Shown: piece by piece, positions 1 through 36,274 of the stretch
Layout of the letters: each line of letters begins with the position of its first letter
Position numbering within the stretch: position 1 is the stretch's first letter
NCBI RefSeq assembly: GCF_014773395.1
Contig: NZ_JACXAF010000031.1
Location: forward strand, 1 to 36,274
Origin: Neiella litorisoli
Lineage (GTDB): Bacteria > Pseudomonadota > Gammaproteobacteria > Enterobacterales > Neiellaceae
Reading direction: 5' to 3'
DNA: 36,274 bases
The notes under the pieces: generated by a model
Seen by the model: the letters and a program-made list of their open reading frames with translations, nothing else
The model's database searches: none
Told to the model about the DNA's origin: nothing
Made by a program: the position numbers and the translations under genes

Positions 1-99
1 GACGCCAAGCGCTCTGCCAGTTTTTGTGTAGCTCGCAGGCTCGCAATTTTACACAAAAACAGGCTCCGCGCTTGTCGCGCATTATCGGAGCGTTATGAG
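1..99 (+). other. attC-like recombination site, right part (integron cassette boundary)
   Basis: A long imperfect hairpin is visible. TTTTTGTGTA (21-30) pairs perfectly with TACACAAAAA (50-59). The stem continues outward with one mismatch (16-20 with 60-64), and AAGCGC (7-12) pairs with GCGCTT (68-73). It is followed by GGAGCGTTATGAG (87-99), which resembles the right core (R') of integron attC sites (GTTRRRY, with GTTATG variants). The expected left core would lie outside the window. The complementary core CTCATAAC recurs at 458-465, overlapping the stop of the next gene, which is the usual geometry of a gene cassette. The hairpin and the core complementarity are seen; the attC identity is inferred. 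Confidence 0.45.
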
Positions 100-107
100 C
101 CTACTAT

Positions 108-464
108 ATGAATTTTAAATTCTTCGCTTTTATGATCCTGTTATTAACAGCGTGCCAAGAAGCGAACCAAATTGAAAAAGACCTAGAGTGGCTACTTCAT
201 GCTGATCCCGTCAAAGATGCTAAAAAGGCCATTAGCGTAGGGGACCTTCGATACGTTGGCACCATTGGTATGTTTGCTGATGTCCCTTGGTTTGCGCCGG
301 AATGTATCAGCGAGGAAACAGTTAGACTTATCCAAGTATCGGATCTTGTTGAAAGCTATGAACAAAACAAGCTTCAGGCTATAGCTCCAGTGTATGCCAC
401 GGCCTACAACTATCAAATATTGCAATACCAAAAAAAACATGGGCTTAAACAATGCGACTCATAA
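108..464 (+). CDS. small hypothetical lipoprotein, probable gene-cassette ORF
   Basis: This is a 118-residue protein with a short signal peptide and lipobox (LLTAC, Cys16), so it is predicted to be lipidated and held in the cell envelope. The mature part has no motif I recognise. It contains only two other cysteines, in PEC near residue 67 and in the terminal QCDS. The gene starts 9 bases after the attC-like core at 92-99. Its TAA stop lies inside CTCATAAC (458-465), the complement of that core. Such tight packing between two cores is typical of mobile integron cassettes. The function is unknown. Confidence 0.7.
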   Translation: MNFKFFAFMILLLTACQEANQIEKDLEWLLHADPVKDAKKAISVGDLRYVGTIGMFADVPWFAPECISEETVRLIQVSDLVESYEQNKLQAIAPVYATAYNYQILQYQKKHGLKQCDS

Positions 465-511
465 CAAGTGACTGTGGTCTTCCGTCAAGCTAAGCAGGGT
501 TGGTGAACCTT

Positions 512-745
512 ATGGAACTAGATGAAGATAAAATCGATGAGGCAGCTTTGGCTTTACTCTCTCTTACTCTCCACGATAACTGCCGCGCATGGAAGCAACT
601 TGATTGGGATATAACTAATCGATTGCACGGCAAAGGGCTGTTGTCTGATCCTGTCGGAAAGAGTAAGTCTGTAGTATTTACTGAGGAAGGGCTACGTCAA
701 GCAGAGCTGGCTTTACAAAGGTTATTTGCCAAACCAAAGGACTAA
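512..745 (+). CDS. DUF6429 family protein
   Basis: This is a small soluble protein of 77 residues. The pattern KIDEAALALLSLTLHD, then AWK..DWD...RLHGKGL, then DPVGKSKSVVFTEEGL matches the DUF6429 family as I know it; the family has no established function. The helical character and the basic GKSKSV turn followed by an EEG motif resemble a small winged-helix fold, but that is only an impression. I chose ATG 512 because GGTGA sits about 9 bases upstream; an in-frame TTG at 500 is possible. It lies 47 bases after the cassette-like lipoprotein gene and may belong to the same cassette region, but no clear attC core was found behind it. Confidence 0.75.
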   Translation: MELDEDKIDEAALALLSLTLHDNCRAWKQLDWDITNRLHGKGLLSDPVGKSKSVVFTEEGLRQAELALQRLFAKPKD

Positions 746-914
746 GTCGTTACTCATGGCAACGAGGCACTTTATAGTCTGACTAGAGCTCTTTAGAGCA
801 AAATGACTAACATGCTTTTGTCCAATTACGAGCTACAACACGCTCAGACTGGCTTTCGCTCTCATCAAGGTTTAACTGCGAATGAGCAAGACCATGCGCA
901 CTCAAACCAGTGAA

Positions 915-1553
915 CTATATCAACTGCCAGCGCAACGCTTTTAACACCGCTTGGGTGCGGTCTCTGGCTTGTAACTTATCGAGCAAGTTGGAGATATGGT
1001 TTTTCACCGTTCCTTCGGCTAAGTAGATAGCGGCAGCGATTTCTTTGTTACTAAACCCAGCCGCTAAATAGCGCAATATCTGCTGCTCTTTGGCTGACAA
1101 TTCATCGGGCTGGATGGCTGGGCTGGTATCGGCCGATTCTGACTCTGGCAAGCGCTGCCGGTTTAACAATTCGGGCTCAGCCAGAAAACCACCCGCAGCA
1201 ACGGTAGCAATGGCTTTATCGAGCTTGTCCCAACTCACGTCCTTGAGTAGAAAACCGTTCACCCCAGCTTGCAAGGCGCGCAGAAATAATTGGTGCTCAT
1301 CAAACGTCGTTAGCATGAGTACCGGTGTTGTATCGCCTTGCTGGCGCATTTGCTGTACCAACTGGATGCCATCCATCACCGGCATTCGAATATCCGATAA
1401 CAACAAATCAACGGGCTGCTCAGCGATTAACTCGAGCGCTTGCTGGCCATGCTCGGCGCACCAACAAACTTGATAGTTATCATTGAGCTCAATCAGCCGA
1501 GCAATGCCGTCTCGGATCAATGCCTGATCATCGACCAGCGCAATGTTGATCAT
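915..1553 (-). CDS. NarL/DesR-type LuxR-family response regulator
   Basis: This is a 212-residue two-component response regulator. The receiver domain (about 1-120) has the acidic pair D8-D9, the phospho-acceptor D54 in LLSDIRMPVMDG, the LTTFDE motif typical of the NarL subfamily, and K104. The C-terminal LuxR-type helix-turn-helix (about 148-210) has LSAKEQQILRYLAAGFSNKEIA and GTVKNHISNLLDKL. It is the second gene of a two-gene unit: its ATG overlaps the TGA of the kinase gene in an ATGA junction, so the two are almost certainly co-translated. The likely output is control of its own operon and/or the divergent DUF2141 gene through the dyad at 2741-2788. The signal sensed is not known. Confidence 0.92.
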   Translation of the reverse strand: MINIALVDDQALIRDGIARLIELNDNYQVCWCAEHGQQALELIAEQPVDLLLSDIRMPVMDGIQLVQQMRQQGDTTPVLMLTTFDEHQLFLRALQAGVNGFLLKDVSWDKLDKAIATVAAGGFLAEPELLNRQRLPESESADTSPAIQPDELSAKEQQILRYLAAGFSNKEIAAAIYLAEGTVKNHISNLLDKLQARDRTQAVLKALRWQLI

Positions 1554-2668
1554 GCTAATGCCTCCTCTGGCAACGCGGCCAGCTCAATGGTGATGGCAAA
1601 GCCTGACGGCAACTTGTTAATCATCAGCTGACCGCCGAGCTGTTTTGCTCGCTCAGCAATCCCGTTGAGACCGTTGCCATAATGCACATTTGAGCAGCCC
1701 ACTCCGTTATCGCGGATCTGTAATTTGAATTGCGGTTGACGCACCATCTCAATGGCGATATCGGTAGCTCGGCCATGCCGAATGGCATTGCTCACCGCCT
1801 CTTGAATGCAATAGGCCAATTGCTCACTGATATCAGCAGGCAATTCTTGCTGAGCCCCGCTAAAGCCAAGGGTGATCCCTGGCGGTAAGCCGAGTTGTAA
1901 TTCGGCGACAAAGTCAGGCAATGAAAACCGCGATTGCTGGCGCATATGACGCACAACGCTTCTTGCTTGTTGGAGGGTTTCATTGACTTGAAGTTTGAGT
2001 GATTGAAACAGTTTGCTGGAGTCATCTGGCGGCTGATGGATGGCATGTTCAAGCTGCAAGCTCAATGCCGTCAAATGGTGCCCAAGGCTATCGTGCAGAT
2101 CGCGGGCAATCCGCAAGCGTTCGTTGTGCTGGCTTTGTTGAGAGAGCATTGATTGCGCGGCGCGCAATTGCAGATTGGTCGCTTCGAGTAGCTTTTGTTG
2201 CTCCTGCGCAATCAAGCGCGAGCGAGTCGACAATGCCGCAAATAGCTCAAAACTCAAAAACACCAAGTTGGTAATGACGTCTGTTTGGCTGAGGCCACTA
2301 CTCATATCAACCAAGAGTACCGCGATATTGAGAGCTGCTAAGCCATACCACCAGCGATTCAGCCCCAGAAAAGCGGGCATTTGCGCTGCACAAATCACTA
2401 AAATGACCGGCACCACCAAGGATTTGTAATCGGCATAAATCGCTATGGCGCAGAGGCACTGGAGCAATAGCGCCAAGCGCAACAACGGCATTGAATTGGC
2501 CGCAGGTCGCCACATAGTGGCAACACAAAACGCCAACGTCATCGCTCCGAATAAGCCAAACCGGAACATGGTTAAGTGGCCATTCAAGGCATCCACCCAG
2601 ATCACAACCGCATAGGTGACAAGGCCGCTCAGCGACAAAACCAAATCGTCGCGATTCAATTTATTCAT
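1550..2668 (-). CDS. DesK-like membrane sensor histidine kinase (HisKA_3)
   Basis: This is a 372-residue kinase. The first 150 residues or so are a run of short hydrophobic segments (roughly 5 membrane passes) with no sizeable periplasmic domain, as in DesK/LiaS-type kinases that sense the membrane itself. A coiled-coil linker (about 150-180) leads to the HisKA_3 dimerisation box RIARDLHDSLGHHLTALS with the phospho-accepting H192. The HATPase domain has the N box QEAVSNAIRHG, DNGVGC, and GNGLNGIAERAKQLGG. It overlaps the response regulator gene by four bases. A role in sensing membrane state or envelope stress is inferred from architecture only. Confidence 0.9.
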   Translation of the reverse strand: MNKLNRDDLVLSLSGLVTYAVVIWVDALNGHLTMFRFGLFGAMTLAFCVATMWRPAANSMPLLRLALLLQCLCAIAIYADYKSLVVPVILVICAAQMPAFLGLNRWWYGLAALNIAVLLVDMSSGLSQTDVITNLVFLSFELFAALSTRSRLIAQEQQKLLEATNLQLRAAQSMLSQQSQHNERLRIARDLHDSLGHHLTALSLQLEHAIHQPPDDSSKLFQSLKLQVNETLQQARSVVRHMRQQSRFSLPDFVAELQLGLPPGITLGFSGAQQELPADISEQLAYCIQEAVSNAIRHGRATDIAIEMVRQPQFKLQIRDNGVGCSNVHYGNGLNGIAERAKQLGGQLMINKLPSGFAITIELAALPEEALA

Positions 2669-2740
2669 GGTTTTCCAGTCAGTTATTTACGAAAAAAGCA
2701 ATCAATGACCACTCTAACCAATTGCGGCCAGCAGCGCATA

Positions 2741-2788
2741 GTGCCAAAAGTCATCTTTGTCGGGCGACCAACTCATGACTTCTGGCAC
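2741..2788. promoter_or_regulatory. 14-bp inverted repeat, candidate response-regulator operator
   Basis: GTGCCAAAAGTCAT (2741-2754) and ATGACTTCTGGCAC (2775-2788) are complementary at 13 of 14 positions, with a 20-base spacer that itself contains GTCGGGCGAC. The half-site centres are 34 bp apart, about three helical turns. The dyad lies between the divergent kinase/regulator operon and the DUF2141 gene. It is a natural target for the dimeric LuxR-type regulator encoded next door. The repeat is seen; the binding partner is inferred. Confidence 0.5.
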
Positions 2789-2874
2789 CTGTCAGCAAGC
2801 GGCCAACTTGATTGAATAGATTCCGCACTGCAATTGCTTTGCCGACAATCAATCAACTGAACAAGGACATCACC

Positions 2875-3300
2875 ATGAAACACTACGTACTGCTCGCACT
2901 CATGTCGCCACTACTGATCCCAATTGCTAATACCTGCCATGCTGGCACCTTGGATGTCACCATCGACAACAACCAACCCACTGGCCCAATGATGGTTGAA
3001 GTGTATGACAATCAAAGCAACTACCAAGACGGTAAAGACCCCATCGCGCGCTTTAAAATGCCAGCCAAAGACAAGCCGCTGCAATTTGAAATGTCCGATC
3101 TGGCAAGTGGTGACTATGCCGTTCGCATGTTTCAAGATCTCAATAGCAACGGCCAGCTCGATGCAAACTGGCTCGGTATTCCCAATGAGCCTTACGGCTT
3201 TTCCAACAATGGCGGTGCCTACGGCCCAGCGAGCTTTGACGACGCCAAAGTTGCAGTTATTGAGGGCGAAACCACCGCTATCAACATCACCCTTCGTTAG
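2875..3300 (+). CDS. DUF2141 secreted protein
   Basis: This is a 141-residue exported protein. A signal peptide (MKHYVLLALMSPLLIPIANT, cleavage probably after CHA at about residue 23) precedes a small beta-sandwich-like domain. The conserved DUF2141 pattern is clear: LASGDYAVRMFQDLNSNGQ, then LGIPNEPYGFSN and GPASFDDAKV. The acidic DLNSNGQLD stretch resembles a calcium-binding loop. I chose ATG 2875 because AAGGA lies just upstream and the signal peptide begins there; a longer frame from 2812 lacks these signs. The family function is unknown. It is divergent from the DesK/DesR-like pair and may be its target. Confidence 0.88.
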   Translation: MKHYVLLALMSPLLIPIANTCHAGTLDVTIDNNQPTGPMMVEVYDNQSNYQDGKDPIARFKMPAKDKPLQFEMSDLASGDYAVRMFQDLNSNGQLDANWLGIPNEPYGFSNNGGAYGPASFDDAKVAVIEGETTAINITLR

Positions 3301-3319
3301 GCCTGTCATGCTTTGTAAC

Positions 3320-3348
3320 AAGCCCACCGTGTTCAATCCGGTGGGCTT
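3320..3348 (+). terminator. terminator-like hairpin after the DUF2141 gene
   Basis: AAGCCCACCG (3320-3329) and CGGTGGGCTT (3339-3348) form a perfect 10-bp stem with a 9-base loop, 20 bases after the stop codon. The tail is not T-rich, so termination efficiency is uncertain. Confidence 0.6.
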
Positions 3349-3391
3349 CACTCTATAATCAACCCCAACAAAGCAGTCAGAGGTTCAATGA

Positions 3392-4153
3392 ATGCAGGTA
3401 ATTCAAGGCGGTAGTAGCGGCGCAGCTTATTTTTTCAAAGGTTTTGAGTTGATCCAAACCAAGGGGCTTCGACGGTTCGTCGCCGTACCATTGATCATCA
3501 ATCTCATTATCTTTTCGCTATTTTTTGGCTACCTCATCAGCAGCTTGTCAGACTGGTTTGTGATGCTCAATGAGTGGTTGCCAGAGTGGCTCAACTGGCT
3601 GCAATACCTGCTTTGGCCCCTCGCTCTCATCTCTATTCTGGTGCTGTTTTCATTCCTATTTGCCACGGTCGCCAACTGGTTGGCAGCGCCCTTTAACGGC
3701 TTACTCGCGGAGAAAGTTGAACTCTATCTGACCGGTAAACCGATCGACAGTGGCGGCTTTGTTGACTTGGTTAAGGATATTCCGCGGCTGTTCGCCAGAG
3801 AATTCCAAAAGCTCGGCTATTTCCTACCACGAGCACTGCTTTGTTTGTTGTTATTTCTGGTGCCACTGGCCGGACAAACTCTAGCGCCGGTTATTTGGTT
3901 TTTGTTCTCGGCGTGGATGATGGCGATTCAATATTGTGATTACCCATTCGACAACCACAAAGTGCCATTCCGCGACATGAAGCTGAAGCTCAAGTCACAG
4001 CGTAGCCAGAGTATGAGCTTCGGCATTATGGCCATGCTGTTTACCATGATCCCCATCGTCAACATGCTGGTAATGCCGGTAGCGATTTGCGGCGCTACTT
4101 CGATGTGGGTGCAAACTCAGCGCGAGCAAGTGCTCGCTAGCCGCACTCAGTAA
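3392..4153 (+). CDS. cysZ: sulfate transporter CysZ
   Basis: This is a 253-residue inner-membrane protein of the EI24/CysZ family, the same length as E. coli CysZ as I recall it. CysZ imports sulfate to feed cysteine synthesis. The N-terminus GGSSGAAYFFKGFELIQTKGLRRFV, the following long hydrophobic helices (about 25-50, 68-95, 140-180, 205-235) and FNGLLAEKVELYLTGK are characteristic. ATG 3392 is preceded by AGAGG at a suitable distance. It stands alone here; cysK, its neighbour in E. coli, is 16 kb away in this window. The downstream 230 bases belong to the nitrate operon control region. Confidence 0.92.
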   Translation: MQVIQGGSSGAAYFFKGFELIQTKGLRRFVAVPLIINLIIFSLFFGYLISSLSDWFVMLNEWLPEWLNWLQYLLWPLALISILVLFSFLFATVANWLAAPFNGLLAEKVELYLTGKPIDSGGFVDLVKDIPRLFAREFQKLGYFLPRALLCLLLFLVPLAGQTLAPVIWFLFSAWMMAIQYCDYPFDNHKVPFRDMKLKLKSQRSQSMSFGIMAMLFTMIPIVNMLVMPVAICGATSMWVQTQREQVLASRTQ

Positions 4154-4189
4154 GCAAAGAGCAGAACAAGTGCATTAAAATCACAACAA

Positions 4190-4206
4190 AGCACCAAAAG
4201 GATGCA
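4190..4206. promoter_or_regulatory. candidate NtrC-binding site 1 (nas operon)
   Basis: AGCACC-AAAAG-GATGCA matches the NtrC consensus TGCACC-N5-GGTGCA at 10 of 12 positions with correct spacing. It lies about 120 bp upstream of the sigma-54 promoter, a normal enhancer distance. Its centre is 46 bp from that of the second box. Confidence 0.5.
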
Positions 4207-4235
4207 ACAACTCAAATCCTAGCCAACGAACCAAT

Positions 4236-4252
4236 TGCACCAAATTGGTTCC
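4236..4252. promoter_or_regulatory. candidate NtrC-binding site 2 (nas operon)
   Basis: TGCACC-AAATT-GGTTCC has one perfect NtrC half-site and matches at 10 of 12 positions overall. It overlaps a separate perfect 9-bp inverted repeat, GAACCAATT (4228-4236) with AATTGGTTC (4243-4251), so another regulator could bind here instead. It lies about 70 bp upstream of the -24 element. Confidence 0.5.
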
Positions 4253-4322
4253 ACAGAAAATAACTCGTTGTTATAAATGCATTATCCAGAACCCAAAACA
4301 AGATAACTCGGTTGTTTTGATA

Positions 4323-4339
4323 TTGGTACGGCGCTTGCA
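4323..4339 (+). promoter_or_regulatory. sigma-54 (RpoN) promoter for nasC-nasA
   Basis: TTGGTACGGCGCTTGCA has the -24 GG and -12 GC dinucleotides exactly 10 bases apart. It differs from the consensus TTGGCACG-N4-TTGCA at one position. Transcription should begin near 4350, leaving a leader of about 35 bases before the nasC start. With the two upstream NtrC-like boxes this gives a complete nitrogen-limitation control region. Confidence 0.8.
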
Positions 4340-4383
4340 AAACCTCATCAAAATAGAATGATTGATGAACAGGCCCTGCTGGA

Positions 4384-5649
4384 ATGACGAGAGAGAAATT
4401 AGTAGTGATTGGTAACGGAATGGCCGGCATGAAAGCAGTCGAAGAACTGCTATCTGCCTGCCCTGAGCGTTATGAAATCACCGTATTTGGTGCCGAGCCC
4501 TACGGAAATTACAACCGCATTATGCTGTCACCAGTATTATGCGGCGAGAAAACCATTGATGAGATCATGATTAATGATCGCCAATGGTATCAGGACAATG
4601 ACATTGTTCTGCACGCCGGCCCAGACAAACAAATTACCGAAATCGACCGCCGCAGACGCAAAGTCATTAGCCGTGATGGCACCGAAGCGCGCTACGACAA
4701 ATTGCTAGTCGCCACCGGCTCCAAGCCTTTCATCATTCCCCTGCCGGGTCACCAACTCGATGGCGTTATCGCCTTTCGTGATATTTTCGACGTCAACACC
4801 ATGTTGAGCTATGCCGTTACCAGACGCCATGCGGTAGTGCTCGGCGGCGGTTTGTTGGGGCTAGAAGCGGCCAACGGGCTGAAGCAACAAGGCATGGAAG
4901 TCACCGTCGTCCACAACTGCTCAACGCTGCTTAATCGACAACTCGACGCCAATGCTGCCGAGTTGCTGCGAGCCGAGTTCGAGGCGCGCGGCATTGGCTT
5001 TATGATGGAAGCCGATACCAAAGAATTGATTGCTGATGACAGCGGCCACGTCGCCGCCGTGAAATTTGGCGATGGCACTGAACTACCTTGCGATCTGTTT
5101 GTCATGGCCGTTGGCGTCAAGCCGAATTTCGACTTAGCAAAATCAGCGGGCATCCATTGCGAGCGGGGCATTGTCGTTAATGACACCCTGCAAACCTTTG
5201 ACCCGAGTATTTATGCGGTGGGGGAATGTGTGCAACACCGCGGCATGACCTTTGGTATGGTGGCGCCGGTGTTTGAGCAGGCGAAAGTTTGCGCCAACCA
5301 TCTTAGTGGCCATGGCGTTGCTGAATACAAAACGCTGCCCAACGCGACCAAGCTAAAAGTCACCGGCATTAACCTGTTTTCAGTCGGTGATTTTAACGGT
5401 GACAGCGACTGCGATGTACTGGAATTCCACGATCCTGAATTGAACGTCTACAAACGCTTGGTGTTACGTGCCGATCGTGTTATTGGCGCAGTGCTCTATG
5501 GCGACACCCTCGATGGCAGTTGGTATCAAACCCTGATGGAATCTGAGCAAGACGTGTCAGCCATTCGCTCCGTGTTGCTGTTTGGCCAGCGCTATGCCGA
5601 CAAATTCGTCGAAGATGTCATTCCAGCAGCTCTGCAGGAGGTCGCGTAA
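4384..5649 (+). CDS. nasC: NasC-like NADH/FAD oxidoreductase subunit of assimilatory nitrate reductase
   Basis: This is a 421-residue cytoplasmic flavoprotein related to the N-terminal part of NirB and to Klebsiella NasC, which pass electrons from NADH to the nitrate reductase. FAD motif VVIGNGMAG (about 8-15), ATGSKP (110-115), NAD motif VVLGGGLLGLEAA (151-163) and YAVGEC (277-282) are intact, followed by an NADH-rubredoxin reductase-like C-terminal domain. There is no BFD-type [2Fe-2S] domain at the C-terminus, unlike some NasC/NirB proteins; that cluster is instead on NasA. The stop codon abuts the nasA start (TAA-ATG), so the two are one operon behind the sigma-54 promoter. The symbol follows Klebsiella naming; usage varies between species. 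Confidence 0.87.
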   Translation: MTREKLVVIGNGMAGMKAVEELLSACPERYEITVFGAEPYGNYNRIMLSPVLCGEKTIDEIMINDRQWYQDNDIVLHAGPDKQITEIDRRRRKVISRDGTEARYDKLLVATGSKPFIIPLPGHQLDGVIAFRDIFDVNTMLSYAVTRRHAVVLGGGLLGLEAANGLKQQGMEVTVVHNCSTLLNRQLDANAAELLRAEFEARGIGFMMEADTKELIADDSGHVAAVKFGDGTELPCDLFVMAVGVKPNFDLAKSAGIHCERGIVVNDTLQTFDPSIYAVGECVQHRGMTFGMVAPVFEQAKVCANHLSGHGVAEYKTLPNATKLKVTGINLFSVGDFNGDSDCDVLEFHDPELNVYKRLVLRADRVIGAVLYGDTLDGSWYQTLMESEQDVSAIRSVLLFGQRYADKFVEDVIPAALQEVA

Positions 5650-8355
5650 ATGTCTCAGTCATCATGCAAAACAATCAAAACAACGTGCGCCTATTGCGGC
5701 GTTGGCTGTGGTATTGAAGCCAGCGTTAACGAAACCGAGCGGCAAGTACTGATCAACGGTGATGACAATCACCCAGCCAACTTCGGCAGACTTTGCTCAA
5801 AAGGTAGCTCGCTGGGCGAAACCATTGATGTTTCTAGCCGCTTGCTGACACCTTACATTGGCCAACAGGCGACCGACTGGAATACGGCTCTGGATGCAGT
5901 CGCCAGCACCTTCTCGCAAATTATTGCCGAACATGGCCCAGATTCAGTGGCGATTTATGGCAGTGGTCAGCTGCTGACAGAAGACTACTATGTGGCGAAC
6001 AAACTGATGAAAGGCTTTATTGGTAGCGCCAATATCGATACCAATAGTCGGCTTTGTATGTCTTCAGCTGTCTCCGGTCACAAACGTGCATTCGGCACCG
6101 ACACCGTGCCCAATTGCTACGATGATTTGGAGCTCGCCGACTTAGTGGTGATCACCGGCTCGAATATGGCTTGGTGTCACCCGATTTCTTATCAGCGCAT
6201 TCGCGCTGCCAAAGCAAAAAATCCCAACATGCGGGTGGTGGTAATCGATCCAAGACGAACCGCGACCTGCGACATTGCCGATCTCCATTTACCGCTTGCC
6301 GGCGGCAGTGATGTGGTGCTGTTTAACGGCTTGCTCAACCATTTAGTCAATGGCCAGTATCTGCAACAAGAGTACATCGACAATCACACTCAGGGCTTTG
6401 CCGAAGCCGTTGCGGCCGCACAGCAAGATGCAGGCGATTTAGCCGAAGTTGCACTCAGAACGCGCCTTAGTGAGCGCGATTTGGTGACTTTCTACAACTG
6501 GTTTGCAGAAACAGACAAAGTCGTGACTGCTTACAGCCAAGGGGTCAAGCAATCATCCAGTGGCGTCGATAAGGTCAACTCGATTCTCAATTGCCATTTA
6601 GCAACTGGCCGGATTGGTAAGCCCGGCGCTGGCCCGCTGTCGATGACAGGCCAACCCAACGCCATGGGTGGCCGCGAAGTTGGCGGCTTAGCCACCACAC
6701 TTGCCGCCCATATGGAATTCAACATTGACGGCGACACCGACCGGGTCGCTCGATTCTGGAATGCCGCCAATATGGCGACCAAGCCCGGTCTGCCTGCAGT
6801 GGAGTTGTTCGAAGCAATTGCCGCGGGCAAAATCAAAGCGGTTTGGATCATGGCCACCAACCCAGTGGTGAGTTTGCCAAACGCCGATCAAGTCAAAGCC
6901 GCATTGCAGCAATGTCCTTTTGTTGTGGTCAGCGACTGTGTCGCCAACACCGACACATTAGAGTTGGCGCATATTAAACTGCCAGCGCAAGGCTGGAGCG
7001 AGAAAGACGGCATTGTGACTAATTCCGAGCGCCGCTTGTCGCATCAGCGGGCTTTGCTACCGCCTGCCGGCGAAGCCAAGCCTGATTGGTGGATTATTTC
7101 TCAGGTTGGCCAGCGCTTAGGCTTTAAAGATGCGTTTAACTACCAGCATCAGGTTGAGATCTTTCGCGAACATGCAGCGTTATCTGGTTTTGAAAACTCA
7201 TCAGAGCAACGCCTTCGTGATTTTGATATTTCGGCATTTGCCAACATTTCACAACAGCAATACGAAGACTTTGAGCCCATCCAGTGGCCGGTGAACCAGC
7301 AGTACCCCAATGGTAAAGAGCGCTTTTTTGCCGATGGCCAGTTTTACACGCCAAACCGCAAAGCCAACTTCATTGCCTTAACCGGCAGAGCGCCAGGTAA
7401 TTTGCCAGACCAAGAATATCCTCTAGTGCTCAACACGGGTCGCCTGCGCGATCAGTGGCACACCATGACCCGCAGCGCACTGGCTCCGCGTCTTAATCAG
7501 CACCGGCCAGAGCCGTTTGTTGAAGTAAATCCGCAGGATGCCGCTAAATACGGCCTGAAAGATGGTCATATTGCGCACTTGCAAAGCCGTTGGGGGCAAA
7601 TGTATGCACGTGTCAATGTCTCCGAATCACAAGTTGCTGGCGACGTATTTGTACCCATGCATTGGACCGAACAATACGCCAGCAAAGGACGCATGGGTGC
7701 CGTGGTCAACCCTGTGGTGGATCCGGTGTCGGGTCAGCCCGAAAGTAAACACACGCCCATCCGCATCGCACCATATCAGGCGGAATGGCATGGTTTTGTA
7801 CTAAGCCGCCAACCGCTGCCTGATGCCGGTATTGATTATCAGGTGAAAGTGAATTGTCAGGGCTATCTGCGCTATGAATTAGCGGGCTACGATCAGTCTT
7901 CACTGTCGATTGACTGGGTTAAGCAATGGTTGTCGCAAGTTTATCCGGCACTGAGCTGGCAGTACCTTGATGACGCCAAGTTGGGTTTATTGCGCGTCGC
8001 CGGCTATCAGGGCAATAGCCTGATGTTCGTGCTATGTATCGCCACCACGCCAGATATTCGGATGCTGCCTGAGCGTAATTTCCTCAGTTCGCTATTCGCC
8101 AAATCGCAGCTGCAGCCTGACGAGCGCCTCGCATTGCTCAGTGGCCTGCCTACGGCAGGTGCAGAGGATACCGGCGCTCAGGTTTGTGCATGCTTTAATG
8201 TCGGCGAGAAGACCATTCGCAAAGCCATCCGTGAAAACGGCCTGACGAGCTATCAGGAAGTGGGTAAATGCTGTAAAGCAGGCACCAATTGCGGCTCTTG
8301 TGTACCTGAAATCAAAACCATTCTGGCCTCCATGGTAGAGACACAGCCCGCTTAA
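5650..8355 (+). CDS. nasA: assimilatory nitrate reductase catalytic subunit NasA
   Basis: This is a 901-residue molybdopterin (bis-MGD) oxidoreductase that reduces nitrate to nitrite in the cytoplasm; no Tat signal is present. The N-terminal 4Fe-4S ligands are C13, C16, C20 and C49 (CAYCGVGC and RLCSKG). C136 in NSRLCMSS is the expected molybdenum ligand. The molydopterin dinucleotide-binding domain covers about 580-700 (NTGRLRDQWHTMTRS). A C-terminal BFD-like [2Fe-2S] domain (about 845-890) has C846-x-C848 and C881-x2-C884. This matches the Klebsiella-type NasA that accepts electrons from NasC. A GGAGG lies upstream, inside the end of nasC. Nitrite reductase and nitrate transport genes are not in the window. 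Confidence 0.95.
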   Translation: MSQSSCKTIKTTCAYCGVGCGIEASVNETERQVLINGDDNHPANFGRLCSKGSSLGETIDVSSRLLTPYIGQQATDWNTALDAVASTFSQIIAEHGPDSVAIYGSGQLLTEDYYVANKLMKGFIGSANIDTNSRLCMSSAVSGHKRAFGTDTVPNCYDDLELADLVVITGSNMAWCHPISYQRIRAAKAKNPNMRVVVIDPRRTATCDIADLHLPLAGGSDVVLFNGLLNHLVNGQYLQQEYIDNHTQGFAEAVAAAQQDAGDLAEVALRTRLSERDLVTFYNWFAETDKVVTAYSQGVKQSSSGVDKVNSILNCHLATGRIGKPGAGPLSMTGQPNAMGGREVGGLATTLAAHMEFNIDGDTDRVARFWNAANMATKPGLPAVELFEAIAAGKIKAVWIMATNPVVSLPNADQVKAALQQCPFVVVSDCVANTDTLELAHIKLPAQGWSEKDGIVTNSERRLSHQRALLPPAGEAKPDWWIISQVGQRLGFKDAFNYQHQVEIFREHAALSGFENSSEQRLRDFDISAFANISQQQYEDFEPIQWPVNQQYPNGKERFFADGQFYTPNRKANFIALTGRAPGNLPDQEYPLVLNTGRLRDQWHTMTRSALAPRLNQHRPEPFVEVNPQDAAKYGLKDGHIAHLQSRWGQMYARVNVSESQVAGDVFVPMHWTEQYASKGRMGAVVNPVVDPVSGQPESKHTPIRIAPYQAEWHGFVLSRQPLPDAGIDYQVKVNCQGYLRYELAGYDQSSLSIDWVKQWLSQVYPALSWQYLDDAKLGLLRVAGYQGNSLMFVLCIATTPDIRMLPERNFLSSLFAKSQLQPDERLALLSGLPTAGAEDTGAQVCACFNVGEKTIRKAIRENGLTSYQEVGKCCKAGTNCGSCVPEIKTILASMVETQPA

Positions 8356-8363
8356 TCAATCGC

Positions 8364-8396
8364 TGTCACATTGCGATGCGCTGTCGCAATGTGACA
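8364..8396 (+). terminator. terminator-like hairpin after nasA
   Basis: TGTCACATTGCGA (8364-8376) and TCGCAATGTGACA (8384-8396) form a perfect 13-bp stem with a 7-base loop, 8 bases after the nasA stop. The downstream TCCCTTTC is only weakly T-rich. It separates nasA from the convergent Amt fusion gene. Confidence 0.65.
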
Positions 8397-8422
8397 TCCC
8401 TTTCATTGATACCAATCCAGTT

Positions 8423-8446
8423 ATAGCAATCCATATAGATTGCTAT
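8423..8446 (-). terminator. hairpin at the end of the Amt-GGDEF-EAL gene
   Basis: ATAGCAATC (8423-8431) and GATTGCTAT (8438-8446) form a perfect 9-bp stem with a 6-base loop that touches the stop codon of the minus-strand gene. There is no T-run on that strand, so it may stabilise the message end rather than terminate alone. Confidence 0.45.
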
Positions 8447-11400
8447 TAGACCGCACCTTCGAGAGCCCTAGCTGCCAACTTGACCTCTTTCGCCGGTAGC
8501 GGCTTATAGAACAAGTAACCCTGATACATATTGCAACCGCGGGTTTGCAAAAACTCCAACTGCTGCTGCGTTTCAACCCCTTCGGCCACCGTAATCAAAT
8601 CTAAGTTTTGCGCCAAGCTAATGATGGTTGCGCAAATCTGGCCATCTTCGACGGTTGATGCGCATTCATCAACAAATGAGCGATCAATTTTAAGCACGTC
8701 GATAGGCAAGCTTTTCAGGTAATTCAACGAGGAATAGCCGGTCCCAAAGTCATCCACTGAGATTTTCAGCGCCAACTGTTTGAGCGCCGCCATCACTTCG
8801 ATGCAGCGTTCGATATCGGTCAACAACACCCCTTCGGTGATCTCAACCTCCAGTAATGATCCATCAATTTGATAATGCTCAAGGCGCTGTTTAACGAATT
8901 CCACCAAAGGCCCAGACACCATGTGTCGGCCTGAGATGTTGACCGACACTGGCACCAACTTTTTACCCTCGCGCTGCCAACACTGCATTTGTTGCAACAC
9001 ATCATCAATGGCCTTTTCACCGAGCTGAATAATCAGATCCGACTCTTCTGCCAACGGAATAAATTCACTGGGCGAAATCAGCCCTTCCTTTGGATGTTGC
9101 CAGCGAATCAAGGCTTCGAGGCCAACAATATCGCCATTGGCAATGACCTTGGGCTGATACACCATGTAGAACTGATCACCGCTGCTGACTGCTTTGCGCA
9201 TCTCTTGCTCGTAGTCGAAGTGACGGGCCGCAGTTTTGGCCATATCAGGCTGAAACAATTGATAATTATCGCGGCCTTTTTGTTTCGCGCTGTACATGGC
9301 TAAATCCGCATACTGCATTAACAAATCGGCACTGACGGTGTCATTCTCAGCAATGGCAATACCAACGCTAGTCGGAATATTAATCTCGCGACCTTCCAGT
9401 AGCAGCGGCTCGCGCATCACATCAAGAATGGCTTGGGCTTTATCGCAGGCGGCTCGGTCGCTGAAAGCGCCGGTGACTAGCACGACAAATTCATCGCCGC
9501 CCCAACGAGCAATAATGTCATCCGCCCGAGTCACCCGAGTTAAACGGTTGGCAACTTCACAAAGTAAGTCGTCACCAGCACGATGACCGAGGGTATCGTT
9601 AATTTTCTTAAAGCGGTCGAGATCTAAGAAAAACAGCACCACACGCTCTTGGAAATTGCTCGATTGCTCAATCGCTCGCACCATCGAATCCATCAGGTAG
9701 GTGCGGTTATACAGCCCCGTCAGCGGGTCGCTGTACGCCAGTTGTTTCAGCTTTTCTTGCAGTTTGAGCTGGCGGGTCACATCACGAATGTGCAAGGTGA
9801 ACTCGTTAGAATTACGGTCAAAGTCGGCCGCCGTTACGGTGATCTCAGCCGGAAATGAATCACCTGAGTTACGCAGCAGGGTAATCGCATTGCGCCGGTT
9901 TCGAAGCAAACCGCAAGACGATGAAAATTTATGGCGCAGGCTTTCGCGCACCGAGGTTCGATCATCAACAGTGATAAATAGTTCAATAAAATCTTTGCCT
10001 GTGACATGACTTTTTAGATAGCCAAAGGTGCGCTCGGCGGCGGGATTAAATTCGATTATTCTGCCGACTAAATCGACCGTCAAAATGGAATCCATTGAAG
10101 AGTCAAGGATCGCGCTTTTACGCTTTTCGCTGGAACGAAAACGATCAATAGCATCGTCTCGTTTGCCGATCTCCTCACTCACTCGGGCAATCACTTCGTT
10201 GTATTGCTTGGCAATTTGCCCCACTTCGGTAAATGGCTCGACCGGTACCGGCTCGGAGAACCTGCCTTCGCGCTGTTGCTTATGCATGGAGCCCAGCAAA
10301 TCAATCAGTTCCGTTGATGCCCGATGCTCGGAAATGTTCATGCCCTGCAATTCATCTTCAGCACTAACGCGCAGTGGCAGCTTACGATTCAACAGCCACA
10401 ACATGACGTAGCTGACTGTAAAGCTGTAACAGCAGATCGCCGCCACCCCAAGTAGCTGCACCCACAGCTGACCGAAGCCACTTAATCCGGTTGCCAATAT
10501 TGCCGGATCACCAAACACAGCAACGGCTATGGTGCCCCAAATGCCACAAAACAGGTGGGCCGGCACCACTCCCAACGCATCATCAATACGGAGCGATTCA
10601 ATCCATTGGGTACCAACACAAACAATCGCCCCTGAGCACATGCCAATCATCATGGCTTCAACCGGCACCACCGCATGGCAGCTTGCCGTCACGCCCACCA
10701 AGCCACCGATGACGCCGTTCATAATGGCACCGACATCAACGTAGCGATGGCGCAAATAATGGCACCCCGCGGCAATAATTCCGCCCCAAACCGCCGCCAC
10801 GCATGTATTGAGCATAATCAACGGCACTTGTTCGTTGAGCGCTAAGGTACTGCCGCCATTAAAGCCAAACCAGCCCAGCCAGATCAGCAGCGTGCCGAGT
10901 ACCGACATGGGTAAATTACTGCCCTGCAAAAAGCTGCGATTATCAGAAAAGCGGCCAATGCGCGGGCCAATGATCATGATTGCAGCCAACGCCACACAGC
11001 CTCCCACCGCATGGACCACGGCGGCACCAGCAAAATCGACAAATCCCAACGCTTCTAACCAGCCAGCATTACCCGACTGATAGATCGACGCCCAGCTCCA
11101 GTGGCCAGGGATCGGATAAATAATGGCCGACAGCATCGCCGCTGCGGCGAGATAACCGACGAAACTCATCCGCTCAGCAACGGCGCCGGACATTAAGGTA
11201 GCGGCAGTGCCACAAAACATCATTTGAAAAATAAAGAAGCTGGTCTGCTCTGCGCTCTGGCTGCCACCAAAGACAAAATCACTGAAACCGAATAAACCGC
11301 CCTGACTGGCGCCAAACATCAAGGCAAAGCCAAACAGCCAAAAAATAATCGCTGCGACGATAAAATCGGAGATGTTTTTAGCGGCGACATTAATGCTGTT

Positions 11401-11493
11401 TTTACTGCGGATCTTGCCGGTTTCAAGACACAGAAAACCAGCCTGCATGAAAAACACCAAAACTGACGCGATGAGAAGCCACGAATATTGCAT
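8446..11493 (-). CDS. ammonium transporter fused to PAS, GGDEF and EAL domains
   Basis: This is a 1015-residue membrane protein. Residues 1 to about 373 form an Amt/Mep/Rh channel (about 11 helices). It keeps the pore twin histidines H161 (DFAGAAVVHAVGG) and H313 (VVPAHLFCGIWG), D153 and the GHWSW segment. A cytoplasmic HAMP-like linker (about 380-450) and a PAS domain (about 460-572) lead to a GGDEF domain (RWGGDEF, 665-669) with an upstream I-site RxxD (R656-D659), then a complete EAL domain (EAL 793-795, SVNISG, DDFGTGYSSL 914-923, KIDRSF, VAEGVET). All catalytic motifs look intact, so it may both make and degrade c-di-GMP. ATG 11493 follows GGGAGG; an upstream in-frame TTG (11508) lacks a suitable site. 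It converges on nasA and has its own sigma-54-like promoter. Transport versus sensing is not decided by sequence. Confidence 0.93.
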   Translation of the reverse strand: MQYSWLLIASVLVFFMQAGFLCLETGKIRSKNSINVAAKNISDFIVAAIIFWLFGFALMFGASQGGLFGFSDFVFGGSQSAEQTSFFIFQMMFCGTAATLMSGAVAERMSFVGYLAAAAMLSAIIYPIPGHWSWASIYQSGNAGWLEALGFVDFAGAAVVHAVGGCVALAAIMIIGPRIGRFSDNRSFLQGSNLPMSVLGTLLIWLGWFGFNGGSTLALNEQVPLIMLNTCVAAVWGGIIAAGCHYLRHRYVDVGAIMNGVIGGLVGVTASCHAVVPVEAMMIGMCSGAIVCVGTQWIESLRIDDALGVVPAHLFCGIWGTIAVAVFGDPAILATGLSGFGQLWVQLLGVAAICCYSFTVSYVMLWLLNRKLPLRVSAEDELQGMNISEHRASTELIDLLGSMHKQQREGRFSEPVPVEPFTEVGQIAKQYNEVIARVSEEIGKRDDAIDRFRSSEKRKSAILDSSMDSILTVDLVGRIIEFNPAAERTFGYLKSHVTGKDFIELFITVDDRTSVRESLRHKFSSSCGLLRNRRNAITLLRNSGDSFPAEITVTAADFDRNSNEFTLHIRDVTRQLKLQEKLKQLAYSDPLTGLYNRTYLMDSMVRAIEQSSNFQERVVLFFLDLDRFKKINDTLGHRAGDDLLCEVANRLTRVTRADDIIARWGGDEFVVLVTGAFSDRAACDKAQAILDVMREPLLLEGREINIPTSVGIAIAENDTVSADLLMQYADLAMYSAKQKGRDNYQLFQPDMAKTAARHFDYEQEMRKAVSSGDQFYMVYQPKVIANGDIVGLEALIRWQHPKEGLISPSEFIPLAEESDLIIQLGEKAIDDVLQQMQCWQREGKKLVPVSVNISGRHMVSGPLVEFVKQRLEHYQIDGSLLEVEITEGVLLTDIERCIEVMAALKQLALKISVDDFGTGYSSLNYLKSLPIDVLKIDRSFVDECASTVEDGQICATIISLAQNLDLITVAEGVETQQQLEFLQTRGCNMYQGYLFYKPLPAKEVKLAARALEGAV

Positions 11494-11600
11494 CAGAATC
11501 CCTCCCAACTACATGGTTCGTCATTACTAGGAAATGTGGAAAATAAAGCCATAAGAACAGAGGAAACTGAGTGCTTTCATTGAGTTAAGCACTAAACAAC

Positions 11601-11615
11601 GCAAGTTTTAAGCCA
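11601..11615 (-). promoter_or_regulatory. candidate sigma-54 promoter of the Amt fusion gene
   Basis: On the minus strand TGGCTTAAAACTTGC has GG and GC exactly 10 bases apart and keeps TGGC and TTGC, losing only the AC of the consensus TGGCAC-N5-TTGC. Transcription would start near 11590, giving a leader of about 95 bases. It is weaker than the nas promoter but in a position and biological context that fit. Confidence 0.5.
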
Positions 11616-11693
11616 CTGTTTGAATCAGTCGCCAAGCGGTTGAAATAATGAACAATAGTGTGATTTTTAAGGCTATAAATCCGCTTTGGTGCG

Positions 11694-11710
11694 CGCATCA
11701 TAACGGTGCA
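11694..11710. promoter_or_regulatory. candidate NtrC-binding site upstream of the Amt fusion gene
   Basis: CGCATC-ATAAC-GGTGCA matches the NtrC consensus at 10 of 12 positions with the right spacing. It lies about 80 bp upstream of the proposed -24 element, similar to the nas arrangement. Its right half overlaps the hairpin at 11705-11735, so the match could be incidental. Confidence 0.35.
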
Positions 11711-11735
11711 ACGCACTGGCATTGCGCGTTGCACC
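11705..11735 (-). terminator. hairpin after the TPR lipoprotein gene
   Basis: GGTGCAACGC (11705-11714) and GCGTTGCACC (11726-11735) form a 10-bp perfect stem with an 11-base loop, about 45 bases beyond the stop of the minus-strand RND operon. No T-run follows, so its role as a terminator is likely but not certain. Confidence 0.5.
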
Positions 11736-11779
11736 ATGAGTGAGTTATTCGTATTTGGAAGCTCGCAGTAAAGAGCTTG

Positions 11780-12970
11780 CTACTTAATGGCCTGCTCCAA
11801 CAATAGGATTTTTGCCTGATAGGTTTGCTGCTCTTCACTGGTATAAGCATATTGATGAGCGAGCTGCATCGCCTCATTCGCTTTTTGCAACTGTCCCAGC
11901 TGGTAGTAGTTTTTAGCCAGACCAAAGTAGCCTTCGTGAAGATAGGGGGCCAGCTCAATAGCGCGCTGATAGCTGCGGAGAGAAAGCGCAAGCTGATCAT
12001 TGGCAAATGCTCGTTCAGCAACGTCAAGCCATCGATATGGATTGTCATCAGTCGCCAACGCATATTGCTGAGCCACTTGCGCGGCTTGCTTCGCTCGGCC
12101 TTGTCGGTTGAGCAAGATGACGTAATTGCTCACCGAATTAGTCGAAAAGTTGGTATGCGCTAGCGTGAATTGGTAAATCAACTCAGCTTGGCTGTCATCG
12201 CCATGTTGAGCAAACAATACTGCAAGCATATTGAGGCTTTCGGCGTTGTTTGGGGCCACCAGCAACCCCTGTTGCAACAACGAAAACGCTAAATCGTATT
12301 GCTGACGGATCAACGCTTCTGCGGCTAAGTTCTGATAGAACATCGCGACAAAATCATCATCCGACACCTTGACGCCAGCGACGTTGCCGCTTTGCGGAAA
12401 GTAATCGATCACAATTTTGGGTTTAGCCAAAACCATGGCCCCTTGCCGAGCGCTGTAATTTGGCTCATACACGTGACTGCGAACGTGACTGGAAAGCATC
12501 AAAATGCCGTTATAGCGCCGAAATACCGGAGCAACATTGACCCGCTGATAATCAACATCAATGTCAACCAAACGCGCCAAAGCTGCGGTAACTATGGCCA
12601 GCGATAGGCAATTACCCGATTGTTGCAACAAGGCTTGTTCCGCTGCGTAGGTATGGCCCTTGAAGTCAAATCCTTGAAGAATACTCTCTAAGTAATTGAA
12701 CAGTCGCATGTGACCGGCCACATCTTGTTGCTCTGCATTGTGGTAATAGCTTAGAAAATGCTCTTTCTGTTGCTCGTTGAGAGCAAATATATCCGCTGGC
12801 GAAGGCACCTCCACCAACGAGAAAGCAGAGCCATCATAGCGCAGCTGGGACGTTGATTTGAGCTCACTATTCGGCGTTTTAGCGCAGCCTGCCATTATCA
12901 GCGACACCGACATAGCAAACCCAAACAAAACAATAACCCCAGCGCGCTTCATCACAATCCATGTTGACAT
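11780..12970 (-). CDS. lipoprotein with transglutaminase-like and TPR domains
   Basis: This is a 396-residue envelope lipoprotein with a signal peptide and lipobox IMAGC (C29). Residues about 60-200 look like a transglutaminase-like fold, with candidate triad C121 in QSGNCLSLA, H162 or H166 in SSHVRSHVYE, and D189 in KIVIDY. The rest (about 210-390) is a series of tetratricopeptide repeats, for example LLQQGLLVAPNNAESLNMLA and SYQRAIELAPYLHEGYFGLA. A second ATG at 12952 (MKRAG) is an alternative start; I keep the first because AAGGGA lies upstream of it. It follows the RND pump gene by 20 bases and is the last gene of that operon. Whether it acts on the pump or as a protease or amidase-like enzyme is unknown. 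Confidence 0.82.
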   Translation of the reverse strand: MSTWIVMKRAGVIVLFGFAMSVSLIMAGCAKTPNSELKSTSQLRYDGSAFSLVEVPSPADIFALNEQQKEHFLSYYHNAEQQDVAGHMRLFNYLESILQGFDFKGHTYAAEQALLQQSGNCLSLAIVTAALARLVDIDVDYQRVNVAPVFRRYNGILMLSSHVRSHVYEPNYSARQGAMVLAKPKIVIDYFPQSGNVAGVKVSDDDFVAMFYQNLAAEALIRQQYDLAFSLLQQGLLVAPNNAESLNMLAVLFAQHGDDSQAELIYQFTLAHTNFSTNSVSNYVILLNRQGRAKQAAQVAQQYALATDDNPYRWLDVAERAFANDQLALSLRSYQRAIELAPYLHEGYFGLAKNYYQLGQLQKANEAMQLAHQYAYTSEEQQTYQAKILLLEQAIK

Positions 12971-12990
12971 TGCCCAGTTCCCTTAGATGG

Positions 12991-15900
12991 TTAGTTAGAC
13001 GACTGCTCAGCAAATTCGTCCGGTTTGGCGCGGAACATCCCTTTGAAATCTTCCAAAATCAAATACAGGCAAGGCACCATAAATAGCGTGATGACGGTGG
13101 CAAACAAAATGCCAAATGCCAGCGATACCGCCATTGGGATGACGATTTGCGCTTGCAAACTGCGCTCCAACACAATAGGAATAAGGCCAAAGAAGGTGGT
13201 TAATGAAGTCAACACAATGGCCCGAAAACGCTGGCCACCAGCGTTAAGCGCCGCATCGTATAAACGCAATCCTTGCTGCCTTGCACGGTTGACGAAATCG
13301 ACCATGATCAGGCTGTCATTCACCACCACCCCGGCTAGCGCGACGATGCCACACAGCGACAATACACTGACCGACAGCCCTAACAACCAGTGCCCGACGA
13401 CTGCGCCAATCATGCCAAATGGGATCACCGACATCACAATCAACGGCTGACTGTAGGATTTCAGGGGAATCGCGATTAAACCGAAAATCACCACCAGCGC
13501 CACAGCAAACGCTTGCTGCAAGCCAACTAATGCTTTTTGTTCTTCGAGGCTGGCCCCTTCAAGACCATATTTGACGTTTGGATAGCGGCTTTGAAGCTCC
13601 TTCATAAAGACATCTTCAATGTCTTTGCGCACTGTTTCAGACTCCGTGGTCGCTTTATCGACCGCTGCAGTGACGTCGATCGCCCGCACACCATTAATGC
13701 GCGTAATGTTGGAATAGCCTTCTTGAATGGCAATGTCAGCCACTTTTGAAAACGGCACTTCTTCGCCACTTTGGGTCCGTACCCGCATATTCTCAAGATA
13801 GCCAATCGAGCTGCGCTCTTGGCGTGGGTAACGGATCATCACTTTGACCTCTTCATCGCCCCGCTGGATCCGCTGCGCTTCGGCACCATAAAAACCATAA
13901 CGCACCTGACGCGCCAGATCCGCCAAAGAAATCCCCAGCGCTTCAGCCTCTGGCTTAATCGCCAAAGTAATTTCCTGAGCGCCGCCTGAGTAACTATCTT
14001 GAACGTTATAGACTCCGGCATAACTCATCAGTTTTTCTTTTAGCTCCTGCGCTGCTGCCTGCAGCGTCGCCATGTCTTTACCGCTTAGTTGAAAGCCCAG
14101 ATCGGCCCCGGCACCTGGGTTGGTGGAGCCCTGGAAGTCGAGGATCCGCACTCCCGGAATTTCCGGAGTTTGCTCACGCCAACGCTTAACCACTTCAAAA
14201 CCGTCGATATCGCGGGTTTCGTTCTTTTTCAGTTCAACCACCATGCGCCCCGCCAACGCACCTTCCATCCAAGTATTACTGTGCTGTACGACCCGATAAC
14301 CCTGCTCCTGATAAATCGCCTCATTCATCTGATACAGCGACTCCTCAAGGGTTTCCAGTGCCCGAATAGTGGCTCGATCAGAGCTGCCTTCGACCATATC
14401 AACCGAGACCATGACAAAGTCGCTGGGAATGTTAGGGAAGAACTCCCAACGAACTTTGCCACCGCCAATCAAACCAATGGCGAGCACGAACAAGCCAAGA
14501 AAACTAGCAATGGTGGCATAGCGCCACTCCAGCGCTTTTTTTAGTGCCGGCTGATAACGTTGGATGACAAAATTCTTCATCCCCTCGGAGAACACGGCTT
14601 GCACTCGGTAAATGGGATTAGGGTGGTTGCGGTCGATTTTCTTCACTTTCATGTGCCGCAAGTGCGCCGGTAAGATCAACTTGGACTCGACTAAAGAAAA
14701 CAGCAAGCACAGAATCACCACCATACCGATGGTTTTCCAAATCACCCCAAACGGGCCCGATACCATCAGCATGGGCCAGAAAGCCGCCATCGTTGTCAGG
14801 ACGCCAAAGGTTGCCGGCATCGCCACCCGTTTTGCCCCGCGAATAATGTTCTCGAGGGTATGGCCATTTCGCTCCACTTCAGACCAAGCACTTTCGCCGA
14901 TGATAATGGCATCGTCGACCACAATGCCGAGCACCAAAATAAAGCCGAATAAACTGATCATGTTGATCGACAAATCGACCGGTGGCGTCGGCATCAACAT
15001 AAAGGTGCCAAGAAAACACACCGGCAATCCTAAGATCACCCAAAAAGCCAGACTTAGGCGTAAAAACAAGGCCAGAACTAAAAACACCAACACTCCGCCA
15101 AACACCATGTTGCGTGTCATCAGATCGAGTCGACCTTGTAAATAGAACGACGCATCGGCCCATTCAGCGATGTAGACACCTTCGGGCAATAGCTGTTGCT
15201 TTTCGGCGACATACCCTTTGACCGCTTCGGCAATTTTCAGAACATTTTGATCGCCAACCGCCGTCACTTGCACCGCCAGACTAAAGCGCCGATCAAAGTG
15301 GGAATAGTTCAGCTCCTCGACAAAGCCATCGGCAATGATGGCCACATCGCGTAAGTAAAGCCGAGTGCCATCGGCGCGAGTGAGCAAAACAATATTGGAA
15401 AAGTCCTCGCCGCTGTAGGCCTGCCCTTTGGTGCGCAACAAGATGTTGCCAGCATCAGACTTAATCGAGCCACTAGGCAAATCAATTGAGCTGCGCCTCA
15501 CCGCTGACACCACATCATCAAAGGTAATGCCGAACTTCTGCAGATCAGCCTCTGACACCTCAATGGCGACCTCATCATTGCGGGCGCCAAACACCTTGGC
15601 GGAGGTGACTTGCGGCAAATTAGCCACCTCGTCTCTGACTTCATTGGTGATGCGCTTCATTTCGCGCTCATCCAACTCGCCGTTAATCGACAGCCACATC
15701 ACTTCCTGCGTCGGTTTAATCCGAAAGACCACTGGCTTTTCAGCATTTTCCGGAAAACTGATAATGGCATCGACATTCACTTTGACTTCATCCAGCACTT
15801 CTTGCACATCAAAGCCATCTTCAACTTCGATGCGAACATTGCCCATCCCTTCGGCTGCGGTTGAAACCACTTTCTTAATGCCGCTGACTTCCGAAATTGC

Positions 15901-16149
15901 TTCTTCAATTTTGATATTGATGCCTTCTTCCACTTCCAAAGGCGCGGCGCCTGGATACGGCACCTGCACAGTCACGGCATTGAATTCAATATCGGGGAAG
16001 ACCTGTTTGCGGAGCGTCGACAGCGACATCAACCCCGCGATCACCAGCAATGCCATCAGTAAGTTGGCAGCAACGGGGTTATAGGCAAACCAAGCGATAA
16101 TACCGGTTGAGCGCGGCGTTTCAGCAGAGTTTTGATTGACCTCGGCCAT
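12991..16149 (-). CDS. RND efflux pump, inner-membrane permease
   Basis: This is a 1052-residue proton-driven exporter of the RND (AcrB-like) superfamily, the usual length for the family. It has a first membrane helix at about 27-46, a large periplasmic loop, a block of helices from about 345, and the TM4 proton-relay pair D412-D413 in LGIVVDDAIIIGES. A second periplasmic loop and helices follow (FGLIAIPLKSYSQPLIVM, ALAGVVVNDSLIMVDFVN). The start codon shares one base with the stop of the membrane fusion protein gene (TAATG). The substrate cannot be told from sequence. No outer-membrane TolC-like gene is in the operon, so it probably uses one encoded elsewhere. Confidence 0.95.
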   Translation of the reverse strand: MAEVNQNSAETPRSTGIIAWFAYNPVAANLLMALLVIAGLMSLSTLRKQVFPDIEFNAVTVQVPYPGAAPLEVEEGINIKIEEAISEVSGIKKVVSTAAEGMGNVRIEVEDGFDVQEVLDEVKVNVDAIISFPENAEKPVVFRIKPTQEVMWLSINGELDEREMKRITNEVRDEVANLPQVTSAKVFGARNDEVAIEVSEADLQKFGITFDDVVSAVRRSSIDLPSGSIKSDAGNILLRTKGQAYSGEDFSNIVLLTRADGTRLYLRDVAIIADGFVEELNYSHFDRRFSLAVQVTAVGDQNVLKIAEAVKGYVAEKQQLLPEGVYIAEWADASFYLQGRLDLMTRNMVFGGVLVFLVLALFLRLSLAFWVILGLPVCFLGTFMLMPTPPVDLSINMISLFGFILVLGIVVDDAIIIGESAWSEVERNGHTLENIIRGAKRVAMPATFGVLTTMAAFWPMLMVSGPFGVIWKTIGMVVILCLLFSLVESKLILPAHLRHMKVKKIDRNHPNPIYRVQAVFSEGMKNFVIQRYQPALKKALEWRYATIASFLGLFVLAIGLIGGGKVRWEFFPNIPSDFVMVSVDMVEGSSDRATIRALETLEESLYQMNEAIYQEQGYRVVQHSNTWMEGALAGRMVVELKKNETRDIDGFEVVKRWREQTPEIPGVRILDFQGSTNPGAGADLGFQLSGKDMATLQAAAQELKEKLMSYAGVYNVQDSYSGGAQEITLAIKPEAEALGISLADLARQVRYGFYGAEAQRIQRGDEEVKVMIRYPRQERSSIGYLENMRVRTQSGEEVPFSKVADIAIQEGYSNITRINGVRAIDVTAAVDKATTESETVRKDIEDVFMKELQSRYPNVKYGLEGASLEEQKALVGLQQAFAVALVVIFGLIAIPLKSYSQPLIVMSVIPFGMIGAVVGHWLLGLSVSVLSLCGIVALAGVVVNDSLIMVDFVNRARQQGLRLYDAALNAGGQRFRAIVLTSLTTFFGLIPIVLERSLQAQIVIPMAVSLAFGILFATVITLFMVPCLYLILEDFKGMFRAKPDEFAEQSSN

Positions 16150-17327
16150 TAGGAGTCACCTGCATCGGCAATGGCCGTTGTGCGGACTTTGGCACCATTC
16201 GGTAACCCAGCAACCGGCGTAATCGCGATCCGTTCACCATCGGCTAAACCATCGCGAATGTAGACGGTGTCTCTCTCTGAACGCTCAATCGTGATGGTCC
16301 GGCGCTCAATAGTGTCATCAGCCTTAACCACCACAACCTGATTGCCACTGCGCAGCACTTTACGCGGCAGCCGGATCATGTTGCGCGGCGCCGTACCGGT
16401 AACCGAAGCGCTGACAAAACGGCCAAATTTAAGCGGAAGATTATGTTCTGGGCCGGCTTTGTTGCTGCGCAAATACGGATCGTCAATTTCAAGCACGGCA
16501 TAAATAAAGCGCGACTTATCATCAATAATGCCCTCGGAGCGGACCAATTGGGCGGGCCAGTTAAATTCTTTGTTGCCGATTTGGCTGCTAAGCATCACCT
16601 GCGCTGCTGATGGATCGTCGCCTAACTCAAGGTAGGCCAGCTCCGTATCAGTAATCGGCAATCTGACTTCAGCCACTTCGGTGCCGAACAACTCAGCAAC
16701 CTTGGTCCCTCGGCTAATAAATTCACCCACATCAACTTCCTTGGTGCGTAAAATGGCATCGTATGGCGCACGAAGTTGGGTCCGCTCAAGGTTACGTTTA
16801 GCGCGCTCAACTTGGGCTTCGGCATAGCTCAGGTTAGCCATTTCCTTGGCCAATTGCGGCTTGCGCAATCCCAGCTCGGGAATTTCTGCCGCTGAGTACT
16901 GACGCCAATCTTCCTCGGCCACTCGCGCTCTTGCTTTTTCTTCCTCCAGCGCCGCTTTAGCACCGTATAGCGTGGCCTCCGCTGCTTTTAACTCGGTTTG
17001 GTAGTCGGCATCCTCAAGCTGCACTAAGACCTCGCCTTTACGAACAAAACCGCCGGCCACAAAATTTGGAGAAACGGTGACGATTCGACCGCTGACTTCC
17101 GAGGTTAAATCGCTGCGGAATTTGGGCATCACCGAGCCCTGCGATTCGATGGTGTAGCGCACATCCTGCCGCGCTACGCTCATCACTTCGACCAACATTG
17201 GTTGACGCTCTTGTTGCTCCTGCTGCGGGGGCTCTTTACTGGCAAACATGACAGCAGCGAGGGCAAAACAAACGGCTAAAATAACGACGGGTAAACCAGC
17301 TTTAAGCAGCAGGGCACGATTACGCAA
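16149..17327 (-). CDS. RND efflux periplasmic adaptor (membrane fusion protein)
   Basis: This is a 392-residue HlyD/AcrA-type adaptor that joins the RND pump to an outer-membrane channel. It has an N-terminal membrane anchor (about 9-29), a lipoyl-like half (SEVSGRIVTVSPNFVAGGFV), a coiled-coil hairpin rich in Glu, Ala and Lys (about 110-180), the second lipoyl half (TQLRAPYDAILRTKEVDVGE) and a beta-barrel domain. I place the start at TTG 17327, because AGGAGG sits 7 bases upstream; the TTG two codons earlier (17333) is too close to that site, and no ATG is available. It is the first gene of the operon, with a 25-bp palindrome in its upstream region. Confidence 0.9.
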   Translation of the reverse strand: MRNRALLLKAGLPVVILAVCFALAAVMFASKEPPQQEQQERQPMLVEVMSVARQDVRYTIESQGSVMPKFRSDLTSEVSGRIVTVSPNFVAGGFVRKGEVLVQLEDADYQTELKAAEATLYGAKAALEEEKARARVAEEDWRQYSAAEIPELGLRKPQLAKEMANLSYAEAQVERAKRNLERTQLRAPYDAILRTKEVDVGEFISRGTKVAELFGTEVAEVRLPITDTELAYLELGDDPSAAQVMLSSQIGNKEFNWPAQLVRSEGIIDDKSRFIYAVLEIDDPYLRSNKAGPEHNLPLKFGRFVSASVTGTAPRNMIRLPRKVLRSGNQVVVVKADDTIERRTITIERSERDTVYIRDGLADGERIAITPVAGLPNGAKVRTTAIADAGDS

Positions 17328-17401
17328 GGTCAATCCTCCTGATCGAACAGCAATCAGTTATCGAGTCGATGGAACTCGTAGAGATGTGGTACAGATATGT
17401 G

Positions 17402-17426
17402 GTGTGATTAACGCCGTTAACCACAC
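17402..17426. promoter_or_regulatory. 25-bp near-perfect palindrome, candidate repressor operator of the RND operon
   Basis: GTGTGATTAACG (17402-17413) and CGTTAACCACAC (17415-17426) are complementary at 11 of 12 positions around a single central base. A one-base loop makes this a poor RNA hairpin but a good dimeric protein site of TetR-like size. It lies about 75 bases upstream of the adaptor start and overlaps a possible -35 (GTTAAC on the minus strand, 18 bases from TATCTG). No regulator gene is adjacent. Confidence 0.45.
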
Positions 17427-17445
17427 TCGAGATCAAAACAGGAGG

Positions 17446-17811
17446 TTACACCAATAATTGATAAAGCTTAATTGCCCACACCAAGATCATTAGAAAAAGA
17501 GCAAGAAAAACAGCGGCAGATCCCATATCTTTGGCCCGCCCGCTGAGTTTGTGGTAGTCGGTTGATACTCGATCCGTAATGGCTTCAACGGCAGAATTCA
17601 GCAGCTCAACAATCACCACCAGGACGACACTTCCCAATAAAATCACTTGCTCGGTAAAGCCATCGCCAAGCAAGAACGCCAGCGGCGCCATGACCAGCAA
17701 TAACACCACCTCTTGTCGAAACGCTTCTTCGTGCTTCCAAGCCGCTTTAAATCCCTTATAGGAATAGCCTGTCGCGGCAATGATACGTGCCATTCCCTTG
17801 CGTTGGTTCAT
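17446..17811 (-). CDS. dgkA: diacylglycerol kinase DgkA
   Basis: This is a 121-residue integral membrane kinase that phosphorylates diacylglycerol to phosphatidate, recycling the lipid left by envelope glucan and lipopolysaccharide modification. It has the family size and three hydrophobic helices. Known active-site residues of E. coli DgkA are conserved at nearly the same numbers: E29 (HEEAFRQE), E69, N72 and E76 (VELLNSAVEAITDR), and K94-D95 (GRAKDMGSAAVF). AGGA lies 10 bases before the ATG. It is separated by 118 bases from the RND operon downstream of it, and appears to be a single-gene unit. Confidence 0.95.
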   Translation of the reverse strand: MNQRKGMARIIAATGYSYKGFKAAWKHEEAFRQEVVLLLVMAPLAFLLGDGFTEQVILLGSVVLVVIVELLNSAVEAITDRVSTDYHKLSGRAKDMGSAAVFLALFLMILVWAIKLYQLLV

Positions 17812-17903
17812 GTCGTGAGTTCCTAGTCGATTCGGTGCAAAAGGCCCGACGATAGCAACCTCCGATGACAGTTATATGTCGAATTGAACAGACGCTAAGT
17901 TCA

Positions 17904-18659
17904 TTAAAATGATTTCACCAGTAAAGCGAGACCGACCAAAATGGTGACGGTTTCAAAAGCGCGTTTGATGACCTGACTGCCCTTTTTAATGCTCAAATGG
18001 GCACCAAAATAGCCACCTAATAACGACCCCGCCAGCAGCGCCGGTAGCCAGCTCCAATGAACCTGGCCGAGTACTCCTAATAATCCTGCGCCGGTGCCAT
18101 TCCACACAACGCCAACCCAGACCAAGGTGTGAGCAACGGCTCGCTGATAATCGAGTTTGAGATAACTGACCAGCCATAGGGTGACAAACAGGCCGGTTCC
18201 TGAAGTCAGCGATCCATTGAGAATGCCAATCACAAATAACCCTAAACCTGCGGTCACTGCGTGTGATGGCGTCAACTCGCTGAATAGGTTTTCGGTCCCT
18301 AATTTGGGTTTACAGACCGAATAAATGCCAAGCCCGATGGTCAATAAACCCAAGGCAATTTGAGCGGCTTGTTCAGGTACTGCCAAAATTCCCCAAGCGC
18401 CCAACAAAACGCCGGGCACGCCACTGACCACCATTAACAGCGATAATTGCAAGTGAAGATTGCGCTCTTTGTAATGACGAAAAGCCGCGCCGACGCCCAA
18501 CGCAACCGACGCCACTTTGTGCGTCGCCAGCGCAATAGCAAAGGGCAAACCAAGGAAAATTAATGCGGGGAATTGCAACAAGCCCGCGCCTCCGCCGGAA
18601 AAGGCCGAAAAGGTATTGGCGATAAGAGAAATGATAAATAGGCCGAACTGCGCTGCCAT
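17904..18659 (-). CDS. TauE/SafE family membrane permease
   Basis: This is a 251-residue inner-membrane protein with about eight hydrophobic helices in two related halves, each with a short glycine-rich entry: FSGGGAGLLQFPALIFLG near the N-terminus and GILNGSLTSGTGLFVTLWLV in the second half. This is the TauE/SafE (DUF81) family, whose members are proposed to export sulfite, sulfoacetate or related organosulfur anions. ATG 18659 is preceded by GGAGAG. It follows the antiporter gene by 120 bases on the same strand. A sulfur-related role is family-level inference only. Confidence 0.88.
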   Translation of the reverse strand: MAAQFGLFIISLIANTFSAFSGGGAGLLQFPALIFLGLPFAIALATHKVASVALGVGAAFRHYKERNLHLQLSLLMVVSGVPGVLLGAWGILAVPEQAAQIALGLLTIGLGIYSVCKPKLGTENLFSELTPSHAVTAGLGLFVIGILNGSLTSGTGLFVTLWLVSYLKLDYQRAVAHTLVWVGVVWNGTGAGLLGVLGQVHWSWLPALLAGSLLGGYFGAHLSIKKGSQVIKRAFETVTILVGLALLVKSF

Positions 18660-18779
18660 GACGACTCTCCGTGTAAGACATACGTCCTGTGGCCAGCTTG
18701 GGCGCTGGCAAAGCGCAAACAGTACCGCAAGTTAGCGGAGAATCAAAAGGTCTCGTGCATTGCTCAGCGCCAAGAGCTG

Positions 18780-19994
18780 CTATTCCCGAGCGCGTTGCGC
18801 CCGACTGGCAATCCAAGCCACTAGCGGATTGGCGCTGACACCATGGAACAGCACACTGAGAATAATGGTGCATACCACGGTCATCGTCAGGGTGTGAACA
18901 CCGGCCAATGAACTATTAAAAACAATGACAGCAAAGACGATGCTAGCCAGCCCTCGGGGGCCAAACCAGCCGATAAATAGCTTTTCTCCGGTTCCCAGCT
19001 TTAATCCGGTTAACACCAAAAACACCGGCAACATCCGGATCACAGTCAAACTCAGTACGGCATATAACAAAATCGTCCAATCGAAGGCGCCTAACGACTT
19101 TGATACAACCACAGCGCCAAAGGTGACCCAAGTAACAAGCGATAAGGAATCGCCTGCACCTTCGGCTCGTTCGAGTAAATCGTGTTTTAGCGGGTGATGA
19201 GCGGTCCGCCAACCGAACAGCAAGCCGCCCACAAAGGCGGCGATAAAACCGCTACCGCCAATGGCTTGAGCAATAGCGAAACAAGCAATGGCTAACGCCA
19301 CCACAGGTACTTGCAACCAAGACTCTTCAAGCCAACCTTTGTCGTGGCTTTGTTTTAACAGCCAGGCGCCGGGCAAAGCGACCAATGCCGCAACCAATAC
19401 CCCAAGACCAATTTCTGATGCCATGTAGTGAATCGCCAGCAACGACACCCCATGATCACCACTTTGGCCTTCTGCCAGCGCCAACAATACGAACAAAATC
19501 GGCACACAGATCCCATCATTCAGGCCGCTCTCGAAATTTAAACCTTCTCGGATCGGCGCAGGGACCGACTCGTCACTCACCACCGCTTTACCCAGCGCAG
19601 CATCTGTTGGCGCCAACATGGTCGCCAAAATAGCCATTTCCAACAGGGTTAAATCGTCGAATAACAACCAAGCTGCGCCAAACCCCAAGACGATGGTCAT
19701 TGGCAGAGAAATCACCAACAAGCGCTCAGGAATACGCACATTGCGCTTGAGTACCGTCAGATCAGCTTTGGCCGAATCGGCAAACAGAACCATGGCCAGC
19801 GTCAATTCAGCAATCAGCCGCAAACCATCGGCATCCATCGACAAGCGCAGCCAATCTAACCCTAGCGGCCCCATCACAACGCCAAATAAGGTGAAAATCA
19901 CGGCGCCATTAAACCAGATCCGCGACATGCCACCGGCCAGCAAACTATAGATGCAGGCAAATGCCGCGAGTAACGCTAAATTTTGATACAGCAT
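18780..19994 (-). CDS. CPA1-family sodium/proton antiporter
   Basis: This is a 404-residue membrane protein with about 12 helices, an NhaP-type cation:proton exchanger for pH and sodium homeostasis. Ion-binding signatures are seen: LAPTDAALGKAV in the first unwound helix, LNFESGLNDGICVP with the Asn-Asp pair, and GPRGLASIVFAVIV near the end. I chose ATG 19994 (MLYQNLALLAAF), which has GGAG 7 bases upstream; an in-frame start at 20072 would add a 26-residue extension with no matching site. There is no large C-terminal cytoplasmic domain. It is divergent from cysK. Confidence 0.9.
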   Translation of the reverse strand: MLYQNLALLAAFACIYSLLAGGMSRIWFNGAVIFTLFGVVMGPLGLDWLRLSMDADGLRLIAELTLAMVLFADSAKADLTVLKRNVRIPERLLVISLPMTIVLGFGAAWLLFDDLTLLEMAILATMLAPTDAALGKAVVSDESVPAPIREGLNFESGLNDGICVPILFVLLALAEGQSGDHGVSLLAIHYMASEIGLGVLVAALVALPGAWLLKQSHDKGWLEESWLQVPVVALAIACFAIAQAIGGSGFIAAFVGGLLFGWRTAHHPLKHDLLERAEGAGDSLSLVTWVTFGAVVVSKSLGAFDWTILLYAVLSLTVIRMLPVFLVLTGLKLGTGEKLFIGWFGPRGLASIVFAVIVFNSSLAGVHTLTMTVVCTIILSVLFHGVSANPLVAWIASRAQRARE

Positions 19995-20322
19995 GTCAGC
20001 TCCATTCCTTGAGAGGCCCAAACGCGCTGGCGAGCTAACAGCCCAGACCGAGCACACCAACACCGTCAACACACTAAACGAGAGAAATAAACGTGAGAAA
20101 AAGAGTTCGTTGTCATAGACAACTTAGTCAACATATTCAGTTACTGCTGAATAAAATCTGAGACGATAAGGCGGAGCGGTAGATGGCCTCTCGGTATATT
20201 CCATATCGTTATGACCAAACTGGAATAATGTGCAATAACGATATAACAAAGTTGACTTTGCAGTGTGGATATTAACGCCTATGCTAGCGTTCGATCCTAC
20301 AAACCGACTCAAGGACTTGGGT
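19995..20322. other. intergenic region between antiporter gene and cysK
   Basis: These 328 bases separate two divergent genes and contain no supportable coding sequence. They hold small dyads: TATTCAG (20134-20140) with CTGAATA (20147-20153), and the larger dyad at 20203-20244 listed separately. A TTGACT at 20252-20257 is a -35-like box, but I see no convincing -10 at 17 bases, which fits an activator-dependent promoter such as one using CysB. Confidence 0.6.
20203..20244. promoter_or_regulatory. 10-bp inverted repeat upstream of cysK
   Basis: ATATCGTTAT (20203-20212) and ATAACGATAT (20235-20244) are perfectly complementary, with a 22-base spacer; centres are 32 bp apart, three helical turns. 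It sits just upstream of the cysK -35-like box and is a candidate activator or repressor site. The binding protein is unknown. Confidence 0.4.
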
Positions 20323-21285
20323 ATGAAAGTATATGAAGATAATTCGGCGTCGATTGGTCACACGCCGTTAGTAAAATTAAATCGCGTCGTAGAAAGCGGC
20401 AACGTCTATGCCAAAGTTGAAGCCCGTAACCCAAGCTTTTCGGTAAAGTGTCGCATCGGCGCAAACATGATTTGGGATGCTGAAAAGAAAGGCATTCTGA
20501 CCAAAGATAAAGTGCTGGTTGAGCCAACCAGCGGTAACACAGGTATTGCCCTAGCCTTCGTTGCAGCTGCCCGTGGTTATAAATTAATTCTAACCATGCC
20601 AAACACCATGAGTCTTGAGCGCCGCAAGCTGCTCAAAGCCTTGGGTGCTGACTTGGTATTAACCGATGGCGCTAAAGGTATGAAAGGCGCGATTGCCAAA
20701 GCAGAAGAACTGCGCGATGGCGATCCAGACAAATACTTGCTACTGGGCCAGTTTGATAACCCAGCGAACCCAGAAATCCACGTTAACACCACCGGTCCAG
20801 AAATCTGGAACGATACCGATGGCGAAGTAGATATCTTCATCGCAGGTGTCGGTACTGGCGGTACCATTACCGGCGTTAGCCGTTATATCAAAGAAACTCA
20901 GGGCAAAAACATCATCAGCGTTGCTGTTGAGCCAGTAGAGTCACCAGTGATCACCCAAGCGAAAGCCGGTGAAGAGCTGACTCCTGGTCCTCACAAAATT
21001 CAAGGCATTGGCGCTGGTTTCATCCCAGGCAACTTGGATTTGGATTTGGTTGATCGTGTTGAGCAAGTAAGCAGCGAAGATGCGATTGCCACAGCCCGCG
21101 AATTAATGGAAAAAGAAGGTATTTTGGCTGGTATCAGCTCAGGCGCCGCAGTTGTTGCTGCTCAGCGTTTGGCCGCCGAGTACCCAGATAAAAAGATCGT
21201 TGTGATCTTGCCAAGTGCAGCAGAGCGTTACCTATCGAGCGCATTGTTTGCTGGCGTCTTCACGGAACAAGAAAACGTTCAGTAA
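20323..21285 (+). CDS. cysK: cysteine synthase A (O-acetylserine sulfhydrylase)
   Basis: This is a 320-residue PLP enzyme that makes cysteine from O-acetylserine and sulfide. The PLP lysine is K42 in [19 protein letters not shown]. The substrate loop [12 protein letters not shown], the phosphate-binding [15 protein letters not shown] and the C-terminal [10 protein letters not shown] are all close to enterobacterial CysK throughout. I chose ATG 20323, preceded by AAGGA; a frame from 20263 would add 20 unrelated residues. A strong terminator follows. It stands alone, not next to cysZ or the PTS genes as in E. coli. Confidence 0.97.
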
Positions 21286-21311
21286 TTAATTCTTATTTTT
21301 AGTTAGTCATC

Positions 21312-21337
21312 AGCGGCACTTCGGTGCCGCTTTTTTT
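21312..21337 (+). terminator. Rho-independent terminator of cysK
   Basis: AGCGGCAC and GTGCCGCT form an 8-bp stem closed by a TTCG tetraloop, followed by a run of seven T. It lies 26 bases after the cysK stop. Confidence 0.95.
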
Positions 21338-21530
21338 ATGATTTCAGCAGCTTTCGCATTTTTATGCGGTTAAATGAATAAAAAATCACTTTTAACTCCG
21401 TTCTGCGCTTGCGCCTTATCCGTTTATGGTGCAAAGTGACCAGTCTAAATAAGCCGCTGTAATGCGGTCTGCGCCAACTAAGTGTGAGTCTGGCCTCTCA
21501 CGTTGGGAAAGAAAATCATAAGGAGTACGT

Positions 21531-23201
21531 ATGTGTTCTATTCTCGGTATTCTTGACATCAAATCTGATGTCTCCGAGCTGCGTAAGCAAGCGCTACAAC
21601 TATCAAAGTTGATGCGTCACCGCGGCCCTGATTGGTCTGGTATTTATACCAGTGATAATGCCATTCTGGCCCACGAACGTCTGTCTATTGTTGGCGTCGA
21701 AAATGGCGCGCAGCCGCTTTATAATCCGAGCAAAACACATGCCCTCGCTGTTAATGGCGAAATCTATAATCACAAAGAGTTAGAAGCCAATCTCGGCATC
21801 GACTTTGAATTTCAGACACGCTCTGACTGTGAAGTGATTCTGGCGCTGTACCAAGAACACGGCGTCAACTTTGTCGACAAACTCAACGGCATGTTCGCGT
21901 TCTGCTTATACGACGAAGAAAAAGACAGCTATCTCATCGCCCGCGACCACATCGGTATCATTCCGCTGTACATTGGTTGGGATGAGCACGGCAACTTCTA
22001 CGTATCGTCAGAAATGAAGGCGCTAACACCGGTTTGTAACCGCGTTGAAACCTTCCCTCCGGGTCACTACCTTGACAGCACCACTGGCGAAATGACGCGT
22101 TACTACAACCGTGACTGGCACAGCTATGACGCGGTCAAAGACAACCAAAGCTCTGTGGCAGAACTGCGCGAAGCGCTCGAAGAATCGGTCAAGAGTCACT
22201 TGATGTCTGACGTACCATACGGTGTTTTGCTGTCGGGCGGCCTGGATTCATCGGTCACTTCGGCGATTGCTCAGAAGTACTCGAAGCGCCGAGTTGAAGA
22301 TGATGAGAAATCAGAAGCTTGGTGGCCTCGCCTGCACTCTTTTGCGGTTGGCTTGAAAGGTTCTCCGGATCTGCTGGCGGCGCAAAAGGTTGCCGATCAC
22401 ATTGGCACCGTTCACCACGAAATTCACTTCACGGTGCAAGAAGGCCTCGACGCTATTCGCGACGTGATTTACCACCTTGAAACCTACGATGTCACCACCA
22501 TTCGCGCATCGACGCCAATGTATTTGATGGCGCGTCAGATTAAAGCCATGGGCATCAAAATGGTGCTGTCAGGCGAAGGCGCTGACGAGATCTTTGGTGG
22601 TTACTTGTACTTCCACAAAGCGCCGAATGCTCAGGAATTCCATGAAGAATTGCTGCGCAAGTTGGACAAGCTGAACTTGTTCGATTGCCTGCGTGCGAAC
22701 AAAGCAATGTCAGCTTGGGGTGTTGAAGCCCGCGTACCATTCTTGGATAAGAAGTTCATGGATGTGGCGATGCGAATTAACCCTGCAGACAAGATGTGCG
22801 GCAGCAACGGTAAGATGGAAAAACACATCTTGCGCGAAGCTTTTGCTCACTATCTGCCAGAAAGTGTTGCTTGGCGTCAAAAAGAACAGTTCTCTGATGG
22901 TGTTGGCTACAGCTGGATTGATACCCTCAAAGAAATGACTGAAACCGAAGTGTCTGATCAGGAGCTGGCTAACGCCGAGTACAAGTTCCCAATCAACACG
23001 CCAGACAGCAAAGAAGCATACTTCTATCGCAGCATTTTCGAAGATCACTTCGGCAAAGTGGATACCGTGTTGAAGACAGTGCCACACGGCAAGTCAGTGG
23101 CTTGTTCAACGCCTGAAGCGCTGGCATGGGATGAGAGCTTCCAAAACCTCAACGACCCATCTGGCCGTACCGTTGGTGTTCACAACGAAGCCTACGATTA
23201 A
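21531..23201 (+). CDS. asnB: glutamine-hydrolysing asparagine synthase B
   Basis: This is a 556-residue two-domain enzyme that makes asparagine from aspartate, glutamine and ATP. The N-terminal class II glutaminase has the nucleophile C2 (MCSILG), RHRGPDWSG, NGEIYNHKELE (75-85) and the RSDCEV loop. The C-terminal synthetase has the pyrophosphate loop LSGGLDSS (234-241) and LSGEGADEIFGGY. The length matches E. coli AsnB. AAGGAG lies 7 bases before the ATG. It has its own terminator, so it is a single-gene unit. The 245 bases upstream hold the cysK terminator and presumably the asnB promoter; I could not find a convincing NtrC box there. Confidence 0.97.
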   Translation: MCSILGILDIKSDVSELRKQALQLSKLMRHRGPDWSGIYTSDNAILAHERLSIVGVENGAQPLYNPSKTHALAVNGEIYNHKELEANLGIDFEFQTRSDCEVILALYQEHGVNFVDKLNGMFAFCLYDEEKDSYLIARDHIGIIPLYIGWDEHGNFYVSSEMKALTPVCNRVETFPPGHYLDSTTGEMTRYYNRDWHSYDAVKDNQSSVAELREALEESVKSHLMSDVPYGVLLSGGLDSSVTSAIAQKYSKRRVEDDEKSEAWWPRLHSFAVGLKGSPDLLAAQKVADHIGTVHHEIHFTVQEGLDAIRDVIYHLETYDVTTIRASTPMYLMARQIKAMGIKMVLSGEGADEIFGGYLYFHKAPNAQEFHEELLRKLDKLNLFDCLRANKAMSAWGVEARVPFLDKKFMDVAMRINPADKMCGSNGKMEKHILREAFAHYLPESVAWRQKEQFSDGVGYSWIDTLKEMTETEVSDQELANAEYKFPINTPDSKEAYFYRSIFEDHFGKVDTVLKTVPHGKSVACSTPEALAWDESFQNLNDPSGRTVGVHNEAYD

Positions 23202-23224
23202 TCAATTCATTATTGATGATGACC

Positions 23225-23252
23225 AAAACCACCAGCTTGCTGGTGGTTTTTT
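23225..23252 (+). terminator. Rho-independent terminator of asnB
   Basis: CCACCAGC (23229-23236) and GCTGGTGG (23239-23246), extended by an A-run and a T-run on the two sides, form a 12-bp stem ending in TTTTTT. It lies 24 bases after the asnB stop. Confidence 0.9.
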
Positions 23253-23331
23253 GTTTGCGCCGTTGCTGGGATCAATCTTACCCGCCTTTAACTGGGCTAC
23301 AATGCGACTTTTGTCGTTTTAGCTTAATCGG

Positions 23332-24360
23332 ATGAATCCTTTAATCATTAATGCCGATCACTCGGCCTTGCATTACTGCGGCCGTTTCGACCATTCAGTT
23401 GCTGGCCAAGCGAGCCACTCTTGGCCATATACTGGCATCAGAGTTCAACTCCAAGCCGAACAAGTACGATTGCTACTGACCCAGGAACAAGGCATTGCGC
23501 CTGTACCAAGCTATTACGATGTATTTATCAATGATCGCTGGCTTAGAACCATTTGCTGCCAACCAAGCCAGAACCAATATTTACTATGCGATGGCGACGA
23601 CAACTTGCCACAAGAGGGGTTTGAGCTTGGCCTTTATCGCCGCACAGAATCTCTGACTGGCGTCAGTCATTTTGTCGGCCTCGAACTGTTTCGCTCAGAC
23701 GCCGCGCCGACGGCCTCGCCAGCAACGCCACGGCCGAGAAAAATCGAGTTTTATGGCGATTCAATTAGTTGTGGTTATGGCAATGAAAGCGCCGCGGCTG
23801 GCTATCAACCGGCTCATTCCAATGCCTGCAAAGCCTTTCCGGCACTGGTCGCCAAGCAGTTGAACGCCGATGCTAGCGTGGTGGCTTATTCCGGCGAGGG
23901 AATTTATCGTCGTTTTGATGGGAATGAAAAATTCAGCTTGCCGAACTTTTATCAGCAATGTCATTTTTACAGCGACGCTCGCTGGGAGCTAGCCAGCTGG
24001 GCTGCAGATGCCGTGGTCATCAACCTTGGTACCAATGATTTTGTTGCTGGCATGGCCGACCAGGATAAGTTTGTCACGGCTTACAGTAATTTTATTCATG
24101 ACCTCGCAAACCATTACCCTGCAACACCAATATTCGTGGTGCTCGCACCAAATCAAATGGTCGCTGATTGCTTGCAGCAAGCGACCTATTTAAAGCAAGT
24201 GGTTAACAACGGCAAGACGCTTGGCATTCCCTGCCATTATGTCGAGGTGGCTACCTTAGCTGATGGTCTGTCTGGCTCAGATAACCATCCCAATCTCGAA
24301 CAGCACCAGTACATTGCCGATCATCTCAGCACGGCCATCACTGAAACATTAGGCTGCTAG
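23332..24360 (+). CDS. SGNH-type esterase, carbohydrate esterase family 2-like
   Basis: This is a 342-residue hydrolase. The N-terminal part (about 1-125) looks like the small beta-sandwich of CE2 acetyl-esterases. The C-terminal SGNH domain has the nucleophile S144 in FYGDSISCGYG, the oxyanion N235 in NLGTND, and D317-x-H319 in SDNHPN. CE2 enzymes remove acetyl groups from sugars such as xylan or glucomannan. No signal peptide is visible, so it seems cytoplasmic and may act on imported acetylated sugars. The start lacks a strong ribosome-binding site. It is followed after 35 bases by a phosphatase gene, probably in one transcript. Confidence 0.82.
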   Translation: MNPLIINADHSALHYCGRFDHSVAGQASHSWPYTGIRVQLQAEQVRLLLTQEQGIAPVPSYYDVFINDRWLRTICCQPSQNQYLLCDGDDNLPQEGFELGLYRRTESLTGVSHFVGLELFRSDAAPTASPATPRPRKIEFYGDSISCGYGNESAAAGYQPAHSNACKAFPALVAKQLNADASVVAYSGEGIYRRFDGNEKFSLPNFYQQCHFYSDARWELASWAADAVVINLGTNDFVAGMADQDKFVTAYSNFIHDLANHYPATPIFVVLAPNQMVADCLQQATYLKQVVNNGKTLGIPCHYVEVATLADGLSGSDNHPNLEQHQYIADHLSTAITETLGC

Positions 24361-24395
24361 CCTCACCGCTACCCAACAAACAGAAAGACATCACC

Positions 24396-24890
24396 ATGAG
24401 CACACATCCATATCAAACGCTAACGTTCAATCAATTAACTTTACTGTTCACCCCGTGCCCTGGCACCAAAGATCAGTCGCTATCAGACTCTTTGCAAACA
24501 CTGAAAGATGCTGGTGCAGAGGTACTGATCACCATGATGCCAGCAGAAGAAATGGTCAAAAATGAAGTCACCGCCATACCCGAGTTATGTCAACAATTGG
24601 CGGTAGATTGGTATCACTTCCCTGTCGAAGATGACTGCGCTCCTGAGGAAGATTTTGAAGCCGCTTGGACTCGCGATAAAACAGCAGTCATTGCAGCTGC
24701 CAAAGCAAACAAGACGTTTGCCGTGCATTGCAAAGGGGGCACCGGCCGAACCGGCTTAATGATTGCGCTGATCTTGGCCGAGTTGGGCCTTGGTTACGAT
24801 GAAATCATCGAGCGTGTGCAGGCAGTCAAAGTCAAGTCGCTAACCCTGACACCGCACCTCAACTACCTGAAACAATACCTGAGCAAGTAG
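24396..24890 (+). CDS. dual-specificity (CDKN3-like) protein phosphatase
   Basis: This is a 164-residue cytoplasmic phosphatase of the cysteine-dependent superfamily. The P-loop signature HCKGGTGRTGL gives the nucleophile C112 and R118, and D79 or D80 in FPVEDDCAPE is the likely general acid. The overall pattern resembles the CDKN3/kinase-associated phosphatase group, which is often annotated in marine gammaproteobacteria. The substrate is unknown and could be a phosphoprotein or a small phosphorylated molecule. It sits 35 bases behind the CE2-like esterase gene and 46 bases from the end of a convergent metallophosphatase gene. Confidence 0.85.
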   Translation: MSTHPYQTLTFNQLTLLFTPCPGTKDQSLSDSLQTLKDAGAEVLITMMPAEEMVKNEVTAIPELCQQLAVDWYHFPVEDDCAPEEDFEAAWTRDKTAVIAAAKANKTFAVHCKGGTGRTGLMIALILAELGLGYDEIIERVQAVKVKSLTLTPHLNYLKQYLSK

Positions 24891-24936
24891 TCGCGAAAAA
24901 CAGTTGAGATCGGCGCAAGCAGGTGCAACTCAACGA

Positions 24937-26856
24937 CTACGACGAATGACGCGCTTTGAACTCGACCAGCGTGCCACCTTCACAAAGCTGACAAACTCGA
25001 CGCGGCGCACCAAGCTCGTCGAGTTCAACCACACCAATACCGGCAGCATTGAGTAATCGGCGGCCTTTGTCTTGCTGCTCTGGCACATAAGGCGTGATCA
25101 CCATATCACGCCGTTTAGTCAGCCAATTCAGTGGAGACTTCGGCGAATAAATCCAGCGATTGAGCCGATCTAAGGTGTTCAGCAAGCGATCCGGAAACTC
25201 ATTTTTAATACCGCTGCTGGTGATTTGCCAGACATCCGAAGCATGCTCTTGGTGACGCAGCCGGACACCGAACATGAATGAGTAATGAACATCGCCGGAC
25301 AGAATGACAAATCGCTCGGGCGTCTGCTGATGCTTAAACAGATCCAGCAATGCTCGCGCCGCACCGGGGTGCGCCATCCAACTCTCGGCATCCACCATCA
25401 GAGGCTTGCCAAAGAAAGTGAACACATGCTGAATTGCCTCAATCAACTTAACTCCAAAAACTGGCGCCGGCGATACCAGCACTGCCGCTGGCAATTGCTC
25501 AATCTGGCGCTGAAGCTGGGTGATTGATTCGAAGTCCATCAAGCCAGAGGGTTTGTCAAAACTACGCTCCGAACGCCAACGCTGAGTCCGAGTATCGAGC
25601 ACAACTAAAGGCGGATTCAGTGGCCACTGATAGCTCCAATCAGACTTATCAAATAACTGCTGAAGGCAATCATCGTGGGCTTGCTGACCGACATCGCTCA
25701 GTGCTTGCTGAATGATTTGTTGCACTGAACTCGGCGCTGAGGTCAAGCGGTTGCCCTGCCCTTGGCACAAATAATAGCCAAGCAATGCATTGCCAAGAAT
25801 TCGTTTTGACAGTGAATTTGAATAGGCAATTTGCTCCCAACGAGCGCTCAAATTCCAGTCATCGGTAACATCGTGATCATCAAAAATCATCGCCGTCGGC
25901 AAATGCGCCAACAGGCGCCGGACAGCTGGCAGACCGTCCGCAAATTTATTAATGATCGCTTGTTGTTGCGCGTAAATTTGCTGCTCTTTGGGGCTGAGTT
26001 TGGCGGATTGCTCGACGCTCAATTGAGTGCTGTGTTGATGCCATAGCGTGGGCGACCACACCATCAGATACATGGTGAGCACTTCGGCCAAGCTAATCAG
26101 GTGATTCTCGGCACTGTCAGAGGTAAAAATAGGCTTTTTGACACCGCGAAATAATTTATCGACGACAGCTTGCCCAGAGTGCGTCAACGGCAATAAACCA
26201 CTGCGATGATAATAACTAGGCTGCTCCCGATGTAACGTCTGAGCGGTGGGCACTTGGCATTGCGGCAAGGCTTCGTCGTCAAAGCCAAGACGGGCAATTG
26301 CTTGATGAATCGCTCGGAGCATGGGCGCTGCGACATCATCGCAATAGATTTGATCGCCGCTGAGAATAAGTAGCTGCGGCCATTGTTCAGCCTTGTTTTG
26401 AGCCAACAAGCAATCCGCTTCGACCAGCCCATCCACCGAGTCATGATGGGGTTTTCGACAGGAACCGTGGAGTAACTTGGTTAACGAGGGCTGGAGTTGA
26501 AATCCCAATGAGGTGCGGTTGGGATAGCACAGCGAGGCATCTCCCCAATCGGCAAAACCAAGCCAGTCATGCCGCCCTTGGCGCTGCAGCAGCAATTCGT
26601 AGTTAACCCAACCGGATTCTGGTAACGCCGGCTCTAAGGGTAATTGGATTTGATGGATCCAAACATGTTGAGCAGCGCGGTAGCTGACCAGCTGTTCGCT
26701 CAGCTCAAAGCGCATTTCATCGCAAGACTCTGGCTGTAATTGCAGCTGGCAACGAACCGGCTCAGATGTCACCAGCCAGCAGCCGAAATGATTCGCTGAG
26801 ACATGGCGGAGGATTGGGCCAGCTAGCACTAGCGGCAGAGGCTGCTCTTCGCTCAT
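24937..26856 (-). CDS. PhoD-like metallophosphatase
   Basis: This is a 639-residue protein. An N-terminal beta-rich domain (about 5-125) precedes a metallophosphoesterase core with LILSGDQIYCDD (about 163-174), MIFDDHDVTDDWN (about 323-335) and VILSGDVHYSF (about 517-527), the metal-ligand motifs of the PhoD-like superfamily. There is no signal peptide, unlike secreted PhoD alkaline phosphatases, so a cytoplasmic phosphodiesterase or phosphatase role is more likely. I chose ATG 26856 rather than the preceding TTG; GGGG lies 8 bases upstream. It is convergent with the dual-specificity phosphatase gene. The substrate is unknown. Confidence 0.85.
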   Translation of the reverse strand: MSEEQPLPLVLAGPILRHVSANHFGCWLVTSEPVRCQLQLQPESCDEMRFELSEQLVSYRAAQHVWIHQIQLPLEPALPESGWVNYELLLQRQGRHDWLGFADWGDASLCYPNRTSLGFQLQPSLTKLLHGSCRKPHHDSVDGLVEADCLLAQNKAEQWPQLLILSGDQIYCDDVAAPMLRAIHQAIARLGFDDEALPQCQVPTAQTLHREQPSYYHRSGLLPLTHSGQAVVDKLFRGVKKPIFTSDSAENHLISLAEVLTMYLMVWSPTLWHQHSTQLSVEQSAKLSPKEQQIYAQQQAIINKFADGLPAVRRLLAHLPTAMIFDDHDVTDDWNLSARWEQIAYSNSLSKRILGNALLGYYLCQGQGNRLTSAPSSVQQIIQQALSDVGQQAHDDCLQQLFDKSDWSYQWPLNPPLVVLDTRTQRWRSERSFDKPSGLMDFESITQLQRQIEQLPAAVLVSPAPVFGVKLIEAIQHVFTFFGKPLMVDAESWMAHPGAARALLDLFKHQQTPERFVILSGDVHYSFMFGVRLRHQEHASDVWQITSSGIKNEFPDRLLNTLDRLNRWIYSPKSPLNWLTKRRDMVITPYVPEQQDKGRRLLNAAGIGVVELDELGAPRRVCQLCEGGTLVEFKARHSS

Positions 26857-26865
26857 CAATACCCC

Positions 26866-26944
26866 ATTGTTTTACATCGGCAAGTTCATCACTTCACTGT
26901 TAATCACTGCTGGCAAACTTGCAAGTCAGCGGTTGTAAAACAAT
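26866..26944. repeat. 11-bp inverted repeat upstream of the PhoD-like gene
   Basis: ATTGTTTTACA (26866-26876) and TGTAAAACAAT (26934-26944) are perfectly complementary with 57 bases between them. The left arm lies only 10 bases from the start codon of the PhoD-like gene, so it could affect translation or be the terminal repeat of a tiny element. Its function is unknown. Confidence 0.4.
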
Positions 26945-27020
26945 TTGTCAAAGATTGCCGTTAAACCCCAGCAAGGCACAGACGAACTAAGGGCAGATTG
27001 AGGTTTGTGTGGGCGTTGAC

Positions 27021-27100
27021 GATAGCAAACCTTACCCCATGCTGACGCTCAAGCACTTCCATGTGTCGCTCTACATGCGGCATCCATGCCGCCTGAAGCA
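27021..27100 (+). repeat. dispersed repeat block A, copy 1
   Basis: This 80-base block is about 95% identical (4 differences by eye) to the reverse complement of 36129-36208. It contains small palindromes, for example GGCATCCATGCC. A more diverged copy lies at 27373-27440. Confidence 0.9.
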
Positions 27101-27225
27101 GCAAGTTGCAAGGTTTACTACCGCCCTATAAGCGTCGGCGCAATCTCAACCAATACAAGCTTGGAAAGTACAATTCGGCGATGGCAAACAATGCTGATAA
27201 GCGGGCATACGCACATGCGGTCTAA

Positions 27226-27332
27226 GAGCAGCTTGGGAATTGGATAGGAGAGCTTCTGCCGCAGGGAAGCGGCAGCAGAGCCATCATGGATGATTTTACG
27301 GCGTCTCGACTAGACAACTCGCAAGCTGCGAA
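27226..27332 (+). repeat. dispersed repeat block B, copy 1
   Basis: This 107-base block matches the reverse complement of 35957-36063, with identical length and only a few differences, mostly in the middle. It contains the perfect hairpin CTGCCGC-AGGGAA-GCGGCAG. Confidence 0.9.
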
Positions 27333-27372
27333 AACTAAGTCTGCAGCTTCATCGCCAGCCAACAATCCCCTT

Positions 27373-27440
27373 CGGTGACGCTCAAGTCCTTCCTTGGAGC
27401 GCTCTGCACCCGGCATCCATGCCGGCTGAAGCACCTCAGT
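27373..27440 (+). repeat. dispersed repeat block A, diverged third copy
   Basis: It shares GTGACGCTCAAG and CGGCATCCATGCCG with block A and keeps the order of features, but the middle has diverged. It lies 40 bases after block B. Confidence 0.7.
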
Positions 27441-27507
27441 GCCTTGTTAGCTGCCTCTGCAATGCTGATTAGCGGACGCCCGCGGCATACCGCCCATCCT
27501 TGGGCAT

Positions 27508-27531
27508 AAAAAAAAGCACCTTGCGGTGCTT
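27508..27531 (-). terminator. Rho-independent terminator of the TonB receptor gene
   Basis: Read on the minus strand, AAGCACC and GGTGCTT form a 7-bp stem with a GCAA tetraloop followed by a run of T (27508-27515 as A). It lies about 94 bases beyond the receptor stop codon. Confidence 0.9.
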
Positions 27532-27624
27532 GACGGAGTGTAAGTGCGATAGATAGTTATAGTTATTTGGGCTGCCGATCTGGTGTCCAGATCGGCTATG
27601 TTGCTGTTGAATTCGCTGCTTGCC

Positions 27625-30276
27625 TTAGTACTCGTAAGAGAACTGCAAGGTGAACTCAGTACCTGGATCTTTCCAATACGTTTTGTGACCGTTTTGCTTG
27701 TATTCAGACTCTTCGCCAAGAATGTTTTTGGCTTTGAATTTGATGTCCAAGCTATCGGTTGGGAACAAGGTGTAGGTGAAATCCAAGCTGTGGAACGGTT
27801 GCTCGTAAACATCATCCAAGCCCGCGCTACCACCCCAGGCGATACGCTTACCAAAGACGTTGTAAACCAGCGTCGTGCTGTGCCAACCATCCGGCGAGTC
27901 GAAGCTGAATTGCAAGTTCGCCACATATTCAGAATGACCCGTCATCCGACGCTTGGTGTTAGTCGGGTCAATCTCGCTGTTTGGCTTAATCTCAATTTCA
28001 GAGTCGCTTAAAGTCAGGTTACCGGCGATAAACATGCCTTCAAGGATTTCTGAGTCGGAATCAATGAACGAGAAATCACGCAGGAATTCCGTTTCAATAC
28101 CGTAGATGTAACCCGAATCTGCGTTGTAGTACTTCTGCTGACGACCCGCTTCGGTAATACGTTGAACCGGCTCAATTGGCGCTTCCAAGTCTTTATAGAA
28201 AGCACCCACGCTCAGGTTGCTGCCGGACTCCATGTACCATTCCCAGCGAACATCGACATTGATGATATCGGAGCTTTCCACCTCTGGGTTACCGAATGAA
28301 TCGATGCCAGTAACTGGATCTTGGAATCGAACCGGCGACACTTCACGCAAGTCAGGGCGAACAATGGTTTTACTGGCGCCAAAACGCCATTGCATTTGCT
28401 CGCTTTGCTGCCAAGTGGCCGACAAAGATGGATACCAGCCGTCTTCAACAACCACATAATCGGTGATGTCGTAGCGACCGCCTTCGTCAGAGATATTGCC
28501 ATCGGGGTCAATTGGCAGCGTGGTGCGGCGGAAATCTTCGTAACGAAGACCACCGGTCAAGCGCCAAACATCATCGAAGTTGGCATCAAAAGCAAAGAAG
28601 CCTGCATCGATCATCTCAGCCGCAACGTAATCTTCAGTCGCCGTGGACGCATCTTTCAGTTCAAAGTCTTTATCTTCATCGAGGATATTTTCATCGGTGA
28701 AGATGTCTGAAAATTCCAGCTCCAGTATGTCATTACCGAACTTATCCGCCTCAAACCCTAAACGAGTCGCATAGTTTTCACGGTGACGTTCAAAGTAGCT
28801 GTAACCGCCGCTGACAGTAACTTCGGCACCGGCAAATTGAATCGGCAGTTTGACCTCAAAACCGGTGTTTTCGGTATCGTCATCCAAGCGGGTGTAGACG
28901 TACTTTGGCTCATCTTGAGTATTCAAGCGGCGACTGGTGATATCACCCGTATCTTCATCAAAGACCACACCATAGGTGTAGCTTAATTCGTTCGGCGCAT
29001 AACGCTCAGCACGGGCATCAGAGTAGAACCAGTTCAGTTCAATGTCATACAAGCCTGGCAAGAAGTGAGTTCCTTTGGCCTGATTACTAATCAGGGTGCG
29101 CTCTTCATACTCAATGCTATAAACCTGCAGCGCGTTTGGCTCAGAGATGGTGTCGATGGTTTCTTCAATGGCAATCGAAACATCATCAGAGGTATCACGA
29201 AGATACGTAGTATAGGTTTCAATCTTGTTGTTCTCGTCAATCTCAAAGCCCATGTTGAGCAAGGCTGACCACTGAACAATCGAATCGGTACCGACCACTT
29301 CTTTGGAGTTGTTGATGGTGCCGTTCTCGTCGGCCAATTCAACATCCAACTCTTCATAGTTTTCTTGCTGGCGTTTGTAGTAACCGGCCGCAACAAAACC
29401 AAAAATTGTATCTTTGCCTAGATCCCAGCTATTACCAATCGCGACATTACCGCGATAAGCAAAATCGGTGTCTTCGGCTTTCACCGTCATATCACGGTGC
29501 ATATCTAACGCCAATTCACGGTTGACTTGGCGTGCCTGATCTAAATCACCCACCACCGGCAAGATGTCACTAATTGGATCAATGCCGCCGTAGGTCGAAT
29601 AGGCCTGCTCAATACTGTGTGGGAAAGCGCGCGTGCCATCGTCTTTGCCTTTCCACTCATCGTCACCACCGGAATAGGTGTACGCATCATCTGAGTCATT
29701 GGTGTTGTATCGAGTACCGAGACCAAACTTGAAAAAGAAATCGGTTGGGATCGCTTTGGTGCGAATATCAACGTGACCACCACCAAATGCCGCTGGCGCA
29801 TTAGGCGAGCCTGCTTTTTGCACCGACAACGACTCAATAATCGAGGCAGGGAACATATCCAACGGCACAACATTTCGGGTTGGGTCGGGTGAAGGAACAA
29901 TGGCGCCGTTTAGAGAGGTACTTGAGTAACGCTCACCTAAACCACGGACATAAATAAATTTGCCATCTTTCAAGGTCAAACCGGTGACACGACGCAAGGC
30001 TGCAGCGGCATCGCTATCGCCAGTACGCGAAATTTGGTCAGAACCCATCAAGTCTGCTACATAGGCTTGCTCGCGGCGTTCTTCCATGACCTCGGAAGCG
30101 GCGCTTTTGAGTCGAGCCGTTACCGCAATGACTTCTACATCATCGCCCGCATAACCCGGTTGCGCCTCTTCCTCGGCAGCGAACACTGGGGTTGCCGTGA
30201 ATATTGCGGCGGCAGACAGCGCACTGGCAACTGCAACACTCACTTTGCTGGTGGTAAAACTCGGCTTGGTTTTCAT
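27625..30276 (-). CDS. TonB-dependent outer-membrane receptor
   Basis: This is an 883-residue outer-membrane protein. The signal peptide ends near VFA/AEEE (about 33). The plug domain (about 75-200) has FIYVRGLGERYSSTSLNGA and NVVPLDMFPASIIESLSVQK and AAFGGGHVDI, as in the large receptor group common in marine gammaproteobacteria, Caulobacter and Xanthomonas. The rest is a 22-strand-type barrel ending in FTLQFSYEY with the usual terminal aromatic residue. ATG 30276 begins the signal peptide; an upstream frame from 30339 does not. It follows the lipoprotein gene by 126 bases on the same strand and has its own terminator. The substrate is unknown; such receptors import iron chelates, sugars, phosphate esters and other large ligands. 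Confidence 0.92.
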   Translation of the reverse strand: MKTKPSFTTSKVSVAVASALSAAAIFTATPVFAAEEEAQPGYAGDDVEVIAVTARLKSAASEVMEERREQAYVADLMGSDQISRTGDSDAAAALRRVTGLTLKDGKFIYVRGLGERYSSTSLNGAIVPSPDPTRNVVPLDMFPASIIESLSVQKAGSPNAPAAFGGGHVDIRTKAIPTDFFFKFGLGTRYNTNDSDDAYTYSGGDDEWKGKDDGTRAFPHSIEQAYSTYGGIDPISDILPVVGDLDQARQVNRELALDMHRDMTVKAEDTDFAYRGNVAIGNSWDLGKDTIFGFVAAGYYKRQQENYEELDVELADENGTINNSKEVVGTDSIVQWSALLNMGFEIDENNKIETYTTYLRDTSDDVSIAIEETIDTISEPNALQVYSIEYEERTLISNQAKGTHFLPGLYDIELNWFYSDARAERYAPNELSYTYGVVFDEDTGDITSRRLNTQDEPKYVYTRLDDDTENTGFEVKLPIQFAGAEVTVSGGYSYFERHRENYATRLGFEADKFGNDILELEFSDIFTDENILDEDKDFELKDASTATEDYVAAEMIDAGFFAFDANFDDVWRLTGGLRYEDFRRTTLPIDPDGNISDEGGRYDITDYVVVEDGWYPSLSATWQQSEQMQWRFGASKTIVRPDLREVSPVRFQDPVTGIDSFGNPEVESSDIINVDVRWEWYMESGSNLSVGAFYKDLEAPIEPVQRITEAGRQQKYYNADSGYIYGIETEFLRDFSFIDSDSEILEGMFIAGNLTLSDSEIEIKPNSEIDPTNTKRRMTGHSEYVANLQFSFDSPDGWHSTTLVYNVFGKRIAWGGSAGLDDVYEQPFHSLDFTYTLFPTDSLDIKFKAKNILGEESEYKQNGHKTYWKDPGTEFTLQFSYEY

Positions 30277-30367
30277 ACTGTGACTATCCTGTGTGCAATT
30301 CAAATTCGGGTTACCGTGATTGGGTAACCCGACGAACATTCGAAACTACTTAGATTTGCGAGAACTC

Positions 30368-30390
30368 GCCGAGGAGCTTTGCTCCTCGGC
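30368..30390 (-). other. stable hairpin between lipoprotein and TonB receptor genes
   Basis: GCCGAGGAGC (30368-30377) and GCTCCTCGGC (30381-30390) form a perfect 10-bp stem with a 3-base loop in the 126 bases between the two genes. There is no T-run on the minus strand, so I think it more likely protects the 3' end of the lipoprotein message or sets unequal expression than acts as a full terminator. Confidence 0.65.
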
Positions 30391-30402
30391 TATCGGCGGG
30401 GT

Positions 30403-33201
30403 TTAGTTAGGGGTGTAAGCCCAACCTTCACGCCAGTCGTTTTCGCCGTCAAATGCACCGATGTAGTCGGTTGAATCGAACCAGGAATCGACAGTACTTG
30501 CATCTTTACCAGTGCCCAGCAGAACGCTGTCGCCTGCAGCAGGCATACCATCGGTCAGGCTCACTGCTTGCGCACTGTTGCCAGTCAAGCTGAGGAACCA
30601 AGTTTCAACATCTACAGCACCCATTTCTGTGCCTTTGAACGGTTCGTTACAGTCAACGACACTGTGTTCAATCAGCAATGCACCGCTGTTGACACCATCA
30701 ACCAGTGATGGGTAAGTACCGTCCAGCTCAATACACTCACCTGATTCAGTGTCGCTAGTGGAACCTTTACGGCCTTGAATCACCATGTTGTAGATTTCAG
30801 CTTCAGTGGCGACGCGCAAGATGATGCCTTCGCCTTTGTCACCTGAACCATTCTCAACATCAACACCCGGCAGGATTGTGACGTTTGAGATCAGTGGGTG
30901 AGAAGTTGGCGTGTCACCATCGTTCTTGTGACTGTCGCCCTCGAAACCACGGTTAGCAAAGCCATCTTCGTGAGTGATGTAGACAAACTGCGCTTTACCT
31001 TGCCAGCCGTTCGTCCAGTCTAACGAGTCATCGAAGTTATGAGTCAGGTAGACATACTTCAGGTTCACAGCACCGCCCCAGAATTCAACGCCGTCATCAC
31101 CGTTAGCGTGAACCTGAATGTGGTCAACTTGAGTACCAGAACCCACAGCCGCGAAGCTGATGCCGTTCATTTCTTGGGTATCGTTGATTTTGAAGCCAGC
31201 GTACTTCACCACAACGTAGCTGATAGTACCGCTGCTATCGGTGTTGTCGTTACCGCCGTAAGCGTGGTCGCCCACTTCAAAAGACGCATCACAAGCATTC
31301 TTGTCAGGACACTTGTTGGTTAGGCCGTTACCCAGCAATACCAAGCCGCCCCACTGACCGCGCTCGCCTTCACCACCGACAATCACGTCTTCTTGCGACG
31401 TCATCACGATTGGCATGTCAGCATTACCCATGGCCATGATTTTCGAGCCACGGTTAATCGCCAGGTAGCTGTCTTCTTCAGAGAAGATTTCAACGCCAGC
31501 TTGAATAGAAAGAGTGGCTGAATTTTCGTTGTCACCGCCAACCAGCACGGCACCGCCAGACAGCTTGTACAGCACGTTTGAGCCTGCCAACAGCGTGGTG
31601 TTAGTCAGAACATTGCCTTCCAGACCACAAATCAGCTCAACATCAGCGTCTTTGTAGAGACCGTCAATGGCCATTTCTTGGGTGGTACCCACAGGGCAAG
31701 ACGTTAATGGCTGTAGCTCAACCGGAGTGCTGCCGCCATCATCGTCATGGATTGCAGTGGTCCAGCCAAGGGTCCAATCGTTAGTGCCGTCGAATGCACC
31801 GATGTACTCAGCATCCATCAAGCGAGCGTCGCTATTACCCAAATCCGCTTTACCGCCAGTCAACGCAACAGAGCTTGCGGTTGGCATGTAACCGTCCAGC
31901 GCCGATGCGCCAATCAGGTTGCCTTCTTGGCCGGTGTACCAAGCGTGAACGTCGTACGCCAATTGGTTGTCTTCATCAACTTTTTGGTCTTTGGTTGGTT
32001 CAACACAGTCAATCAAGCTGTGAGTGAATACCAGCTCTCCGTTTTGCGCATTAATAACGGTGTTGTCACCGTCGATTTCCAAACACTCACCTGAGTCAGC
32101 GTCGCCTTTGACCAACATGTTGTAGGCGTTCACGGCTGTTGCTTTACGCAGGATGATCCCTTCGGCGTCATCACCACCGTCGTTGGTGCCGTTGGCAACC
32201 AAGATCGTGAAGTTAGCCAGTGTTGGGTTTGACTTTGGATCGGCGTCGATATCGCTGTTGCTGTCCGCTTCGATACCACGGTTTGAGCCATTGTCTTTTT
32301 GCATGATCAGAACGTGCTGTGCAGAACCCTGCCAACCGTTGGTCCAATCCAGTGAATCATCGAAGTTGTTAGTCAGCACAACTTTCGACAGCGACACATT
32401 ACCACCCCAGAACTCAACGCCATCGTCGTTGTTTTCATGGACTTGGATGTACTCAACTTCAGTACCAGAACCAACACCCGCGAAGCTGATGCCGTTCATT
32501 TCCTGAGTGTCGTTGATTTTAAAGCCACCGAATTCAACGCGAACGTATTTCAGTGAACCAGAATTATCTTCTGGGTTGTTACCGCCGTACGGGAAGTCAC
32601 CGACTTCAAACGAAGCGTCACAAGCATTCAAGTCTGGGCAAGTGTTTACCGGTGCGTTACCAAGCAGTACCAAACCACCCCACTGACCCGGCTCGCCTTC
32701 TTGGCCTAGCGCAGCATCAACAGAAGTGAATACGATTGGCGCATCTTCCGTACCGACCGCATTGATTTGTGAACCACGGCTCACCACCAAATAGTCGCCG
32801 TCGCCACCGATGAATTTGGTGCCAGGCAAAATGTTCAAGACAACTGAATTTTCGTTGTCGCCACCAACCACAACTGGGCCATCTAATTCCCAAACAACAT
32901 CGTTACCCAAGGTAATTTCGTTGCCGTCTTGGCCACCTGTTGCAAAGGTCGAGGCAGAAGCTGCTGCAGGCTGGAGCAAACCGCTCAATTTCCAGACTTG
33001 TTTTCCGTCCAGATCAGCGATTCCAGTGCTTTTCTCAGCAAAGCCACCATAGGCTTGTTCTTGAGGAGTTTCTGTTGGTGTTGGGTCAACTGGCGCAGGA
33101 GCCGAGTCGTCGCCAGTTTTAATATTGATGTCGCCACCACAACCAGCAAGGATCAGTGCAGATGCAATTGCACCGAGCTTAAACAGGGTTTTGAGTTCCA
33201 T
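30403..33201 (-). CDS. surface lipoprotein with two tandem parallel-beta-helix-like repeats
   Basis: This is a 932-residue lipoprotein (signal peptide, lipobox LILAGC, C21) with a Pro/Thr/Asp-rich linker after the lipid anchor. The mature protein is an internal duplication: residues about 103-480 and about 543-927 share VGGDNENS, GQWGGLVLLGN, the CPD..ACDASFEVGD block, FKINDTQEMNGISFA, DDGVEFWGG, NFDDSLDWTNGWQG, SGEC.E.DG and the closing YIGAFDG.NDW..GW. The regular short-strand pattern suggests a right-handed parallel beta-helix. It is acidic and has few lysines, with Cys residues at matching places in both halves. ATG 33201 follows GGAG. It lies directly upstream of the TonB receptor gene, so it is probably its surface ligand-binding partner or scaffold; that is inference. 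Confidence 0.85.
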   Translation of the reverse strand: MELKTLFKLGAIASALILAGCGGDINIKTGDDSAPAPVDPTPTETPQEQAYGGFAEKSTGIADLDGKQVWKLSGLLQPAAASASTFATGGQDGNEITLGNDVVWELDGPVVVGGDNENSVVLNILPGTKFIGGDGDYLVVSRGSQINAVGTEDAPIVFTSVDAALGQEGEPGQWGGLVLLGNAPVNTCPDLNACDASFEVGDFPYGGNNPEDNSGSLKYVRVEFGGFKINDTQEMNGISFAGVGSGTEVEYIQVHENNDDGVEFWGGNVSLSKVVLTNNFDDSLDWTNGWQGSAQHVLIMQKDNGSNRGIEADSNSDIDADPKSNPTLANFTILVANGTNDGGDDAEGIILRKATAVNAYNMLVKGDADSGECLEIDGDNTVINAQNGELVFTHSLIDCVEPTKDQKVDEDNQLAYDVHAWYTGQEGNLIGASALDGYMPTASSVALTGGKADLGNSDARLMDAEYIGAFDGTNDWTLGWTTAIHDDDGGSTPVELQPLTSCPVGTTQEMAIDGLYKDADVELICGLEGNVLTNTTLLAGSNVLYKLSGGAVLVGGDNENSATLSIQAGVEIFSEEDSYLAINRGSKIMAMGNADMPIVMTSQEDVIVGGEGERGQWGGLVLLGNGLTNKCPDKNACDASFEVGDHAYGGNDNTDSSGTISYVVVKYAGFKINDTQEMNGISFAAVGSGTQVDHIQVHANGDDGVEFWGGAVNLKYVYLTHNFDDSLDWTNGWQGKAQFVYITHEDGFANRGFEGDSHKNDGDTPTSHPLISNVTILPGVDVENGSGDKGEGIILRVATEAEIYNMVIQGRKGSTSDTESGECIELDGTYPSLVDGVNSGALLIEHSVVDCNEPFKGTEMGAVDVETWFLSLTGNSAQAVSLTDGMPAAGDSVLLGTGKDASTVDSWFDSTDYIGAFDGENDWREGWAYTPN

Positions 33202-33619
33202 TATCTTCTCCGAGGACGGAATTAATCGCATGTGAAATAAGCGAGGAAGAAGCTAATGGGGAAAAATGACAAAAAGACTTCATCTCTGTGAATGAATTAT
33301 TTCCCAGCAATTACAGAAATGTTGCAACCCTTGTGTGACTTGGGCTGAGATAATGTCGGGCGGTGTTCAAGTAATTCACGACGATCACAAAAATTTCATA
33401 GAAATTCGGCAAAAGCGGATTATCGCCACCACCATAGTTTAATTTTCATACAGTTAAGCCAAGGTCAAAAAACAGCCTCCCCATGATTCCGATCAAACAA
33501 ACTAAAAACAAACACCTATCAGACAAATAGATTTAATCGATTTTATTTATCAAAACACTCAGGCCATACTTAGCTCCGTTGATTCGAAACAGACAAATTA
33601 CTCATTACGGAGATTGATT
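33202..33619. other. divergent control region, lipoprotein versus peroxiredoxin gene
   Basis: These 418 bases hold the promoters of two divergent units and no gene. The right part contains an OxyR-type site (33505-33541) and a possible -10 CATACT (33565-33570) for the peroxiredoxin gene. The left part is AT-rich, but I saw no convincing Pho box, Fur box or sigma-54 element for the lipoprotein gene. Confidence 0.65.
33505..33541 (+). promoter_or_regulatory. OxyR-type operator upstream of the peroxiredoxin-glutaredoxin gene
   Basis: The OxyR consensus has four ATAG/CTAT elements at about 10-bp steps. Here CTAT (33516-33519) is followed by exactly 7 bases and ATAG (33527-33530). The right half ATAGATTTAATCGAT matches 9 of 10 conserved positions, and the left half 7 of 10. 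The site ends where a weak -35 would begin, 17 bases before CATACT, as expected for an OxyR-activated promoter. Confidence 0.65.
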
Positions 33620-34351
33620 ATGTTCGCTAATAAAGAAGGCCAAGCAGTACCACAAGTTACGTTCCCAACTCGCCAAGGTGATGAGTGGGTGAATGTCACC
33701 ACCGACGACTTATTCGCCAACAAAACAGTGATTGTATTTGCCCTGCCAGGTGCTTTCACCCCAACCTGTTCATCGACGCACTTGCCACGTTACAACGAAC
33801 TGGCAGATGTATTTAAAGCCAACGGCGTTGACGACATCATCTGTATGAGTGTGAACGACACTTTTGTCATGAACGCTTGGTTAGCTGACCAAGAAGCAGA
33901 AAACATCAAAGTGATCCCAGACGGTAACGGTGAATTTGCAGAGGGCATGGGATTGTTGGTTGATAAAGCCGAGCTTGGCTTTGGCAAACGCAGCTGGCGC
34001 TACTCCATGCTGGTGAAAAACGGCGTGATTGAAAAAATGTTCATCGAGCCACAAAAGCCAGGCGACCCGTTTGAAGTGTCAGATGCCGACACCATGCTGA
34101 GCTACATTGCGCCACAAGCGGCGAAGCCAGACTCGGTCAGCGTTATTACTAAGCCAGGCTGCCCGTTCTGTGCCAAGGCCAAGCAAGCACTGATTGATGC
34201 CGGTATTCGTTATGAAGAAGTGATTTTGGGCACTGATGCCACCACGGTCAGCCTCAAAGCCATTACCGGTCGCAGCACCGTGCCGCAAGTATTCATCAAC
34301 GGCGAGCACATCGGCGGTAGCGAAGAGCTTGATGCCTACTTGGCAAAGTAA
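33620..34351 (+). CDS. hybrid peroxiredoxin-glutaredoxin
   Basis: This is a 243-residue fusion that reduces hydrogen peroxide and organic peroxides using glutathione. The N-terminal Prx5-type peroxiredoxin (1 to about 165) has the peroxidatic C50 in [15 protein letters not shown] and a further C75. The C-terminal glutaredoxin (about 172-243) has the active site C181-PF-C184 in [11 protein letters not shown], the [14 protein letters not shown] glutathione-binding segment and a final helix. The layout matches the well-studied Haemophilus influenzae hybrid peroxiredoxin. ATG 33620 follows GGAG; a TTG at 33614 is less likely. An OxyR-type site and promoter lie upstream, a terminator downstream. 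The next gene is a disulfide flavoreductase that may support the same pathway. Confidence 0.95.
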
Positions 34352-34379
34352 ATAGTCACCGTCTCTCCAATTTCATTTC

Positions 34380-34402
34380 GGGGGCGAAAGCCCCCTCTTT
34401 TT
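34380..34402 (+). terminator. Rho-independent terminator after the peroxiredoxin-glutaredoxin gene
   Basis: GGGGGC and GCCCCC form a 6-bp stem closed by a GAAA tetraloop, followed by TCTTTTT. It lies 28 bases after the stop codon, so read-through into the flavoreductase gene is probably partial. Confidence 0.92.
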
Positions 34403-34446
34403 GAAGCTAATTTATTCTCTACCGGTGGTCGGTGGTAGGAGTCACC

Positions 34447-35904
34447 ATGAAACAATTATCCGTTGATGTCGCTGTCATTGGCGGCGGAACCGCAGGCTTG
34501 TCAGCCTACCGAGCAGCTAAAGAACACGCCAACCGAGTCGTCATGATTGAAGGCGGCCCATACGGCACGACGTGTGCGCGGGTTGGCTGCATGCCATCAA
34601 AACTGTTAATCGCCGCCGCTGAAGCGGTCCACCATGCCCGCCATACCTCGCCTTTCGGTGTTGATGTCGAAGGAGACATCAAGGTAGAAGGAAAGCGTGT
34701 GATGGAGCGCGTGAAGTTCGAGCGCGATCGCTTTGTTGGCTTTGTCCTTGAAGGTGTCGATAGCATTCCAGCTGACGATAAAATTCAAGGCTACGCTCGC
34801 TTTGTTGGCGACCACACCCTACAGGTTGATGATCACACCCAAGTTCACGCCGCTCGTATCGTCATCGCGACCGGCTCTCGCCCCGCCTACCCAGGCTTGT
34901 GGGACAAGCTCGGTGACCGGCTGTTGATTAACGACGATGTGTTTGATTGGGATGACCTGCCAAACTCGGTCGCCGTATTCGGCCCCGGTGTCATTGGTCT
35001 GGAGTTAGGACAGGCGATGCATCGCTTAGGTGTCAACATTCACTTGTTTGGTGTTGGCGGCCAAGTGGGCCCATTAACCGACCCAGACGTGATGGCTTAT
35101 GCCAATAAAACCTTTGCTGAAGAATTCCCGTTGATGGCCGATGCCCGAGTCGAATCGATTAAGCGCGACGGCGATCAAGTAGAAATCACCTATCTGGATG
35201 ACAACAATGAAACACAAACCATTAGGGTGGATTACGTTGTTGCAGCCACCGGCAGACGACCCAATGTCGATAAATTGGGTTTAGAAAAGCTATCAATTGA
35301 GCTTGATGATCGCGGTGTGCCAGTGGCCGACCCGCTGACCATGCAAACATCGTTGGAGCATATCTTTGTTGCCGGCGATGCCAGTAATCAATTGCCGCTG
35401 CTCCATGAAGCTGCCGATCAGGGCCGAATCGCAGGCGACAATGCTGGCCGCGCGCCGAATCTTGAAAACGGCTTGCGTCGCAGCGCCATTAGCGTGGTGT
35501 TCAGCGATCCGCAGATTGCCATGGTGGGCATGACTTACCGCGATGCGCAAAAGCGTTTAGGCTCTTGTGATTGTTTGATCACCGGTGAAGTGAGTTTTGA
35601 AAACCAAGGCCGTAGTCGGGTGATGTTGAAGAACAAGGGCATGTTGCGGGTTTATGCCGAACAAGGCACCGGCTTGTTCATTGGTGCCGAGATGATTGGC
35701 CCAGCGGCTGAACACATGGCTCATTTGCTGGCGTGGGCACATCAGCAGCAAATGACCATTCCACAAATGCTGGACATGCCGTTTTACCACCCAGTAATTG
35801 AGGAAGGCTTGCGAACGGCTCTTCGTGACGTTGCCGCTAAGCTCGATACCGACAATAACTGCGTGTTGGAATGCGTGACTTGTCAGGAATGTGGCATTGC
35901 TTAG
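34447..35904 (+). CDS. dihydrolipoyl dehydrogenase-like disulfide flavoreductase with cysteine-rich tail
   Basis: This is a 485-residue FAD/NAD(P) oxidoreductase. FAD motif [13 protein letters not shown] (about 9-20), redox-active disulfide C43-C48 in [16 protein letters not shown] motif [16 protein letters not shown] and the FAD-binding FVAGDAS are present. The dimer interface ends with [10 protein letters not shown], where His and Glu form the usual catalytic pair. The protein ends in [16 protein letters not shown]: four cysteines (C472, C476, C479, C482) in a C-x3-C-x2-C-x2-C arrangement. ATG 34447 follows TAGGAG. It lies 95 bases behind the hybrid peroxiredoxin gene, across a terminator. 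No 2-oxoacid dehydrogenase genes are nearby, so it is probably not the pyruvate dehydrogenase E3; a role in thiol redox defence is inferred. Confidence 0.85.
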
Positions 35905-35956
35905 GTTGACATAACTTGCTTTGATGATTCGAAGAATCAACCAAGGGGTCGCGAGC

Positions 35957-36063
35957 TTCGCAGCTTGCGACTTGTCCAGTCGAGACGCCATAAATACTTC
36001 CATGTAGGCTCTGCTGCCGCTTCCCTGCGGCAGAAGCTCTCCTATCCAATTCCCAAGCTGCTC
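35957..36063 (-). repeat. dispersed repeat block B, copy 2
   Basis: This 107-base block is the reverse complement of 27226-27332 with few differences. It carries the same hairpin (GCGGCAG and CTGCCGC arms). It starts 52 bases after the flavoreductase stop. Confidence 0.9.
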
Positions 36064-36128
36064 CTCATTCGTACGTGCTCTTTTCAAAGCTACAGCGAGG
36101 CAAAGAGGTAGCAAATGACGCACAGAGG

Positions 36129-36208
36129 TGCTTCAGCCGGCATGGATGCCGCATGTAGAGCGACACATGGACGTGCTCGAGCGTCAGCATGGGGTAAGGT
36201 TTGCTCTC
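36129..36208 (-). repeat. dispersed repeat block A, copy 2
   Basis: This 80-base block is the reverse complement of 27021-27100, about 95% identical. On the minus strand the order A then B is the same as at the left locus, with a shorter spacer (65 instead of 125 bases), so both loci are copies of one composite element. Confidence 0.9.
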
Positions 36209-36274
36209 GCCCATAGCTATCGAAACATCAATGTGTTGCTGACAGCCAGTTAACGCCGAAGTAGCGAGCTTCGC

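Follow-up and report, generated by a model that had tools for sequence, protein, structure and literature searches.

Whether ammonium transporter (Amt) proteins can serve as ammonium sensors, and not as mere carriers, is an old question. The single biochemical case of Amt sensing that we found described, Ks-Amt5 of the anammox bacterium Ca. Kuenenia stuttgartiensis, is a solved Amt-kinase fusion (PDB 6eu6) that responds to ammonium in vitro, and the preliminary description of the DNA studied here was right that Amt proteins joined to signalling domains such as histidine kinases are known. According to the Ks-Amt5 report, kinase output alters with NH4+ in vitro, NH4+ is bound without efficient translocation, and residues F27, Y30 and F34 are proposed to close the pore, with F34 said to obstruct the pathway (PMC5764959). 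The same paper cites Tremblay and Hallenbeck 2009 for Amts combined with other domains (PMC5764959), and Amt-output architectures of this kind may already have been listed there.

Three further PDB entries (8qj3, 8qj4 and 8qpf) hold a chain of 644-661 aa named 'Ammonium transporter', with an Amt followed by a GGDEF domain. We take this chain to be Sd-Amt1 of Shewanella denitrificans. As an Amt-GGDEF chain and the Ks-Amt5 structure both exist, the joining of an Amt to an output domain is an established kind of architecture. No description of an Amt-GGDEF or Amt-GGDEF-EAL protein was found in the searched part of the PMC literature, which leaves out most subscription journals and bioRxiv, and a term search of the main text of a 2022 census of c-di-GMP stimuli (PMC8846402) returned none of 'ammonium', 'ammonia', 'nitrogen' or 'Amt'. 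Here we analyse an Amt fusion encoded in a 36,274-nucleotide stretch of DNA (the window) from Neiella litorisoli. Fusion of an Amt to a c-di-GMP domain is a known kind; the PAS-GGDEF-EAL output is a new form of it.

Results and discussion

The fusion gene and its family

The frame reported in the preliminary description is present as given, and we add that it lies on the minus strand (Table 1). That an Amt is joined to PAS, GGDEF and EAL domains in one protein is borne out by the intact frame and by a Pfam search, in which all four domains scored above the curated cut-offs. A longer frame, opened by TTG and reaching 11508, is also free of stops, but is probably not the gene since a Shine-Dalgarno-like sequence precedes the ATG at 11493. 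The inverted repeat beyond the stop codon is a possible terminator shared by the NasA-like and fusion genes. A sigma-54 promoter for the fusion gene was discarded, as the motif occurs 32 times in the window (31.4 expected) and nowhere in the upstream gap (11494-11779); an Rfam scan gave 0 matches at gathering scores.

Table 1. Features of the fusion locus, in window positions with residues of the fusion protein; catalytic and I-site roles of the GGDEF and EAL residues are presumed.
Feature	Position	Strand	Basis
Amt-HAMP-like-PAS-GGDEF-EAL fusion gene	8446..11493	-	single intact frame, ATG start, 1015 aa, stop codon included; orthologues exist
Amt module, residues 1-393	10315..11493	-	Pfam PF00909; marked residues mapped by alignment, invariant in 23/23
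HAMP-like linker, residues ~395-439	10177..10311	-	hhalign profile-profile comparison with HAMPs; TEVG at the HAMP DExG place
PAS domain, residues 458-573	9775..10122	-	Pfam PAS_9 468-573 and PAS 458-519
GGDEF domain, residues 586-742	9268..9738	-	Pfam E 2.4e-44; GGDEF 665-669, I-site R656/D659
EAL domain, residues 763-998	8500..9207	-	Pfam E 3.4e-70; E793, N852, E884, D914, D915, K935, E971, Q991
Shine-Dalgarno-like GGGAGG	11501..11506	-	7 nt ahead of fusion-gene ATG; direct reading
13-bp perfect inverted repeat, 7-nt loop	8364..8396 (arms 8364-8376/8384-8396)		between converging NasA and fusion genes; direct reading
NasA-like gene	5650..8355	+	ends 90 bp from fusion gene; convergent

The fusion is not a chance artefact: frames of 1013-1044 aa with Amt, GGDEF and EAL motifs occur in 17 of the 394 sampled genomes of the order, that of the window included, and form a conserved family in Neiella, Psychromonas, Marinomonas, Paraglaciecola, Reinekea and others. 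Relatives were collected with an Amt plus linker profile (E<=1e-120), which favours the fused-Amt clade, and were compared with AmtB-class proteins (29 among the best PF00909 scorers, two Amts of the same genome and two PDB chains) in a tree of 103 rows and 4 PDB chains from which duplicates and Amt stretches shorter than 300 residues had been removed. The 22 rows of the window family form a single clade (SH-aLRT 95, starred), nested in a clade of 54 rows (53 fused Amts and one unfused Amt) that also holds Ks-Amt5 (88, not starred). As sister of the window family the tree places the PDB Amt-GGDEF chain (89, not starred); this chain and Ks-Amt5 are long branches whose placement the tree tool flagged as unsure. 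Outputs across the larger clade include MCP, histidine-kinase, GGDEF and GGDEF-EAL types, assigned by Pfam for the window protein and a further 9 and 5 proteins, and by motif and length for the remainder; two loci, L079 and L105, were classed as 'other'.

The Amt module

The Ammonium_transp profile matches residues 5-393 over nearly its whole length (positions 2-397 of 399; E 3e-113, 379 bits against a cut-off of 23.2). The two pore histidines claimed earlier are confirmed, H161 and H313 aligning with H171 and H326 of Ks-Amt5. Proper alignment left no pore position wanting, as the gate (F93/F211) and filter (W134/S215) are also in place, and all of these residues are unchanged in the 23 full-length orthologues.

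The resemblance to Ks-Amt5 takes in residues of its intramembrane two-ion site (Q24, E31, N47, D50, T51, T109 and T112) and a lengthened loop 5. Six of the seven positions are kept, as Q17, E24, N40, D43, T99 and S102, and are invariant in 23/23 orthologues; T112 is replaced by serine and T51 corresponds to F44. The six residues and the longer loop are equally found in 21/21 unfused relatives, the QENDT Amts, and are for that reason features of the clade and no proof of sensing; we have dropped the cation site as a discriminating sensor signature.

The positions of the helix-1 residues F27, Y30 and F34 in Ks-Amt5 are occupied by F20, L23 and K27. As only one of the three proposed pore-closing residues is matched, transport by the Neiella Amt may persist, and a transceptor, a protein that still conducts ammonium, with c-di-GMP output following flux instead of binding-site occupancy, is an alternative that we think unlikely but take seriously. 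It is in keeping with the complete pore, gate and filter in every orthologue. Against it, lysine or arginine stands in 21 of 22 window-family rows at the place of F34, a residue described as pathway-obstructing in PMC5764959, where Ks-Amt5, of the same clade, is likewise described as binding NH4+ without efficient translocation; the fused loci tested also have no glnK-like frame.

Loci with and without glnK

By pattern match, no glnK-like frame lies in the window or at the fused loci tested (L130-L146 with short flanks only), an arrangement that also fits Ks-Amt5, an Amt with a cytoplasmic signalling output and no glnK nearby. Of 31 other unfused Amts, 24 had such a frame close by and the match was blank at 7, versus none of the 21 unfused QENDT Amts. 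Two other Amt loci of the Neiella genome, L002 and L004, each have one.

This pattern would also suit signalling in reverse, in which GTP or c-di-GMP, once bound by the GGDEF-EAL pair, would let that pair gate the Amt channel in cis in place of GlnK, the more so as the linker appears to exit the Amt at the point on which GlnK-type control would be exerted. We judge this very improbable: the same type of linker precedes MCP and kinase outputs, known outward signallers, in sister proteins, and gating would need no intact EAL catalytic residues, yet these are intact in all 23 orthologues.

A HAMP-like linker

The preliminary description proposed a HAMP-like linker after the Amt, and profile-profile comparison agrees, although Pfam HAMP (PF00672) gave no match in the Neiella linker even at E<=10. 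When the linkers of 51 fused Amts were aligned by hhalign with HAMPs of the same genome, the probability was 95.7 across the linker; with the window-family linkers alone it was 63.9. The HAMP set comprised 22 of 26 matches, four partial ones (L182, L188, L192 and L199) being omitted. Controls were far lower: reversed HAMPs gave 2.6, none of 10 HAMP alignments with shuffled columns exceeded 1.1, and none of 10 other 90-residue stretches cut from the window family exceeded 7.6. A small HAMP model of our own, run with hmmsearch, gave up to 21 bits for MCP-type linkers; the window linker scored 0.6 bits and its family no more than 4.4, values within the range of shuffled controls. The TEVG of the linker stands at what we take to be the position of the DExG motif of HAMPs. 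The linker type is retained across the MCP, kinase and GGDEF outputs of fused Amts; Ks-Amt5 differs here, being described as lacking a HAMP module ahead of its histidine-kinase output (PMC5764959).

Among proteins with this linker, the PDB 8qj3 chain matches residues 4-436 of the Neiella fusion with its Amt and linker (the match as a whole scores 446 bits), and a GGDEF domain comes after (580-754); as deposited the chain has neither PAS nor EAL, unlike the fusion, and its GGDEF is distant (47 bits) and reads GGEEF. A second fused Amt in the Neiella genome, the Amt-MCP at locus L001 (G000:C17), has an MCPsignal output. Its linker is the best relative scanned with Pfam HAMP (24.3 bits against a cut-off of 25), it too has no glnK-like frame, and its cation site is the same except for alanine in place of serine at the sixth position. 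It differs in its chemotaxis output and in falling in a separate MCP-rich subclade (99, starred).

PAS, GGDEF and EAL domains

The solved PAS domain nearest to that of the fusion is 5luv (E 2e-5), named 'putative PAS/PAC sensor protein'; FixL (E 4e-5) and DosP are also among the nearest. An oxygen input through a haem-PAS was rejected, since V515 occupies the position of what is presumably the haem histidine of FixL. The PAS domain could nevertheless bind a ligand of its own and dominate the output.

The catalytic motifs of both c-di-GMP domains, reported as intact, hold up well: the GGDEF motif and the EAL catalytic set do not vary in 23/23 full-length orthologues, and the further GGDEF metal and GTP residues checked are intact, position 741 alone varying, in 2/23. 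The I-site claim stands for the Neiella copy, which has the RxxD motif, and does not extend to the family, where the arginine is kept in 12/23 orthologues and lost in 11/23. The GGDEF-EAL pair aligns with PDB 4rnh, a 'Motility regulator' (residues 583-1004, 390 bits) that we take to be MorA; 4rnh and DosP differ in having other inputs and no Amt. Similar in layout are Amt-PASx2/x3-GGDEF-EAL proteins of 1137-1295 aa (L130, L136, L138 and L139 by Pfam, others by motif only), which share the order of an Amt followed by PAS-GGDEF-EAL but carry two or three PAS stretches and belong to separate subclades.

The conserved GGDEF residues, the I-site of the Neiella copy and the presence of GGDEF alone in the nearest solved relative (the 8qj3 group) would agree with an enzyme that is mainly a diguanylate cyclase, like its Amt-GGDEF relatives, with the EAL domain as a brake. 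We regard this as rather improbable, because the I-site arginine is gone in 11/23 orthologues and the EAL residues never are, and because the two best-scoring NCBIfam models describe phosphodiesterases, although these matches lie far under their cut-offs and partly reflect shared domain order.

The nitrate assimilation neighbourhood

The tail-to-tail arrangement with nitrate reductase was described correctly: nas genes flank the fusion in the window and at two more Neiella loci, and the fusion converges on NasA in three Neiella genomes. As a contextual clue the arrangement fares poorly, for a nas gene adjoined the fusion at 0/20 loci of other genera (~5 kb searched, or to the contig end), and a functional link through nas context was rejected outside Neiella. 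On whether the fusion tracks nas genes across genomes, a NasA-like gene is present in 15/17 fusion carriers versus 133/377 other genomes (Fisher p 1.6e-5, uncorrected for relatedness). A nitrate-assimilation accessory working with the adjoining nas genes would fit that co-occurrence and the convergent pairs, but we find it scarcely credible: besides the missing linkage, no further neighbour is common to more than 6 of the 20 non-Neiella loci, the carriers G092 and G171 have no NasA-like gene at E<=1e-180, and convergent genes have no promoter in common. As a conserved link, the fusion-nas pairing is largely refuted.

Proposed function

We propose, with a probability of roughly 0.7, that the Neiella fusion is a membrane ammonium receptor controlling c-di-GMP turnover, with net output probably biased to breakdown. 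Judged from sequence, this sensor reading is partly supported by the complete Amt, the complete c-di-GMP module and the shared clade with Ks-Amt5. The Amt module, which would derive from the clade without glnK partner genes and not from assimilatory AmtB, would bind external ammonium and would itself probably be non-transporting; the induced change would travel via the last Amt helix and the HAMP-like linker to the PAS domain and on to the GGDEF-EAL pair. The GGDEF domain may act as a cyclase, as a GTP-sensing activator, or as both. A tilt towards breakdown is probable since the EAL catalytic set never varies, although the GGDEF motif is just as conserved.

Conclusions

The residues and the loop that have been connected with sensing in Ks-Amt5 also occur in unfused Amts and are not sensor markers by themselves, which qualifies an earlier assumption. 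More tentatively, and at a little short of even odds, the glnK-less Amt clade may be a general bacterial ammonium-receptor module that acquired a HAMP-like linker on a single occasion and was then shuffled among MCP, histidine-kinase, cyclase and cyclase-phosphodiesterase outputs, so that the two receptors of one Neiella cell would steer swimming and c-di-GMP by the same cue. Amt proteins are trimeric, and HAMP, PAS, GGDEF and EAL domains are usually dimeric; in such a module an obligate trimer would drive dimeric outputs. If the proposed function is correct, this family would represent a one-protein pathway from ammonium to the lifestyle signal c-di-GMP, for which the sister Amt-MCP protein of the same cell would serve as an internal comparison, and would offer a concrete system for the control of dimeric enzymes by a trimeric receptor.

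Domain anatomy of the fusion

The preliminary description placed an ammonium transporter (Amt) and PAS, GGDEF and EAL domains in one gene, and this observation was right, as all four exceed their own Pfam cut-offs (table below). The same genome has 59 GGDEF matches in Pfam, 58 above the cut-off, so the fusion is one c-di-GMP protein among many.

Features of the fusion gene, its surroundings and related loci (window positions unless stated)
Feature	Position	Strand	Basis or remark
Fusion gene	8446-11493	minus	ATG start, 1015 residues encoded
Shine-Dalgarno-like GGGAGG	7 nt 5' of fusion ATG	minus	read from sequence
Ammonium_transp	fusion residues 5-393		Pfam
PAS	fusion residues 458-573		Pfam
GGDEF	fusion residues 586-742		Pfam
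EAL	fusion residues 763-998		Pfam
Fusion residue 27	11413-11415	minus	place of Ks-Amt5 F34 / Af-Amt1 M30
Perfect 13-bp inverted repeat	8364-8396		read from sequence; between convergent NasA and fusion genes; possibly a two-way terminator
NasA-like reductase with C-terminal BFD [2Fe-2S] domain, beside separate 421-aa NirB-N-terminal-like partner	915-8355
HisKA_3 kinase and LuxR-type response regulator	915-2668
640- and 942-aa frames flanking TonB-dependent receptor	24937-26859, 30403-33231	minus	no Pfam match at E<=1e-10
L001, Amt-HAMP-like-MCP protein	G000:C17:50219-51631 and onward	minus	~759 aa; own genome
L012, unfused Amt	L012:1483-2769 (G034:C202)	minus	inside fused clade

The segment joining Amt to PAS, previously described as HAMP-like, is fairly called so, but "a HAMP domain" would overstate the case. 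Pfam HAMP gave no match in it. In a profile-profile comparison of 51 fused-Amt linkers with a HAMP profile built from 22 of the genome's own 26 HAMP matches, fusion residues ~395-439 aligned to HAMP positions 9-52 with a probability of 95.7 (E-values refer to one comparison). Linkers of the window family alone (the fusion and its orthologues) gave 63.9. Controls gave 2.6 for reversed HAMPs, at most 1.1 for ten column-shuffled HAMP alignments and at most 7.6 for ten other 90-residue slices of the window family. When the same HAMPs were used in a sequence-to-profile search, the window linker did not stand out (0.6 bits).

Conserved residues

Residue numbers of Ks-Amt5, the Amt-histidine kinase of Ca. 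Kuenenia stuttgartiensis, were taken from the excerpted text of PMC5764959 and transferred through a pairwise alignment and a 107-row Amt alignment. Both alignments confirm the proposed pore histidines H161 and H313, and gate F93/F211 and filter W134/S215 are all there. Ks-Amt5 Q24, E31, N47, D50, T109 and T112 correspond to Q17, E24, N40, D43, T99 and S102, with F44 at the T51 position. The pore set and these six cation-site residues are unchanging in 23/23 full-length orthologues (window counted), as are the GGDEF motif and EAL catalytic set, whose residues we presume to have their assigned functional roles. The earlier claim of intact c-di-GMP motifs holds for these sets but not for the I-site arginine R656, kept in 12 of the 23.

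Distribution and phylogeny

Scanning genome contigs with the linker-PAS alignment returned nine named loci (Neiella marina, Neiella holothuriorum, an Alteromonadaceae bacterium, an uncultured Paraglaciecola, two Psychromonas, two Marinomonas and Reinekea marinisedimentorum), from organisms that we take to be mostly marine Gammaproteobacteria; the closest relatives of the fusion are Neiella, at 92 and 80% identity. Counting the own genome each time, Amt-linker matches occur in 24/394 genomes of the order sample (E<=1e-120), 26/369 of the class sample and 22/398 of the phylum sample. Seventeen of the 24 have a frame of 1013-1044 aa bearing GGDEF and EAL motifs; the remainder are a 1137-aa Amt-PAS-GGDEF-EAL (G347), two Amt-MCPs (G004, G262) and four short Amts. 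The wider samples contribute an Amt-GGDEF (L070), an Amt-HK-REC (L071), further Amt-MCPs, and Amts in which two or three PAS stretches precede GGDEF-EAL. Outputs were assigned by Pfam for 14 full-length relatives and from motifs for the rest. In genome G1023 the Amt-PAS-PAS frame L105 has 741 aa, whereas frames of 1138 and 1153 aa with a GGDEF motif occur in two genomes sharing its genus code; either the output of L105 would be truncated or its gene interrupted.

In a quick IQ-TREE phylogeny of 107 Amt domains, with SH-aLRT as sole support, 32 AmtB-type rows split from 75 others (100, starred). One clade (88) holds 53 fused proteins, including Ks-Amt5 and the PDB 8qj3 chain, and one unfused Amt, L012. 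The 22 window-family rows form a single clade (95, starred) with the PDB Amt-GGDEF chain as sister (89), and the MCP fusions and L070 group separately (99, starred). The own-genome L004 Amt, linked to glnK, branches basally among the non-AmtB rows. The tree tool flagged Ks-Amt5, the 8qj3 chain, L004, L079, L092, L130, L145 and Af-Amt1 as long branches of unsure placement. By fewest changes the GGDEF-EAL label needs at least 5, so this output possibly arose more than once. The stop-to-stop frame of L012 overlaps an upstream receiver-like frame and a long, sensor-like downstream frame that, by eye, appears to carry a HAMP; L012 could be such a fused sensor in split form.

The full Q/E/N/D/T site is present in 22/22 window-family rows and 13/15 other GGDEF-EAL rows, the misses being L144 (a fragment) and L136 (N for D, A for T). 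It is also complete in MCP (8/8), HK (4/4), GGDEF (2/2) and "other" (2/2) rows and in 21/21 of the unfused Amts grouped as QENDT by their glutamine at this site, vs 0/33 AmtB-class rows. The loop-5 stretch has 18 residues in 22/22 window-family rows, 18-22 in other non-AmtB rows and 15 in 32/33 AmtB-class rows (20 in the exception). The site and long loop 5, tied to sensing in Ks-Amt5, also occur in unfused QENDT Amts and therefore mark the clade rather than the fusion. At position 27 the window family has K in 14 rows, R in 7 and Q in 1, and this basic residue (21/22) is nearly private to it; among other non-AmtB rows only one HK row has K.

Genomic context

A glnK sequence pattern, sought ~1.5 kb each side of unfused Amts (less at contig ends), found glnK-like frames at 24/31 other unfused loci vs 0/21 unfused QENDT loci. 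These QENDT Amts (e.g. L065-L067, L082-L092, L109-L112) share the Ks-Amt5 cation-site residues and long loop 5. The pattern gave no hit across the window or at the fused loci tested, with flanks of ~1 kb or less for L130-L146 and ~5 kb, some contig-cut, for the nine named and 13-kb loci. Two own-genome Amts adjoin glnK (L002, L004), and the others are the fusion and the Amt-MCP L001, a candidate ammonium chemoreceptor; Amt-MCP frames also occur in G002, G004, G262, G512, G514, G571 and G892 (Pfam or motif).

Adjacency to nitrate reductase, advanced earlier as a functional argument, fails: the fusion has NasA and a NirB-N-terminal-like reductase as neighbours in the window and in two other Neiella genomes, and at 0/20 loci of other genera (blastp E<=1e-20; some contig-cut), where no other neighbour is common to more than 6. 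NasA-like genes (E<=1e-180) occur in 148/394 genomes, 15/17 fusion carriers vs 133/377 others (Fisher p 1.6e-5), weak evidence without correction for relatedness because 7 of the 17 carriers share one genus code (g15).

Relation to known systems and proposed mechanism

The anatomy, conservation and kinship of the fusion were shown by the sequence analysis. Against the PDB, the full protein matched the 8qpf/8qj3 Amt-GGDEF chain best, over Amt plus linker (4-436) and again over GGDEF, followed among Amts by Ks-Amt5 (6eu6). According to the excerpted text of PMC5764959, NH4+ modulates the kinase output of Ks-Amt5, which binds ammonium without efficient translocation and lacks a HAMP. In Azospirillum the PII protein GlnZ is connected to c-di-GMP, another nitrogen-to-c-di-GMP route with different parts (PMC7646526, in excerpt). 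The searched text of a 2023 review of prokaryotic Amts (PMC10433425) contains neither "GGDEF" nor "diguanylate", and that of a 2022 c-di-GMP sensory census (PMC8846402) neither "ammonium" nor "Amt".

Most likely, the Amt module would act as an ammonium receptor, the HAMP-like linker as a converter, and PAS-GGDEF-EAL as an output with probable PDE bias; its ligand, signal direction, transport and physiology are what we infer. HAMP, PAS, GGDEF and EAL domains are usually dimers. Amt proteins are trimers (PMC5764959, in excerpt). This difference is a symmetry problem for the proposed mechanism. Judged from sequence, control of c-di-GMP by ammonium through this fusion, as the preliminary description suggested, is plausible.
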